This document shows positions 1 to 64,000 of a stretch of 64,000 nucleotides of DNA, in pieces. The stretch covers positions 1,178,001 to 1,242,000 of the forward strand of contig CAJGZL010000001.1 of NCBI GenBank assembly GCA_904846145.1, in the 5' to 3' direction. Source of the stretch: Psychrobacter immobilis. Its GTDB lineage: Bacteria; Pseudomonadota; Gammaproteobacteria; Pseudomonadales; Moraxellaceae. Below the pieces are notes generated by a model. The model was not told the DNA's origin and did no database searches. It worked only from the letters and a program-made list of their open reading frames with translations. Position numbers and translations under genes: made by a program. Every line of letters begins with the position of its first letter. Position 1 is the first letter of the stretch.

Positions 1-419
1 AATCGTGGATAAGGTTTATCTGCTGAAATAAAGACATAGAGATAAGACTTATCGTCACGTAGCATCACGTTATAAGGCGGACGATATTCTTTGATTAAAT
101 TTTGCTCAAGTAATAGCGCTTCGGTCTCGCTACGGGTAATGATCGTTTCGATATTATCAATACGGGCAACTAATGCACGAGTTTTCGGATGGTCGATGGT
201 CTTAGCAAAGTAGCTATTAACCCGACTTTTAAGTGATTTTGCCTTGCCAACATAGAGAATATCACCATTTTTACCCAGCATCTTATATACCCCTGGCAAA
301 TTAGGCAGGCGTTTGATGAGATGTTTTAGACGGACTTTCCGATCCTCTTTGTCATTATTATTGCTATTATTGACGCTGTTATTATTATTAACAGTAGTTA
401 CTTCTGGAGCTTTGGCCAT
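1..419 (-). CDS. uvrC: Excinuclease ABC subunit C, N-terminal part (cut by window edge)
   Basis: UvrC makes the two incisions flanking a lesion in UvrABC nucleotide excision repair. Only about the first 139 residues are in the window. They hold the GIY-YIG nuclease domain: '[20 protein letters not shown]' followed by '[10 protein letters not shown]' and '[16 protein letters not shown]'. The start is the ATG whose complement is at 417-419. An unusual stretch of about 25 mostly Asn/Lys/Asp residues precedes the GIY-YIG domain. The protein continues off the left edge, so the UvrB-binding and RNase H-like domains are not seen. Confidence 0.93.
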
Positions 420-489
420 AATTAATAATACTCATAAAAACGCTGGGTTACGCTTAGTTATGGGGTAATTTTGCTTAAATTGCAAGCAC

Positions 490-513
490 AAAAAAGCCAG
501 CACTCGGCTGACT
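490..513 (-). terminator. Intrinsic terminator of the DUF3360 gene
   Basis: Read on the minus strand there is a 7-bp stem (AGTCAGC with GCTGGCT, one G-U pair) with loop CGAGT, followed by six U. It lies 36 bp past the stop codon of the upstream minus-strand gene and before uvrC. Confidence 0.7.
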
Positions 514-549
514 TTTAGAAGTTAGGAGACGTCATTTGGTAACAGAATA

Positions 550-2112
550 CTAATGACGGAAGCTGGCTACTAGCGCAGGAATACCTGGCAGCATACCGAC
601 GATAGCCATAACACCCGTTAGAATAATAAACACGGCTGCTGGTATTATCCAGCGACTCATTTTGGATAAGTTGGCACTACGCTCTTTGGAACCAATTAAG
701 CCCAAATTATCTAGTAGCAAGGTAATCGACCAACCGAATGCTGGATTAACTAACGCTGAAGCAAACACCACAATCGCTGCTGACTGGGTGGTTTTACCTT
801 CGCGCGTCATCTCCATACCAGCCTCTAGTAGCGGAATAAAGACGCCAACGATTAAGGCCACACACATCACAGGTTCCCAAATCGCCAAATCCATCGGATA
901 GCCCCAAAGACCAGCAATCAGACAGAACAACGCGGTTAATACCGCACCAGCAGGAATCGGACGCTTAGCAATCGCCGCAGGGACAATATAAGTTCCCCAC
1001 GATGACGCAAAGTTAGCACCACCAAGTACTGAGCCAGCTACTTGTCTTATAGAAGCACTGGTCATCGTATCATCAATATCCATTAGCACGCGCTCAGTCC
1101 GTTTTGGATAACTTATCTTTTGGAACACTTGATGACCCAAAAAATCAGGCGACCACATAGCGACAGCCAGTACAGCAAAAGGAAGTACTACGATAAAGCT
1201 CTCAACCGTTGGCAACCCTAGCATCCAGCCTGTGTTCTCACCCCACCAATAAGCAGGACTCATATGCGGCAAGCCTGGAGCAGTTTTAAACTCGAATGGC
1301 GCACCCATAGCAAACGCCACGCCGCCACCCAGTAGACAGCTGAGCGGTACGGCAAGCCAACGCTTCTGGTAATTTTCTAACACCGCATAAAGCACGATGG
1401 TTAGCAAAATTACGGTAAAGGCAATATGCGACATACCAATGCCCTCTGCCCATGCAAATAGATTCTTAACTTGTGAGGTGGTGCCAATAAAGCCTAGGTA
1501 TAGTAGTAAACCGCCGCACACTCCCTTACTCGTTAAATTTGCCAGCAGACTTCCACCTTTACTGATGGCTAATAGCAGCCCAAATGCACCAATGAGCAAG
1601 CCAAAGGCCATCGGATGACCACCGGCAGCGACGACAATAGGAATGAGCGGAATTAACGGGCCATGAGTCCCTGCTAAGTTAGCAGTCGGTAATAATAAGC
1701 CTGAGAATAAAAAGACAAAAACAGCGACAATCAGTAATTCATAACGAACGTTTTCTAATACAAAGGCCTCGCTCAATCCGAGTGGCCCTGCAAAAGTAGC
1801 CGCAATCGCACCAACCATGACGACTTTGCCGATAGTCGCTGCCATCGCAGGAATAGTATCCTCATATTCAAAGCGGTAGTCACGAAAAGGTAGGTTAACT
1901 CGCCAGCGTTTAGGCTGCATGATTTGCAATTCATGTTTTAGATAAGCATCGCGGTTTTTGAAACTAGCGCTTGGTTTGTGCAGATTTGGATAACTGTCAG
2001 GTAGTTCATTAGAATCGTTATTACTAGGGTTGTTGTTACCATCGTGATTGCTATCAGAGGAATTGGGTTGCTGGAGACTATGCTCGACAGCCGAATCTTG
2101 AGTACTACTCAT
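550..2112 (-). CDS. DUF3360 family putative permease (SulP/NCS2-like fold)
   Basis: This is a polytopic inner-membrane protein of 520 aa. A hydrophilic, Asn/Ser-rich N-terminus of about 70 residues is followed by 'PKRWRVNLPFRDYRFEYEDT' and roughly 12 hydrophobic segments. The sequence pattern matches what I know as the DUF3360 family, distantly related to SulP/xanthine permeases; the substrate is unknown. The track start is a GTG directly followed by ATG; I take the ATG at 2110-2112 because a purine-rich AAGGTGG lies just upstream. It has its own terminator and appears monocistronic. Confidence 0.8.
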   Translation of the reverse strand: MSSTQDSAVEHSLQQPNSSDSNHDGNNNPSNNDSNELPDSYPNLHKPSASFKNRDAYLKHELQIMQPKRWRVNLPFRDYRFEYEDTIPAMAATIGKVVMVGAIAATFAGPLGLSEAFVLENVRYELLIVAVFVFLFSGLLLPTANLAGTHGPLIPLIPIVVAAGGHPMAFGLLIGAFGLLLAISKGGSLLANLTSKGVCGGLLLYLGFIGTTSQVKNLFAWAEGIGMSHIAFTVILLTIVLYAVLENYQKRWLAVPLSCLLGGGVAFAMGAPFEFKTAPGLPHMSPAYWWGENTGWMLGLPTVESFIVVLPFAVLAVAMWSPDFLGHQVFQKISYPKRTERVLMDIDDTMTSASIRQVAGSVLGGANFASSWGTYIVPAAIAKRPIPAGAVLTALFCLIAGLWGYPMDLAIWEPVMCVALIVGVFIPLLEAGMEMTREGKTTQSAAIVVFASALVNPAFGWSITLLLDNLGLIGSKERSANLSKMSRWIIPAAVFIILTGVMAIVGMLPGIPALVASFRH

Positions 2113-2357
2113 CACACCACCTTATAACGTCTGAAACCATTTATCAAAATAAGCTATCAAAATAAGAACTATTTGAGTGCGGCAGACGATTATTTGTTTT
2201 AGTAAACAAATGAGCCGCCCAACACAAATTGATAGCTATTGTAAGTTACAAGGTTTTCAGATTCGAGCAGCATATGCCAAATTAGCCGTTAAAAAGATAC
2301 AAAATGTATCAACACTAACATTATGGATATCTTAAACACTGGCCGATAAAATATAGT

Positions 2358-2705
2358 TTAGTGTCTAACGCTTATTTTTAGACCCGCTGGACGTTTTTTT
2401 ACCCAATTGATAAATTTTTTTACTTCACTATGTGCTTGCAAACGCTCAACGCTGTGATAGTAGCTCGCCAGTTCATGGTTATCGAACAGTCGATGCACTT
2501 GACTGTGGCAAGGTCGACAGAGCATAGCAATATCGGTTTTCATTGCTACGCGGCTAAAATGGCGCTGGGTCTGAGTTTTATTGTGCCGTGCCAGTGGGAT
2601 AAGATGATGGCGAGTCAGTGGCAACTCAGTACGAGCACATAACTCACAAGCGCTGTCAGTATTAATATCGCTTTGCGTAGTAGTTAGATTATTATTATGA
2701 GACAT
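2358..2705 (-). CDS. Small HNH-type endonuclease-like protein
   Basis: 115 aa. It has a zinc-binding HNH layout: CELC (Cys20, Cys23), 'TRHHLIPL' (His33-34), then 'MLCRPCHSQVH' (Cys63, Cys66, His67, His71). This resembles the small YisB-type HNH proteins common in gammaproteobacteria, whose cellular role is not settled. A longer reading frame starts 11 codons upstream, but AGGGA lies 8 bases before the ATG at 2703-2705, so the short start is preferred. No operon partners are visible: the flanking genes are more than 150 bp away. Confidence 0.75.
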   Translation of the reverse strand: MSHNNNLTTTQSDINTDSACELCARTELPLTRHHLIPLARHNKTQTQRHFSRVAMKTDIAMLCRPCHSQVHRLFDNHELASYYHSVERLQAHSEVKKFINWVKKRPAGLKISVRH

Positions 2706-2810
2706 AATTATTTCCCTGCTTTTAAACCAGTTACGCATTAAGACTGGTAGATAATTCCATTATTAATTATTATAGACCTCTTTTATCAGCTTAGAGCGTA
2801 CAAAAGCTCA

Positions 2811-2823
2811 GGGCGTGTTGAAC
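2811..2823 (+). repeat. Short direct repeat GGGCGTGTTGAAC, left copy
   Basis: GGGCGTGTTGAAC occurs here, and GGTCGTGTTGAAC (12 of 13 identical) occurs at 3432-3444. The pair brackets the DUF4442 gene exactly. The first nine bases recur at 26212-26220. The origin is unknown; it could be a dispersed repeat end. Confidence 0.4.
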
Positions 2824-2860
2824 CCTTGCGATAATTATAAAAATACCACAGGATATCTGT

Positions 2861-3415
2861 ATGAGCCTATTACCGAAGAATTTTGAAACCTTTAAGCGTA
2901 AAACTAAAAAGAATATCATGCCGCTACTATCTCCCCATTTATTGAAGCTGCGTATTAACAGCTACGCGCCTTATGTCGGCGCTGGCATTAAGGTTGAGCA
3001 TGTTGACTTAGATCAAGGGCTATGTGTGGTCAGCATGGGTCTAAATGCGCTTAATAAAAACATTGTCGGTACCCAGTTTGGCGGTAGCTTATATTCGATG
3101 ATCGACCCGTTTTATATGACTATGCTATTGCATCAGCTTGGTGGCAGTTATGTAGTCTGGGATAAAAGCTCTCACATTGAGTTTATAGCGCCAGGTAAGA
3201 CCAAAGTCACTGCCCGTATAAAAATACCTAACGATGAAATTGCTCAAATTCGCAAGCTGGCCGAGGATGGCGAAGCAGTATTTCGTGATTATAAAACTGA
3301 GATTGTTGATACTCAGCAAAAAGTCATCGCTACCGTAACCAAAACCGTTTATATCCGTTTGCGTAATCACAGCAAATCTAAAGATCAAAGTAGCCCTATA
3401 GCGGCTATTGATTAG
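2861..3415 (+). CDS. DUF4442 domain (hotdog-fold, thioesterase-like) protein
   Basis: 184 aa. The region 'VVSMGLNALNKNIVGTQFGG' followed by 'LYSMIDPFYMTMLLHQLG' and 'HIEFIAPGKTKVTARI' is the DUF4442 signature, a hotdog fold related to PaaI and YbgC acyl-CoA thioesterases. Activity is inferred from fold only. The ATG follows CAGGATATCTGT, an acceptable ribosome binding site. It is a single gene, convergent with rplS and sharing its terminator. It is flanked by near-identical 13-bp repeats. Confidence 0.75.
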   Translation: MSLLPKNFETFKRKTKKNIMPLLSPHLLKLRINSYAPYVGAGIKVEHVDLDQGLCVVSMGLNALNKNIVGTQFGGSLYSMIDPFYMTMLLHQLGGSYVVWDKSSHIEFIAPGKTKVTARIKIPNDEIAQIRKLAEDGEAVFRDYKTEIVDTQQKVIATVTKTVYIRLRNHSKSKDQSSPIAAID

Positions 3416-3431
3416 AGAGCATTTTTACTTA

Positions 3432-3444
3432 GGTCGTGTTGAAC
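3432..3444 (+). repeat. Short direct repeat GGTCGTGTTGAAC, right copy
   Basis: Right partner of the repeat at 2811-2823. It starts 17 bp after the stop codon of the DUF4442 gene. Confidence 0.4.
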
Positions 3445-3494
3445 GATTAAAACTCAATGTAATTTAAAGTCTACTATCTTAAGTTATAGATACA

Positions 3495-3531
3495 AAAACC
3501 CCAGTTTGGCATTAGCACAAACTGGGGTTTT
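3495..3531. terminator. Bidirectional terminator between DUF4442 gene and rplS
   Basis: Perfect 14-bp stem, AAAACCCCAGTTTG (3495-3508) with CAAACTGGGGTTTT (3518-3531), and a 9-nt loop. A/T runs on both sides let it work for the plus-strand gene and for the minus-strand rpsP-rplS operon. Confidence 0.9.
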
Positions 3532-3599
3532 GTCTTTTTTGGTACGCCTACTTATTAATATAATAAACCTATAAATAAGGGCTTGTAGCAGATCTCAGC

Positions 3600-4031
3600 T
3601 TAGATACCTGGTGCAGTATCAACAGCATCAGGAACGCCGGCATCAGTCTTTTTCTGAGCGCTAGGCTTCGCTGGACGTGCGCCCAACTTTTCGCGGATAC
3701 GTGCTGATTTACCAGAACGCTCACGTAAGTAGTAAAGTTTCGCACGACGAACCGCACCACGGCGTTTCAATTCGATGCTATCGATAATAGGTGAATGCAA
3801 CTGGAATGCACGCTCAACACCAACACCGCTTGAAATTTTACGCACGGTGAATGCTGAGTTTAGACCACGGTTACGCTTAGCGATTACTACACCTTCAAAA
3901 GCCTGTAAACGCTCACGTTCGCCTTCACGAACTTTTACTTGTACGACAACCGTGTCGCCAGGGCTAAATTTCGGATGCTCACGCAATTGAGAGTTTTCAA
4001 CACTTTGCACTAATGGATGTTTGTTGCTCAT
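3600..4031 (-). CDS. rplS: 50S ribosomal protein L19
   Basis: Structural protein at the 30S-50S interface. The L19 core is complete: '[20 protein letters not shown]', '[12 protein letters not shown]' and '[20 protein letters not shown]'. At 143 aa it is about 25 residues longer than the usual L19 (roughly 115-120 aa). The excess is a C-terminal tail rich in Ala, Pro, Lys and Asp after '[10 protein letters not shown]'. A strong AGGAG ribosome binding site precedes the ATG. It is the last gene of rpsP-rimM-trmD-rplS, with a 228-bp spacer from trmD that may carry a second promoter. Confidence 0.96.
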
Positions 4032-4259
4032 GAGAGTTATCTCCTCACATTAGATAATAGAGGCTATGCGCATATCACCTGTTTGTAATAATGGATTGTA
4101 TCTGAATCATCTATAGTTAAACTTCATAATAAAAAGTATAATTAAAAAATAGTCACATACAGGATAAGGGTTTGGTAAACGGCCATTATTTTATGACCTG
4201 TTCAGTTATTATATAAAACTTATAAATTAACTTTTAAAGCCGTTATTGCTATCATTTAT

Positions 4260-5030
4260 TTAATGGCTATTGCTATCAGATTTCGCTAGAGCTTTTAGCC
4301 ATTTCGCTTGCTGAGCATTTGGCGTGAACGCTTGCCATAAGTCTGGCCGACGCGCTTGGGTTCGAGCAACTTGCTGACCAAAACGCCATTTGGCGATATT
4401 AGCATGATGACCTGAAAGTAGTACATCAGGAACGCTCATACCAGCATACTCATGTGGCTTAGTATAATGTGGGCAGTCCAGCAAACCATCGACAAACGAA
4501 TCTTGTATTGCGGACTGATCGTCGCCCATAGTATCAGGCAGACGACGTATCACACTATCCATCAGCACCATCGCTGGTAGTTCACCGCCTGTAAGGACAT
4601 AATCCCCAATAGACACTTCACTATCGACATAGTGCATAAGTAGACGCTCATCAATGCCTTCATAACGACCACATAATATAATCATGCCATCGTAATCGCT
4701 CATCTTAAGCACACTATTCTCGCTCAGCGTCTGTCCTTGTGGGGACATATAGATCACTGGGCAATGCGCCGCATCAATACGACAACCATGCTGAGTAGCA
4801 CGGCCGCGAGCATCATCAATCGCTTGTGCTAGCGGCTCTGCCATCATTACCATACCAGGACCACCACCATAGGGGCGCTCGTCGATACGGCGATAATTAT
4901 CAGCGGTATAATCGCGTGGGTTAATGCAATCAATCGTGACCTGACCTTGAGCGCTAGCTCGTCCCGTAATACCAAAATCACGAATCGAGGCAAACATCTC
5001 AGGGAAAATACTAATCACGGCAAAATACAT
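4260..5030 (-). CDS. trmD: tRNA (guanine37-N1)-methyltransferase
   Basis: TrmD methylates G37 next to the anticodon using S-adenosylmethionine, preventing +1 frameshifting. The 256-aa protein has the expected start '[13 protein letters not shown]' and the trefoil-knot SAM site motifs '[13 protein letters not shown]' and '[19 protein letters not shown]'. The C-terminal domain '[12 protein letters not shown]' is also present. AGGAT precedes the ATG. It lies 32 bp after rimM in the same operon. Confidence 0.97.
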
Positions 5031-5062
5031 CTAAATCCTATAGCGATAAATATTGATGCGTA

Positions 5063-5593
5063 TTAATAGTCGCTTGGCCAAGCAACCACTACCGTTTTGC
5101 TAGCCATATCGACTTGCATAACCGTTTGCTTATGCCAAGGTATCAGGCGCTCTTCATTATCTAAACTGTCTGAGGTAACCGCTACTCGCATTATATCGTG
5201 AGCACCCGTTTCAAACATTTCAGTGATGTCGCCCAAATACTCGTCTTGTTCATTGATGACTTTCAAGCCCACCAAGTCTGACCAATAATACTCATCTGCC
5301 GCCGTCTCTGGTAATACGTCTTCGACCCAAACGGTAACTCCGTTCATAGTCTCAGCCACATTACGATCAGGTACTTGCTCAAACTGAGCAACAATTCCCG
5401 ATCCTTGCTGACGCCACGCTTTGACAGTCAATGGCTGCATACCAGTGGCAGTTTTCATCCACCACGGCTGCATAGCAAAGATGTCTTCGCGATTATCCGT
5501 TTCACTAAATACCCATACCCAGCCTTTTATGCCATAAGGCTTTTTGAGCTGAGCGATTTTCATCAAGGCTTTAGGATCTGGAGCAGATGACAT
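5063..5593 (-). CDS. rimM: Ribosome maturation factor RimM
   Basis: RimM helps assemble the head of the 30S subunit by binding S19. The 176-aa sequence has the N-terminal 'AQLKKPYGIKGWVWVF' barrel motif and the C-terminal PRC-like 'EYYWSDLVGLKV...YLGDITEMFETGAHD...IPW' pattern. It is separated from rpsP by 254 bp, longer than in most genomes. Confidence 0.95.
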   Translation of the reverse strand: MSSAPDPKALMKIAQLKKPYGIKGWVWVFSETDNREDIFAMQPWWMKTATGMQPLTVKAWRQQGSGIVAQFEQVPDRNVAETMNGVTVWVEDVLPETAADEYYWSDLVGLKVINEQDEYLGDITEMFETGAHDIMRVAVTSDSLDNEERLIPWHKQTVMQVDMASKTVVVAWPSDY

Positions 5594-5847
5594 AGCGGCG
5601 AACCTAGCTTTTTATAAATGATAATAAACAATAAGTAATGACTACTATAAAATCTAGCAACTACTTATCAAAACAATAAATTTTTATCGCAACAATAAGC
5701 TTACAGCAGCAATAAACAGTTAATAGCGCACTTGGATTAACCAGTTACGCAGTATTTCAAAAACTGTATTAATGCAAGCTAAATACTATAAAAGCTTAGT
5801 TAACATCGTTAAATCAGCTTTTATATTATAAGCTCTGCGTTTACTAC

Positions 5848-6117
5848 TTAAGCCGTAGCTTCAGTGGTAGCTACAGCTTTAGTGTAAGACTTAACTATTG
5901 ATGCAACGCGATCTGAAGGCTGTGCGCCTTTGTCAATCCAAGACTGATACGCTTCCATGTTAACGCGTACAGACTCTTCTGAATCTTTAGCTAGCGGATT
6001 AAAAAAGCCAATGTTTTCGATGTAACGGCCATCACGCGCGCGGCGTTGATCGGCAACTACTACTTGATAAAACGGGCGTTTCTTGGCACCGCCCCGTGCT
6101 AAACGAATAACAACCAT
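5848..6117 (-). CDS. rpsP: 30S ribosomal protein S16
   Basis: 89 aa, normal for S16. It begins '[20 protein letters not shown]' and contains '[11 protein letters not shown]'. The open frame extends 23 codons further upstream, but family length and the purine-rich AAAGAGAG before the ATG at 6115-6117 fix the start here. It is the first gene of the rpsP-rimM-trmD-rplS operon, so the operon promoter should lie in 6118-6340. Confidence 0.96.
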
Positions 6118-6340
6118 GTGAATTCTCTCTTTCGCAGGTATACCAAAAAGGGCGTAATTATAACATAGTATTTTTTGATTAAACACCTAAACTGTGTTTA
6201 TTTAATGCTTTTATAACATCAGCTTATCGAAGTCTGTCTTATGCCTTATGCTTTATGAAAACCTTGAATGTCTCATGGCACAATAAGGGCTATTGCACTA
6301 TACTTTAGGCTACTATTGACTTGCTAGAGCCACCACTGAT

Positions 6341-7813
6341 ATGACACCTCCAAGCTCACGTACACGTCGCCAAAGCTTATTTTCTCGCTCTTACTCTAAC
6401 AGCTGGAAGACGACTTTGGTGGTCGCCTTTATTGTCATTATTAGTGTTGGCTTGAGCATCTGGTTTTTTTGGCGAAGCCTTTATCTGCCTGAGCTAAAGA
6501 GTCATGCTCGTTATCTAACGAGCGAGCTGCGCTTAATAAATAGCGTAAAACAAGACTGGCAAGATGATTTGAAAGTACAACGCTGGGTCTATAACCACTC
6601 GCATGTGGTTGTGGTAAACAATCCTAATGACTTTCCACAAGTATCAGACAAGGCTTTTGTAGGATTATTTACCGATGTATTACAGCGTGAGATCGGGGCG
6701 CAGCTGGGGCGTCCAGTAGAGGTCTACTTTAAGTTCAAGCCTACCCCGCAGATTTGGATACAAGATAGCCGCGACACTAGCTTTTGGATACGTGAGTCCG
6801 TTGTTTACTACTCCCAATATAGTCCTGTACTATTATTTTTATTCTTACTTGGGCTACCTATATTGACGCTATTAACTATTATTTTATTGGCGCGTCAGCT
6901 CAATAGACCGTTGCGGCACTTGCAACGTGCGGCAACTAACTATATTCGTTTGGGGCATGCAACAACATTACCGATTGATAATGGGCCAACCGAAATCCGC
7001 CAAGTCAATACCGCGTTTAATAGGCTATTTACGACGCTCAATCAAGCGCAAAAAGAACGCACTATTATGCTGGCAGGTATCTCTCATGACCTACGTACCC
7101 CATTGACACGGATGCGTCTGACTGCAGAGATGTTGCCTGATGACTTTTTTCGTGAAGGTCTTATTTACGACATTGAAGATATGGATGCGATCCTTGAGCA
7201 GTTCATCTCTTTTATGAAAGATGGTTCTGATGAGCCTGTTCGTCTAACCAATTTAGATACGATATTTAAAGAGATTATGGTGCAGTTTGCGCCGATGAAG
7301 TTTGTTTACCAGTCTGATTGCGATAAAGCAGTACCGATACGCCCCTTATCAATCAAGCGCCTAATCATAAACTTAGTCAATAACGCCAATCGCTATGGTA
7401 AACCGCCGATTTATCTATCCGTGACTATCGTCCCGACATTTATTGAAACTGAAATCGTAATAGATGAAGATGTGATTAGCGAGAGCGATATGAACAAAGA
7501 AGCGCAAGAGCAATTAGTGATTTGTGTGCGTGATTGCGGTGATGGGGTAGCAGAGGATCAGCTAGAGCGCATCATGCAGCCCTTTGAGCGCGGTGAGACG
7601 GCTCGTACCACTCAAGGTAGCGGATTGGGACTAGCGATTGTGAATCGTATTGCTGGGCTACATCATGGTAAAGTCGAAGCGACTAATCATCCGCATGGCG
7701 GCTTGCAAGTCTGCGTGCGTATTCCTCTAATATCTAAAGTTACAGACGATGATACAGCAGCTATTGATATTAAAACCTTACCTAACCCTGATAACGTTAT
7801 CAAAGGCGAATAA
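6341..7813 (+). CDS. envZ: EnvZ-type sensor histidine kinase
   Basis: 490-aa membrane kinase. One transmembrane helix lies at about residues 23-45, a periplasmic loop at about 50-160 and a second helix at about 161-185, then HAMP. The HisKA box 'LAGISHDLRTPLTRMRL' has phospho-acceptor His249, and the HATPase motifs 'NLVNNANRYG' and 'GSGLGLAIV' follow. The His box and its surroundings match EnvZ, the osmosensor that phosphorylates OmpR. Unlike the usual ompR-envZ pair, no response regulator gene adjoins it on either side; the 150 bp upstream leads straight to rpsP. It is convergent with the bfmRS operon. Confidence 0.85.
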   Translation: MTPPSSRTRRQSLFSRSYSNSWKTTLVVAFIVIISVGLSIWFFWRSLYLPELKSHARYLTSELRLINSVKQDWQDDLKVQRWVYNHSHVVVVNNPNDFPQVSDKAFVGLFTDVLQREIGAQLGRPVEVYFKFKPTPQIWIQDSRDTSFWIRESVVYYSQYSPVLLFLFLLGLPILTLLTIILLARQLNRPLRHLQRAATNYIRLGHATTLPIDNGPTEIRQVNTAFNRLFTTLNQAQKERTIMLAGISHDLRTPLTRMRLTAEMLPDDFFREGLIYDIEDMDAILEQFISFMKDGSDEPVRLTNLDTIFKEIMVQFAPMKFVYQSDCDKAVPIRPLSIKRLIINLVNNANRYGKPPIYLSVTIVPTFIETEIVIDEDVISESDMNKEAQEQLVICVRDCGDGVAEDQLERIMQPFERGETARTTQGSGLGLAIVNRIAGLHHGKVEATNHPHGGLQVCVRIPLISKVTDDDTAAIDIKTLPNPDNVIKGE

Positions 7814-7907
7814 AGGTAAACTTACGCTAACACAAATGCTCAAAATAAAACTGCCAGCAAAATGCCAATGTACCAGCCTTAGCCTGTTGACTTGGCAATG
7901 ATACTTA

Positions 7908-8087
7908 CTACTCTCTTTCCCCAATAGGCGGTGGAATATAAGCCGCGCTATTCGCAAAAACCAAGGGCTGGGTAATTTCAGATTGCGCCTTTTGTAGGCT
8001 ATCGGTGGCGCTTGGCTGCTCTAAAAATAAGTAATACCCTAAAGTAATAGCATTCAAAATTACTAGAGCACCAAATAAATAAGGCAT
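7908..8087 (-). CDS. 59-aa single-pass membrane protein downstream of bfmS
   Basis: This short frame has a strong AGGAGGG five bases before its ATG (8085-8087). The product begins 'MPYLFGALVILNAITLGYYL', one transmembrane helix at about residues 4-22. A mostly polar tail of about 37 residues ends 'IPPPIGERE'. It starts 51 bp after bfmS on the same strand and no promoter or terminator is obvious between them, so cotranscription is likely. I do not recognise a family. The position suggests a small accessory or modulator of the BfmS sensor, but that is inference only. Confidence 0.72.
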   Translation of the reverse strand: MPYLFGALVILNAITLGYYLFLEQPSATDSLQKAQSEITQPLVFANSAAYIPPPIGERE

Positions 8088-8138
8088 TGATTACCCTCCT
8101 ATTTTACAATTTTATGCATAAGCTGCAAAATTTTTGAA

Positions 8139-9824
8139 CTAGCTCTCAAAACTTCTCTCGCTTTGCTCTTGAGTAATCTGATCGGCAGCAATGGTTTGGG
8201 TTAGAGGCTTTACTGGCCAAGTCATAGTAAAACGAGCACCGCCAAGATCAGGACTCTCGTCCACACTCATAATACCATTAAACCAAAAAGCAATGCGTGA
8301 TACTATCGATAAGCCCAATCCATAGCCTCCTGATGCTCTTGTGCGGCTGTCATCTAAGCGTGCAAAAGGAATAAACACCTTTTCACGATCTGCCTCTGGA
8401 ATACCATGCCCATCATCTTCAACCATCACAAAAGCGTCACCTTTTTTGACTCCAGCGCTAATAACAATCGTCGTCTCTGCATAGCGTAGAGCATTACCAG
8501 CCAAGTTCTGAATGACGCGATGTAAATAGCGACGATCAGCAATAGCCGTTACTTTTGCATTAGGCGGGTTCCCCATGATCTTAATATCTTTGCCTAAAGC
8601 ATTGGTCTCACGCACGACCTGCTCTATCAGCTCTTTTAGGTTTACAGACTCTAGATCAAGCTTAGGCGAGCCTTCCTCTAATTTAGCATAGGTTAAGATT
8701 TCATCGATTAGACCATTCAAAGATTCGATATCTTCGTCAATAAAATCACGCTGTTGAAACCGTGAGTCTTCATCCTCAGTATCAGCAAGCATATCGACGG
8801 CAAAGCGGATACGAGCAACGGGTGTACGCAATTCATGAGACACTGCGCGTGTCAGCTCACGCTGAGATTCAATCAAGCGTTTGATATGTGATGTCATAGC
8901 ATTAAAAGTTGCTGACAAACGCGCAATTTCATCTTGGCCTATCACTTGCACCTGAATATCGAGATTGCCTTCGCTAACCTCATTAACCCCAACTTGAATC
9001 AGCTGCAATTTGCGCTCAAGGGGAAAGATAAGCGCATAGACGCCCAAACTGATTAAGAACATACTAATCAGTACCATACTGATAATAAGATTCAGTGGAA
9101 ACCAATTAAAGAGCGGTACAGGTCCCATCATCACGACCATATCATTGATCTCAGATGGCACAATAATTTTGATCGAAGAGCTGCCTTGACTACTGCTCGT
9201 ATCTTGAAACAAAATCACCACTTCATCACGGCGCAAACGGGCCAATTGATCGCTATCCAAATTTAAGGTATTAATACCTTTCAAGGTCAGTGGAAAGGCA
9301 AATTTCTCTGATAGCTGCGCCAGTCGTTCACGTTTTTCCGATATTCTTGCATAATAGGACAAGTCATCTAATAAAAACACTGCCATAGCACGTACTTGCT
9401 GTTCAGTCACTTGTGATATTCTGACCGTCAATACACTTTCACCATCTGGCAGGCGATGATAAACATCAGCGAAAGTTGGTTGAGACACATAGCGTACAAC
9501 AGTCTTATCATCTTCAAAACGACGTAGCTCACTTGAGCTAAAATCTATTTCTTTAATCGGTAGCACGCGAAAGCTTGAGCCAAAAAGACTGCTGGCATCT
9601 GATAACCAATATTCGCGCTGAGACTCGCTTTCTTGACGAGAAATCCCTTCACTTACTAAATAAAAAGCACCTGTCGCCATATTTTCGCGATAAGACTGGA
9701 CACGCTCTTTATTAATAGTATCCATCAAAAGCTGTGCAAATAAAGCCACACATAGACAGACAATCAAGAGTCCACCATAGATACGAACGAAGATACTGTG
9801 TTTTAACGAAGAGACTAATGACAT
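8139..9824 (-). CDS. bfmS: Sensor histidine kinase BfmS (RstB-like)
   Basis: About 561 aa. It has an N-terminal transmembrane helix ('IYGGLLIVCLCVALFAQLL'), a periplasmic sensor region of about 200 residues and a second helix near residues 246-267. HAMP, the HisKA box 'RAVSHELRTPVARIRF' (His330) and the ATPase motifs 'NLAGNALRYA', 'VEDDGHGIP' and 'GGYGLGLSIV' follow. The N-terminus resembles the Acinetobacter BfmS I remember, and the adjacent regulator is clearly BfmR. BfmRS controls envelope, biofilm and stress functions in Acinetobacter. The ATG at 9822-9824 is preferred over a TTG five codons upstream. It lies 190 bp after bfmR with a hairpin between them. Confidence 0.85.
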   Translation of the reverse strand: MSLVSSLKHSIFVRIYGGLLIVCLCVALFAQLLMDTINKERVQSYRENMATGAFYLVSEGISRQESESQREYWLSDASSLFGSSFRVLPIKEIDFSSSELRRFEDDKTVVRYVSQPTFADVYHRLPDGESVLTVRISQVTEQQVRAMAVFLLDDLSYYARISEKRERLAQLSEKFAFPLTLKGINTLNLDSDQLARLRRDEVVILFQDTSSSQGSSSIKIIVPSEINDMVVMMGPVPLFNWFPLNLIISMVLISMFLISLGVYALIFPLERKLQLIQVGVNEVSEGNLDIQVQVIGQDEIARLSATFNAMTSHIKRLIESQRELTRAVSHELRTPVARIRFAVDMLADTEDEDSRFQQRDFIDEDIESLNGLIDEILTYAKLEEGSPKLDLESVNLKELIEQVVRETNALGKDIKIMGNPPNAKVTAIADRRYLHRVIQNLAGNALRYAETTIVISAGVKKGDAFVMVEDDGHGIPEADREKVFIPFARLDDSRTRASGGYGLGLSIVSRIAFWFNGIMSVDESPDLGGARFTMTWPVKPLTQTIAADQITQEQSERSFES

Positions 9825-9945
9825 ACGTGTCGTGACCAAACGGTTGAATGTGAATGAGATAAAAATAGAGCGCTTTTTATTTATAGCAGCTAATTAAACC
9901 ATATAATACTAATAATAAGGTTAAAAAATTAAAGTTTAGCCCTAA

Positions 9946-9970
9946 AAAAACCAGCATAGCGCTGGTTTTT
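9946..9970 (-). terminator. Hairpin with U-run between bfmR and bfmS
   Basis: AAAAACCAGC and the mirrored GCTGGTTTTT enclose the loop bases ATAGC. The stem is flanked by A and T runs, so it can act as an intrinsic terminator for minus-strand transcripts leaving bfmR. It lies 45 bp past the bfmR stop. It may attenuate expression of bfmS relative to bfmR. Confidence 0.7.
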
Positions 9971-10014
9971 CAGTAATTAACTATCAATAGACTATCTTAA
10001 AAGAACCAGAAAAT

Positions 10015-10731
10015 TTAATTGCCTTCTTTTACAAACAAATAGCCTTTGCTACGCACAGTCTTAATGCGTTTTGGATTTTCAGGATCATCACCGATTTTTG
10101 GACGAATACGTGAGATACGCACATCGATAGAGCGATCCTGACCATCATACTCAATACCGCGCAGACGCTCAAAGATATCTTCGCGTGACAAAATACGACC
10201 TGCGTTAGAAGCTAATAGCCATAATAAATCATATTCAGCACTAGTAAAATCGACAAGCTCTTCGCCTAGCATTACCGAACGACCACCATTATCAATAACC
10301 AATTCACCGAACTCTAAACGCTGCGGTACATCTTCTGATGGTGCATTCTCAGAGCGACGCAACAAGGCACGGATACGAGCAAGCAATACTCGTGGTTGTG
10401 CAGGCTTGGCAACATAATCATCAGCGCCCATCTCTAAACCTAGTACTTGATCCATATCTTCGGTGCGCGCCGTCAACATCAAAATAGGGTTTTGATAATG
10501 AGGACGTACTTCACGGCAGACCGTCAAGCCATCGCTACCAGGTAGCATAACATCGAGCACTACTAAATCAGGTTGTTCACTTACAATACGACGGATAGCG
10601 CGGTTACCATCGGTCTCAATTGCTACTTCTAAGCCGTTTTTGACCAAATAATCTTGTGTCAACATGGCCAGACGCTCATCATCCTCAACAATCAAAATTC
10701 GAGGGGTATTATCGTCATCATTTGTTGTCAT
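10015..10731 (-). CDS. bfmR: Response regulator BfmR (OmpR family)
   Basis: 238 aa: a receiver domain with 'ILIVEDDERLA' and phospho-acceptor Asp60 in 'LVVLDVMLPGSDGLTVCREV', then a winged-helix DNA-binding domain ('DFTSAEYDLLWLLASNAGRI', 'RSIDVRISRIRPKIGDDP'). From memory the sequence is nearly identical over long stretches to Acinetobacter baumannii BfmR, so the name is firm. It is the first gene of bfmR-bfmS-small ORF. The promoter must lie in the AT-rich 480 bp upstream. Confidence 0.93.
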   Translation of the reverse strand: MTTNDDDNTPRILIVEDDERLAMLTQDYLVKNGLEVAIETDGNRAIRRIVSEQPDLVVLDVMLPGSDGLTVCREVRPHYQNPILMLTARTEDMDQVLGLEMGADDYVAKPAQPRVLLARIRALLRRSENAPSEDVPQRLEFGELVIDNGGRSVMLGEELVDFTSAEYDLLWLLASNAGRILSREDIFERLRGIEYDGQDRSIDVRISRIRPKIGDDPENPKRIKTVRSKGYLFVKEGN

Positions 10732-11210
10732 TTTGGTGTCCTCTAATACATCTTAATTAAAATAAAAAAGTTAACTCATAAATATTAACAGCACAATAAA
10801 ATAGCACGATTTATTCTATGACTATTCATGCCTTTATGTTGGTATTTGTATTGACTTACTAGCTTAAGTTATCGTTACTTATTGCAGTACAAAGCATAGG
10901 GCTTCCTATACTATAGCCTATTGTTACTAACAAAACCTATAAACAATACAGATTAAAACTTTAGTATACGTCCAATATTTCTAATATATTCAATATAAGC
11001 TGCCATATAGACATTATTCTAATATAAATAATCCCTATTATAAATTTATTAATGATTGAGCAGTCATTTTCTAGTATTTATAGCAAAATTATCTGCTTGA
11101 TAATATAACGAAATATTAAGGATACTGCTAGTAAATTTTATTAAAAACGCTTATTTGCTACCGCTTGAGCGTCATTCGATGAATATCAATAATAATTATA
11201 AAGATGCCAT
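10732..11210. other. AT-rich intergenic region upstream of bfmR
   Basis: About 480 bp, very AT-rich, with no credible reading frame. It must contain the bfmR promoter (minus strand). I see no clear operator, RNA gene or repeat in it. Confidence 0.5.
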
Positions 11211-11241
11211 AAAAAAACAGCCCCTAATGGACTGTTTTTTT
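11211..11241 (-). terminator. Terminator of the ATP synthase operon
   Basis: The stem pairs AAAAAAACAGTCC with GGGCTGTTTTTTT when read on the minus strand, with a U-G pair where the plus-strand reading has a mismatch. The loop is five nt. It lies about 45 bp after the atpC stop. The wobble pair supports function in the minus direction. Confidence 0.85.
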
Positions 11242-11283
11242 AATAAAAAATGTTAATTATATTCTAACAAATTAGTAACGAGG

Positions 11284-11700
11284 TTAGCTGCGGTTTTGGT
11301 ACTTGCGGATAGTTTGCAACTGCGCTACTGACTCTGCAAGAGATGCTAGTGCAGCATTAGTTTGCAGCGTATCAGACTGATTAACTAGCATCTGCTCCGC
11401 TTGACGGCGAGCTTCAACGATCTTGCTTTCATCAAGGTTGTGCGCACGCATAGCCGTATCTGCTAAGATAGTTACCATCTGCGGCTGAACTTCTAAAACA
11501 CCGCCTGAAACATAGATAACTTCTTCCTCACCATTTGCTGTTTGTACGCGCATTGCGCCTGGCTTTAGCAAAGTAATAAGTGGCGTGTGGCCTGGCAATA
11601 TCCCGATTTCACCTTCAACTCCAGTGGCGATCAGCATACTAATCTCCCCTGAATATAACTCTTCACGGGCACTTACGACGCGACATTGTAACGTTGCCAT
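11284..11700 (-). CDS. atpC: F1Fo ATP synthase epsilon subunit
   Basis: 138 aa. It has the beta-sandwich motifs 'RVVSAREELYSGEISML', 'GEIGILPGHTPLITLLKPG' and 'VYVSGGVLEVQP', and a helical C-terminal hairpin. Epsilon is part of the central stalk and inhibits ATP hydrolysis. The frame extends four codons upstream, but GGAG six bases before the ATG at 11698-11700 gives the usual start MATLQC. It is the last gene of the operon, 119 bp after atpD. Confidence 0.95.
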   Translation of the reverse strand: MATLQCRVVSAREELYSGEISMLIATGVEGEIGILPGHTPLITLLKPGAMRVQTANGEEEVIYVSGGVLEVQPQMVTILADTAMRAHNLDESKIVEARRQAEQMLVNQSDTLQTNAALASLAESVAQLQTIRKYQNRS

Positions 11701-11819
11701 ACTAAACTCCATGTTTTAAAAACGGTTCTAAAAGCAGCTATAAAATCTGCAGTTATAAATCTACAATATAAGCGAGTACATAGATCATAATTTATGCACT
11801 CGCTTAATGTCGTAACGAC

Positions 11820-13271
<1,452 letters not shown>

Positions 13272-13311
13272 CTATATATATAGGGGTTTCATATCTCATA
13301 AAGAGGATCAA

Positions 13312-14193
13312 TTATGAAACAGCAGCAGCACCGCCAACGATTTCCGAGATCTCTCGGGTAATCGCCGCTTGACGCAGCTTGTTATAAACCAGTTGTAAAT
13401 CGTTGATTAAGTCGCCAGCATTATCGGTTGCCGCTTTCATTGCAACCATACGTGATGACTGCTCTGAAGCAATGTTTTCCATAACCGCTTGATAGACGAT
13501 CGATTCGATATAGCGCCCAAGCAATTCATCAATCAAAGTTTTGACATCAGGCTCGTAGATATAATCCCAGCTCAGTTCGGTTTTTATACCGCTCTCTTCG
13601 CCGTTTAAAGCATTCTCTGGTAATGGTACCAGCTGATTAACTGTAGGCTTTTGAGTCATCGCATTGATGAATTGGTTATAAACCACATAGATACGGTCTA
13701 TATTGCCTTTATTATAGTCATCAAGCATAGCTTGCACAGGCGAGTTAATCTGCTCAAAGGTTGGCTTATCGCCATAATCAGTCACAGCTGAGGTAACTTT
13801 ACCGCCGAAGCTCTTAAAAAAGCTGACGCCTTTAGAACCAATAACGGCAAACTCAGCGTCTACGGACTGGTCTTGATACTGTTGAATATTTTTTGATAAA
13901 GCTTTGAATAAGTTAATATTCAAACCACCCGCTAGACCTCGATCTGAGGTGATAACGATATAGCCCACTTTATTAACTGGGCGCGTTACCATATACGGAT
14001 GCTTATAGTCTGATGAGGCATGCACCAAATGCGAGATAACCCGGCGCATACTATCGGCATACGGGCGACCCACACTCATGCGCTCTTGAGCTCGGCGCAT
14101 CTTACTCGCCGCTACCATTTGCATAGCACGAGTAATTTTTTGGGTGCTTTTAATACTGGTGACTTTGGCACGTATCTCTTTTAAGCTTGCCAT
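13312..14193 (-). CDS. atpG: F1Fo ATP synthase gamma subunit
   Basis: 293 aa. Gamma is the rotating central shaft. It has the typical N-terminus '[20 protein letters not shown]' with '[17 protein letters not shown]' and the C-terminal helix '[20 protein letters not shown]' and '[18 protein letters not shown]'. It is separated from atpA by 232 bp, most of it non-coding and containing a tandem repeat. Confidence 0.97.
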
Positions 14194-14360
14194 AATGATT
14201 CCAATATAAGAGGGTTAAAAAGCATTGACGCACTATTTAAATAAAAAACACAACTACTATTAAATAACACTACGCAATTATATGCTGCTGCTTATAGGTA
14301 GTGACACGGATTTAAAAAACGTGCCACTATCCTTACTATCAGCTAGATTAGCTTAACCCG

Positions 14361-14435
14361 TTAACTTAGTATTTACTAACTTAGTATTTGTTAACTCAGT
14401 AACTATTAACCTAGTAACTGCTAAACTAGTAACTG
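14361..14435. repeat. Five tandem 15-bp units overlapping the atpA stop codon
   Basis: Five contiguous 15-bp units: TTAACTTAGTATTTA, CTAACTTAGTATTTG, TTAACTCAGTAACTA, TTAACCTAGTAACTG and CTAAACTAGTAACTG. The last unit contains the atpA stop (14426-14428) and its final Ser-Tyr codons. The array therefore looks like repeated duplication of the 3' end of atpA, followed by drift. The unit is a multiple of three, and each copy preserves a stop codon on the minus strand. Confidence 0.8.
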
Positions 14436-15970
14436 TGGTTTTGTTTAAAAGTCTCAACAGATGATTTTAAACGACCAGCAATATCATCATTATAGTTTGC
14501 TGTTTCATCAATCTCATTCATTAAGTCAGATTGCTCATCGTGCATATAACGCAAGTAAGCTTCTTCAAAAGAGCCAATCTTATCGACAGGTACGTCTGCT
14601 AAGAAACCTTCATTTGAAGCATAGATAACAGCGGCTTGCTCAGAGATAGACATGGGCTGATATTGTTTTTGTTTCATCAGTTCAGTCACACGCTCACCAT
14701 GATCCAACTGTTCGCGCGTCGCATCATCAAGATCTGATGCAAACTGAGCAAAGGCTGCTAATTCACGATACTGAGCCAGTGCAGTACGAATACCACCAGA
14801 TAATTTCTTAATGATCTTCGTTTGCGCTGCACCACCAACACGAGATACCGAGATACCAGCGTTAACTGCTGGACGGATACCTGAGTTAAATAGGCTTGAC
14901 TCTAAGAAGATCTGACCATCAGTAATTGAAATTACGTTAGTTGGTACGAATGCAGATACGTCACCCGCTTGAGTTTCAATAATCGGCAATGCAGTCAAAG
15001 AACCTGTTTTACCAACCACTTCACCATTAGTGAACTTCTCTACATACGCTGCGTTGACGCGTGATGCACGCTCAAGTAAACGTGAATGAAGATAGAATAC
15101 ATCTCCAGGATAAGCTTCACGACCTGGTGGACGACGTAGCAACAGTGATATCTGACGATAAGCAACCGCTTGCTTTGATAAATCATCAAAGATGATTAAC
15201 GCATCTTCACCGCGGTCACGGAAATACTCACCCATCGTACAACCTGAATATGGTGCGATATACTGTAGTGCTGCTGGCTCTGAGGCTGACGCGACTACTA
15301 CTGTGGTATACTCAAGTGCGCCAGTTTGCTCAAGCTTACGTACAACGTTAGCGATCGTAGAACGCTTCTGACCAATAGCCACATAAACACATTTGATGCC
15401 AGATGATTTTTGCGCAATAATCGCATCAATCGCCATCGCGGTTTTACCCGTCTGACGGTCACCAATGATAAGCTCACGCTGACCACGACCGATTGGAATC
15501 ATAGTGTCAACGGCTTTATAACCGGTCATTACCGGTTGATCAACAGATTGACGATCGATAACGCCCGGGGCGATTTTCTCGACTTTATCAGTCATTTTGG
15601 CATCGATAGGGCCTTTGCCATCGATAGGATTACCTAGGGCATCAACAACACGTCCTAGCAGCTCAGGGCCTACAGGTACTTCAAGAATACGACCTGTACA
15701 ATAAGCCTTTTGGCCTTCTTGTAATTTTAGATAATCACCTAAGACTACTGCACCGACAGAATCACGCTCTAAGTTCAGCGCCATACCGTAGATTTCGCCT
15801 TCAAACTCGATCATTTCGCCATACATGGCATCTTCAAGACCATGAATCTGCACGATACCGTCAGATACTTTGACAATCGTGCCTTCATTCTTTGCAGTTG
15901 CACCCGCATCAAGGTCTTGAATACGCTGCTTAATCAGACTACTGATTTCCGCTGGATTCAATTGTTGCAT
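14426..15970 (-). CDS. atpA: F1Fo ATP synthase alpha subunit
   Basis: 514 aa. Alpha carries the non-catalytic nucleotide sites. The P-loop is GDRQTGKT at residues 170-177, with '[20 protein letters not shown]' and '[20 protein letters not shown]'. AGGAAT precedes the ATG. Its C-terminal codons form part of a 15-bp tandem repeat. It lies 97 bp after atpH. Confidence 0.98.
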
Positions 15971-16067
15971 TGCCTGGATTCCTTTAATTTATGATACCGC
16001 TTGCGTGCTTAAAGATGCCTACTAACACTCCAAGCCATCTTTAGCTCGATAGTGTCTGTAGAACGTA

Positions 16068-16685
16068 TTAAGCCGTTAGCTGTGTTTTTAACTGTTTTAA
16101 CTTGCCGCGCACCGAATCATCAATGATCTTGTCACCAACTTTTATGGTAGCGCCTGCTAAAAGACTAGGGTCAACGGTTTCGTGGATCACCACACTAGCA
16201 TTGAGCGAAGTGGAGAGACGAGTTTGTATCTGTTCACGTTGAGCCACTGTCAATGGATAAGCTGTAGTTACATAAGCGTCGAGCTGCTTTAGGCTAATCG
16301 CTTTGTGACGACGATAATGCTCGTAAACCTCAGGCAGCAAAGCTAAACGCTCTTGCTCTGCTAACTGATTGACAAAGTTGCTAAGCGCCGCAGATACTTT
16401 AGGAGAGCTTGAGCTATCACTAGAGCCTTTGGTTGCACTTAATAACTGCTTAAAAGCAGACTCGCCATCATCAGCTACTTGCGTATCATAAAGATCAGTC
16501 AAAGCCGCTGACTTATGCTCAGCGCTAACCGCTGGATTGTCTAGCATAGTGTGGAACGATTTATCACTGACAATAGTGCTGGCAACGAATAAAAAGTCTT
16601 CCCACGCGTTGACTACGCCGTGCTCGTTAGCATAGTCAAACGCAGCTTTTGCATAGGGTCGTGCTAAGGTTGATAAGTCAGCCAT
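16068..16685 (-). CDS. atpH: F1Fo ATP synthase delta subunit
   Basis: 205 aa, somewhat longer than the usual 178 or so. It begins '[16 protein letters not shown]' and ends with '[20 protein letters not shown]' and '[17 protein letters not shown]', the delta/OSCP signature. A Ser-rich insert ('[16 protein letters not shown]') in the middle accounts for the extra length. Delta links F1 to the b-subunit stator. GAGGATATA precedes the ATG. It is 13 bp after atpF. Confidence 0.95.
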
Positions 16686-16698
16686 TATATCCTCACAA

Positions 16699-17169
16699 TT
16701 ACAGCTTCGCCGCCAGTTGATCTAACATGCTGGCATGTTTTTGCATATCGACTTTTTCTTGCAAAATCTTCTCAGCACCAAGGACTGCAAGCTCTGCAAC
16801 TTGATTACGTAATGACTCACGCGCTTGATTGATTTCTTGGTCGATTGCCGCTTGTGCTTGCTGACGAATACGCTCGCCTTCTATTTGTGCTTGCGATTTG
16901 GCGTCTTCAACAAGTTGATTAGCGCTTTTATTCGCCTGCTCAATGAGCGCAGCCGCTTTAGTCTTAGCAAGGTTAAGCTCTTGCTCTACATCTTGCTCTG
17001 CGGTCGCCAGGTCGGCTTTTGCTTTTTCAGCGGCATTTAAGCCTTCAGCGATTTTGCGCTGACGCTCATTAATAGCACCGATAAGTGGTGGCCACACAAA
17101 CTTCATGCAGAACATCACAAAGATTGCAAAAGCAATGGCTTGACCGATGAGGGTAGAATTGATATTCAC
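16699..17169 (-). CDS. atpF: F1Fo ATP synthase subunit b
   Basis: 156 aa. It has one N-terminal transmembrane helix ('[20 protein letters not shown]') and then a long charged coiled coil rich in Ala, Gln, Glu and Lys, the peripheral stalk. The initiation codon is GTG (complement at 17167-17169), preceded by a strong AGAGGTGAT; no ATG lies nearby. It is 117 bp after atpE. Confidence 0.96.
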
Positions 17170-17286
17170 GTGATCACCTCTTTGTTAATGAAAAATCAGT
17201 TTCATTGACCATGTTTGATAGTCAAGGTTTGGCTATGGTTTCTAGACAAGCATCGAAAATCAAACATTTTCAACTGAGCTTTCTGA

Positions 17287-17553
<267 letters not shown>

Positions 17554-17564
17554 CTATTGAAAAA

Positions 17565-18964
<1,400 letters not shown>

Positions 18965-19363
18965 TTACTTTATACGGCCCAACATCAGTACATGGCTGAC
19001 TTTCATGGTAATAAACCCTATAAATAGAGCGGGTGCGGATAAGGGCTCAACCGTAGTAAAGATTAGAGCAAAACCAAAAACCGTCAATAGCCACTTTAGC
19101 GCCTGTCCACGGAAAAATTGACTAACAATGCGATTGCGAGCCTGATAGCCAGTATAACTAAACATAAACCAAGCGAATACCATTTGGGTTGCAAAACCTA
19201 GAAAACCACCGATAGCAGCACTTTTGGCTATGACTAAATCACTATGCAGCCAGCTACTATCTATCAGCCAAGCGCTGACAATAACTAATAATAGTGCCCA
19301 AGTTTGCCGTTTGAAATAGACCCGAATTTGATCTTTTTGGCTGCGTTTAGCAGGTTGGGTCAT
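18965..19363 (-). CDS. atpI: ATP synthase protein I
   Basis: 132 aa, four predicted transmembrane helices. The sequence 'AIGGFLGFATQMVFAWFMF' and the C-terminal 'EPLSAPALFIGFITMKVSHV' fit the AtpI family, which assists c-ring assembly. AGGATAGCTG precedes the ATG. Position upstream of atpB supports the name, but the terminator in the gap suggests separate expression. Confidence 0.85.
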   Translation of the reverse strand: MTQPAKRSQKDQIRVYFKRQTWALLLVIVSAWLIDSSWLHSDLVIAKSAAIGGFLGFATQMVFAWFMFSYTGYQARNRIVSQFFRGQALKWLLTVFGFALIFTTVEPLSAPALFIGFITMKVSHVLMLGRIK

Positions 19364-19736
19364 CAGCTATCCTAAAATGTTAAAGGCTCAACAAAGCGCT
19401 GATTATTATAGTAATTAACCTGAGCGTAAGCAAGTGAAACACGGCTACTATCAATTGTTTAGCGCTGACTTGACTTAAGCTTTATCTACAGCGAGCTAAT
19501 TTTAAAGACACACTGGTTATCAGTTTTGTAGGGTGTGGTTAGCGAAGCATAAACCGCCAAATATTTTAGATAACAATAGTTTAGATAGCATAGGCAGGTT
19601 ACGTTTTATCTTGATTCTCTGCGAGAACAGAATAAAACTAACCTACTCTACGATAATTAAGTCATCGCTCACTTTAATATACTTAGACAGTTACGAGTAA
19701 GGTTTTACTCATATTAAAGTAGTTATCAGTGACAAA
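19364..19736. repeat. Non-coding spacer with three imperfect inverted repeats
   Basis: No gene here. Three hairpin-forming sequences follow one another. At 19528-19558 is GTAGGGTGTGGTTAGCGAAGCATAAACCGCC-type DNA, a form of the GTAGGGTGGGTTA/TAACCCACC repeat seen in many bacterial genomes. At 19591-19646, AGGTT..GTTTTAT pairs with ATAAAAC..AACCT. At 19671-19720, perfect 10-bp arms (ACTTTAATAT and ATATTAAAGT) enclose a second small hairpin, GAGTAA GGTT TTACTC. The last lies 17 bp past the znuA stop and could end its transcript. Confidence 0.55.
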
Positions 19737-20678
19737 CTAAACTATGCAGTTGGTTATCTGCTCGCTCATATCACGCCAGCCTTGTACAAAGTCCTGAGTG
19801 GCACTCATATCCTCTGATTGTATAGTGCTAGTCACAGGCTGTAGCTTCGCCAATAACCCTTTTGCAGGCGTACTTTGCGTGACCAAACACATGGTTTCAG
19901 CAGGGCGCTGCTCGCTCAGCCAACGTATTTGACTGGCTTTTGGTGCTAAATGATGATCCTGGCTTAGGCTGCCGACAAATTGAAGATTGGTAGCTGCTTC
20001 TAGGTACTGATAAGCATCATGATAAGCCCAATAAGGACGCAGCTGATTGAGATTTTTCGGCTTATTTTGTAAGGCTACTGCTTGATCCATACGCTGAGCA
20101 AACTCTTGCGCGTTGGCTTGATACAGCGCTTTATATTGCGGATTGGCATGGCTATGGATTACTGCCAAAGCGCGAGTGATTGCCTTGGCATTTTCAGGAT
20201 CTAGCCAAATATGGGGATCTAACGTTCCTTGCATAGGCTGACCTTTGACGTCGCGAAGTGGGTGGCGATTGAAAGCGTCAAAGGCAAACAGTGAGATAGC
20301 ATTTGGCGCAGTCTCTAAGCTAGTGGCTAGATTATTCTCTAATGACTTGCCAAACCAAACCACGAATTTGCTGTCCTGTATGTTTTTGATATCGCCTGGA
20401 CTAATACTGCCATGATGACCGACTTCGCTTGGGTCTAATAGCTGTTTGGCTGAGGGTGCACCTATCGTTACCGCTTCGCTTAATAAAAATAGCGGATAGT
20501 TACTGACACTGACAGTCGCGGCTTGGGCATTTAAAATCATAGTGCTTATCATCACCAAAGCTGTTATCACCAGTCGCGGCAAGCTCAAAACAGGAGTTGA
20601 TGCTTTGTTGATCAATGTCTTACACAAGCCGATGTCAGACTTTGTCTTTTTAGTGATAAGACTGGGATAAGATTTCAT
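19737..20678 (-). CDS. znuA: Zinc ABC transporter substrate-binding protein
   Basis: About 313 aa. It captures periplasmic zinc for the ZnuBC permease. A long basic N-region precedes a signal-type hydrophobic stretch ('LPRLVITALVMISTMILNAQA') and AA-T cleavage. Cluster A-I family motifs follow: 'PSEVGHHGSISPGDI', 'DPHIWLDPENAKAI' and 'YWAYHDAYQYLE', which supply metal-binding histidines. The charged His-rich loop typical of many ZnuA proteins is absent. The frame opens 16 codons earlier, but the ATG at 20676-20678 with GAGG upstream gives the secreted form. It is divergent from zur. Confidence 0.9.
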   Translation of the reverse strand: MKSYPSLITKKTKSDIGLCKTLINKASTPVLSLPRLVITALVMISTMILNAQAATVSVSNYPLFLLSEAVTIGAPSAKQLLDPSEVGHHGSISPGDIKNIQDSKFVVWFGKSLENNLATSLETAPNAISLFAFDAFNRHPLRDVKGQPMQGTLDPHIWLDPENAKAITRALAVIHSHANPQYKALYQANAQEFAQRMDQAVALQNKPKNLNQLRPYWAYHDAYQYLEAATNLQFVGSLSQDHHLAPKASQIRWLSEQRPAETMCLVTQSTPAKGLLAKLQPVTSTIQSEDMSATQDFVQGWRDMSEQITNCIV

Positions 20679-20779
20679 AGGTAAGCAATCCTCAATAAAT
20701 AAGTGGTGATAAGGTAAATGGTACAAGGTAAGCGATGATAAATAATAGGACAGTGATGCGCCTTTTATTATTTCATTAT

Positions 20780-20792
20780 GTTATACCATAAC
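20780..20792. promoter_or_regulatory. Candidate Zur box upstream of znuA
   Basis: Interrupted palindrome GTTAT-ACC-ATAAC, 102 bp upstream of the znuA start. It resembles the core of gammaproteobacterial Zur sites (GTTATANTATAAC). Placement between zur and znuA supports zinc-dependent repression of znuA. Confidence 0.6.
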
Positions 20793-20841
20793 AATTATAA
20801 ATGTATAGTTATTTTGAGCTATAATTTTAAAATGGTATTAT

Positions 20842-20854
20842 GTTATAATATAAC
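20842..20854. promoter_or_regulatory. Candidate Zur box in the zur-znuCB promoter
   Basis: Perfect palindrome GTTATAATATAAC, 29 bp before the zur start codon. It contains a TATAAT (20844-20849) that can serve as the -10 element, so bound Zur would cover the promoter. This implies autoregulation of zur-znuC-znuB. Confidence 0.72.
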
Positions 20855-20883
20855 GATTGACAATTATCATTTGGAGCTACTCT

Positions 20884-21441
20884 TTGTCTACTACTGTTTC
20901 TGCTTGTCAGCATCCTCACGATACTCAGCATCTTTCAAGCGCTGATATCGCTGAGCGATTGATCGCTGCCATAGAGCAGTGTCGTGTACGAGGTGTGCGT
21001 TTTACTCAGCTACGCAAGCAAATATATGAGCTAGTTCTACAAGCTAAGAAGCCTGTCGGTGCTTATGATTTGATGACCCAGCTACAGCAGCTACGCTTAG
21101 CACAGATGGCTGACACTGATGGCTTAGCTACAGAGCTTGTCGCCAAACAAAAGAAGCAACTTCCTAAAAATGTAGCGCCACCAACGGTGTATCGTAGTCT
21201 GGAGTTTTTATTAGGCGAAGGTCTTATCCATCAACTGACCTCAATCAATGCTTATGTGCCTTGCTGTCATCCCCGCGCTGAGCATACCGCCGCCTTTCTG
21301 ATCTGTGACATATGCCTGCGCGTACAAGAATGTAGTAGCTTGCCTATACAAGAGATGATGAGCTTTGCAGAACAAGACGTTGGCTTTAGAGTGACTCGTA
21401 GCGTCATTGAATTGAGCGGTCGCTGCCAAAACTGTCATTAG
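20884..21441 (+). CDS. zur: Zinc uptake regulator (Fur family)
   Basis: 185 aa. It has a winged-helix N-half ('GVRFTQLRKQIYELVLQ', 'PPTVYRSLEFLLGEGLIHQL') and a metal-binding C-half with 'CCHPRAEHTAAFLICDIC' and a C-terminal CQNC pair for the structural zinc. The frame opens at a TTG nine codons earlier, but GGAG lies 7 bases before the TTG at 20884, so I place the start there (rare TTG). Neighbouring zinc transporter genes and two palindromes identify it as Zur rather than Fur. Confidence 0.9.
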   Translation: MSTTVSACQHPHDTQHLSSADIAERLIAAIEQCRVRGVRFTQLRKQIYELVLQAKKPVGAYDLMTQLQQLRLAQMADTDGLATELVAKQKKQLPKNVAPPTVYRSLEFLLGEGLIHQLTSINAYVPCCHPRAEHTAAFLICDICLRVQECSSLPIQEMMSFAEQDVGFRVTRSVIELSGRCQNCH

Positions 21442-21513
21442 CTTTTACAGGTTAACCCTTTTCATTTTTAGTTGATCCTTTTATAGCTACTACTATGCCC
21501 TGATTTACGTCCG

Positions 21514-22344
21514 ATGAGCTACCCTATTATGAGTTATTTAAGTCTTTCCTCCAGCTCGCCCAACGTTTCTACTGATCAGTCAAATATCGATATACTCAAC
21601 GCCAGTAATGAGAAGCGACCTATCGATAGTAAGCTTATAAGCTTAGACAATATCAACTACGATATCGATGGGCAACGCCTGCTATCTCATATCAATATCG
21701 ACATTGCAGTCAATGAGACTTTAAGCCTTATTGGCCCTAATGGCGCTGGTAAATCAACGCTGGTCAAGCTGATCCTAGGTCTGATAAAGCCCAGTCAAGG
21801 CCGCATCATCACTCATCAAGCACTACGATTAGGCTACGTACCGCAGCGTTTTGCCGTAGCGCCTATCTTGCCACTGCGGGTGACTGACTTGTTAGCACAA
21901 GCCAATAAATCACGATTGAGCGCTGATCAGCGCCAATTTATCTTTGATAATTTATCTTTGAATCATTTGCTGCCACAGCAGATGCTGCATTTATCAGGTG
22001 GTGAAACTCAACGCGTGCTGCTAGCAAGAGCCTTGCTCGAGAAGCCCAATTTACTGATTTTAGATGAGCCGATGCAAGGATTGGATCCTGAGACCGAGCT
22101 TTGGCTGTATAAGTTTATCGATGAGCTACCCGAATTTTTGCGCTGTGCAATGCTTGTGGTATCTCACGATCTGCATTGGGTGATGAGAGGCTCTCGGCGA
22201 GTGATCTGTTTGAATAAGCACATTTGCTGCGAGGGTCAGCCCAGCGAGCTGGCGATTAGCACTGAGTTTCAAAAGCTATTTGGTCATCACTACGAGCAGC
22301 CTTATGTGCACAAGCCTCATGCTTGCGAGCATCATAGTCGTTAA
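21514..22344 (+). CDS. znuC: Zinc ABC transporter ATP-binding protein
   Basis: 276 aa ATPase that powers zinc import. Walker A GPNGAGKS is at about residues 74-81; the signature 'LSGGETQRVLLARALL' and Walker B 'LLILDEPMQGLD' are intact, as is the switch His ('VVSHDLHW'). An N-terminal extension of about 40 Ser/Asn-rich residues precedes the ATPase fold, and a second Met at position 6 is an alternative start. The C-terminus is His-rich ('HEHH'-like). It lies 72 bp after zur. Confidence 0.93.
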   Translation: MSYPIMSYLSLSSSSPNVSTDQSNIDILNASNEKRPIDSKLISLDNINYDIDGQRLLSHINIDIAVNETLSLIGPNGAGKSTLVKLILGLIKPSQGRIITHQALRLGYVPQRFAVAPILPLRVTDLLAQANKSRLSADQRQFIFDNLSLNHLLPQQMLHLSGGETQRVLLARALLEKPNLLILDEPMQGLDPETELWLYKFIDELPEFLRCAMLVVSHDLHWVMRGSRRVICLNKHICCEGQPSELAISTEFQKLFGHHYEQPYVHKPHACEHHSR

Positions 22345-22424
22345 TAAAAAAATGACTACTAAGAAAAGTTACTGATAAACAATCATTACTTATCATTTTC
22401 ACAACGAATTTTAATGGACACTTT

Positions 22425-23264
22425 ATGACTGCTTGGTTGGCTATCATCGCCCCTGCTTGGATCGCAGGCAGCATTCTAGGACTGCTATCAGCTCCACTTG
22501 GCTGTCTCGTATTATGGCGGCGTATGGCTTTTTTTGCTGATGCACTAGCGCATGGTACGCTGCTTGGTGTGGCACTAGCCGTCTGGTGGCAATTGCCTAT
22601 GGGTATTGGGATCGCGATAGTCAGTATCGCGGTTGTGTTAGGACTAGTGCTCATTGATGATGAGCGGCTGCCTGTAGATGCCGTATTAGCCGTAGTCGCG
22701 GTGACTTTATTATGTCTTGGGCTACTAGCTTTGACTCAATTGACCAACCAGCAAGCCAATGTATTGGGGTTTTTATTCGGTAACTTACTTGAGCTGGATT
22801 GGTCAGATTTACCCCTACTTGGCGTTAGCGTAGCGGTAGGCTTAGGGCTGCTAATATATATTTGGCCTGCGCAAGTCAAGCTGGCCACTCATGAAGCTTT
22901 AGCTCGTATTCAGGGTATTGATCCGACTCGCCAGCGGCTGTTTTTTATGGGTCTACTAGCAGGGTTTTGTGCCATTGCCCTACAAGCGGTCGGCAGCTTA
23001 CTTATCAGTGGCTTATTGGTACTGCCCGCTTTGACCGCAAGGCTTTATTCCACAGCACCTAAGCAGATGGTGATCATCGCCCTAGTCATAGCACAGGTTG
23101 GAGTAACGCTAGGGGTTTGGGGTAGTATCTGGCTGGATATTCAGACAGGTTTATCGATAGTATTAGTGCTAGCGATAATATTCTTTGCAGCACTTATCCT
23201 CTCAAAGTTGCTCTCGTCTAAGCCGATATTGGCTAAATTTCTCGCGCGTCGTCGTCAACACTAA
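22425..23264 (+). CDS. znuB: Zinc ABC transporter permease
   Basis: 279 aa, about eight transmembrane helices, with the family sequences 'GCLVLWRRMAFFADALAHGT' and 'GSLLISGLLVLPALTARL'. It forms the membrane channel for zinc with ZnuC and ZnuA. It is 80 bp after znuC and the last gene of zur-znuC-znuB. Confidence 0.93.
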   Translation: MTAWLAIIAPAWIAGSILGLLSAPLGCLVLWRRMAFFADALAHGTLLGVALAVWWQLPMGIGIAIVSIAVVLGLVLIDDERLPVDAVLAVVAVTLLCLGLLALTQLTNQQANVLGFLFGNLLELDWSDLPLLGVSVAVGLGLLIYIWPAQVKLATHEALARIQGIDPTRQRLFFMGLLAGFCAIALQAVGSLLISGLLVLPALTARLYSTAPKQMVIIALVIAQVGVTLGVWGSIWLDIQTGLSIVLVLAIIFFAALILSKLLSSKPILAKFLARRRQH

Positions 23265-23432
23265 AAAATAGCTCGAAGGGATAAGGCTAAAATTATTATC
23301 ATAATTAATTCAACTTTATTTTACTGAAGTCATTAAAATTTCACAAAAACTATGTTATAACCTTTTGCTACATTTACTTTTTAGAATGTTACTAATTAGG
23401 CTATATTGACCACTCGATAAGGATTGCCCCTT

Positions 23433-24254
23433 ATGCTAAGTCGTCCTGTTTATATCCATGCTCAGAGCGAAGTATTCAATATTTTGCAACTGACTGATTT
23501 ACATTTAACCACTGACAACGCCATGCACAGCTGTCAGCAGAGGTTTGATAAGGTGCTTAATCAAGCGCTTGAGGAAGCAGCTGAACAGAATGTGGTATGT
23601 GATTTGATTTTAGTAACAGGTGATCTAGTCAGTCAGGTTGAGCCTGCTATTTATGATTATATTTTTGCGGTATTGACTGCGACGAATATTCCTTTTGCTT
23701 GTATTGCGGGCAATCACGACGTTACCGATGAGGTCGGTCATGATTTACCGTTTGATCAGCGCCAGCTTATCGCACACCCTGCTGATCCACGTCTGCTGAG
23801 TCGCTATATTATAGATTCTGATTACTGGCAAATATTACTGATAAACTCTGCTATTGCTGGCCGAGTTGCAGGCGAGATTGAAGAGGATGATATCGACTGG
23901 CTATGTACGCAGCTTGACCGCTGTGATAAGCCTGCATTGCTCGCAATCCACCATCATCTTATCCCTATGTGCTCTGAATGGATAGATGCGCATATGGTAC
24001 AAAATGCTGAAATGTTTTGGCAACGTACTAAAGACTGTGATAATTTACGCGTTATCATCAATGGGCATACGCATCAAGAACAAGTCCAGCATCGTAATGG
24101 TGTTACTGTTTATACAACACCTTCAACTTGCTATCAGTATCAGCCCCTTAATGATGAATTTGCTTATGATAAGACGTCGCGTCCTGGATTTCGCTGGTTG
24201 CAATTAGCCAACAATGGACAGGTTGCAAGCTGGGTTAAAAGGTCGGATACTTGA
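23433..24254 (+). CDS. cpdA: cAMP phosphodiesterase / Icc-type metallophosphoesterase
   Basis: 273 aa calcineurin-like phosphoesterase. The dinuclear metal ligands are all present: 'LTDLHL' (Asp22, His24), 'LVTGDLVSQ', 'IAGNHDVTDE', 'AIHHHLIP' and 'INGHTHQEQ'. Family membership suggests hydrolysis of 3',5'-cAMP. The frame begins at a TTG three codons earlier, but AAGGAT lies 8 bases before the ATG at 23433. It has no close operon partners. Confidence 0.85.
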   Translation: MLSRPVYIHAQSEVFNILQLTDLHLTTDNAMHSCQQRFDKVLNQALEEAAEQNVVCDLILVTGDLVSQVEPAIYDYIFAVLTATNIPFACIAGNHDVTDEVGHDLPFDQRQLIAHPADPRLLSRYIIDSDYWQILLINSAIAGRVAGEIEEDDIDWLCTQLDRCDKPALLAIHHHLIPMCSEWIDAHMVQNAEMFWQRTKDCDNLRVIINGHTHQEQVQHRNGVTVYTTPSTCYQYQPLNDEFAYDKTSRPGFRWLQLANNGQVASWVKRSDT

Positions 24255-24546
24255 GCGCCATTATTATTCTTATAAAAACATTGTAGTCGTATAAAGCTAT
24301 TGCTATAAGTAAATATCGGCTATGATAAGGTAGAGATAAGAGATTTTGGTGAAATGGATATTTGTCCAAAAGTATGAAGATAATGTTGTTTTTATAATTA
24401 AAAATGAAGCAAACTTAAATTGCGTTAAATGTACGACCTAAGCAAAGTCCGTTAAGAATTATTTTTATACTAGAGTAAAGTCACGCTGACTCTTTGTTTT
24501 GCGCTATTGTTTTGTTGGATTAATTTGAAAAAATAGGATACCTACT

Positions 24547-24984
24547 ATGAGCACCCTAACCACAGATCCGAATGATGTAAAGCTCACCCCTTATGAGCCA
24601 GCTAAAGACGAAGAATATATGTCTGATGCCCAGCTTGAGCACTTTAAAGCTATTTTGTTAGATTGGAAGCACCAGCTGGTAGGTGAGGCTGATCGTACTA
24701 AGACCTACATTCAAGATGAATCAAGCTCTATGCCAGATATCAATAATCGGGCCACTCAAGAAGAAGAGTTTGCTTTAGCGCTGCGCACTCGTGATCGTGA
24801 GCGTAAGCTGATTCGCAAAATCGACAAGTCAATGTCAGACATTGAGAACGATGATTATGGTTTTTGTGAGACTTGTGGCGTTGAGATCGGCTTGCGTCGC
24901 TTAGAAGCTCGCCCCACTGCAACTCAGTGTATTGATTGCAAGACATTATCCGAGATGAAAGAGCGTCAAAACCAAGGTCAGTAG
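24547..24984 (+). CDS. dksA: RNA polymerase-binding transcription factor DksA
   Basis: 145 aa. DksA enters the RNA polymerase secondary channel and acts with ppGpp. The coiled coil spans about residues 30-105, and the C4 zinc finger uses Cys107, Cys110, Cys128 and Cys131 ('CETCGVEIGLRRLEARPTA' and 'CIDC'). At the coiled-coil tip the sequence is 'MPDINNRATQEEEF'. Compared from memory with E. coli 'FPDPVDRAAQEEEF', the first tip aspartate is kept (Asp64) but the second (E. coli Asp74) is Asn67. AGGATA precedes the ATG. It is followed by gluQ, a common pair. Confidence 0.95.
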   Translation: MSTLTTDPNDVKLTPYEPAKDEEYMSDAQLEHFKAILLDWKHQLVGEADRTKTYIQDESSSMPDINNRATQEEEFALALRTRDRERKLIRKIDKSMSDIENDDYGFCETCGVEIGLRRLEARPTATQCIDCKTLSEMKERQNQGQ

Positions 24985-25014
24985 TCGCTTAATTTTTGTA
25001 CCTCTAAAGAATAA

Positions 25015-25052
25015 AAAGTGAGCATTTCTTAATAGGAGTTCTCACTTTATTT
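25015..25052 (+). terminator. Terminator downstream of dksA
   Basis: AAAGTGAG (25015-25022) pairs with CTCACTTT (25041-25048), with an 18-nt loop and a short T-rich tail. It lies 30 bp after dksA and would partly insulate gluQ. Confidence 0.55.
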
Positions 25053-25206
25053 TGTGCGCTCTATTTTATGAATACTATTAAGAGTTACCATACTCATCTG
25101 CAATCCATCATTCAAAAGTACCCATGAATGCTACTGAAAATAAATATCTTTTTGAAACAAGCTTGTTTATCCTAAAGCTATCTTCTCATTTTGGTAGCTG
25201 ATTACT

Positions 25207-26199
25207 TTGAACTCCAGTAAAAACCTCAACTCTCCCTCTACATTTGTGTCATCAAAGTCAAAAAGTCACCCTCAAGTGCGTATACCCGTAGGTCGTTTTG
25301 CGCCTTCGCCTACGGGTGAGCTACATTTAGGCTCTTTGACCACTGCGCTGGCAAGCTACTGCCATATCAAGTCATTAGGCGGTGATTGGCTACTACGTAT
25401 GGAAGATACCGATATCACGCGTTGTGATCGTCAGTTCAGTGAGCAGATATTATTAGACTTAGAAGCACTTGGAATGCTCTGGGATGGCGATATTATTTAT
25501 CAGTCTGAGCGTACTGACATCTATAATGACTATTTGCAGTCAGCGCTACAGCCGCTAAGCTATGGCTGTCAGTGTTCGCGTAAGCGCTTAGCACAGTTTT
25601 GGGCGGTACAGGAGCATCAGCAACAGCTCAACCCTACTGATAAAAAGTCTGATCGGCAGCGCTATCCTCGCTGTTGTATCGATGCTGAGCTAAACAAGCA
25701 ACATCATAAACTGCGCTTGCAATTACCCGATTACACCACAGGGTTTATAGATGGTATTCAAGGGCTGCAATGGGCGAATCCTCAGCAAACTTTAGGTGAT
25801 ATGGTCGTGCGTCGGCAAGACAGTACCATTAACTACATCCTAGCAGCTAGTATCGATGATGGCTTGCAAAATGTCAGCCATATCATGCGTGGCCTCGATA
25901 TCCTACCAATGACCACCGCGCAAATCGCTATCATGCAAATGGTCAAATTGCCTGCTATCGAGCGCTGGTATCATCTACCCTTAATCTGTAATAGCGAAGG
26001 TCAAAAGCTATCGAAACAGAATCTAGCGCAACCTATCAATACTAGCCAGCCCAGCAGGCTACTAGCTACTGCACTACACTTATTGAAACAGCCAGCAGTC
26101 GATATCGATACCCCAGAGCGAATGCTCATGCAAGCTGTGAGTCAATGGACAAATAAACCGCTACAAGGGTTAGAGCAGCTAAATGAGAGTGGTAGATAG
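25207..26199 (+). CDS. gluQ: Glutamyl-Q tRNA(Asp) synthetase
   Basis: 330 aa. GluQ attaches glutamate to queuosine in the tRNA(Asp) anticodon. It is a truncated glutamyl-tRNA synthetase: it has the Rossmann part with '[15 protein letters not shown]' and 'MEDTDITRC', a zinc-site region with 'CQCSRKRL' and 'RYPRCC', and a degenerate KMSKS as 'QKLSKQN', but no anticodon-binding domain. The start is uncertain: the frame opens at TTG 25207 and no ATG occurs before the catalytic core. Confidence 0.88.
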
Positions 26200-26211
26200 T
26201 TTAGATTATTA

Positions 26212-26239
26212 GGGCGTGTTCCGTGGGTTAGCACCCACG
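26212..26239. repeat. Hairpin CGTGGGT-TAGC-ACCCACG after gluQ
   Basis: A perfect 7-bp stem with a TAGC loop at 26222-26239, directly after GGGCGTGTT (26212-26220). It is in the style of the GTAGGGTGGGTTA/TAACCCACC dispersed repeats. It sits between convergent gluQ and ftsW and has no U-run. Confidence 0.45.
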
Positions 26240-26276
26240 CTACGTCATGTTTGCTTGTAAGCTCAAGAGTGTTTTA

Positions 26277-27470
26277 TTAATAATAACGACATTGACTCTT
26301 TTCAATCTCAGGGCTTTCTTTATATATTTTTAATAATAAGGCGACCATGATTAAGCTAATTAGCATTGATGAGCCGCCATAGCTAAAGAATGGCATGGTC
26401 AAACCTTTCGTCGGCATCGCACCCATATTCATCGCTGCATTAATAATAGTTTGGGCAATAAAAATAACTCCAATGCCAAAAGCAGTATAGCTCATACGCA
26501 TCTGTCGACGTTTTAGTGCATTGTAGCTAATACGCATTGCACTGCCGATAATAAGAGCCTCTAGTAGCAAAATCATCGTTACGCCGACAAAGCCCAATTC
26601 CTCACCCGTAATCGCTAACAAAAAATCGGTATGTGCTTCTGGCAAATGTGAGAGTTTTTGCACGCTTTCGCCATAGCCGACCCCTGTGAACTGACCACGA
26701 CCAAAAGCGATCAGACTACGCGCCAGCTGATAATCCGTATCTTGAATATCATCAAACGGGTCTAAAAATGATAAGGCGCGGGTCAATCGATACTCCACCA
26801 GCGTTACCGCTAATACCCCAAGACCGCCTACTACTGCACCTAATGCCAAGAATTGCTTATAAGGCGCGCCTGCAATATAAAATATCGCAAATACGGTACC
26901 TACAATTACTACCAGCGAGCCAAAATCGGGCTGCAACAACAATAACAACGTCATCATGCCAATAACTAATGAGATGCGCAAAAACCCATCCCAACCATTA
27001 CGCACTTCAAATGAGCGCCGCACTACGAAGTCGGAGACAAAAACGATAATCACTAACTTGGCAAGCTCTGCTACCTGAAAGTTAATAAATACCAAATTGA
27101 GCCAACGCTTTGAGCCATTGATTGGCGTACCAAACAACGTTGCGATCAATAGCAACGCTGTGATCCCTAATAGAATAAATTGCGTGCCTGTTTGATATAG
27201 CGTCTTTAGCGGTACCAGATAATAAGCTAGCGCTGCCGCAAACAGTCCAACACCCATATAGAGCAGCTGACGATTAAAAAAATGCAGCTCGGTCATACCG
27301 CGACTCAGCGCAAAGGGTATAGAAGCCGAAGCGACCATCAGCAGACTGAGCACCATCATACAGCCGACACTAGAGAGGAGTATTGAGCGCACTGAAGGTA
27401 AGGACAGAACACCGTCTGAGCGCGTATTCAGCTTAGACGAGGTAGATTTATTAAAAAAGGAGAGCGCCAT
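26277..27470 (-). CDS. ftsW: Cell division peptidoglycan glycosyltransferase FtsW
   Basis: About 397 aa SEDS-family protein with ten transmembrane helices. Characteristic sequences are 'LQPDFGSLVVI', 'GRGQFTGVGYGESVQKL', 'LPEAHTDFLLAITGEELGF' and 'PTKGLTMPFFSYGGSSML'. It polymerises septal glycan with FtsI. The ATG at 27468-27470 is preferred over an upstream TTG. It lies 244 bp downstream of murD on the same strand, as in the division and cell wall cluster, but murG and murC are not next to it here. Confidence 0.93.
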   Translation of the reverse strand: MALSFFNKSTSSKLNTRSDGVLSLPSVRSILLSSVGCMMVLSLLMVASASIPFALSRGMTELHFFNRQLLYMGVGLFAAALAYYLVPLKTLYQTGTQFILLGITALLLIATLFGTPINGSKRWLNLVFINFQVAELAKLVIIVFVSDFVVRRSFEVRNGWDGFLRISLVIGMMTLLLLLQPDFGSLVVIVGTVFAIFYIAGAPYKQFLALGAVVGGLGVLAVTLVEYRLTRALSFLDPFDDIQDTDYQLARSLIAFGRGQFTGVGYGESVQKLSHLPEAHTDFLLAITGEELGFVGVTMILLLEALIIGSAMRISYNALKRRQMRMSYTAFGIGVIFIAQTIINAAMNMGAMPTKGLTMPFFSYGGSSMLISLIMVALLLKIYKESPEIEKSQCRYY

Positions 27471-27714
27471 AATATTCAAACACACTAACAAGCAAAGTAC
27501 ACGGCGTCTAATACCTGATATTCAATATCCAGTATAAGTAACAAGACGCCACCGTTAAATCATTAAGTTATTAATCATCAAGCTATTAAGAACATAGCAT
27601 TAAACTGTTGAAGACGTAATATTGAACTACTGAACAATAAGTTATTGACAGTAGCAGCAATAGCTATACAAAACAATAGGATAAGACAGGCGTATATTAA
27701 CACTTATCTCGCTT

Positions 27715-29148
27715 TCATTGAGAATCGATAACAGTAGTACCAGCGGCAAGCTCATTAACTAACTGAGTAAAATATTCACCGCGAGCGGCGTAGCCACTGA
27801 ACTGATCAAAGCTGGCACAAGCAGGCGATAGGAGCACCGCTTGCACTTGCGATAGACTACTATCGGTTAGCTGTCCAATAATAACAAAAGCATTATCTAA
27901 GGTTTGGCATTGATGCAGACGAACGTCATCACTGAGGGCAGCGGCACGCAGATCTTGCTCTATCAGCTTGCTATCTTCGCCAATACATAGGACTTGGCTG
28001 ACATATTTATTAATAAAAGGGCTCAGCTCACCGAATTGTTGTGCCTTGCCTTGTCCGCCTAAAATCAATAACAGCTTGCCATCTTTTGGCGCATATACGG
28101 CACCGAGTCCTTCGATAGCTGCAATCGTTGAGCCGATATTAGTGCCTTTTGAATCATTGAAATAGTCGATATCTGCTACTGTAGCGATATATTGACAGCG
28201 ATGTTCAAGACCTGCGAACTGTTGTAGAGTATTTAGCATGCTCTCTAATGGGATGCCTGCCAGCTCACCAAGTGCTAGCGCAGCTTGAGCATTGAGCAGA
28301 TTATGACGACCTTTTATCACCAGCTTATCTGCCGATAGTAATCGCTCTGTACCACGCGCTAAATAAATTTGCCCATCAGGCTCAGTGATCAAGCCATATT
28401 GACCATTATCAGGCGCATGAATACCTGTACTAATACGCGGTAAGTTATCGGCAACTAAAGGCCGTGTCAAGGCATCCTCACGGTTAATCACCACGGACTT
28501 TGCACCCTGAAAGATGCGGTGTTTGGCTTGATGATAGCCGAGCATATCGCCGTGACGATCCAAATGATCGGGCGACATATTGAGCACAGTAGCGACCTGA
28601 GCGCCAAGGTTAGTCACCGTTTCTAATTGAAAGCTCGATAGCTCTAGCACTGCCAGCTGCATATTCGGATTGGCTAGCAAATTCAATGCAGGTATACCGA
28701 TATTACCGCCTACCCCAACATCGATACCTGCATCCTCTGCCATTTGCCCCACTAAGCTGGTTACGGTGCTCTTAGCGTTAGAGCCTGTGATTGCGACAAT
28801 AGGCACAGTGCAAGCGGCGCAAAACAATTGAATATCGCTGACGACAGCAATACCTGCTTGGCGAGCGGCTGCAACGGCTGCGGTAGTTAGAGCAATACCA
28901 GGGCTAATAACAATACGAGCAGCTTGCAACAATAACTCAGCATCAATTGCCCCAAATTGTCGAATCTCAACAGCTGCAGGTAATTGCTCTGCTAGTAATG
29001 GTTTGCTTTGGCTGTCAGTCACAGCAACTTGATAGCCATGACCTGCTAAATATCGCGCTGCTGAGAGTCCTGACTGTCCTAGGCCTACCACTACCTGTAG
29101 TCCACCGCCTTTATGAATAAGAGTATCTGTTGTGGCACGGCTAGTCAT
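27715..29148 (-). CDS. murD: UDP-N-acetylmuramoylalanine--D-glutamate ligase
   Basis: 477 aa Mur ligase that adds D-Glu to UDP-MurNAc-L-Ala. It has the N-terminal Rossmann motif 'VVVGLGQSGLSAARYL', the ATP site 'VAITGSNAKSTVTSLV', 'NMSPDHLDRHG' and 'YFNDSKGTNIGSTIAAIEGL', and the C-terminal 'LLSPACASFDQFSGYAARGE'. It pairs with ftsW downstream on the same strand. Confidence 0.96.
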   Translation of the reverse strand: MTSRATTDTLIHKGGGLQVVVGLGQSGLSAARYLAGHGYQVAVTDSQSKPLLAEQLPAAVEIRQFGAIDAELLLQAARIVISPGIALTTAAVAAARQAGIAVVSDIQLFCAACTVPIVAITGSNAKSTVTSLVGQMAEDAGIDVGVGGNIGIPALNLLANPNMQLAVLELSSFQLETVTNLGAQVATVLNMSPDHLDRHGDMLGYHQAKHRIFQGAKSVVINREDALTRPLVADNLPRISTGIHAPDNGQYGLITEPDGQIYLARGTERLLSADKLVIKGRHNLLNAQAALALGELAGIPLESMLNTLQQFAGLEHRCQYIATVADIDYFNDSKGTNIGSTIAAIEGLGAVYAPKDGKLLLILGGQGKAQQFGELSPFINKYVSQVLCIGEDSKLIEQDLRAAALSDDVRLHQCQTLDNAFVIIGQLTDSSLSQVQAVLLSPACASFDQFSGYAARGEYFTQLVNELAAGTTVIDSQ

Positions 29149-29586
29149 ATTTTATCCTTTTAAGGGGCTGGTATTGAAGGGCTAATAATAGCTTACGCTT
29201 CGGTTGCATGGCATCATAACGCTATCGTTCATTTTTCGATACTGCTTTTTTGCCACTTTGTGCTATTATGCGCATACTTTTATATGAAATTGTAATGCAC
29301 GACTTAAGCGTGCCATACCTATCCTATTTTATTCTTGGTCTGAGTGTCATACGCTTAGAGACCTTGCTTGAATATCTAACCAAATCTTATAGTCTTCATA
29401 GCCTGCAATACGCTTCAATAACTTTAAAATGATAGCGTCTAGATGATAGTTTTTGAGCTATCAAGCTAAGCAGCACCTTATTTAATGGATCAGCTTTTTT
29501 AATAATTAAACCTTAATTATTAATACGGTATCAACTCTATTAGATAATGATGAATTTTTTCGCCTCCAACCCTATGCAGTTTACTT
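29149..29586. other. Intergenic region between murD and the SulP gene
   Basis: About 440 bp between divergent genes. It should hold both promoters. A 60-codon open frame in the middle has no ribosome binding site or recognisable content. I see no RNA gene or repeat. Confidence 0.4.
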
Positions 29587-31086
29587 ATGACCTCATTTAT
29601 TGATAGCTTACATGACGAATGGTTCTCTAATATCCGCGGTGACATTTTATCGGGTACTGTAGTCGCACTAGCGCTGATTCCAGAAGCCATTGCCTTCTCT
29701 ATTATCGCAGGTGTCGATCCAAAAGTCGGTCTTTATGCCTCGTTTTGTATTGCTGTCGTCATCAGCTTTGTAGGGGGACGCCCTGGGATGATCTCAGCAG
29801 CTACTGGTGCTATGGCTCTAGTCATGGTCGATCTAGTCGCTGATTATGGCTTGCAATACTTGCTGGCCGCCACGCTTTTGTGCGGTGGTATTCAGATTGT
29901 AATGGGTATTTTAAAGCTTGGCAATCTTATGCGCTTTGTGTCGCGCTCGGTGATAATAGGCTTCGTCAATGCGCTCGCGATTTTGATCTTTGCCGCGCAG
30001 CTGCCTGAGCTCAATCCAATGACTGAGCGAGTTGGCTTGACGGTCTACATTATGACGGCAGCGGGGCTGGCGATTATTTATCTGTTTCCGCTGATTCCTA
30101 AGATCGGTCGTATACTACCCTCGCCCTTGATCTGTATCGTCGGTCTGACCGCGGTGGCTATGTATCTGAATCTAGATATCCGCAACGTTGGTAGTATGGG
30201 CGATCTGCCTGATTCGCTACCTGTATTTTTATTGCCTGATATCCCGCTTAATTTAGATACTTTATTAATTATCGCGCCTTATTCTATTACTCTTGCGATC
30301 ATCGGTTTACTTGAGTCCATGATGACCGCGACTATCGTCGATGAGCTCACCGATACCTCAAGTGATAAGAACCGCGAGTGCCGTGGTCAAGGCATATCGA
30401 ATGTGGTTGCTGGATTCTTCGGTGGTATGGCAGGTTGTGCGATGATTGGTCAGTCAATGATCAACATAAAATCAGGAGGTCGAGGGCGCTTATCAGCATT
30501 GATAGCAGGGGTAGTACTCCTCATTATGGTGGTATTTTTAGGTCAATGGGTCAGCCAGATTCCAATGGCAGCGCTGGTAGCCGTGATGATTATGGTCTCT
30601 ATCGGTACCTTTAACTGGCAGTCTATCCGCGAGTTCAAAACTCATCCTTTATCCTTTAATATCGTCATGCTAGCCACGGTATTGACCACCGTACTTACTC
30701 ATAACTTAGCTTATGGAGTCGGCGTTGGGGTGCTGCTATCCGCGCTCGCCTTTGCTAATAAGATCGGTCAGTTCTTAACGATATTTAGCGAGTATGATGA
30801 TGCTAATAATAGTCGCTACTATTACGTACAAGGGCAAGTGTTCTTTGCTTCGTCCACCCAGTTTTTGAACAGCTTTGACACCAAAGAGGCGCTCGATAGT
30901 ATCCAAATCGACGTTAGCCAAGCGCATTTTTGGGATGTTAGCGCGGTAGATACTTTGGATAAGCTTGTGATGCGCTTGCAACGTGAGGGAACTGATGTCA
31001 AAGTGGTAGGCCTTAATAACGCCAGTCGGACTTTGATTGATCGCTTCTCTATCCACGATCGCCGTGATATCGGGTTACTGGATTAA
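29587..31086 (+). CDS. SulP family inorganic anion transporter
   Basis: 499 aa. A membrane domain of about 12-14 helices carries the SulP motifs '[20 protein letters not shown]' and '[20 protein letters not shown]'. A cytoplasmic STAS domain follows from about residue 400 ('[20 protein letters not shown]'). It is likely a sulfate or bicarbonate transporter; the substrate cannot be told from sequence alone. It is followed after 62 bp by a universal stress protein gene, probably cotranscribed. Confidence 0.9.
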
Positions 31087-31148
31087 TATCTGTTGAATTA
31101 CATACCTCTTGAGTTTGGCGCTAGTTTTATTATCGATGTGGTTGTCTT

Positions 31149-32003
31149 ATGAGTAATTTAAAACCCAATAGTGTGATTGCCTGCTTGGACTGTCCCGATC
31201 ATGTGCAAGCGGTTCTAGACGCTAGTATGTGGGCGGCGATGCGCCTGCGAGTGCCTATAGGCCTACTCCATTCGATACCTAGTGTGCAGCAAAAAGCCGC
31301 TGTTAACTATTCAGGCTGCCTAAACATCGATGATGAAAGCTACCTGCTCGATCAGTTCACCAGCAAAGAGCAGCTGAGTAATGGCGAGCTAAAAGCTCAA
31401 GGCCGACTCCTGCTCCATCAAGCAGCGGCATATTGTGCCCAAAACCAGCCCAAACGCCAAACTTATACTTTGCATCGCCACGAGCATCTAAGTGAAAGCC
31501 TAGATTATGTCGATAATGAAGCTCAGCTAGTGGTTATCGGTCACGAGGTCACTTGCAAATCTACGCTAAGCCAGCTGATCCGTCTTAGTCACTGCCCTGT
31601 TTTGGTGACCCCTGCACCATTTTTGCCCCCTACTACCGCTTTATTCGCCTTTGATAATCGTGCGACTACTCATAAAATGCTTGATTGGCTATGCAAAATC
31701 CCGCTAACTCGTAACCTGACCATTCATATCGTGATGGTCGGTCGTGATACTTCTGAAAATTGCGATGCACTAAGAGAGGCTTACGCGCGACTTAAGCAAG
31801 CAGGTATCAACTGTAAAAAGAAGTTGATACAAAGCCGCGATGCTTGTGCAGCAATTAGCTATTACCAACAGGAGCATGAAATAGGTCTACTTATGACAGG
31901 TGCTTTTGGGCAGTCACGACTGCGCGAGATGCTACAAGGCAGCGATACTAAAAAGCTGCTAGGCACTACTAAAACCCCTTATCTATTGTTCCCCAAAGCT
32001 TAG
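31149..32003 (+). CDS. Tandem-domain universal stress protein
   Basis: 284 aa with two UspA-like halves. The C-terminal half ends 'EIGLLMTGAFGQSRLREMLQ' and 'TPYLLFPKA', close to the UspA nucleotide-loop pattern G-x-x-G-x-S. The N-half has 'LVVIGHE'. Position after the SulP gene suggests it modulates or is coexpressed with that transporter, as seen in other SulP-Usp pairs. Confidence 0.82.
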   Translation: MSNLKPNSVIACLDCPDHVQAVLDASMWAAMRLRVPIGLLHSIPSVQQKAAVNYSGCLNIDDESYLLDQFTSKEQLSNGELKAQGRLLLHQAAAYCAQNQPKRQTYTLHRHEHLSESLDYVDNEAQLVVIGHEVTCKSTLSQLIRLSHCPVLVTPAPFLPPTTALFAFDNRATTHKMLDWLCKIPLTRNLTIHIVMVGRDTSENCDALREAYARLKQAGINCKKKLIQSRDACAAISYYQQEHEIGLLMTGAFGQSRLREMLQGSDTKKLLGTTKTPYLLFPKA

Positions 32004-32874
<871 letters not shown>

Positions 32875-33013
32875 ATAATTTACGAGCCCAAGTCTATATC
32901 GCTGTTATTGCTCACTATTGAGTCTCTACAGCGATTTATAGACCACTGCTCATAAAACACGCTTAGCTATCTAAAAAAAAGTATCTGCATTGTCAATTCA
33001 AGGGGGAATTAAG

Positions 33014-34276
33014 ATGCAAAGTCAAATTTTCGAACTACAGTACGCGCTCGATACGTTTTATTTTTTAATCTGTGGGGCGCTGGTCATGTGGATGGCCGCA
33101 GGCTTCACTATGTTAGAGGCAGGTTTAGTACGATCAAAAAACACCGTTGAGATATTGACAAAGAACATTTCACTGTTTGCTGTTGCTTGTACTATGTATA
33201 TGGTGTGCGGTTATGCCATTATGTATGGTGGCAACATGTTTTTAAGCGGTATTGCAGGCAATGAGAGCTTAGTAGAGAACGCTTTAGCAGCCTCTGTAGA
33301 AAACGGCTTCAACGGTGATTCGGTATACTCTGATCCTTCTGACTTTTTCTTCCAAGTTGTGTTTGTGGCAACCTGTATGTCGATCGTTTCAGGTGCGGTC
33401 GCTGAGCGCATGAAGCTATGGGCGTTTCTATTATTCGCGGTAGTGATGACTGGCTTTATCTATCCAATGGAAGGTAGCTGGACTTGGGGTGGCAACGATG
33501 TATTTGGCTTATTTAACTTAACTGAGCTTGGTTTTTCAGACTTTGCAGGCTCTGGCATTGTCCATATGGCGGGTGCTGCTGCTGCACTAGCAGGCGTACT
33601 ATTATTAGGAGCTCGCAAAGGCAAATATGGTGCTAATGGCGAAATACGTGCCATTCCTGGCGCAAACTTGCCATTAGCAGCGCTAGGTACGCTAATCTTA
33701 TGGATGGGCTGGTTCGGCTTTAATGGTGGCTCAGTATTGAAACTGGGAGATATCGATAGTGCGAACACGGTCGCTATGGTGTTCCTAAATACTAATGCCG
33801 CAGCCGCTGGCGGGGCAATCGGCTCACTAATAATCGCCCGCCTTATCTTTGGCAAAGCTGATTTAACAATGCTCTTAAATGGTGCACTAGCAGGACTGGT
33901 TGCTATTACTGCTGAACCTTCAACGCCAACGGCACTGCAAGCGACTTTATTTGGCGTGGCCGCAGGAGTGATCGTAGTTCTTTCTATCTTAGCAATAGAT
34001 AAAATGAAAATCGATGATCCAGTTGGTGCTATCTCAGTACATGGCGTCGTTGGTCTATTTGGCTTGTTGATCGTGCCGATTACAAATCCAGCATCTACCT
34101 TTATCGGTCAGATTGCTGGTGCTGCTACCATTTTTGTTTGGGTATTTGTCACCAGTTTAATTGTGTGGAGCGTGCTCAAAGCTGTCATTGGTATTCGTAT
34201 CTCTGAAGAAGATGAATATGAGGGCGCTGATATCGCTGAATGCGGTATGGAAGCTTATCCTGAATTTACAAAATAA
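33014..34276 (+). CDS. amtB: Ammonium transporter
   Basis: 420 aa, eleven transmembrane helices. It has the Amt signature 'DFAGSGIVHMAGAAAALAGV' with the first pore histidine, and the second in 'GAISVHGVVGLFG'. The start is ATG 33014 behind a strong AGGGGGA rather than the TTG eight codons before. No cleavable signal peptide is obvious. It forms an operon with glnK, 139 bp apart. Confidence 0.95.
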   Translation: MQSQIFELQYALDTFYFLICGALVMWMAAGFTMLEAGLVRSKNTVEILTKNISLFAVACTMYMVCGYAIMYGGNMFLSGIAGNESLVENALAASVENGFNGDSVYSDPSDFFFQVVFVATCMSIVSGAVAERMKLWAFLLFAVVMTGFIYPMEGSWTWGGNDVFGLFNLTELGFSDFAGSGIVHMAGAAAALAGVLLLGARKGKYGANGEIRAIPGANLPLAALGTLILWMGWFGFNGGSVLKLGDIDSANTVAMVFLNTNAAAAGGAIGSLIIARLIFGKADLTMLLNGALAGLVAITAEPSTPTALQATLFGVAAGVIVVLSILAIDKMKIDDPVGAISVHGVVGLFGLLIVPITNPASTFIGQIAGAATIFVWVFVTSLIVWSVLKAVIGIRISEEDEYEGADIAECGMEAYPEFTK

Positions 34277-34304
34277 ATATTCTATAGCTATAATAGAACA
34301 AACT

Positions 34305-34342
34305 AAAAATCCCGCTAAACCAATAGGCTTAGCGGGATTTTT
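34305..34342 (+). terminator. Terminator of glnK-amtB
   Basis: Stem AAAAATCCCGCTAA with TTAGCGGGATTTTT, loop of 10 nt, T-run included. It starts 28 bp after the amtB stop. The A-run also allows function in reverse for the convergent DUF2147 gene. Confidence 0.9.
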
Positions 34343-34405
34343 GTATAAAGTAATTACGATAGTAAATACTGAGTTTTAAAATAAAATCTAAAACAAAACA
34401 CTATC

Positions 34406-34789
34406 TTATTTCTTTTTCCACTCTTGGCTACGGAAGATCGGGCCTATGTAACCTTTGAGCTTAAGAGTATTACCTTCTAAATTAGCGGTCATACGATAAT
34501 CTTTGCCTTTAGCAGGATCGGTAATCGTACCACCACTATATTTACCGCCACCATCTGCTTTTAGGTTTCTGATAACCGTAGTACCGACATATTGCTTAGC
34601 TTTTGCAGTAGAACCAGCAATCAGCTTACCTGTCAAGACGCCATTAGATTCTGTGATTTTTACCACGCCTTTTGGCTGGCCGTCATCATAAGTCTGCCAA
34701 GTAGTGTTATGCAGTGGATCCGCAGCAAATGCCATAGTAGCCATGCTGATACCTGCTACTGCCATCATAGATTTTGTAAATAATTTCAT
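34406..34789 (-). CDS. Secreted DUF2147 domain protein
   Basis: 127 aa. A clear Sec signal peptide ends at 'SMATMAFA-AD'. The mature part has the DUF2147 pattern 'TTWQTYDDGQPKGVVKITES', 'LTGKLI' and 'GGTITDPAKGKDYRM' and ends 'GYIGPIFRSQEWKKK', a small beta-rich periplasmic fold of unknown function. It is monocistronic. Confidence 0.85.
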   Translation of the reverse strand: MKLFTKSMMAVAGISMATMAFAADPLHNTTWQTYDDGQPKGVVKITESNGVLTGKLIAGSTAKAKQYVGTTVIRNLKADGGGKYSGGTITDPAKGKDYRMTANLEGNTLKLKGYIGPIFRSQEWKKK

Positions 34790-35017
34790 AAATCGACTCC
34801 TTTCGTACGATGATTATTCAAAATGTGAACTCGAAATAGCATTTATAATATCCTTTACTATCTCCTAGCTACTGTCTCTATCACTATAACCGATAGAGAA
34901 TTAACCAAAGAAAAAGTAATATAAACGCTAACTTGAGCCATTATAAGCATATTTTGCACTTTGCCTAGTAATTTTTTATATAAATTCCTTTCTGTAATTA
35001 ACAATTATATCAAAGGC

Positions 35018-35281
35018 TTATAGAAACGGGTTGTCAACGGTTTCGTCTGTTCGGTCATCTTTTATCTTTGACACCTCATCATTTATTGTGTACTGACTTG
35101 TTTTTTCAAAGTGCTTTAGTATCTTGCTTGTTAACTCATTTAATTGCTTTGCTTGCTCAAAACCTATCTCATTAAGGTATAAATCAATATCCCCATAGAT
35201 AATAATCTTATCGGTTTGATTCTCGATAGTCAGCTCACCAATCTGCATACTTTGATGATCGTTAGCAAAAGGGTCAATCAT
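35018..35281 (-). CDS. Hypothetical protein, 87 aa
   Basis: I do not recognise this protein. It is acidic and soluble, with 'MQIGELTIENQTDKIIIYGD' in the N-half, then a predicted helix 'GFEQAKQLNELTSKILKHFE' and a charged C-terminus. The ATG at 35279-35281 follows AAGGAT at good spacing, so I use it instead of an ATG seven codons upstream. It lies 52 bp downstream of the first nuclease gene on the same strand and may be cotranscribed. One possibility is a partner of the nucleases, but nothing in the sequence proves it. Confidence 0.6.
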   Translation of the reverse strand: MIDPFANDHQSMQIGELTIENQTDKIIIYGDIDLYLNEIGFEQAKQLNELTSKILKHFEKTSQYTINDEVSKIKDDRTDETVDNPFL

Positions 35282-35333
35282 GCGTGTATCCTTTTTATCC
35301 AAATTTAGCCAGAGTCTATTCGATGATAACGAA

Positions 35334-36248
35334 TTAAGCTTGTAGTTGCATCACTAACCACTGGATAATGGCAACGACAAATATCATCCAAGCAGGCTCT
35401 TCATCAGTGTTAGAAATACCCAAGTCATCACCTGCCTGCATAGGCAGTGCTAGCGCCTGCGATCTAACCTGATAGTCCAATATAGGCATCACATCAATCC
35501 CCGTTTGCTCAGCTAGCTCATCAAGGCTGATAATTTCTATCCGCTCCGATTCATCATTGGGCGCGTAATAGACGCCTGCTCGATTAATTGCAGGGATATA
35601 AACCGCTTTAAAAAAGTGACTGGGTACGATGACACGACCTTCGAGTTGCTTAGGCCTTTTATCCTTGAACGCTACGCCTGTTACGCTATAGACCTCACCA
35701 TACTGCTGAGTCAAGTAACGCGTAGCTGACTCGATATTGCGCCAAATATAACGATTATTACGTGGTGACTGTGGAGCGATATTGGCCATACTAAAGCTAT
35801 CGTACTGCTGGCTACGATTGGCCATGTTGCCATTGGGCGCTAGATGACCACGATCAAACCCTGAGCCTGAATAGTCTGAAAGCTTCGCGCGCATCGACTG
35901 CGGTAGCCTGCTCTCCTCATGAAAGCTATCATCACGATCAATTAGCTTGGCCTGATTGAGACGAGTGCGATCCAAATATTCTGCTGACCATAAAGGTGTG
36001 CGTGTAACGCCCGAATACATCACCGCAAAACCATCAAAGCATAGCGCCTGAGTATTTTTGCTTAACTTGGCATTGGTGAATTCAGGATAGATGCCGCCAT
36101 AGAACGACTCGCTACAATCACTAAAATTATTGGCGTGAGCGGTTGGCATGCTAAATATAGCAATGATTACTGTTAAACCAATAGATTTAGGACCAACTGT
36201 CATCATAGAACTCATTACCATAGTTTGTGTTTGTTGATATAAATACAT
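35334..36248 (-). CDS. Secreted DNA/RNA non-specific endonuclease, copy 1
   Basis: 304 aa. An N-terminal hydrophobic signal region ends near 'SMPTAHA'. The nuclease domain has the His-Me finger motif 'FDRGHLAPNGNM' with catalytic DRGH at residues 132-135 and the metal-binding Asn in 'ANIAPQSPRNNRYIWRNIE'. This is the Serratia nuclease/NucA (Endonuclease_NS) family. A C-terminal hydrophobic segment ('PAWMIFVVAIIQWLVMQL') may anchor it. The exact start is uncertain, with several Met codons in the first 16 residues. It is a tandem paralogue of the next gene upstream. Confidence 0.85.
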   Translation of the reverse strand: MYLYQQTQTMVMSSMMTVGPKSIGLTVIIAIFSMPTAHANNFSDCSESFYGGIYPEFTNAKLSKNTQALCFDGFAVMYSGVTRTPLWSAEYLDRTRLNQAKLIDRDDSFHEESRLPQSMRAKLSDYSGSGFDRGHLAPNGNMANRSQQYDSFSMANIAPQSPRNNRYIWRNIESATRYLTQQYGEVYSVTGVAFKDKRPKQLEGRVIVPSHFFKAVYIPAINRAGVYYAPNDESERIEIISLDELAEQTGIDVMPILDYQVRSQALALPMQAGDDLGISNTDEEPAWMIFVVAIIQWLVMQLQA

Positions 36249-36263
36249 TATCCTAGCAGGCGC
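36249..36263. repeat. 15-bp direct repeat TATCCTAGCAGGCGC, copy 1
   Basis: TATCCTAGCAGGCGC recurs exactly at 37299-37313, one nuclease-gene unit (1050 bp) away. It marks the ends of the tandem duplication that created the two nuclease genes. Confidence 0.7.
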
Positions 36264-36299
36264 ATACTTGTATATAAAGAAAGTAAAGCTCGCTACCAG

Positions 36300-37250
36300 C
36301 TAGAATAATTTCGCTAAGTACCAAACTAATAGCTGAATTTTGCCCTTTATCCAGTCGATAATACCTAAGACAAATAGCATCCAAGCAGGCTCTTCATCAT
36401 TTATTGTGAGATTATCTAAATCCTTACCGGCTTTAAGTGGTAAATCTAAAGCCTGCGCTTTGACCTGATAGTCTAATACAGGCATAACATCGATACCTGT
36501 TTGTGCTATCAACTCATCTAAGCTGATAATTTCTATGCTCTCAAACTCATCATTAGGTGCGTAATAAACGCCAGCTTGATTGGTCGCAGGAATATATATT
36601 GCTTTAAAGAAATGACTAGGCACTAGGACGCGATTATTTAAACGAGCTAGCTTTTTGGTTGTGAAAGCAACGCCAGTGACTGTATAGATCTCACCATACT
36701 GTTGAGTCAAATAGCGCGTAGCTGATTCAATATTACGCCAAACATAACGGCTATTGCGCGGTGATTGCGGTGCAATATTGGCTAGACTAAAGCTATCGTA
36801 CTGCTGAGAGCGATTTGCCATATCACCGTTAGGTGCTAGATGCCCACGATCATAACCTGAGCCAGAATAGTCCTTTAATGATGCACGGAAAGATTCAGGC
36901 AAACGACTCTCTTCATGAAAGCTAGCATCATAGTCGATTCGTTTAGCATCATTCAGGCGCTTGCGAGTCAGATACTCAGCTGACCATAATGGGGTACGCG
37001 AAACTCCTGAATACATAACGGCAAAACCATCAAAGCATAGCGCTTGAGTATTGTTACTTAATTTTGTATTAATGAATTCAGGATAAATACCGCCATAAAA
37101 AGACTCGCTACACTGGCTTAAGTCCTCAGCATGTGCTACTGACATAGTTGCTACTACAGTGACTACTATAAGGGTGCTATTAAATATAGAATTAATCTGA
37201 CTATTGTTGAAGCTGTTTTTGCCACTATTAATTTTACCGTTCACTCTCAT
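36300..37250 (-). CDS. Secreted DNA/RNA non-specific endonuclease, copy 2
   Basis: 316 aa, close paralogue of the downstream copy over the entire nuclease domain, with DRGH at residues 134-137 and 'LANIAPQSPRNSRYVWRNIE'. The signal peptide ('STLIVVTVVATMSVAHA') is unrelated in sequence to that of copy 1, and a longer polar N-region precedes it. The C-terminal hydrophobic tail is retained ('PAWMLFVLGIIDWIKGKIQL'). Secreted non-specific nucleases of this type degrade extracellular DNA for nutrients or in competition. Confidence 0.85.
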   Translation of the reverse strand: MRVNGKINSGKNSFNNSQINSIFNSTLIVVTVVATMSVAHAEDLSQCSESFYGGIYPEFINTKLSNNTQALCFDGFAVMYSGVSRTPLWSAEYLTRKRLNDAKRIDYDASFHEESRLPESFRASLKDYSGSGYDRGHLAPNGDMANRSQQYDSFSLANIAPQSPRNSRYVWRNIESATRYLTQQYGEIYTVTGVAFTTKKLARLNNRVLVPSHFFKAIYIPATNQAGVYYAPNDEFESIEIISLDELIAQTGIDVMPVLDYQVKAQALDLPLKAGKDLDNLTINDEEPAWMLFVLGIIDWIKGKIQLLVWYLAKLF

Positions 37251-37298
37251 TACCCTATCATCAACTATTATTCAGCTTTGCATACTGCGCGCGCACTC

Positions 37299-37313
37299 TA
37301 TCCTAGCAGGCGC
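37299..37313. repeat. 15-bp direct repeat TATCCTAGCAGGCGC, copy 2
   Basis: Identical partner of 36249-36263, here 49 bp upstream of the copy 2 nuclease start. Confidence 0.7.
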
Positions 37314-37366
37314 TTGGTTATAATGAAAGATAAGACACATTAATCTATAATCATGACCTGCAAGTC

Positions 37367-37395
37367 GTGACATTGTAGGCACTATCGTCTATAAT
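37367..37395 (+). promoter_or_regulatory. Sigma-70 promoter of tRNA-Ser
   Basis: -35 GTGACA (37367-37372), a 17-bp spacer and -10 TATAAT (37390-37395). The expected start of transcription is about 8 bases before the mature tRNA. Confidence 0.75.
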
Positions 37396-37410
37396 GAGCC
37401 GTCTCAAAAC

Positions 37411-37501
37411 GGTGACGTGGGTGAGTGGCTGAAACCGCACGCCTGGAAAGTGTGTATGCGTTAATAGCGTATCGAGAGTTCGAATCTCTCCGTCACCGCC
37501 A
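37411..37501 (+). tRNA. tRNA-Ser (anticodon GGA)
   Basis: A 91-nt class II tRNA including encoded CCA. Acceptor stem GGTGACG pairs with CGTCACC, discriminator G; anticodon loop CTGGAAA gives GGA; there is a long variable arm (GTATGCGTTAATAGCGTATC) and the T arm GAGAG-TTCGAAT-CTCTC. Its 3' end is duplicated 15.5 kb downstream and is the attachment site of the island. Confidence 0.96.
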
Positions 37502-37509
37502 ATCTTATA
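37493..37509 (+). repeat. attL core (17-bp direct repeat at tRNA-Ser 3' end)
   Basis: TCACCGCCAATCTTATA, spanning the last nine bases of the tRNA and eight beyond, repeated exactly at 52969-52985. The four to five bases before it also agree apart from one mismatch. Confidence 0.78.
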
Positions 37510-37608
37510 AAATCTTAGTTTTCCCACCTTGACCCAATTCCACTCATATACCAATTAAACCCTGACCCCTGCCGTCAATCCCGTAGACTTAAACTTGGGA
37601 GATTTTAG

Positions 37609-38192
37609 TTACGCAGCCTGACGATAATAATCAAACCACACCTGTCTTGGCGTTTTATAGCCCAAACCCTTTTGAATCCTCGTTTGGTTGTAGTACAGCT
37701 CAATATAGCCAATGATATCGCTGATGGCTTCGAACCTTGTTTTATAGTCTTCGTGATACACCAACTCATTCTTTAATACGCCCCAGAAACTTTCTATCGG
37801 AGCGTTGTCGAAACAATTGCCTTTGCCACTCATAGATCCTGTAAACTGATGCTGTTTAATGATCTTGTGGTAGGCATGGCTACAGTACTGACTGCCTCTG
37901 TCAGAATGAACGATTAGCCCTTTAGTAGGTCGTTTATTCTTAATCGCTATGTTGAGTGCACGGCATACTAAATCTGCGGTCATACGCTTGTTAATAGCGT
38001 AACCGACAAGCTCTTTGGTGTATAAGTCTTTAACACCTGCTAAGTATAGCCAACCCTCATCTGTCCAAATATAAGTGATGTCACTGACCCAAGCCTCATT
38101 AGGGCGATTGGCATTAAATTTCTGTTCTAGACGGTTTGGATAGATAAGCTTGTTATGGTTTGAGTTGGTGGTGACTTTAAAGCGTTGGTAAT
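37609..38192 (-). pseudogene. IS-A transposase OrfB, C-terminal part (interrupted)
   Basis: Integrase-core part of OrfB. It reads through 'RPNEAWVSDITYIWTDEGWL' (first catalytic Asp), 'HSDRGSQYCS' (second) and 'CFDNAPIESFWGVLKNEL' (Glu). All DDE residues are intact, but the reading frame enters IS-B at 38193, so the 5' half is separated. A start codon within the remaining frame lies at about 37983, leaving a truncated protein. Confidence 0.85.
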
Positions 38193-38259
38193 CCCCCCAA
38201 TAAATAAGAACACTTACAAATAGAGATTAACTGCTAAAATACACCAGCAGGAGAATCCT

Positions 38260-38526
38260 ATGAAAAAGACACGCTTTAGCGACAACCAAATCGTCAACAT
38301 CCTAAAACAAGCCGAACAAGGCGTCCCTATTACCGAGCTCTGCCGTGAGCATAACATCAGCCAAAGCACCTTCTACAACTGGCGATCTAAATATGGTGGT
38401 ATGGACGCCACACTTATCAGCCGTCTTAAAGAGCTTGAAGTTGAAAATGCCCGCTTAAAGAAGATGTACGCTGATGAATGTCTTAAATCCGACATCCTAC
38501 AGGATGCTATGTCAAAAAAGTGGTAG
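38260..38526 (+). CDS. IS-B OrfA, transposase helix-turn-helix subunit
   Basis: 88 aa. It has the helix-turn-helix '[20 protein letters not shown]' and a leucine-zipper-like '[17 protein letters not shown]', standard for OrfA of the IS407 group. AGGAG precedes the ATG. The frame ends just after AAAAAAG (38514-38520), the slippery sequence for -1 frameshifting into orfB. Confidence 0.92.
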
Positions 38527-39347
38527 CGCCCCAAAGGCGCAAAGCGTTGGTTTGTCACTACATTGAAGATCGTGGTATTGGTATCCGCAGGGCTTGTAGC
38601 ATCTTTAACATCAGCGTCACCTGTTATTATCACAAGTCGGTGGTAACAGATGAGAACCAGCAAATAGCGGACTTACTTATCAAACTGACTGATGAGAACA
38701 AGAACTGGGGCTTTGGCTTGTGCTTTTTAACCTTGCGTAATGTGCTAGGACTGCCGTACAACCATAAGCGGGTATATCGCATCTACTGCGAGCTTGAACT
38801 CAACCTTAGAATCAAGCCTAAGCGTCGCATTAAACGTGCTAAACCAATACCATTAGCAGTACCTGATAGGATTAACCAAAGCTGGAGCATGGACTTTATG
38901 CACGACAGCTTAACTGATGGCCGCGGCTTTAGACTGTTCAATGTCATTGATGATTACAACCGTGAGGCACTCACCGTTGAAGTCGACTTCTCGCTACCGG
39001 CCGGGAGGGTCATACGCAGTCTTAATCAGCTTATTGAGTACCGAGGCAAACCTGTGCAGATAAGATGCGATAACGGCCCTGAATACATCAGCAATGCGCT
39101 CAAAGACTGGGCTGAACAGCAAGGTATCATCTTAAGCTATATTGAACCTGGCAATCCACAGCAAAATGCGTATGTAGAGCGCTTTAACAGAACCATGAGA
39201 TATGATTGGTTAAATCAGGAGCTGTTTGATAATCTAGAGCAGGTACGCGCACAAGCAGAAAACTGGTTATACCATTATAATCATAAGCGCCCAAACATGG
39301 GCAATGGCGGTTTTACACCGATACAGAAACTCAATCAGGCAGCTTAA
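38520..39347 (+). CDS. IS-B OrfB, DDE transposase domain
   Basis: 275 codons open in the -1 frame relative to orfA. Catalytic residues are '[10 protein letters not shown]', '[11 protein letters not shown]' and 'NAYVERFNR' (DDE). It is normally made as an OrfAB fusion through the A6G site. No ribosome binding site of its own. Confidence 0.92.
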
Positions 39348-39380
39348 TTCTATTTATTAGGTGTCTTAAGTTTGGGAGGG

Positions 39381-39681
39381 TTACCCGTTTATGGCGACGG
39401 CATTTAATGCCGCACTCTTCTTTAATGCGTCTAACCATATATTTACTTATGGCATATCCTTGCCTTGTAAGGTAAGCATGCAATCGCTCATAGCCATAGC
39501 GCTGCTTAGTCTCATCATGAGCCACGCGAACTAGCAACTCACACTGATTGCGATGAATCTGCTGATTACTGACACCACGATTGATCCAGTTGTAATAGCT
39601 TGATGGCTTAACATCTAATACGTGACACATGCAGGTGATGCTAAATATTTTCTGGTTATCCTTGATAAAGACGTACTTCAT
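39381..39681 (-). pseudogene. IS-A transposase OrfB, N-terminal part (interrupted)
   Basis: Begins MKYVFIKDNQKIFSI, overlapping the orfA stop as TGATG, and runs to 'ECGIKCRRHKR', where IS-B starts. The natural continuation (QRFKVTTN) is found at 38192 reading leftwards. Confidence 0.85.
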
Positions 39682-39977
39682 CAACTGTGCTTCGCGAAGT
39701 ACGCCGTGGCCTTTTTTAGAATGTCTCGCTCTTCTTGAGCAACTTTGAGATCACGTTTAAGACGTTTATTCTCTTCTAGTATAGTCATAAGCTCAGGATC
39801 ATATTCTTTAGTACCGATTAGCTTGCCTTTATTAGCTTTGTTTTGCCAGTTAGATAAGGTCTGCATAGCGATGCCAAGCTGCTTTGCCGTTACTGAAACA
39901 TTGCCATCATTATCTGCTATCTTTTTAACGGCTTCAGCTTTGAATGCTGCACTATAGGTTCTGATTTTCTTAGTCAT
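39681..39977 (-). CDS. IS-A OrfA
   Basis: 98 aa: 'RTYSAAFKAEAVKKIADND', the helix-turn-helix 'VTAKQLGIAMQTLSNWQNKA' and a coiled-coil C-terminus 'LEENKRLKRDLKVAQEERDI'. It contains CTAAAAAAG, the frameshift signal near its 3' end. Intact. Confidence 0.9.
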   Translation of the reverse strand: MTKKIRTYSAAFKAEAVKKIADNDGNVSVTAKQLGIAMQTLSNWQNKANKGKLIGTKEYDPELMTILEENKRLKRDLKVAQEERDILKKATAYFAKHS

Positions 39978-40048
39978 GATAAACTCCTCATTGAGTCGTT
40001 AGTTTACCAAGTTTGGTTCTACAGTTTTTTCAGCATAGCTCAATATTC

Positions 40049-40309
40049 ATGGAACAGTTAAATGCGAACACACAACAAAACGTATCAACAGCTAGCGCTT
40101 TACAGATACCTCGCATGATACCGCTCAAGCAAGTAATGCATTATACAGCGCTTAGTAGTACTACGATTTATGAGATGGTCAATAAAAAATCTGATCGTTA
40201 CGATCCAACATTCCCTGTTCAAGTGAAATTATCAAGGGGACGTGTAGCATGGGTTGAGAGTGAGATTGCAGAATGGTTAGAATTCAAAATAGCTGCGAGA
40301 ACTTATTAA
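40049..40309 (+). CDS. AlpA-family regulatory protein
   Basis: 86 aa. 'MIPLKQVMHYTALSSTTIYE', 'DPTFPVQVKLSRGRVAWVES' and 'EIAEWLEFKI' form the AlpA/MerR-like winged helix found beside integrases of P4-type islands and satellite phages, where it controls integrase expression and excision. The IS-A end lies 25 bp before the ATG, so its native promoter has been cut away. No clear ribosome binding site remains. The start at 40049 excludes a TTG-initiated extension that would begin inside the IS. Confidence 0.85.
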   Translation: MEQLNANTQQNVSTASALQIPRMIPLKQVMHYTALSSTTIYEMVNKKSDRYDPTFPVQVKLSRGRVAWVESEIAEWLEFKIAARTY

Positions 40310-40321
40310 GCAGTGATATGA

Positions 40322-40348
40322 AAATAAGCCACTCGAAGTGGCTTATTT
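40322..40348. terminator. Bidirectional terminator between alpA-like gene and yjiH-like gene
   Basis: Perfect 12-bp stem AAATAAGCCACT with AGTGGCTTATTT around a CGA loop. The convergent genes on both sides end within 30 bp of it. Confidence 0.85.
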
Positions 40349-40374
40349 ATTAAATAATTGAGAGTATGAAATTT

Positions 40375-41694
40375 TTAGAACAATATAAAAGCAATTGGAG
40401 TAACTATTATTAAGCTCAGTAATGTCCTTTCAAACCATATAATAACGAGGTCTCTAACTTTAATAGGTATATCTGTAGATAAGATACTTGGCACACTAGC
40501 AGAAAAGAAAATAATAGACGATACGCAAACAACTGCAATCACAAATTTGGTAATTATGTCTGCTTCAACGACCAACAATGGGGGCAAAAACATTTCAGTA
40601 ATACCAAGAGCAGCTGCTTTTGCGGCTAGCATTGGATCAGGTAGCTGCAATAGATAAGTAAATGGATAGAAAACATACGCTAGGATATCAAACAACAATG
40701 TATATTCTGCTAACATAAGAGCGACAATGCCAATAGATAAAATGGTTGGCAGAATGCTCATCGTCATCAACAATCCATCTTTTGTATTTACCAATATATT
40801 TTTAAATATATTGTCAGCTTTGCCAGCTGCTTGCATACCTTCCTTAAAGGCATGGCTTACTCTAGACCCACTATATTCATGCTCATTTTCTGAATGAATA
40901 GGTGTACCGTCAATATACTCTTCAGGCATGTTACGCAAAGGGTAGATACGTACTGTTATAGCGGTGACTAAGAAAGTAACAAAAAGCGTCGTCCAAAAAT
41001 ACAGGTTCCAGCTTTCCATTAAATCAAGCGTTTTAGCAACGACAATCATAAAAGCTACAGTCACAGTGGAAAAACCGGTTGCTACAATAGTAGCTTGACG
41101 TTTGGTGAATTTCTTTTCACGATATTCACGATTTGTAATTAACAAACCAACAGCAAAACTGGCTACAAAAGATGCTAAAGCATTAACTGCAGAGCGACCT
41201 GGTGTATTCCAAATAGGCTTCATAATGGGTTTAGCAATAATGCCCATAAACTCAAGCAATCCGTAGCCTGTAAGTAGCCCTAAAAATGCACCACCTAAAG
41301 GAACCATTACTCCTACAGGGATTACCAAATAATTAAATACATAAGGGGCAATGTGAGGGTTAAGGAACCACTGTGGTCCCTGTTCAAAATAAACCAAAAG
41401 TGCAAAGAAAGTACCTAGTATCTTTAGCATGGTAAACACGATATGAAAGGTACTTTTATTCCATGATTTATTAATAAATGGATAAACACTACCAGCAACA
41501 ATGAGTAATAGGATGAAAAAAGTTATCCCTGTTGGAAAGTTACTGCTTAACCAAGTAGCCATATGATCCAAAGGTATCGAAGAGACCTCACCAATCTTAA
41601 TAGGTACAAAGAATATAAAAATGCCTAGTAACGAATACAAGAAAAATCGAAACACTGATAGTGAAGATACCAATTTAGATCGATTGCCTTCCAT
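40375..41694 (-). CDS. YjiH family membrane protein (nucleoside-recognition/Gate domain)
   Basis: 439 aa with about 10-11 transmembrane helices. 'WNTPGRSAVNALASFVASFA' and 'KAAALGITEMFLPPLL' are Gate/nucleoside recognition domain features, and the general layout matches YjiH. The function is unknown; it is related to nucleoside transporters and spore maturation proteins. It lies 95 bp downstream of the flavin reductase on the same strand, possibly cotranscribed. Island cargo. Confidence 0.8.
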   Translation of the reverse strand: MEGNRSKLVSSLSVFRFFLYSLLGIFIFFVPIKIGEVSSIPLDHMATWLSSNFPTGITFFILLLIVAGSVYPFINKSWNKSTFHIVFTMLKILGTFFALLVYFEQGPQWFLNPHIAPYVFNYLVIPVGVMVPLGGAFLGLLTGYGLLEFMGIIAKPIMKPIWNTPGRSAVNALASFVASFAVGLLITNREYREKKFTKRQATIVATGFSTVTVAFMIVVAKTLDLMESWNLYFWTTLFVTFLVTAITVRIYPLRNMPEEYIDGTPIHSENEHEYSGSRVSHAFKEGMQAAGKADNIFKNILVNTKDGLLMTMSILPTILSIGIVALMLAEYTLLFDILAYVFYPFTYLLQLPDPMLAAKAAALGITEMFLPPLLVVEADIITKFVIAVVCVSSIIFFSASVPSILSTDIPIKVRDLVIIWFERTLLSLIIVTPIAFILF

Positions 41695-41789
41695 GACATA
41701 TCTCTCCTAGATAAGTTGAAATAAATAAATCAAACACTAGCTCTATAACTTAATAGTAACTAGTGTCTAATTTCGTCAACACATACACT

Positions 41790-42464
41790 CTAGTCTGTTC
41801 GTCCTTCTAAACCTGCTAACTCTTTGTCTGAAGCAACAGGAGCTTTCATCTCGAATATTTTTTCTACGACAGTGTAATCATAGTATCCGAGACGTGCTAA
41901 AGGTTTGATGGCAGCAATATCTATTTTGCCATTATCCATAATGAACTCATCTTTGATGTGAACATGCGCAACACGACCAATGATAATGTCAAATGTTGAA
42001 ACTGGATTTCCTGTTGGAATACGAATGGATTGAACATACTCAATCTCAAAGTTAATTGGTGACTCGGCAACTCTAGGTGCAGGTGCTTCGATACAATCAG
42101 ATTTTGTGACACCGGCAAATTCAAACTCATCTTCACCGTACGGTAATGCTTTAGCAGATTTATTAACGGCTTCACGCAAATCATATGTGGCCATGTTCCA
42201 CACAAACCATCCAGTTTCTTCAAGATTACGCACAGTATCTTTTCGGCTTTGACCGTCATCTAAAACAGATTGATTAGCAACAAACATAACCATCGGTGGA
42301 TCCCAAGTTAAGTTTTGATACTGACTATAAGGGGCAAGGTTAACTTTACCGTCTTTCGATATAGTCGAAATCCAACCAATTGGTCGAGGCACGGCGCTAC
42401 TCTTGAACGGGTCGAATGGTAAGCCATGACTACGGATACCATCGTTTTTAGGAGAATAATGCAT
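41790..42464 (-). CDS. Flavin reductase-like FMN-binding split-barrel protein
   Basis: 224 aa. 'AVPRPIGWISTISKDGKVNL', 'APYSQYQNLTWDPPMVMF' and 'KDTVRNLEETGWFVWNMAT' define the flavin_reduct domain of the DIM6/NTAB type. Such proteins reduce flavins or bind FMN for oxygenases; no partner oxygenase is nearby. AAGGAT precedes the ATG. Confidence 0.85.
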   Translation of the reverse strand: MHYSPKNDGIRSHGLPFDPFKSSAVPRPIGWISTISKDGKVNLAPYSQYQNLTWDPPMVMFVANQSVLDDGQSRKDTVRNLEETGWFVWNMATYDLREAVNKSAKALPYGEDEFEFAGVTKSDCIEAPAPRVAESPINFEIEYVQSIRIPTGNPVSTFDIIIGRVAHVHIKDEFIMDNGKIDIAAIKPLARLGYYDYTVVEKIFEMKAPVASDKELAGLEGRTD

Positions 42465-42619
42465 AAAATATCCTTATAAATGCGTTACTAGAAACCAGAG
42501 CTAAAGAATGTATTATTTGTATATACAATTCATCCTTATTTAATAAAATAGCTTATTTTTTTTAAGAGAGCAAGTGAAAATTACTTATTTTTTGAATTTT
42601 GAGAAACAAAAATTACTTA

Positions 42620-42651
42620 AAAAAATAGCCCCGTTTTTCAATGAGGCTATT
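42620..42651 (-). terminator. Terminator downstream of the ygjP-like gene
   Basis: On the minus strand AATAGCC pairs with GGCTATT around a 14-nt loop, followed by a U-run. Confidence 0.65.
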
Positions 42652-42746
42652 CAAAATTCTAATTTCAGTTTTGATATATCTAACATTTGTTCAAGATAAC
42701 TGTTCACCTATTTTTCTTTGAAAAGGATAAGATTAATAACTGCTTA

Positions 42747-42767
42747 AAAAACCTGCTTTTACAAGAG
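42747..42767 (+). repeat. 21-bp direct repeat flanking the hsdR module, left copy
   Basis: Contains TGCTTTTACAAGAG. It matches 48707-48727 at 20 of 21 positions. Each copy lies about 33-36 bp past the 3' end of a minus-strand gene (ygjP-like and hsdS). Confidence 0.65.
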
Positions 42768-42799
42768 TGCAAGGCTTATTGGCACCGAATATCCAACCC

Positions 42800-43618
42800 T
42801 CACACATTCAAATACAGCTCTGCCATACCATCAAGCTTATCCTTCATCTCTTTCCAATTCGGCATGACTTGCGTTAATAGGCGCCAAAAGTTCTCGCTAT
42901 GATTATGCTCAGCGATATGACACAGCTCATGCAATATCACGTAATCAATGCACTCCTTTGGGGCTTTTATTAAATGAGGATTTAATATTAAATTGCCTTT
43001 AATTGAGCAGCTCCCCCATTGCTTTTTCATAGTCATTAACTTTATTGAAGGACTACTATCAACCCATGAGGCCTTATGCAGCAAGGCTTCAAGCCTCTCT
43101 CTAGAGACCGACGTAAATTTATCTTTATACCATTTATCAATCAAGCTTTTCACGAGAACTGCTTGTTTTTCAGAGTCTAATTCAGAATCAATTTGAGACA
43201 ATTCCACATTCAGCTTACCGCGACTAAGCTTCACAGTACTGTTGATCCCATCGTTAGCTTCTGCATCGGTTATCACTTTTAACACATAACGACGACCCAG
43301 ATAAAACTGGGTTTCACCGCTAACATATCGTTTGGGTAATACATGTTTTTTTTGCTTAGTAAAGTCTTGCAGACTTTGCCATATCCAACGAGCACGTTTC
43401 ATTATAGCGTCATGGATTATTTCTTCGCTGGCATCGACAGGTGCGGTGGCAACCACACGCTGATCAGGATGTACCTTGATAACCACTTTTCTAGGCTTGC
43501 TTGATTTGCTCTTTTCATCAATAAGCGTATCATTTTTATACTTATTTTTTGCGTCTTTACGCACCACTTCATAATGGATCTTATCTTCGCCATAATAAAA
43601 GTCGCTAGTCTCAGTCAT
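42800..43618 (-). CDS. YgjP-like zinc metallopeptidase (DUF45) linked to type I restriction
   Basis: 272 aa. The C-half is the YgjP-type domain with the zinc site 'HELCHIAEHNHSENFW' (His230, Glu231, His234) preceded by 'KKQWGSCSIKGNLILNPHL'. Genes of this type often accompany hsdR and may process or regulate the restriction complex; the substrate is unknown. It starts 6 bp after the hsdR stop, so it is translationally coupled. A decayed copy of its 3' end lies outside the island near 53.1 kb. Confidence 0.85.
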   Translation of the reverse strand: MTETSDFYYGEDKIHYEVVRKDAKNKYKNDTLIDEKSKSSKPRKVVIKVHPDQRVVATAPVDASEEIIHDAIMKRARWIWQSLQDFTKQKKHVLPKRYVSGETQFYLGRRYVLKVITDAEANDGINSTVKLSRGKLNVELSQIDSELDSEKQAVLVKSLIDKWYKDKFTSVSRERLEALLHKASWVDSSPSIKLMTMKKQWGSCSIKGNLILNPHLIKAPKECIDYVILHELCHIAEHNHSENFWRLLTQVMPNWKEMKDKLDGMAELYLNV

Positions 43619-43624
43619 TGCCTA

Positions 43625-46600
43625 CTATCCTCTTGCTGCTCTTGGGCTATTTGTCTCTCTCGACAGCCCAAGTCGGGTGATCTTTAGCACGGCTTCAATG
43701 AGCTGCTGCGCTTTATCGATACCTAAGTCAGCAAACAACATTGGCAATAATCGCCTATTAATCGCATTTTCGATTTCACTGGCATTGATGGAATATTCCG
43801 CCACATTCGTTTTAACTACTTCATCAATCTCAAAGGCGTAAGCGACCAGCTTGTCATTATCTAGCTCTTTATCCACTAAAAAGTCCGCGTCAAATAAGTG
43901 CTTAAATAAACCAAAATAAGCCTGAGCATGTTTGTTTAACTTACCACTATCATCGACAAAATCATTCGGCACATCAGCAACATCATCGCGGTCTTTGACG
44001 GCTTGCTCGAAGTCAGCAAACATCATGTACTGCTTTACAGGTGCATCAAACATCGCCTTGGCATCAGCAATCGCTTGCTTAAGTAGTTTAGAGAAGTACT
44101 CTTGCGCATAAGGATCATCAGCCAAATCTTGCTCAATCATCTTAGTGACACGACCTGTGATTTTATCGGTTTGGTTACGGGCTTCATCGTCACTCATCGC
44201 TTCAGGCTTAATGTTTTTTCCTAGGTTATCGACTAGGTAGACGCCTTTCGCTTCTTTAACCTCAAGCCCTGCAATGTGCTTATCGAGTAAGCTGCGAATA
44301 TCTGCTTCATACTCATCGTAGTCGATGGTCTCATCAGCGTCTTCACGCACTTGCTTACGTAGGTTAATAAAGGCTTTTAGATCGGCTTTGTAGCGATCAC
44401 GCTTATTATCAAATGATTTGTCTTCAAAGAAAGATGCTGATTGCAACGCAATTTTCATGGCGTTAGAAAACTCAGTCAAAGCAGCATAAAAGTCGTCACG
44501 TTCCTTTAGCTTGGTATCGACCACTCTGCCATCAATCTCTTGCATCTTTGGCGCAAGCACTTGTCTGAGAGAGGGGCCGTCTTGTTTGTTTTTCACCGAC
44601 GAGAAGATAGCCCACAGCTCGCTATGCAGTCTTGGTAGCTGTTTGTACTCGGTATCCATGGCGTTATATAAACCTTTGAGGTCTTCGATATCAAAGCCAC
44701 CTTGCGTACGTTCGGCTAAGTCTTGGTATTTCTCAATGGTGATATCGAGCTCTTTTAAGATGCCACGATAATCAATCAAATAACCAAAGCGTTTTTTCTC
44801 ATGCAAGCGGTTCACCCGTGCAATCGCCTGAATCAAGTTATGCTGCTTTAAGGGTTTATCGATATACAGTACAGTATTTTTTGGCTCATCAAAGCCCGTT
44901 AATAGCTTATCAACGACGATCATAATGTCAGGACCATCATCCTGACTAAAGGCTTCTATAATGGCTTTGGTGTAGGCTTTTTCATCACCGCCGAAGTCCG
45001 CGGCGACATTATCTTGCCACCAGTTTTGTACGATGTCTTTTGATTCGCCATCGACGGTATCATGCCCCTCACGGGTATCAGGCGGTGACATGGCAACCAC
45101 TGAGGTCACTTTGCCAATCTTATCTAGCGCAAGCTTGTAGCGGATGGCTGAGGCTTTAGAATCACAAGCCAGTTGACCTTTTAGATGCTGCTGTTTAAAG
45201 TTTTGGAAGTGATCAGAGATGTCATGAGCGATCAGCTCAATACGACCTTCAACCTGATAGATTTGACCCTTTTGTGAGAACTTACGCTTGAGATCCATTT
45301 TTTGATCATCGGTAAGCTTTTGGGTGATACGGTCAAACCAAGCATCGATAGCGGCGTCATTGGTATTGAGCTCAGGAACGCGCTCTTCATATAAGAGTGG
45401 GGTGACGGTTTTGTCTTTGACCGCTTGTTGCATGGTGTAGGAGTGAATAATGCTACCGAATTTGTTTTCGGTCTTATCATCTTTTAGCAATGGCGTACCA
45501 GTAAAGGCAATAAAGGCGGCGTTTGGTAGGGCTTGAGCCATACGGATATTGTTCTCACCATTTTGGCTACGGTGACCTTCATCGACCATGACGATGATAT
45601 TTGGGCTGTCGTTATAGCATTCATCATACTTAACGGCTGAGCCAAACTTATTAATAATGGAGAAAATAACGCGCTCATTACCGTGACCGATTTGCTGCGC
45701 GAGACGACGACCAGAGGTTGCCATGGCGTCACGGCTATCGCGTTTGCTGGTTATTACGCCACCTGATTTAAAGGTATTGCTTAGCTGGGTTTCCAAATCG
45801 ACACGATCCGTGACGACAATAATTCGACACTTCGCGAGCTCTTCTAACCAAATGAGCGCCTTGGAGAAAAACACCATAGTGAAAGATTTACCACTGCCTG
45901 TAGTATGCCAAATCACTCCACCCTCACGACTACCCTTCTCATCGAAACTGCTGATACGTTCAATCAGGGCTTTGATACCAAAGACTTGCTGATATCGGGC
46001 AACAATTTTGCCAGCCTTTTTATCAAACAAGGTAAACATGCGCGTCATTTCAAGCAAACGCTCAGGCTGTAATAAGCTAATGATAAGGCGGTCTTGATCG
46101 GTAACGACTAGATCACCGCCATCAATCAATGACTGATATTCATCTTTAATAAAGGCAGGACGATGGGCAAACAGACTCTCAATCTGCTCAGGACTGAGCG
46201 CTTGATTTTTTAGACGGGCAAACTCAGGCTCAGAGATCTCTTCTTCGACCCACTTCGCCCAAAATTTCTCAGGCGTACCGCAAGTGGCATACAGACCGTC
46301 ATTACCATTTACCGCTAGCAGTAACTGGCTATAGGCAAATAGATGCGGGATTTGTTTTTGACCTTGGTTACGGATGTGCTGGGAGACGGCTTGAGTGTTG
46401 GTTGATTGCCACTCTCTACTGGAATCAGGGCGTTTAGCTTCGATCACTGCCAGTGGTAGACCATTCACAAAGCAGACGATATCAGGAATGACGTTGCCTG
46501 TACCCTCGGCATTTTGTACGACAAACTCTTCAGTAACGTGAAAGCTATTATTGTCGATGTTATTCCAATCGATCAAACTGATGGTTTGCGAAGTTTTTTT

Positions 46601-46972
46601 ACCATCGATGAACTCAGTCACGGTCACGCCATAGAGCATAGCGTTATAGAGCTTTTCATTGGCGAGCTGCAAGCCTAAGTTCATGGCGGGATTTAGCTCG
46701 TGCATGATTTTATCAATGGCACTGTCTGATAAATAATGCGGTGTGCCTTCAAACATAAAGGTTTGCTTGGCTAAGAACTCACGCATGATCGGCAATAACA
46801 CTACTTGGTTAGTGGCTTTGTTAGCATTTGCCTGATTAGCTAGCAGCTTGTTGCTACGCATGGCATGGCATTGGCTTGGGGGAATAAATTGATAGCCCAG
46901 CGTAGTGAGCAAGGTTAAGGCAGGGATTTTTGAAGCAAATTCTTCTTGGAAGTTGATGCTGGAGTTGATCAT
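43625..46972 (-). CDS. hsdR: Type I restriction enzyme, R subunit
   Basis: 1115 aa, full length. The N-terminal PD-(D/E)xK nuclease reads 'VIPDIVCFVNGLPLAVIEAK' (Asp164, Glu178, Lys180). The SF2 translocase has Walker A 'HTTGSGKSF' (about 356-364), 'VDEGHRSQ' as the DEAD box (464-467), 'FTGTPLL' and 'LLTGFDEPKNTVLYIDKPL'. It cuts unmodified DNA after ATP-driven translocation when bound to HsdM and HsdS. AGGCAG precedes the ATG. It is separated from hsdS by a 1.8-kb insertion of unrelated genes on the other strand. Confidence 0.95.
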   Translation of the reverse strand: MINSSINFQEEFASKIPALTLLTTLGYQFIPPSQCHAMRSNKLLANQANANKATNQVVLLPIMREFLAKQTFMFEGTPHYLSDSAIDKIMHELNPAMNLGLQLANEKLYNAMLYGVTVTEFIDGKKTSQTISLIDWNNIDNNSFHVTEEFVVQNAEGTGNVIPDIVCFVNGLPLAVIEAKRPDSSREWQSTNTQAVSQHIRNQGQKQIPHLFAYSQLLLAVNGNDGLYATCGTPEKFWAKWVEEEISEPEFARLKNQALSPEQIESLFAHRPAFIKDEYQSLIDGGDLVVTDQDRLIISLLQPERLLEMTRMFTLFDKKAGKIVARYQQVFGIKALIERISSFDEKGSREGGVIWHTTGSGKSFTMVFFSKALIWLEELAKCRIIVVTDRVDLETQLSNTFKSGGVITSKRDSRDAMATSGRRLAQQIGHGNERVIFSIINKFGSAVKYDECYNDSPNIIVMVDEGHRSQNGENNIRMAQALPNAAFIAFTGTPLLKDDKTENKFGSIIHSYTMQQAVKDKTVTPLLYEERVPELNTNDAAIDAWFDRITQKLTDDQKMDLKRKFSQKGQIYQVEGRIELIAHDISDHFQNFKQQHLKGQLACDSKASAIRYKLALDKIGKVTSVVAMSPPDTREGHDTVDGESKDIVQNWWQDNVAADFGGDEKAYTKAIIEAFSQDDGPDIMIVVDKLLTGFDEPKNTVLYIDKPLKQHNLIQAIARVNRLHEKKRFGYLIDYRGILKELDITIEKYQDLAERTQGGFDIEDLKGLYNAMDTEYKQLPRLHSELWAIFSSVKNKQDGPSLRQVLAPKMQEIDGRVVDTKLKERDDFYAALTEFSNAMKIALQSASFFEDKSFDNKRDRYKADLKAFINLRKQVREDADETIDYDEYEADIRSLLDKHIAGLEVKEAKGVYLVDNLGKNIKPEAMSDDEARNQTDKITGRVTKMIEQDLADDPYAQEYFSKLLKQAIADAKAMFDAPVKQYMMFADFEQAVKDRDDVADVPNDFVDDSGKLNKHAQAYFGLFKHLFDADFLVDKELDNDKLVAYAFEIDEVVKTNVAEYSINASEIENAINRRLLPMLFADLGIDKAQQLIEAVLKITRLGLSRETNSPRAARG

Positions 46973-47489
46973 ATCTGCCTACTTTAGACATAGCGTTTGT
47001 TTGGTTGCTTATTTAGTTATATCGATTGTAGCCCAAAACTCCATAAAAAAGGCAAAGAAAAACCGCCAAGGTTGCGCGTTACCCAAAGGGCACTAAGCGT
47101 GGCGGTTATGTTGGGTATAGATTAGTGTTTGTAGGCTGGGTTTTTAACGCAGCAAACCTACCAAAAGCAAAAGTTTAAAAGGATTGGCCTCGATATCTGA
47201 ATGCTTTAAAAGGTGGGGAAATATGCGAGTCATGGGACGGTGTTCTTTAAGACTGCATTCGCGCCTCGTCCCTCGGCAAAAGCTACTTTCGTCTTGTACT
47301 CGGACAGAGCAATGCTCTAATACATCAATTGCAGAAAATGACATAGATAGACACAAAAAGATATATCGAAAATAGTTGCAGCTGATATACTTCTTATATA
47401 TTATTAAGTAATTATATTTATAATATACTAGCATATTAGATTAATCATGCTAATGCCATCATAATCGCGTAAAGAGAAAGGAGATGAAG
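46973..47489. other. Region between hsdR and the unknown cassette, with several hairpins
   Basis: No convincing gene. It contains an inverted repeat with 8-bp arms AACCGCCA/TGGCGGTT (47061-47107), a GTAGGCTGGGTTT..AAACCTACC hairpin (47131-47162) and GGGACG/CGTCCC (47234-47239 with 47067+200, at 47267-47272). A minus-strand frame of 96 codons covers part of it but has no supporting signal. The promoters of hsdR (minus) and of the cassette (plus) must lie here. Confidence 0.45.
47376..47404 (+). promoter_or_regulatory. Possible promoter of the two-gene cassette
   Basis: TTGCAG, 17-bp spacer, TATTAT. It lies about 85 bp before the first ATG of the cassette. A fair sigma-70 match in AT-rich DNA, so only suggestive. 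Confidence 0.35.
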
Positions 47490-47687
47490 ATGGACACTAA
47501 CAATCAAAGGAAACAAAGCTTTATAGAGAAGGCTCTTGGGATAAACAGGCCAGAAGTCAGAGTAAGTAGAAATGGAAAGCTCTTAATTGATAAGCATGGA
47601 AATGTACGCTCTAACTATAACAACCCTGAAGTTAGAGATAGGCTTAAAAATCAAATATCTGCTCAGACTAGATTAAGCAATATCTAA
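47490..47687 (+). CDS. Hypothetical protein, 65 aa (first gene of cassette)
   Basis: I do not recognise this protein. It is basic and polar: 'QSFIEKALGINRPEVRVSRN', then 'GKLLIDKHGNVRSNYNNPEV'. An AAGGAG ends six bases before the ATG at 47490, so that start is chosen over an ATG two codons earlier. The stop is 24 bp before the next gene, so both are likely one transcription unit. The strand is opposite to the hsd genes on both sides. Confidence 0.65.
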   Translation: MDTNNQRKQSFIEKALGINRPEVRVSRNGKLLIDKHGNVRSNYNNPEVRDRLKNQISAQTRLSNI

Positions 47688-47711
47688 CCTTATAATGAGA
47701 ATATCTGAATC

Positions 47712-48545
47712 ATGAATGTACTGACAGTTCTGTTGATTCTTTTACTTGGATATCGGATTAATTCTCATGTAGACGAAAAAACATACAAACTTAAGCGTAG
47801 TGTAGGATGGGAGTCCTACGCAATACTAGCTATTGATGGGGTGATCTCACTATCAATAGCTTTTTTTTGCTTAATTTTCTTATATATTTTAGCTCTATTA
47901 TTAGGTAGTTTAGTAGGGTCGCCTATTCTTAATTTAAGTCTATTTGAAACCCATATATCTAAAGTTTTAGAGGATGAATATATAAAATGCTTATTTATCT
48001 TCATGATATTAGTAGCATCAGTTACAATTAATGAGATACGTTTAAATGTACTAAATGCAGAACCAAATTTAAGTGCATTGAAAAAGCTAGATGGAATGAT
48101 GAGTATTGTAATTACTGCCTTAGAAAATTCTTCATACCTTAAAATATCGCTGAGTTCGGGAAAAGTGTATATAGGTATATTATTAAAAGAGGATTTTAAA
48201 AGCGGACCTGATGAAACATTAATTATACTGCCAATGTTGAGTGGTTACCGTGATAAAGAAAATTTAAATATGCATTTAGATTGTAATTATCTAGATGTGT
48301 ATTTAAGACACGGAATTGTTGAGATACAATCTGAAGGGATTTCTCATCATCCAGAACTAGCTGAAACTGCTTCAATGTTAATTCCTGTAAGCGAGATAGA
48401 ATCAATAGCGTTTTTTGATGTCAATATGCATAAAGATTTTAAGTTTGGAGAAGATGCAGTTAAACGATTTAGAGTTTCACAAACTTTAGAACCTGATTCG
48501 TCTATAGAATTTGATATTAGTAACTATTTAAATAGAGATAGCTAA
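47712..48545 (+). CDS. Membrane protein of unknown function (second gene of cassette)
   Basis: 277 aa. An N-terminal hydrophobic segment (about 1-15) is followed by strong helices at about 36-65 and 93-110. A soluble C-terminal domain follows with a beta-rich stretch 'YLKISLSSGKVYIGILL', 'LIILPMLSGYRDKENLNMHL' and 'SMLIPVSEIESIAFFD'. That stretch looks like a small Sm-like or barrel fold seen in some uncharacterised membrane proteins; I cannot name a family. Codon use is markedly more AT-rich than the flanking hsd genes. The gene sits inside a type I restriction locus and ends in a perfect hairpin. Confidence 0.75.
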   Translation: MNVLTVLLILLLGYRINSHVDEKTYKLKRSVGWESYAILAIDGVISLSIAFFCLIFLYILALLLGSLVGSPILNLSLFETHISKVLEDEYIKCLFIFMILVASVTINEIRLNVLNAEPNLSALKKLDGMMSIVITALENSSYLKISLSSGKVYIGILLKEDFKSGPDETLIILPMLSGYRDKENLNMHLDCNYLDVYLRHGIVEIQSEGISHHPELAETASMLIPVSEIESIAFFDVNMHKDFKFGEDAVKRFRVSQTLEPDSSIEFDISNYLNRDS

Positions 48546-48551
48546 TCGAAT

Positions 48552-48583
48552 CCAGTTGTAGCAATAATCTTTGCTACAACTGG
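48552..48583. terminator. Strong hairpin closing the two-gene cassette
   Basis: Perfect 13-bp stem CCAGTTGTAGCAA with TTGCTACAACTGG around TAATCT. It begins 7 bp after the stop codon. There is no U-run on either strand, so it is a weak intrinsic terminator but a good transcript-end structure. Confidence 0.6.
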
Positions 48584-48706
48584 AAGTAGTGATAAAAATT
48601 TTGTCATCAATAGGTTTGATAGTATGTATGACACTATTTAAATAAATCTCTTGTATAATTCGCTGTTAAATTTTCATATTCAGATGCTCAGCTAATGAGA
48701 ATCACC

Positions 48707-48727
48707 AAAAACGTGCTTTTACAAGAG
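48707..48727 (+). repeat. 21-bp direct repeat flanking the hsdR module, right copy
   Basis: Partner of 42747-42767 (20 of 21). It is also part of an inverted repeat: CTCTTGTA at 48648-48655 mirrors TACAAGAG at 48720-48727. Confidence 0.6.
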
Positions 48728-48762
48728 GTCTAATATAGTTCTATTGTGGTGTGGAAATCACC

Positions 48763-50013
48763 CTACGCCTTAACCTCCCCATCAACCACCACCCTTTTCT
48801 TACCCGTCAACAACACCTGCATCAGCGCCTTTTTCTCTTGCTGTAAATCAGCCAATTGCTGCTCAAGTAAATCAATTTCTTTATCGGCATTGATTAACAC
48901 GGTGGCGATTTTTTGTTGTTCTTTTAAGTTACTGGGAATTGAAACGTCTAAACTTGCTAAGTCTTTTCCATAAACATGAATAATTGTAATGCCTTGACCT
49001 TTTCGAGCGATTTCGAACTTCTTAGTATGAGTAAGAAGATGAGCCATAAATATTGCATCAATTGATTTTTTAGGTCTAAGAATATTGATATCTCCACCAA
49101 GCAAAATATTATCTTCAAGGATTGCTGTAGCATTCGCTAAATCAATTCCTGTAGTTGTTGTTGATGCTGGTATCAACACATCACCTTTTATAGACTTAAT
49201 AGAGTTTGTTTCCGTTGTTCTACTTTTGACTTCGCGAATAACTTCACCGTAATGCGTATATAGCTCACCATATAGCACGCATTTATTACCATTCTCTGTC
49301 AGTTGACCTTTGGATATACCCTTACCGCGTTTGAAAGAATATAAACTTCCTAGTTTGCTATCTTCCCACTCACCCTCAAACCTTTTCCCCGACTCATCAA
49401 GCAAACGCTTTTTACCCGTCAGCAATTGCTGCATCAACGCTTTTTTCTGCTGGGTACTATTATCAATCAAACGCTCAGTCATGCTAATCGCTTTATCCCA
49501 AGTGGATAGGATTTTGGCGATTTTTTGTTGTTCTGGGAGAGGTGGAATTAAAACTGATATTTCTCTAATTTGAGTAGCTGACAGATTAGCCTGCTTAGTT
49601 CCACCAGGCAAAGAATATAGTTTTGATAGAAAAATCTCACTTTTTAAAACATTTAGAACAAAACCTTTAGCGTCGCTGTTTCTTGGTTCGATTTTTAAAA
49701 CGCGTTGATTGAGCAAACAGTCCTGAGTATTTTCAGGAATTTCTACAGCAAAACCATAGTCTCTTTTACCCATTGTTCCAGTCATTGACATAACTAAATC
49801 ACCTGACTGTAGCAAAAACCTTTTATATTCAGTGGCGAAGTCATCAGGTAAATATATTGGGCTCCTATCAAGTTGGAACTGATTTTGATATAAATTACCC
49901 ATTCGTACTAAAGGTATTCCTTTTTTCACAAAGTCATTACTTTTAAACGCATACCCCATGACTGTATCAGCTAAATCTGAGACTAAGCCTTTTTTCCAAC
50001 CATTAGGCACCAT
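48763..50013 (-). CDS. hsdS: Type I restriction enzyme, specificity subunit
   Basis: 416 aa, with two target recognition domains. Each is followed by a conserved helical repeat: 'LPEQQKIAKILSTWDKAISM' with 'KKALMQQLLTGKKRL', and 'LKEQQKIATVLINADKEIDL' with 'KKALMQVLLTGKKRV'. It sets the DNA sequence methylated and restricted by the complex. Its start overlaps the end of hsdM by 11 bp. The near-identical repeat ends are possible sites for domain exchange. Confidence 0.93.
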   Translation of the reverse strand: MVPNGWKKGLVSDLADTVMGYAFKSNDFVKKGIPLVRMGNLYQNQFQLDRSPIYLPDDFATEYKRFLLQSGDLVMSMTGTMGKRDYGFAVEIPENTQDCLLNQRVLKIEPRNSDAKGFVLNVLKSEIFLSKLYSLPGGTKQANLSATQIREISVLIPPLPEQQKIAKILSTWDKAISMTERLIDNSTQQKKALMQQLLTGKKRLLDESGKRFEGEWEDSKLGSLYSFKRGKGISKGQLTENGNKCVLYGELYTHYGEVIREVKSRTTETNSIKSIKGDVLIPASTTTTGIDLANATAILEDNILLGGDINILRPKKSIDAIFMAHLLTHTKKFEIARKGQGITIIHVYGKDLASLDVSIPSNLKEQQKIATVLINADKEIDLLEQQLADLQQEKKALMQVLLTGKKRVVVDGEVKA

Positions 50014-51541
50014 AACCCAACTCCTTTAAATATCCTGACATCTCATCCTCTAACAGATTTAACTCGGCTTTAAGCGCCAAACGCTCAGCACGAACCGCAT
50101 CCAAATCAATATCCGCCTCTTCTTCAAAGGTATCGACATAGCGCGGAATGTTTAGGTTAAAGTCGTTTTCCTTAATCTCATCAAAGCTCGCTAGATACGC
50201 GTATTTATCGACACTTTCCCGCGCTTTATACGTCTCAATGATCCTAGCGATATTATCTTCGGTCAGCTGGTTTTGGTTTTTACCTGATTTAAACTCATTG
50301 CTAGCATCGATGAATAACACCGTGTCATCGGTCTTATTCTTTTTAAACAGCAGAATAGCGGCTGGAATCCCCGTCCCAAAGAACAGCTTTTCTGGTAAGC
50401 CAATCACCGTATCGAGCAGGTTTTCTTCAATAAGTTGCTGACGGATTTTGCCTTCACTAGACGCACGGAACAGCACGCCATGCGGTACGACCACACCCAT
50501 ACGTCCAGTGCTTGGCTTAAGCGTTTCGATCATATGACTGATAAAGGCATAGTCGCCCTTGGTCTTGGGTGGTACACCGCGATGAAAGCGACCATAGGGA
50601 TCGCTACTGGCATCCTCATGACCCCATTTATCCAGTGAAAACGGCGGATTGGCGGTCACCACATCGAACTGTAATAAGTGCTTGCCGTCCTTGTCGAGTA
50701 GCAGCGGATTACGGATGGTATCGCCCCACTTGATACGGTGGTTGTCCTCACCGTGTAGGAACATATTCATCTTGGCCAGTGCCCATGTCGAGCCAATGGC
50801 TTCTTGACCGTATAGCGCATACTTCTTAGAATTTGAGTTTTTGCGTACCATCGCCCCGCATTTAATGAGTAGCGAGCCTGAACCACAGGCTGGATCACAG
50901 ATTTCATCACCTTCGACAGGCTCAAGAATAGTTGCTAGTAAGTTAGATACTTCAGGCGGTGTATAGAACTCACCCGCCGTCGCGCCACTACTTGCCGCAA
51001 AATGCTTGATTAAATACTCGTACGCATTGCCAATCACATCCAAGCTACCGACACGCTCGGCACTTAGATTTAGTATGTCTTTGCCAAAATCTTCTAACAA
51101 GTGGCGTAGTAGCTCATTCTTTTGCTTTTCTTGACCGAGTTTATCAGTGTTAAAACTAATATCTTGAAAGACGTTTTTGAGCTTGGTACCGTTGGCTTCT
51201 TCAATCGCATGTAGCGCCTCGTCAATACGTTGACCATTGCCCGGCTGATGACGCTGCTCATATAAGTCCCAAAAGCTTGCGCCTTCAGGCAATACAAAAC
51301 GCTGCTTGGACATCATGGCATGGATCAGCTCGGGGTTGTTGCCAAACTGCTCGACCAGCTTGTTGTACTCATCTCGATATACATCAGATAGGTACTTTAG
51401 GAACAGCATGGTTAAGATGAAGTCTTTATAGGTATCGGCGCTAATGACCCCACGAAAGGTGTCACAGGCGTTCCATACGGCTTTGTTGATATCGTCTTGA
51501 TTAATCTTATTGGTCATTTTATTAGCGGTGCTGGCGGGCAT
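50003..51541 (-). CDS. hsdM: Type I restriction enzyme, modification (methyltransferase) subunit
   Basis: 512 aa N6-adenine methyltransferase. It has the N-terminal HsdM domain ('DINKAVWNACDTFRGVISAD'), the SAM motif 'CDPACGSGS' (about 215-223), 'GEFYTPPEVSNLL' and the catalytic 'NPPF' (298-301). AGGA lies upstream of the chosen ATG; a Met eight codons later (MTNKINQ) is an alternative. It is first in the hsdM-hsdS unit. Confidence 0.95.
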   Translation of the reverse strand: MPASTANKMTNKINQDDINKAVWNACDTFRGVISADTYKDFILTMLFLKYLSDVYRDEYNKLVEQFGNNPELIHAMMSKQRFVLPEGASFWDLYEQRHQPGNGQRIDEALHAIEEANGTKLKNVFQDISFNTDKLGQEKQKNELLRHLLEDFGKDILNLSAERVGSLDVIGNAYEYLIKHFAASSGATAGEFYTPPEVSNLLATILEPVEGDEICDPACGSGSLLIKCGAMVRKNSNSKKYALYGQEAIGSTWALAKMNMFLHGEDNHRIKWGDTIRNPLLLDKDGKHLLQFDVVTANPPFSLDKWGHEDASSDPYGRFHRGVPPKTKGDYAFISHMIETLKPSTGRMGVVVPHGVLFRASSEGKIRQQLIEENLLDTVIGLPEKLFFGTGIPAAILLFKKNKTDDTVLFIDASNEFKSGKNQNQLTEDNIARIIETYKARESVDKYAYLASFDEIKENDFNLNIPRYVDTFEEEADIDLDAVRAERLALKAELNLLEDEMSGYLKELGYGA

Positions 51542-51765
51542 TTATAGTTCCTAAATACTTTGGAAGGTGTGGATTTGATAGTGAGGTAATGATAGCAGGG
51601 TCTAGGCTGGTTGACGGATATTAGTGGCTAGAAGTTCAACTCTAGTAGATATTTATATAAATTAATTGAATAAACTAAGGGGCCAAAGCACAAAAATACT
51701 TGATAACAATGTGACTATTATGGGTACTGAGAAGATATGTTTAACAGTGTATATGTATAAGTCAT

Positions 51766-52179
51766 TTAATCATGCTTAGGCGGTACGGAATAGGTGCCAA
51801 CAACATGTGCGACCAAGTCACTAGAGCCCTCTGAATATAAAGAAACTTCGCCTACGATAAGCGTGCGACCTACTTTTAGCAAGCTACACTCAGCAATAAT
51901 ACGTGCTTCTGCTGAGGGTTTACGCAAAAAATTAATGGTCAGGCTTGTCGTCACTGTCAACGGTACAATTCCAATCTTGCCAAGTATAGCTACATAGAGT
52001 GCGACATCAGCAATACTCATCAATACAGGACCTGAGACAGTGCCACCAGGACGCAGCTCGTCTATACCGATATCATGTGATAAGGTCGAACCACTATTAC
52101 CTACTGCTTCAACAATACATTTGGTTTGAGGAAACTCTAACGCTAAAAAGGCAGCTATTTCTTCTTTGGTTGCAGACAT
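51766..52179 (-). CDS. PaaI-type hotdog thioesterase
   Basis: 137 aa. 'LRPGGTVSGPVLMSIADVAL', then 'VTTSLTINFLRKPSAEARII' and 'LKVGRTLIVGEVSLYSEGSS' is the PaaI/4HBT hotdog pattern. It probably hydrolyses acyl-CoA. It is the last recognisable gene before attR and unrelated to the hsd genes in function. Confidence 0.82.
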   Translation of the reverse strand: MSATKEEIAAFLALEFPQTKCIVEAVGNSGSTLSHDIGIDELRPGGTVSGPVLMSIADVALYVAILGKIGIVPLTVTTSLTINFLRKPSAEARIIAECSLLKVGRTLIVGEVSLYSEGSSDLVAHVVGTYSVPPKHD

Positions 52180-52500
52180 ACATACTCCTAGAGTCTAATT
52201 ATTCTTATGACCTAACCGACTTTCTCATCAAAGGTTAGTGGTCTGTTACTATCGTCGAACGTAAGGAGTGGACATTTATTTAAATGAGTTAAAAATCTTA
52301 TCTAACTTGTAGGATAGCATTACTGAAAAGCAAGACAAATAGAAAGCTTCATTACCATCCTAACCATTTATCTCAAAACTTCACGACAATCATCGTCCTC
52401 TGATTCTTACCTGCGCTCAGATTTTTCAATCATCTATTTCTATATCTAAAGTCATCTTTGCAAGGCATCGTTCTATCTGATTAACATAAAAGTTGGCAGT

Positions 52501-52749
52501 ATGCTTTATACCAGCATCTATCCCAATACTACTCTAATAATTGATCACTCGCTGACAGCTTGCTGCAAAAAAATTGTCACTGCACTGGTAACAGAATGCT
52601 TCACCATTATAATATTGAGAATAAGTGAAAAAATTATCTTACGAGTATACAATGAGAATCATGCAGACATCTTGGTTAAGGAACCATTGGCGCTGTTTGG
52701 CGTGACTATGACAATGCTAGACGGTTTAAACAATATGAATAAAAAATGA
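52501..52749 (+). CDS. Doubtful hypothetical reading frame, 82 aa
   Basis: An open frame with 'HADILVKEPLALFGVTMTML' in the C-half. No ribosome binding site, no recognised family and a lone position in decayed DNA. It might be the end of a broken gene. Confidence 0.2.
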   Translation: MLYTSIYPNTTLIIDHSLTACCKKIVTALVTECFTIIILRISEKIILRVYNENHADILVKEPLALFGVTMTMLDGLNNMNKK

Positions 52750-52968
52750 GCCTAACTTACTAGAAACAGTTTTTTAGTGATAGTATATGTTTGAAATCAA
52801 ATAATGACTTAGAAATACTTAGTTACATTTCATTATGAGATAAATCCCAATATCCATCTTGCATTCAATGCTTAATAGGTGTTGGTCTAATAGTTGGTCT
52901 ATAAATACAAACATAAATATTAATACCTTAAGTATCAATTACCTATAATAGTAGTTGTGCTTCCTCCT

Positions 52969-52985
52969 TCACCGCCAATCTTATA
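52969..52985 (+). repeat. attR core (17-bp copy of tRNA-Ser 3' end)
   Basis: TCACCGCCAATCTTATA, exact copy of 37493-37509. Only the last few bases of the tRNA are present, so no second tRNA is made. Confidence 0.78.
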
Positions 52986-53071
52986 TACTCTGCTTAATCA
53001 AAACCTCTGTTTTACTATTCTGTTCTACCCCACCATAAAATATATTTTATTTATTTAAATATATCTCTATC

Positions 53072-53175
53072 ATGCCTTCGTCTCTTTCCAATTCAGCATC
53101 ATTTGCGTTAATGATCGGCAAAAGTGTTCGCTATGATTATTAATTGTGCTCGGCTACATATCATGCATAGTCATA
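53072..53175 (-). pseudogene. Decayed 3' fragment of a ygjP-like metallopeptidase gene
   Basis: About 100 bp similar to 42845-42940, the 3' part of the island's ygjP-like gene. Shared strings include CTCTTTCCAATTC, TTGCGTTAAT and CGCTATGATTAT. Read on the minus strand it gives a degraded form of 'NHSENFWRLLTQVMPNWKEM' with stops and substitutions. It lies 87 bp outside attR. Confidence 0.7.
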
Positions 53176-53377
53176 TCAAAACCCAGCTCAAATCCACAGC
53201 TCAGCCTTCGATGATAGCTATAGTCGTGCTTTTGTCTGATAGAGTATCTATTACTGCCTATTTATTAAGCTTTTTATGGGTCAATAGTCACCGTATCGGT
53301 CATAAATCACTACCAAAAATATGCTAAAATCCTTAGTAAGGATAGGGTTTTAAATGTGACTAACTGAGGAAAAAGCT

Positions 53378-54496
53378 ATGGCGAAAAAGACCAGTAAGAG
53401 CAAAACTGAACGTATAGAGGATCAATACGTGACAGATAGCAAAGGTATCGAAAGCTATGAGACCGAAAAAAAGCAGTCAGGCTATCAATTTAAAACCAAA
53501 GAAGTCATCGACGGCATTATTCTACAAGATCTGAAGGATGGTAACATCGATGGTATCTCCGATCACTTGCAAGCGTTAATCCATGATGCCTCACAAGATG
53601 ACCTGATAAAGCTAAAAGACTTATTTGCTCAAAGCGCTTTGGACAAGCAAGTAAAAACAGGGATCAAAAAAGATGATGAGCTATCCGCTAAATGGCGTGA
53701 GGGTAGCTATCCTTATGAGAACCGCTTGTCACGCAAGACTTATGAAAAGCAAAAGTATCATCTACAAGTAGAGCTACTAAAGCTGCAACGCTGGGTCCGT
53801 GAAACAGGACAAAAAGTAGTTATTGTCTTTGAAGGTCGTGATGCCGCGGGTAAAGGCGGTACGATTAAGCGCTTTATGGAACATCTCAACCCTCGCGGTG
53901 CCAAAGTGGTTGCGCTGGAAAAACCATCTGAACAGGAGCTTGGACAATGGTATTTTCAGCGTTATGTTCAGCATCTACCGACGCAAGGCGAGTTTGTACT
54001 TTTTGATCGCTCATGGTATAACCGAGCAGGCGTAGAGCGGGTAATGAACTTTTGTACTGATGAGCAGTATCAGACCTTTATGCGTCAGGTTCCAGGCTTT
54101 GAGAAAAACCTGATCGATTCGGGCGTACATCTAATCAAGTTTTGGTTTTCGGTGAGCCGTGATGAACAGCGCCGCCGCTTTGCTCAACGTGAGGCTCATC
54201 CATTAAAGCAATGGAAGTTGTCGCCTATCGATATGGCATCACTCGATAAGTGGGATGACTACACGTTGGCGAAAGAGACGATGTTCTATAACACCGATCA
54301 CGCTGAGTCGCCTTGGATCGTAATTAAGTCCGACTGTAAAAAGCGCGCGCGGCTAAATGCTATGCGATATGTACTCAATAAGCTACCGTATGACAATAAA
54401 GACAAAGAGCAAATCGGCTATGTTGATCCGCTGATTGTCGGTCGTGCTGGCGCTCTGTATGAGCTGGGTGAAAAAGACGAGCTAGCAGTGGTTTAA
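53378..54496 (+). CDS. ppk2: Polyphosphate kinase 2
   Basis: 372 aa. Walker A 'GRDAAGKGGT' (153-162), 'PKWLRW'-independent motif 'PSEQELGQWYFQRYVQHLP' and Walker B 'FDRSWYNRAGVERVM' define the PPK2 family. These enzymes transfer phosphate between polyphosphate and nucleotides; which direction and nucleotide cannot be told here. The N-terminal 60 residues are charged and variable. GAGGAA precedes the ATG. Confidence 0.93.
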   Translation: MAKKTSKSKTERIEDQYVTDSKGIESYETEKKQSGYQFKTKEVIDGIILQDLKDGNIDGISDHLQALIHDASQDDLIKLKDLFAQSALDKQVKTGIKKDDELSAKWREGSYPYENRLSRKTYEKQKYHLQVELLKLQRWVRETGQKVVIVFEGRDAAGKGGTIKRFMEHLNPRGAKVVALEKPSEQELGQWYFQRYVQHLPTQGEFVLFDRSWYNRAGVERVMNFCTDEQYQTFMRQVPGFEKNLIDSGVHLIKFWFSVSRDEQRRRFAQREAHPLKQWKLSPIDMASLDKWDDYTLAKETMFYNTDHAESPWIVIKSDCKKRARLNAMRYVLNKLPYDNKDKEQIGYVDPLIVGRAGALYELGEKDELAVV

Positions 54497-54832
54497 ATTA
54501 TTACAGTATTTAGACTAGCATCGATACCGCTACTCTAAGCTGCCTGATCCTACTCAAGCCATCCAATTACGATCGGGTGGCTTTTTTGTGCGCGGTGATG
54601 GCTTTTATCCTTACATTTACTTTCTTAAATTAGATAATATATTTTTATATAACGATAAACTATGTATCATTATATAAATAATATCGGTTTGCATGCTATA
54701 ATATTATATTGATTTTCGTGGGAAAAATTCTGTTGTCTGATAGTGATTTGTACGAGAAGTGACTGTCAAACGATTTCAGGTTTACCCTCAAGATAATCAG
54801 TTGATAATATTATAGAGTTTGTAGGAACGTAG
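54497..54832. other. Spacer between ppk2 and the BenE-type gene
   Basis: Contains the ppk2 terminator and then a very AT-rich stretch with several ATAT-type palindromes and a TATAAT near 54700 that may belong to the next gene's promoter. No gene seen. Confidence 0.4.
54557..54587 (+). terminator. Terminator of ppk2
   Basis: AGCCATCC pairs with GGGTGGCT (one U-G pair) around a 10-nt loop, followed by TTTTTT. Confidence 0.88.
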
Positions 54833-56029
54833 ATGGTAACTATAATACAAGATTTAAAAAAAGACTGGTCACTTTCAGCATCTGTTGCTGGTTTTTTAGC
54901 CGTACTCATTGCTTATGCTGGACCGTTAGTGATTTTTTTTCAAGCAGCACAAGCGGCGCAAGTATCAGAGGCGATGATGGCGTCTTGGATTTGGGGGATA
55001 TCGATAGGCGCAGCGATACCGAGTATTTACCTCTCTATCAAATATAAAGCACCGATAGTAAACGCTTGGTCTGTGCCAGGAACGGTTTTACTCGTGACCT
55101 TATTTCCACAGATGAGTATTAATGAGGCCGTTGCTGGTTATATTATTTCAGCCATTGTCATTTTCATTGTCGGCGTGACGGGTTATTTTGATAAAATTCT
55201 AAAGTGGATCCCTAACAGTATCGCCGCAGGTATGATGGCAGGCATACTATTTCAATTCGGTTTGGCATTATTCGTCGCCACTGACACTATGCCGGTTATC
55301 ATTTTTAGTATGTTGGGTTGTTATCTATTAGCCAAACGCCTGTCACCGCGCTATACGATGATTTGGGTATTGTTGTGTGGCATTATCTTAAGCTTAGTAT
55401 TTGGCAAGATGAATCCTGTTGATGTTGATTTTACAATGACGGTTCCTGTTTTTATTTCGCCAGAATGGTCATGGAACTCAACGTTTAACCTTGCTGTTCC
55501 CCTTATCCTTGTCAGTTTGACAGGGCAGTTTTTACCTGGGATGGCGATCTTGAATTTAAGTGGTTATGACACGCCAGCGAAACCTATTGTTATGGGCTCT
55601 AGCATTGCTTCATTAGCCGTTGCTTTTATAGGCGGTATTACCATTACGCTAGCCGCGATAACTGCTGCACTATGTACGGGAAAAGATGCGCACGAGCTCA
55701 AAGAAAAGCGCTATATCGCTGGTGTCGCTAATGGTGTTTTTTACTTATTAGGCGGGGTATTTGCTGGTAGCATTGTACTGGTATTTAGCTTATTGCCTAA
55801 AGAGCTGATCGCCGCTCTAGCTGGTTTGGCACTGATAGGTGCTATCTCAGCCAATATTACTGTGGCTATGAAAGATGAGAGCCAAAGAGAACCGGCATTG
55901 ATTACCTTTTTGGCAACAGCCTCTGGCATGCAGTTTTTGGGATTAAGTTCAGTTTTTTGGGGCCTTTGTATCGGTATCGTTGCTCATTACCTATTAACTA
56001 AAAAAATCCCTCAGCCAATTAATGTATAA
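54833..56029 (+). CDS. BenE-type (benzoate/H+ symporter family) transporter
   Basis: 398 aa, about 12 transmembrane helices. 'DWSLSASVAGFLAVLIAYAG' and 'YKAPIVNAWSVPGTVLL' match the BenE family; 'SIASLAVAFIGGITITLAAI' follows the family half-helix region. No benzoate catabolic genes are near, so the substrate is unknown. AGGAAC precedes the ATG. Confidence 0.85.
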   Translation: MVTIIQDLKKDWSLSASVAGFLAVLIAYAGPLVIFFQAAQAAQVSEAMMASWIWGISIGAAIPSIYLSIKYKAPIVNAWSVPGTVLLVTLFPQMSINEAVAGYIISAIVIFIVGVTGYFDKILKWIPNSIAAGMMAGILFQFGLALFVATDTMPVIIFSMLGCYLLAKRLSPRYTMIWVLLCGIILSLVFGKMNPVDVDFTMTVPVFISPEWSWNSTFNLAVPLILVSLTGQFLPGMAILNLSGYDTPAKPIVMGSSIASLAVAFIGGITITLAAITAALCTGKDAHELKEKRYIAGVANGVFYLLGGVFAGSIVLVFSLLPKELIAALAGLALIGAISANITVAMKDESQREPALITFLATASGMQFLGLSSVFWGLCIGIVAHYLLTKKIPQPINV

Positions 56030-56141
56030 CTGAATTAATAGTTATAGTAGATTAATAATGACAAGGATGTTATTGCTTCAAAATTCGATTATAGTTATTG
56101 TTTATAATAATAACTTTCAACATTCAAATAGGGATCGAACT

Positions 56142-56849
56142 ATGCAAAACTTAGGATTAGGGATAATAGCAGGGCTTGGCCTGAGCCTGAGCGCTTGTGT
56201 CACCATTAACGGCGCACCGATGGGCACTACAGATGACACGACTATAGTCACCCAATACCCAATTGAAGCCACGATGCTCAACATCTATACCAAAGCGCGT
56301 AGTGCAAAACTAATGGCAATAGTCGAGGGTCAAACCGTAACGGCAGATATCAAAGTCACGCCCAAAGGGGCTATGCTGTTCAATGGCAAATCTGTACAAG
56401 GTGGCGAAATCAGCACTATTAGCACTCTATCGGGTCAAGTGACCAATCAAGCCGTTGCTACTAACTACTTTACGTTGAATCCGCTAGTATTCCACGGCTT
56501 TACGGACAATACAGGTATATACTCAGTATCAAATCAAACCTCCAGCATCCCTAAGAGCGCACGCGTTGGCGAGTCTAGCAGTTTTGTCACTGATACGGTC
56601 TATACCGATCAAACGATGAGCCGCCAATTGGGCATTTATGAGCAGACATGGTCACTGACTCAAGATAGCAATAAAACCGCATGGTTCTGTATAGGCACCT
56701 CTGGTAATCTACTGATCAATAATGACCCTGATAGTGCGTCGACAGAATGCTATAAAATTAATGCTCAAGGTGATATCTTGGCTAGCAAAGTAGTTATTAC
56801 ACAGCCTGCTGAAAATGGTAACGGAACGATTGAACTGATGAGCCAGTAG
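56142..56849 (+). CDS. Putative lipoprotein
   Basis: 235 aa. The ATG at 56142, preceded by AGGG, gives 'MQNLGLGIIAGLGLSLSACV' with lipobox LSAC and lipidation Cys19. The frame extends 28 codons upstream but would bury the signal. The mature part has no family I recognise; it is Ser/Thr rich with two cysteines near the C-terminus ('AWFCIGTSG', 'STECYKI') that could form a disulfide. Confidence 0.75.
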   Translation: MQNLGLGIIAGLGLSLSACVTINGAPMGTTDDTTIVTQYPIEATMLNIYTKARSAKLMAIVEGQTVTADIKVTPKGAMLFNGKSVQGGEISTISTLSGQVTNQAVATNYFTLNPLVFHGFTDNTGIYSVSNQTSSIPKSARVGESSSFVTDTVYTDQTMSRQLGIYEQTWSLTQDSNKTAWFCIGTSGNLLINNDPDSASTECYKINAQGDILASKVVITQPAENGNGTIELMSQ

Positions 56850-56948
56850 GTTTTACTAACTTGCCTAATAACTTGACAATAGCTTTACTGAATTCTTTAG
56901 TGGGGTTTGCAATACTAGTAACTCGTTTATTATAAAAAGGAATTTATT

Positions 56949-57080
56949 GTGATATTGACTACAAACACTTCTATTCATTATGCTGATGATAATAGCTGCA
57001 ATTGCCCAAAATGCGATTGTAAAAATTCAGCCACTTGCAAGAGTTGCAATTGCTGTGCAAACTGCTGCCAGTGCAATTGA
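56949..57080 (+). CDS. Metallothionein-like cysteine-rich small protein (43 aa)
   Basis: GTG start behind AAGGAA. The 43-aa product has 11 cysteines, all in residues 17-42, arranged C-x-C-x2-C-x-C-x5-C-x2-C-x-CC-x2-CC-x-C ('CNCPKCDCKNSATCKSCNCC' and on to 'ANCCQCN'). There is one His (residue 10) and no aromatic residue in the Cys region. Cys density and CxC/CC pairs are those of metallothioneins, so binding of Zn, Cu or Cd is likely. A strong terminator follows 50 bp later. No standard bacterial metallothionein (SmtA/BmtA) motif with His and Tyr is evident, so it may be a separate type. Confidence 0.72.
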   Translation: MILTTNTSIHYADDNSCNCPKCDCKNSATCKSCNCCANCCQCN

Positions 57081-57130
57081 TTGTCAACGCCACTAATGAA
57101 CAGTATAAATTAGTAAATTAGTAAAATAAT

Positions 57131-57166
57131 CAGTGTCCTAAAGTTATATTTAGGGCGCTGTTTTTT
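57131..57166 (+). terminator. Terminator of the metallothionein-like gene
   Basis: CAGTGTCCTAAA pairs with TTTAGGGCGCTG (two U-G pairs) around GTTATA, followed by six T. The wobble pairs favour the plus strand. Confidence 0.88.
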
Positions 57167-57241
57167 ATTGAGAATAAAACTACTTAGTCCTGCAACGTTA
57201 TCTACCTAGACCCCTCTCTCCTATTTCTGATGGCCTTATAA

Positions 57242-58444
57242 ATGCGCACTGATTACTCCAAATCAAATACCCAGTCATCAGCGCTTAGCTCATTATGGCC
57301 TATACTAGTCATAGCGGCGCTCGCATTGACCCTGCGCCCGACTTTGACATCTACTGGCCCGTTACTGGATGAGATTCGACTTAGCACAGGGATTGGCTTG
57401 CAGACTGCCTCGCTACTGGTAGTGCTGCCTATGCTGTGTATGGGCATCTATCCGCTACTACTGCCTTGGCTAGGTAAAAGCTTAAGTGAGAGCACTTGGA
57501 TAATAGGCGGATTGATCGCCATTGCTTTATCAGGGTTATGGCGACTAGGGCTAACTTCAAGTGAGGCGTTGATTTTCAGTACGTTGTTAGGCGGTATTGG
57601 TATCGCCATTGTACAGTCGATGGCACCCGGCGTGGTCAAGCGCTGGTATCCTCAGCGTGTACCACTAACGATGGGGATTTATTCCGCCTTTTTGATGGCA
57701 GGCGGCGGTATTGCAGCGACCTTTAGCCCGTCAATCGCTCAGCATTATGGTAGCTGGCAGGCAGGTCTTGGTATATGGTTAATATTGCCCGTTATTGCCT
57801 TATTGATGTGGTGGTTTAGACCAGCTGAAGTGATTCAGACCGAACAAGGTAGCGTGTCGGTTAACTTTTTTAAGAATCGCCGTGCGTGGCTACTCGCCAT
57901 CTATTTTGGCCTCGCCAATGCAGGCTACGCTTGTATGATTGCTTTTTTGCCGACTTATGCTCGTGGTCTAGGGTGGAGCGCTCAAAGTAGCGGTGAGCTG
58001 ATCGGCATTATGACCATATTTCAGGTGATAGGCGCACTAGGCGCTCCTGCGCTCTCAAACAGTCGACTAGATCGTAGGCCTTGGTTATTCTTCGCCGTCG
58101 GTATTCAGATCGTAGGTTTTGCAGGATTAATCTTGATGCCTGAGTCACTATTATTGCTGTGGGCAGCTCTAATAGGTGCAGGCCTTGGCGCTTGTTTTTC
58201 GTTGACACTAACGGTAGCACTTGATCATTTATCTGCACCAAACTTGGCGGGTGCACTGACTGCTTTTGTGCAAGGTATTGGTTTTATTATTACTGCGATT
58301 GTCCCCTACTTTGCAGGCGCACTACATGAATGGCAAGGCGGTTTCCAGATTATTTGGGTCATGCTTATTTTGACGTTAATAGGCATGTTAGCGGTCACTA
58401 TAAGGTTTAATCCTGACAGTTATGCTGCAGCTATGAACTATTGA
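57242..58444 (+). CDS. MFS transporter, CynX/NimT type
   Basis: 400 aa, twelve transmembrane helices. 'ALALTLRPTLTSTGPLLDEI' at the first helix and 'GIGIAIVQSMAPGVVKRWYP' are family features of the cyanate/2-nitroimidazole group. No cyanase gene is adjacent. The substrate is unknown. Confidence 0.85.
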   Translation: MRTDYSKSNTQSSALSSLWPILVIAALALTLRPTLTSTGPLLDEIRLSTGIGLQTASLLVVLPMLCMGIYPLLLPWLGKSLSESTWIIGGLIAIALSGLWRLGLTSSEALIFSTLLGGIGIAIVQSMAPGVVKRWYPQRVPLTMGIYSAFLMAGGGIAATFSPSIAQHYGSWQAGLGIWLILPVIALLMWWFRPAEVIQTEQGSVSVNFFKNRRAWLLAIYFGLANAGYACMIAFLPTYARGLGWSAQSSGELIGIMTIFQVIGALGAPALSNSRLDRRPWLFFAVGIQIVGFAGLILMPESLLLLWAALIGAGLGACFSLTLTVALDHLSAPNLAGALTAFVQGIGFIITAIVPYFAGALHEWQGGFQIIWVMLILTLIGMLAVTIRFNPDSYAAAMNY

Positions 58445-58637
58445 TATTCTTTAAGCAACTACTTATTTTGAAGCTGATATGCAAACTCTACCTATATTAA
58501 ACAGTGCAAGGGCGCAAAATATAGTTAATACTATTGTCATTACTCAAGCAGACCTAAAAGCTTTGGAATAAAGGCTTATGGCGCTCAAAACAGTTTTCGC
58601 TTAAAGCAATTACGCTCAACACAATAAAAGGTAGCCG

Positions 58638-59423
58638 ATGTTACTTAAAGTCTTACGTACCTTACTCACCATTAGCGGCTTAGTTTTTATTATAGACTGC
58701 GTCATCTTGATTGCTGTTGACAAAATTAATTTCAGTACCGTAGTGCCACTTTTAATAGGTCTTATCTTTATCGCTCATGGACTGTTTTGGCATACTATTC
58801 GCAATTTTGTGATTCAAAGCACTTGGCTCAATATCAGCTGGCACGCGCTATGGATTTTGTTTGGATTATGGCTAGTGAGTTTTGGCGTATTTATAGGGTC
58901 TTTGCAACAGCAGATTAAGCTGAGTAAGCAAGTTACACCGCCCGTTGCCGCTGTCATTATATTAGGATCAGGCACAGTCGGTGGTCAGCCAACGCCAACG
59001 CTCGCCGCCCGATTAGATAGAGCTGTACCTGTTATCAAATCACAACCGCAAGCTGTCGTTATTACCAGTGGTGGGGTGGGCTTTGGGCGCACGCGTAGTG
59101 AAGCCGATATTATGGCGACTTATCTTTATGAGACTCACGGCATACCTTTAGCGCGAGTGACGCAAGAAGGCGAGAGCACCAGCACAGAGGAGAATCTAAT
59201 CAATAGCCAAGCTATTTTAGCAGCTCAATCAATCAGTCTAAGTGAGCCTATCGCTATCGTCACCAGCGATTTTCATACGATCCGCTCAGCAGCTATTGCC
59301 CGTCACCAAGGCTATAAGCAACCAATATTACTAGCCAGCCCCACCCCATTGTCCGTCCGTTATAACGCTTGGTTTCGAGAGTATTTTGCTTTTGTTAGTG
59401 GCTGGCTATTCAATGAATATTAA
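58638..59423 (+). CDS. DUF218 (YdcF/ElyC-type) membrane protein
   Basis: 261 aa. Two or three N-terminal transmembrane helices are followed by a periplasmic or cytoplasmic DUF218 domain from about residue 104: 'AAVIILGSGTVGGQPTPTLA', 'VVITSGGVGFGRTRSEADIM', 'EGESTSTEENL' and 'AIVTSDFHTIRSAAIA'. ElyC of this family affects peptidoglycan precursor metabolism. It ends 5 bp before the convergent uvrA2-like gene. Confidence 0.82.
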   Translation: MLLKVLRTLLTISGLVFIIDCVILIAVDKINFSTVVPLLIGLIFIAHGLFWHTIRNFVIQSTWLNISWHALWILFGLWLVSFGVFIGSLQQQIKLSKQVTPPVAAVIILGSGTVGGQPTPTLAARLDRAVPVIKSQPQAVVITSGGVGFGRTRSEADIMATYLYETHGIPLARVTQEGESTSTEENLINSQAILAAQSISLSEPIAIVTSDFHTIRSAAIARHQGYKQPILLASPTPLSVRYNAWFREYFAFVSGWLFNEY

Positions 59424-59428
59424 AAGGG

Positions 59429-62020
59429 TTAAGACTCACACTCTACCAATAAAAACGGGGCAGTTTTACTGATCTCAGAGCAAGCCACATCTTCAGGCAC
59501 ACCTTGAGCGACAATATGCCCACCCGCGTCCCCTGCGCCAGGCCCGATATCCATAACCCAGTCGCTATTGCTAGCCACTTGCATATCATGCTCGACCATA
59601 ATAACCGTGTTGCCTGCATCGACTAGTCCATTCAATTGCGCCATCAACATTGATACGTCTTTAGGGTGCAAGCCAGTGGTCGGTTCGTCCAGCACATAAA
59701 GCGTATCGCCACGCTGGCTGCGCTGTAGTTCGGTAGCTAGCTTGATGCGTTGCGCTTCACCACCTGAGAGCTCGGTAGCTGGCTGACCCAATCTTAAGTA
59801 GCCTAGCCCAACTTGTAATAAAGCATCTAATGCTCGCAAAATAGATGGCTCATCAATGAAGAACTCATAGGCGCTCTCAACCGTAAGCGCCAGTACTTCA
59901 GCGATATTTTTATCGCGATATGTGATTTCTAACGTGTCCTCATTATAGCGCTGGCCATGACAGACTTGGCAGGGAGAATAAACGCTAGGTAAAAACAGCA
60001 GCTCGACCATCACGAAGCCTAAGCCTTCACAATTAGGGCAGCGACCTTTGGTAGTATTAAATGAAAAACGACCGACATTATAACGGCGTGCTTTGGCCTC
60101 GTCGGTGGCTGCAAACCGCTTACGCACATGATCAAACAACCCAGTATAAGTCGCTAAGTTAGAGCGCGGTGTACGCCCAATAGCCTTTTGATCGACAGTG
60201 ACTAATCGTTTTATATCATCCATGCCAGCGATGATTTGACCACCCGTTGGGGTCTCTAACTCTTGCTCTAATAAATCAGCTTCGCCCATTGGCGCTTCTA
60301 TGACTTGTTTTTGTCCTAGTACCTCATAGACCAGCTCAACCAGCGCCTGACTCACCAAGCTCGATTTACCTGAACCGGATACCCCAGTCACGGTAGTCAT
60401 CACCCCTAACGGGAACTCGACAGCTAACCCTTGCAAGTTATTGCGCTCAACCCCTGCGAGTTTTAGCCAAGCCATTGGCTGTCTTGGCATATGTTGGCCG
60501 CGCTCAGTAACGCTTTTAGCAGTATTAAAGAGATACTGACCTGTATGTGACTGTTTAACTGTACGTAGTCCCTCGACAGGACCACTATAAATCACTTCGC
60601 CGCCATGAGCTCCAGCATCGGGGCCAACGTCGACTATCCAATCAGCATGTCGAATAACACTGACATCGTGTTCGACTACAAATACCGAGTTGCCAGACGC
60701 GATAAGCTCATCTAACGCGCCTAATAACGCTTGAGTATCAGCAGGATGCAGACCAGCAGAAGGTTCATCCAGTACATACACTACTCCAAACAGTTTCGAG
60801 CGAATTTGAGTGGCTAAGCGCAAGCGTTGCAGCTCACCTGGCGATAAGGTCGGCGTAGTACGCTCAAGCGATAAGTAGCCCAATCCTAGCATCGTCAATG
60901 CCTCGACACGCGAGAGAATATCACTAGCAATACGCTGAGCGACAATGGCTTTTTCTCGATCTACAGTATCATCAGTTGGTTTAGCTTCGGCAGCAGCACG
61001 TAGCTTAAGCGCGACTTCGGTGAGTGTTAGTTGCGATAATTCACCGATATCCAGTCCAGCAAATTTGACCGATAGCGACGCTCGTTTTAGCTTTTTGCCA
61101 TGACACTCTGGGCATACTGAGATTTGCATAAATTGAGACACCCGCTTTTTGGTGAGCGGGCTTTGAGTGGTTGCAAAAGAGTGCAGAATAAAGTTTTTAG
61201 CACTAGTGAACGTACCTTTATAATTAGGTTTTTCGTTACTGTCGATGGCCGCACGTACTTGCTCGATATTATATTCTGGATAGACAGGTACAGTTGGCGT
61301 CTCATCAGTGAATAGTATCCAATCGCGAGTTGCTTTAGGCAGCTTATGCCAAGGTACATCGATATCGTAACCCAAGGTAGTTAGAATACGGCTCAAATTC
61401 TGACCTTGCCATGCGGGTGGCCATGCAGCAATCGCTCTATCCCGAATGGTCTTAGTAGGATCAGGAACTAGCAGCTGCTCAGTGACTTCGAACACGCGGC
61501 CAATACCTGAACAAGTTGGACAAGCGCCCTCTGGAGTATTTGGCGAAAACGCATCAGCATACAAGATACCTTGACCAGCAGGATACTCACCCGCCCGTGA
61601 GTACAGCATGCGCAGACCATTTGAGATCGTAGTTATACTACCGACTGATGAGCGTACCGAAGGCGTACCACGCTGTTGTTGTAGGGCGACCGCTGGCGGC
61701 AGCCCTTCTATCGCATCGACATCTGGCTCATCGACTTGATCTATCAAGCGCCTTGCATAAGGCGATACTGAATCTAGGTAGCGGCGTTGCGATTCGGCAA
61801 ATAAAGTACCAAACGCTAGCGACGACTTGCCGGAACCAGAGATACCAGTGAATACTACTAATTTATCACGTGGCAAATCGACATCAACGTTTTTTAGATT
61901 ATGAACGCGTGCGCCTCTTACTTGGATGCTGTGACCTGCTTGAATACTGTGATCTGGATTATCTAGGAAGTTATTATCAATACGCTTATTGTTAGCACTT
62001 TTATCATTAGTAGTGGCCAT
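59429..62020 (-). CDS. UvrA2-like ABC ATPase
   Basis: 863 aa, shorter than UvrA (about 940). It has two ABC ATPase modules: Walker A '[20 protein letters not shown]' and '[15 protein letters not shown]', signatures '[15 protein letters not shown]' and '[15 protein letters not shown]', and Walker B '[11 protein letters not shown]' and '[11 protein letters not shown]'. It has zinc modules 'CPTCSGIGR', 'CPECHGKKL', 'CPNCEGLGF' and 'CQVCHGQRY'. The stretch after '[10 protein letters not shown]' is short, consistent with loss of the UvrB-binding domain that defines class II UvrA. Such proteins aid tolerance to DNA-damaging drugs. The first signature has SPG in place of SGG. Confidence 0.87.
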
Positions 62021-62437
62021 AAAAAGGCTGTTCCTATTTTTGGATGTTTTAGTTTTGATGTGTTTAAATTGTATTTTTCAAAGAAATTTTTGAGGAATTT
62101 ATAGAAAAGTGTTTATCGCTCGAAGTTAAGTAACTTGAAGCTGTATAAATAATAGAAGGGAATGAAGATAATCTTAACATTTTGCTATACTGGTATAGAT
62201 AACACCTTACTGACACAGTACGCATTACTTACATAGCTTTACTCGTCGTTCAGAGACAAAAAAATCCCATCATAGCTGCGGGATTTTTATAGTTTAGTCA
62301 TAGTGGATCAAAGTGCAACGTAGCCACCTTCCTATTTAGTGGTAACCATTATATCTGGTTCTTTGTAAAATATAATGACCCCAAATAGTAAAAGACCTTT
62401 ACGGGTGAGTAATAGTTATCTGTGTATTTTAAGCTCA
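62021..62437. other. Intergenic region between uvrA2-like gene and lysR
   Basis: About 420 bp. It carries the terminator at 62260-62288 and, nearer 62020, the presumed uvrA2 promoter (minus). No gene seen. Confidence 0.4.
62260..62288. terminator. Terminator downstream of lysR
   Basis: Stem AAAAATCCC with GGGATTTTT around an 11-nt loop, with A and T runs that allow use in both directions. Confidence 0.75.
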
Positions 62438-63307
62438 TTATGGAAGCAAGCGCTCTGCTAAAAACTCTACTAACAGCCTAATTTTGGGGGATAAATAACG
62501 ATTGTACGGGTAGAGCGCCCATATAGCCTCTTCAGGCTCTCTATAGCTATCTAATATGCTTATCAGCGTTCCTGATTGTAAATACTTTTGCACATAATAA
62601 TCAGGCAACTGCACAATACCTAGCCCCTTTAGTGCAGCGTCAGCCAAACTATAACCGCTGTTATAACGCACGCTACCAGTCACCCGAATATTGCGCTCTT
62701 TGCCCTGTTCTTTAAAATGCCAGTAATCCAAGGTGCCAAGCAAACAGTTATGCTGGCCAAGCTCAGTCAGCGTGTTTGGTACACCGTATTTTTTGATATA
62801 AGCAGGCGCGGCACAAACAAAGTTGGTGCGGCTACTGAGTTTTTTAGCCATCATTGTCGAATCATTTAAATTACCGATACGAATCGCTAAATCATAACCG
62901 CCCTCTAATAAGTCAACCGTTTGATTACTCAAAAAAGCGGTCACTTCGATATCGCTATAGCGCATCATAAAGTCATTCACTAGTGGTAGTAACTGTTGCT
63001 CTCCATAGGTGACTGGGGCGGTAAGCTTAATCCTACCTTGCGGTTTTGATTGCAAATTACTGACGGCTTGCTCAGCAGCATCTAAACCGTCTAGCACCGC
63101 GCGGCAGTGCTGGTAAAACACTTGCCCCTCTTCAGTGAGCGATACCCTACGCGTGGTGCGATACAGCAACTTGATATTCAGACGCTTCTCTAAGGCGCTT
63201 ACCTGACGGCTGACTTGCGCGGTTGAGAGACCAATATTTTTGGCGGCTTTAGTAAAGCTTTCGTATTCAGCCACGTAGACAAATTCGCTAATACCTTCCC
63301 ATTTCAT
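62438..63307 (-). CDS. LysR-family transcriptional regulator
   Basis: 289 aa. It has the N-terminal helix-turn-helix 'FTKAAKNIGLSTAQVSRQVS', 'LEKRLNIKLLYRTTRRVSLT' and the effector domain 'GRIKLTAPVTYGEQQLLPLV'. The ATG at 63305-63307 is preferred to a GTG four codons upstream. It is divergent from frmA with a 173-bp shared promoter region, so it is the likely regulator of that gene (inference from arrangement). Confidence 0.9.
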   Translation of the reverse strand: MKWEGISEFVYVAEYESFTKAAKNIGLSTAQVSRQVSALEKRLNIKLLYRTTRRVSLTEEGQVFYQHCRAVLDGLDAAEQAVSNLQSKPQGRIKLTAPVTYGEQQLLPLVNDFMMRYSDIEVTAFLSNQTVDLLEGGYDLAIRIGNLNDSTMMAKKLSSRTNFVCAAPAYIKKYGVPNTLTELGQHNCLLGTLDYWHFKEQGKERNIRVTGSVRYNSGYSLADAALKGLGIVQLPDYYVQKYLQSGTLISILDSYREPEEAIWALYPYNRYLSPKIRLLVEFLAERLLP

Positions 63308-63432
63308 GATTGTTACCACAGCGTAAAAGATATTTTCGAATATAGCATATTATCATCAGTTCAGAAATAAGTATAATAGTTACTATAAGCTTAAATATGC
63401 TACAGTCTATAACACTCGTTTATTACAGTTAA

Positions 63433-64000
<568 letters not shown>

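Follow-up and report, generated by a model that had tools for sequence, protein, structure and literature searches.

What does a pair of genes for a 65-aa and a 277-aa protein do for its host when it lies between the hsdS and hsdR genes of a type I restriction-modification (RM) locus, on the strand opposite to both? The question is raised by a 64,000-nucleotide stretch of the Psychrobacter immobilis genome (hereafter, the window), in which an earlier note, made from the letters alone, had pointed out such a cassette and had suggested an anti-phage role for it, with the larger protein as an effector that acts on the membrane.

A two-gene unit in a type I RM locus

Both open reading frames are present between hsdS and hsdR in the orientation given by the earlier note (Table 1), and the 65-aa and 277-aa genes are real and form a single unit. 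With a GC content of 0.354 for the 65-aa gene, 0.305 for the 277-aa gene and 0.31 for the cassette-specific stretch as a whole, the cassette is more AT-rich than hsdR (0.446) and hsdM (0.464), as the note had it for the hsd genes in general; hsdS, however, is AT-rich as well (0.374). Of two ribosome binding sites described as good, the one of the 65-aa frame deserves the name (AAAGGAG, 6 nt 5' of the ATG at 47490), but the one ahead of 47712 is weak, both being judged by eye. A promoter that had been thought possible does not rise above chance: scanning 4 kb gave 8 promoter-like sites against 12.9 expected by chance, and the site nearest to the cassette (47348–47376) matches at 9 of 12 positions. 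The hairpin that closes the unit is real and slightly longer than the 13 bp first reported, with 14-nt arms (48551–48564 and 48571–48584) that are 100% complementary and a predicted RNA fold of −23.8 kcal/mol (z −6.1; 0 of 200 shuffled sequences are equally good), but it has no T-run, and a scan for intrinsic terminators did not call it.

Table 1. Features of the cassette and its flanks (positions in the window)
Feature	Position	Strand	Basis
Small partner gene, 65 aa	47490..47687	+	ORF list; AF2 model, pLDDT 80; match to partner profile
Membrane gene, 277 aa	47712..48545	+	PHROG 3630, E 2.1e-42; AF2 model, pLDDT 86
Membrane part, codons 2-114	47715..48053	+	AF2 model and hydropathy
Sm/LSm/Hfq-fold domain, predicted cytosolic, codons 122-237	48075..48422	+	VIA-align, Foldseek
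Perfect 14-bp hairpin at 3' end of unit, without T-run	48551..48584	+	Repeat and RNA-fold analysis
Cassette-specific DNA	47330..48770	no strand	Comparison with sister loci; edges rounded
Imperfect palindrome typical of the hsd slot	47050..47112	no strand	Comparison with Psychrobacter genomes
hsdR, slot flank	43625..46972	-	Pfam and PADLOC
hsdS, slot flank	48763..50013	-	Pfam and PADLOC
hsdM	50003..51541	-	Pfam and PADLOC

A variable island of ∼16 kb (37488–52991), located behind a tRNA-Ser gene (37411–37501), contains both the hsd locus and the cassette. A genome of the same species that is without the island (G027) matches the window up to 37508 and again from 53475 onwards, and has 2.5 kb of different DNA in that interval. 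Over 28 bp, the sequence at the tRNA gene's end (37488–37515) is repeated at 52964–52991 (89%), much like the attachment repeats that flank integrated elements, and transposase fragments can be made out by eye at 37609–39684. Two adjacent and similar genes at 35334–36248 and 36300–37250, which by eye resemble DNA/RNA non-specific endonucleases, are probably a tandem duplication.

The hsd slot is an exchange site for small defence cassettes

To characterize the slot, we surveyed 19 loci (18 from the strongest hsdS matches, and that of P. phenylpyruvicus, G038), of which the 12 with both hsdS and hsdR were counted; the remaining seven have no called hsdR within the stretch, and blastn places the gene farther away in six of them. 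The 12 counted loci encode HsdM and HsdR proteins that are 83–97% and 74–92% identical to those of the window, and include one (L074) whose hsdR breaks off after codon 46. The slot is filled in all 12 of these other Psychrobacter loci, by 1.0–4.9 kb of DNA. Similarity to the window at the DNA level stops between about 46956 and 47326 and restarts at ∼48771, which shows that the cargo has been exchanged as a block.

Much of the cargo matches models of defence systems. When all 24 slot ORFs of at least 90 aa were scanned with PADLOC, the pair's own large gene aside, 16 gave a match at E 1e-10 or better, and these are spread over 10 of the 12 slots. They comprise Pycsar (G023, G088), Septu (G018), AbiZ (G043), PDC-S42 (G016), PDC-S02 with PDC-S20 and an Aga-type REase (G019), a further PDC-S20 (G088) and an AAA/OLD-like ATPase (G057), with partial matches to an MBL fold or LmuA model in three genomes (G032, G055 and G069; loci L066, L069 and L076). 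No PADLOC match was obtained in the slot of L070, which holds a BLUF-like gene (by eye), or for the two other slot genes of at least 90 aa in P. phenylpyruvicus. By comparison, none of 10 genes from elsewhere in the window reached 1e-10, nor did any do better than 5.5e-4, these controls being of the housekeeping type rather than matched accessory genes. The slot of P. phenylpyruvicus contains the same pair in the same orientation, with proteins that are 60% and 68% identical to those of the window, and holds further genes on either side of it. The slot of this Psychrobacter type I RM family serves generally for the exchange of small defence cassettes; none of the papers listed on the subject in the open PMC set gives an account of it.

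The slot has a further feature, an imperfect palindrome upstream of hsdR (47050–47112 in the window) that is 63–72 bp long and of the form AACCGCC ... GGCGGTT. Among 105 Psychrobacter genomes, 33 contain it, in 39 copies altogether, at least 34 of which lie within 12 kb of a match to a window-type hsdS (45 hsdS matches were used), and in P. phenylpyruvicus two direct copies (L025, 6928–6991 and 7812–7874) flank a 226-aa cargo gene. Folded as single-stranded DNA, the palindrome has a z of −2.5; it may serve the slot as a recombination or terminator element.

The two genes are inherited together and spread by temperate phages

Searches that start from the window copy alone reach little: with the single protein, a scan of viral sequences found nothing and a scan of genome contigs found P. 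phenylpyruvicus alone, and the cassette DNA had no blastn match in E. coli genomes. The larger protein does match PHROG 3630 over residues 1–247 (E 2.1e-42), a PHROGs family without assigned function, and a scan of IMG/VR with an alignment of eight members produced 220 relatives, the analysis continuing with the 80 best loci. At a threshold of E 0.001, and with weak and broken copies counted, the protein is encoded in 4 of 105 Psychrobacter genomes, 12 of 348 genomes of the family and 13 of 369 of the class. Among complete E. coli genomes, 61 of 5,426 contain a match, which in 51 covers at least 80% of the query, and the protein of locus L111, used as a query, matches in 12 phage records and 31 plasmid records. 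The pair is therefore rare and patchy in occurrence.

The small gene accompanies the large one with great regularity. Setting aside the one IMG/VR locus of the 80 that starts at a contig edge, an ORF of 64–100 aa lies directly upstream of the large gene on the same strand in 79/79 loci, at an intergenic distance of −4 to 18 nt, the two genes overlapping or abutting (−4 to 0) in 31 of the 79. A single profile, in which 31 of these upstream ORFs are included, recovers all 79 at E 1e-3 or better; with all relatives of at least 70% identity left out, 32/32 aligned partners still match, the worst at 2.2e-5. The 65-aa ORF of the window, which was excluded from the profile, matches it at E 1.2e-8 in a scan of 2971 ORFs, and at 1e-8 when relatives are left out of the profile. 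Moreover, the protein distances of the two genes are correlated (Mantel r 0.855 for 32 loci and 0.727 for 22 representatives, with 0 of 2000 permutations as high in each case). Together, the constant upstream partner, the shared profile and the correlated distances identify the pair as one inherited unit. That it is conserved, co-inherited and mobile is, in our judgment, almost certain, and temperate phages spread it.

A small upstream ORF is mostly present also in remoter relatives (IncC plasmids, the Cronobacter phage phiES15, the sister genus and others), and these small ORFs show no significant similarity to the partner profile. In three cases (G083, where the gene contains unknown bases, G100 and a prophage on an Enterobacter plasmid), the large gene is broken and the small one kept; with a large gene of about four times the length of the small one, this pattern is uninformative about a toxin-antitoxin reading. 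In G100, a transposase gene lies directly beside the broken large gene.

Most viral relatives occupy the P2 hotspot

Where, then, do the phage-borne copies lie? In 51 of the 79 IMG/VR loci, gpA is found upstream or gpQ downstream of the pair in the expected orientation, and in 46 both are; counted by 90% clusters, the figures are 22/39 for either and 20/39 for both, with one more locus (L110) in reverse orientation. This placement concerns the viral relatives, the window copy itself sitting in the hsd slot. The cos-proximal gpA–gpQ region of P2-like phages is an established anti-phage hotspot (PMC9122126), and PMC9519451 places 4 of its 21 systems between replication endonuclease and portal genes. 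Scanning all 19 listed cargo ORFs that lie beside the pair in 12 P2-type loci with PADLOC, we obtained matches at the threshold of E 1e-10 for six ORFs in 6/12 loci, among them a bSEFIR and a DUF262-type gene. One E. coli copy of the pair adjoins a gene annotated as SieB family, for which PADLOC gives no match. E. coli strain DETEC-P881 carries the pair in a P2 prophage. We considered whether the SEFIR gene and the pair might be one system and rejected this, as E. coli 503440 has the SEFIR gene at that place without the pair.

Other prophage settings exist. As judged by eye from translations, the pair lies inside head or tail gene clusters in L085, L087 and L156, and in G315, a genome of the same family, it stands antisense between tail genes, a typical moron position. 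Candidates for PDC-S42 occur in the Psychrobacter hsd slot (L083, 4849–5901) and beside the pair at a P2-type hotspot (L148, 7109–7999), so that the two sites share a type of cargo.

Because the pair occupies both the hsd slot, with its defence cargo, and the P2 gpA–gpQ hotspot, we consider phage exclusion its likely function. The survey of homologues that the earlier note had proposed lends independent support to the defence link that it had drawn: sister slots carry defence-type genes, the same pair recurs in the slot of P. phenylpyruvicus, and 51/79 viral relatives are at the P2 hotspot. The same note had held that homologues mainly outside defence islands, or membership of a housekeeping family, would speak against this link. 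Neither was found, though outside copies exist. When the neighborhoods in four of five sister-genus genomes (probably Acinetobacter; all but L033) were read by eye, three chromosomal copies were seen to adjoin acnB and the fourth plsB/recG, neither of which is a defence locus. In two Psychrobacter genomes, broken copies (L026, 9178–10138; L027, 8722–9967) adjoin purL and a HigBA-like toxin-antitoxin pair (by eye).

The copies beside acnB, together with the rare and patchy occurrence, would also fit a lysogenic-conversion or accessory membrane pair, with for instance a stress or envelope function, that travels as passive hotspot cargo and has nothing to do with exclusion. P2 hotspots likewise house partition and toxin genes (PMC9122126), and 13 of the 19 cargo ORFs beside the pair at such hotspots have no strong defence match. 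Against this stands the finding of the pair in two unrelated slots that both carry defence cargo, and we regard a passive accessory role as quite unlikely.

A predicted inner-membrane protein with an Sm-like domain

Scans of the 65-aa and 277-aa proteins against Pfam, NCBIfam and PADLOC returned no credible family, and neither did sequence searches of the PDB with profiles of either protein. We turned to structure prediction, as the earlier note had advised. An AlphaFold2 monomer model of the 277-aa protein built from 39 sequences (pLDDT 86, pTM 0.68) has a membrane part composed of a short hydrophobic helix (residues 2–19), a long helix (33–68) and a further helix (89–114), of which only the second and third exceed a 19-residue hydropathy of 1.6, followed by a mostly-beta domain (122–237) that consists of a helix and a small barrel. 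Using VIA-align, this domain was superimposed on 6aso_E with Z 9.1 (78 of 79 residues aligned, 2.4 Å) and on the Hfq chain 3sb2_C with Z 8.2 (60 of 61 aligned, 1.7 Å); 59 chains reached a Z of at least 8, and the 50 matches listed all belong, going by their titles, to spliceosome, LSm, SmAP or Hfq entries. Values of 7–8 commonly arise by chance with this method, and those obtained here are 8–9. A Foldseek comparison with Sm, LSm, SmAP and Hfq chains gave E 2.6e-4. As modelled, the large protein thus very probably carries an Sm/LSm/Hfq-like fold, and it includes a stretch, KISLSSGKVYIGILL, that we take to be Sm1-like. At the level of sequence, a profile search brought out no kinship with Hfq, hhalign giving a probability of 2.2 of 100 for the family profile against 28 Hfq sequences. 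The sister-genus members (L030–L033) are longer, at 372–381 aa, with a weak match to a second Sm-like domain in 4/4 (i-E 1.6e-4 to 4.1e-4); three of these members adjoin acnB (by eye).

The loop after the first helix (residues 20–32) is positively charged, with a mean of 3.5 K/R against 0.6 D/E, and the loop at 69–88 is slightly negative, which places the Sm-like domain in the cytosol. The large protein is accordingly predicted from the model to be anchored in the inner membrane and to present its Sm/LSm-fold domain to the cytosol. The best conserved parts are the first helix, the loop on the cytosolic side, the beginning of the second helix and the Sm strands, and the least conserved are the periplasmic loop, the third helix and the tail; mean conservation is 0.38 for TM3, compared with 0.61–0.70 for TM1, the cytosolic loop and the strands of the Sm-like domain. 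Residues K151, Y153, G155, R180 and F235 are invariant. The proposal of a membrane-acting effector is compatible with these data and goes beyond them, conservation being concentrated in the Sm-like strands and on the cytosolic side of the membrane region, with TM3 poorly conserved. The small partner is predicted to be a soluble protein: its AlphaFold2 model is a helix–beta hairpin–helix (pLDDT 80) with no convincing match in a fold search (best Z 2.3), and its matches to PHROGs are weak (best 7e-4).

Sm folds often bind RNA, and the domain can be aligned to almost entire Hfq and SmAP chains, so that the large protein might be a membrane-anchored RNA binder, whose Hfq/LSm-like ring would bind phage or host RNA and regulate expression in the lysogen, with any protection being indirect. 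Sm-like folds are found in proteins that do not bind RNA too, however, and the residues of the canonical LSm RNA site are not seen among the invariant columns; the low Hfq profile probability also counts against this possibility, which we judge improbable.

Probable phage exclusion and its possible mechanism

As a working model, our first choice is an abortive system resembling RexAB, and our second a SieA-like block of genome entry. We put forward tentatively, with rather more reserve than conviction, that the cassette came from a prophage and, as a two-gene phage-exclusion module, has settled in a type I RM defence slot, and that it works by a RexA/RexB-like mechanism; the specific mechanism, taken by itself, is similarly doubtful. 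In this scheme, the Sm domains would assemble copies of the large protein into a ring beneath the inner membrane, and the small partner would dock on this ring or gate it. Upon infection, the complex would act at the membrane, on its cytosolic face, most likely as an abortive system in two parts, like RexA/RexB, in which a soluble sensor or regulator is paired with a membrane-damaging membrane effector. It is unlikely, though conceivable, that the membrane-anchored Sm/Hfq-type ring itself senses infection, in the form of foreign RNA, DNA or an injected protein, with the 65-aa partner as a gate and with the membrane or genome entry being disabled as a result.

The second choice is superinfection exclusion, in which the inner-membrane protein and its partner would hinder the injection machinery or the incoming DNA, much as P22 SieA does and without killing the cell. 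The prophage location, which in some phages is antisense to or within late gene clusters (by eye), is consistent with such a block, as are conservation at the cytosolic leaflet together with the Sm domain, and the three hydrophobic segments, SieA having three predicted TM segments (PMC10883804). SieA, however, is a single small protein of 162–164 aa, and is thought to disturb a conduit in periplasm and membrane, whereas the periplasmic loop and TM3 are the least conserved structured parts here. We consider an entry block somewhat unlikely and keep the RexAB-like reading in first place.

Models of known defence systems do not capture the pair: the best PADLOC match of the large protein is at 0.016 and the small protein has none (PADLOC 2.0.0), and over 39 members of the large-protein family there are weak matches to three families, at 0.0023–0.079. 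We found no description of the pair in titles or listed abstracts of the open PMC literature, although it may figure among the 169 systems at the P2 hotspot that PMC9122126 tabulates. If phage exclusion is indeed its function, a family with 220 relatives on viral contigs, present in 51/5,426 complete E. coli genomes, would be an overlooked exclusion system that matches no PADLOC model. The pair would moreover offer a direct test of Sm-fold rings in membrane immunity, and the hsd locus illustrates that small defence cassettes, some of them also prophage-borne, can be swapped in and out of a slot within a type I RM locus.

Comparison with known systems

PHROG 3630, to which the large protein of the window belongs by its match, is a family entry that gives no function, fold or partner gene. 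The likeness to Sm, LSm and Hfq proteins lies in the modelled C-terminal helix and small barrel, on which Hfq, SmAP and LSm chains can be aligned over almost their full length at Z 8–9. Unlike those proteins, the domain here is joined to a membrane part and has a long stretch between its third strand and the last two, and of the 26 weak Pfam families obtained for 39 members, the 25 listed include neither an LSM nor an Hfq model.

MscS channels also combine TM helices with a following beta domain of the Sm-like type, but the pair of the window has no further C-terminal domain and does have a small partner gene. We rejected an MscS-type channel: hhalign assigns a probability of 0.4 of 100 against 26 MscS sequences, and TM3, the candidate for lining a pore, is among the least conserved parts, which disfavours this reading. 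No MscS entry is among the 50 matches listed from the VIA fold search, a result that does not bear on the question.

P22 SieA likewise is encoded by a prophage, resides in the inner membrane and has three predicted TM segments (PMC10883804), but it is a single protein of 162–164 aa, whereas the window encodes a 277-aa protein with an Sm-like domain and a partner. The yardstick for our proposal is RexAB, a two-part abortive system (PMC12894663). RexA/RexB and PycC/PycTM differ from the window proteins, which have no weighty PADLOC match and whose 65-aa partner has no recognised sensor or cyclase domain, but they share with them the arrangement of two adjacent genes, one for a soluble and one for a membrane protein, in a prophage or a defence slot.
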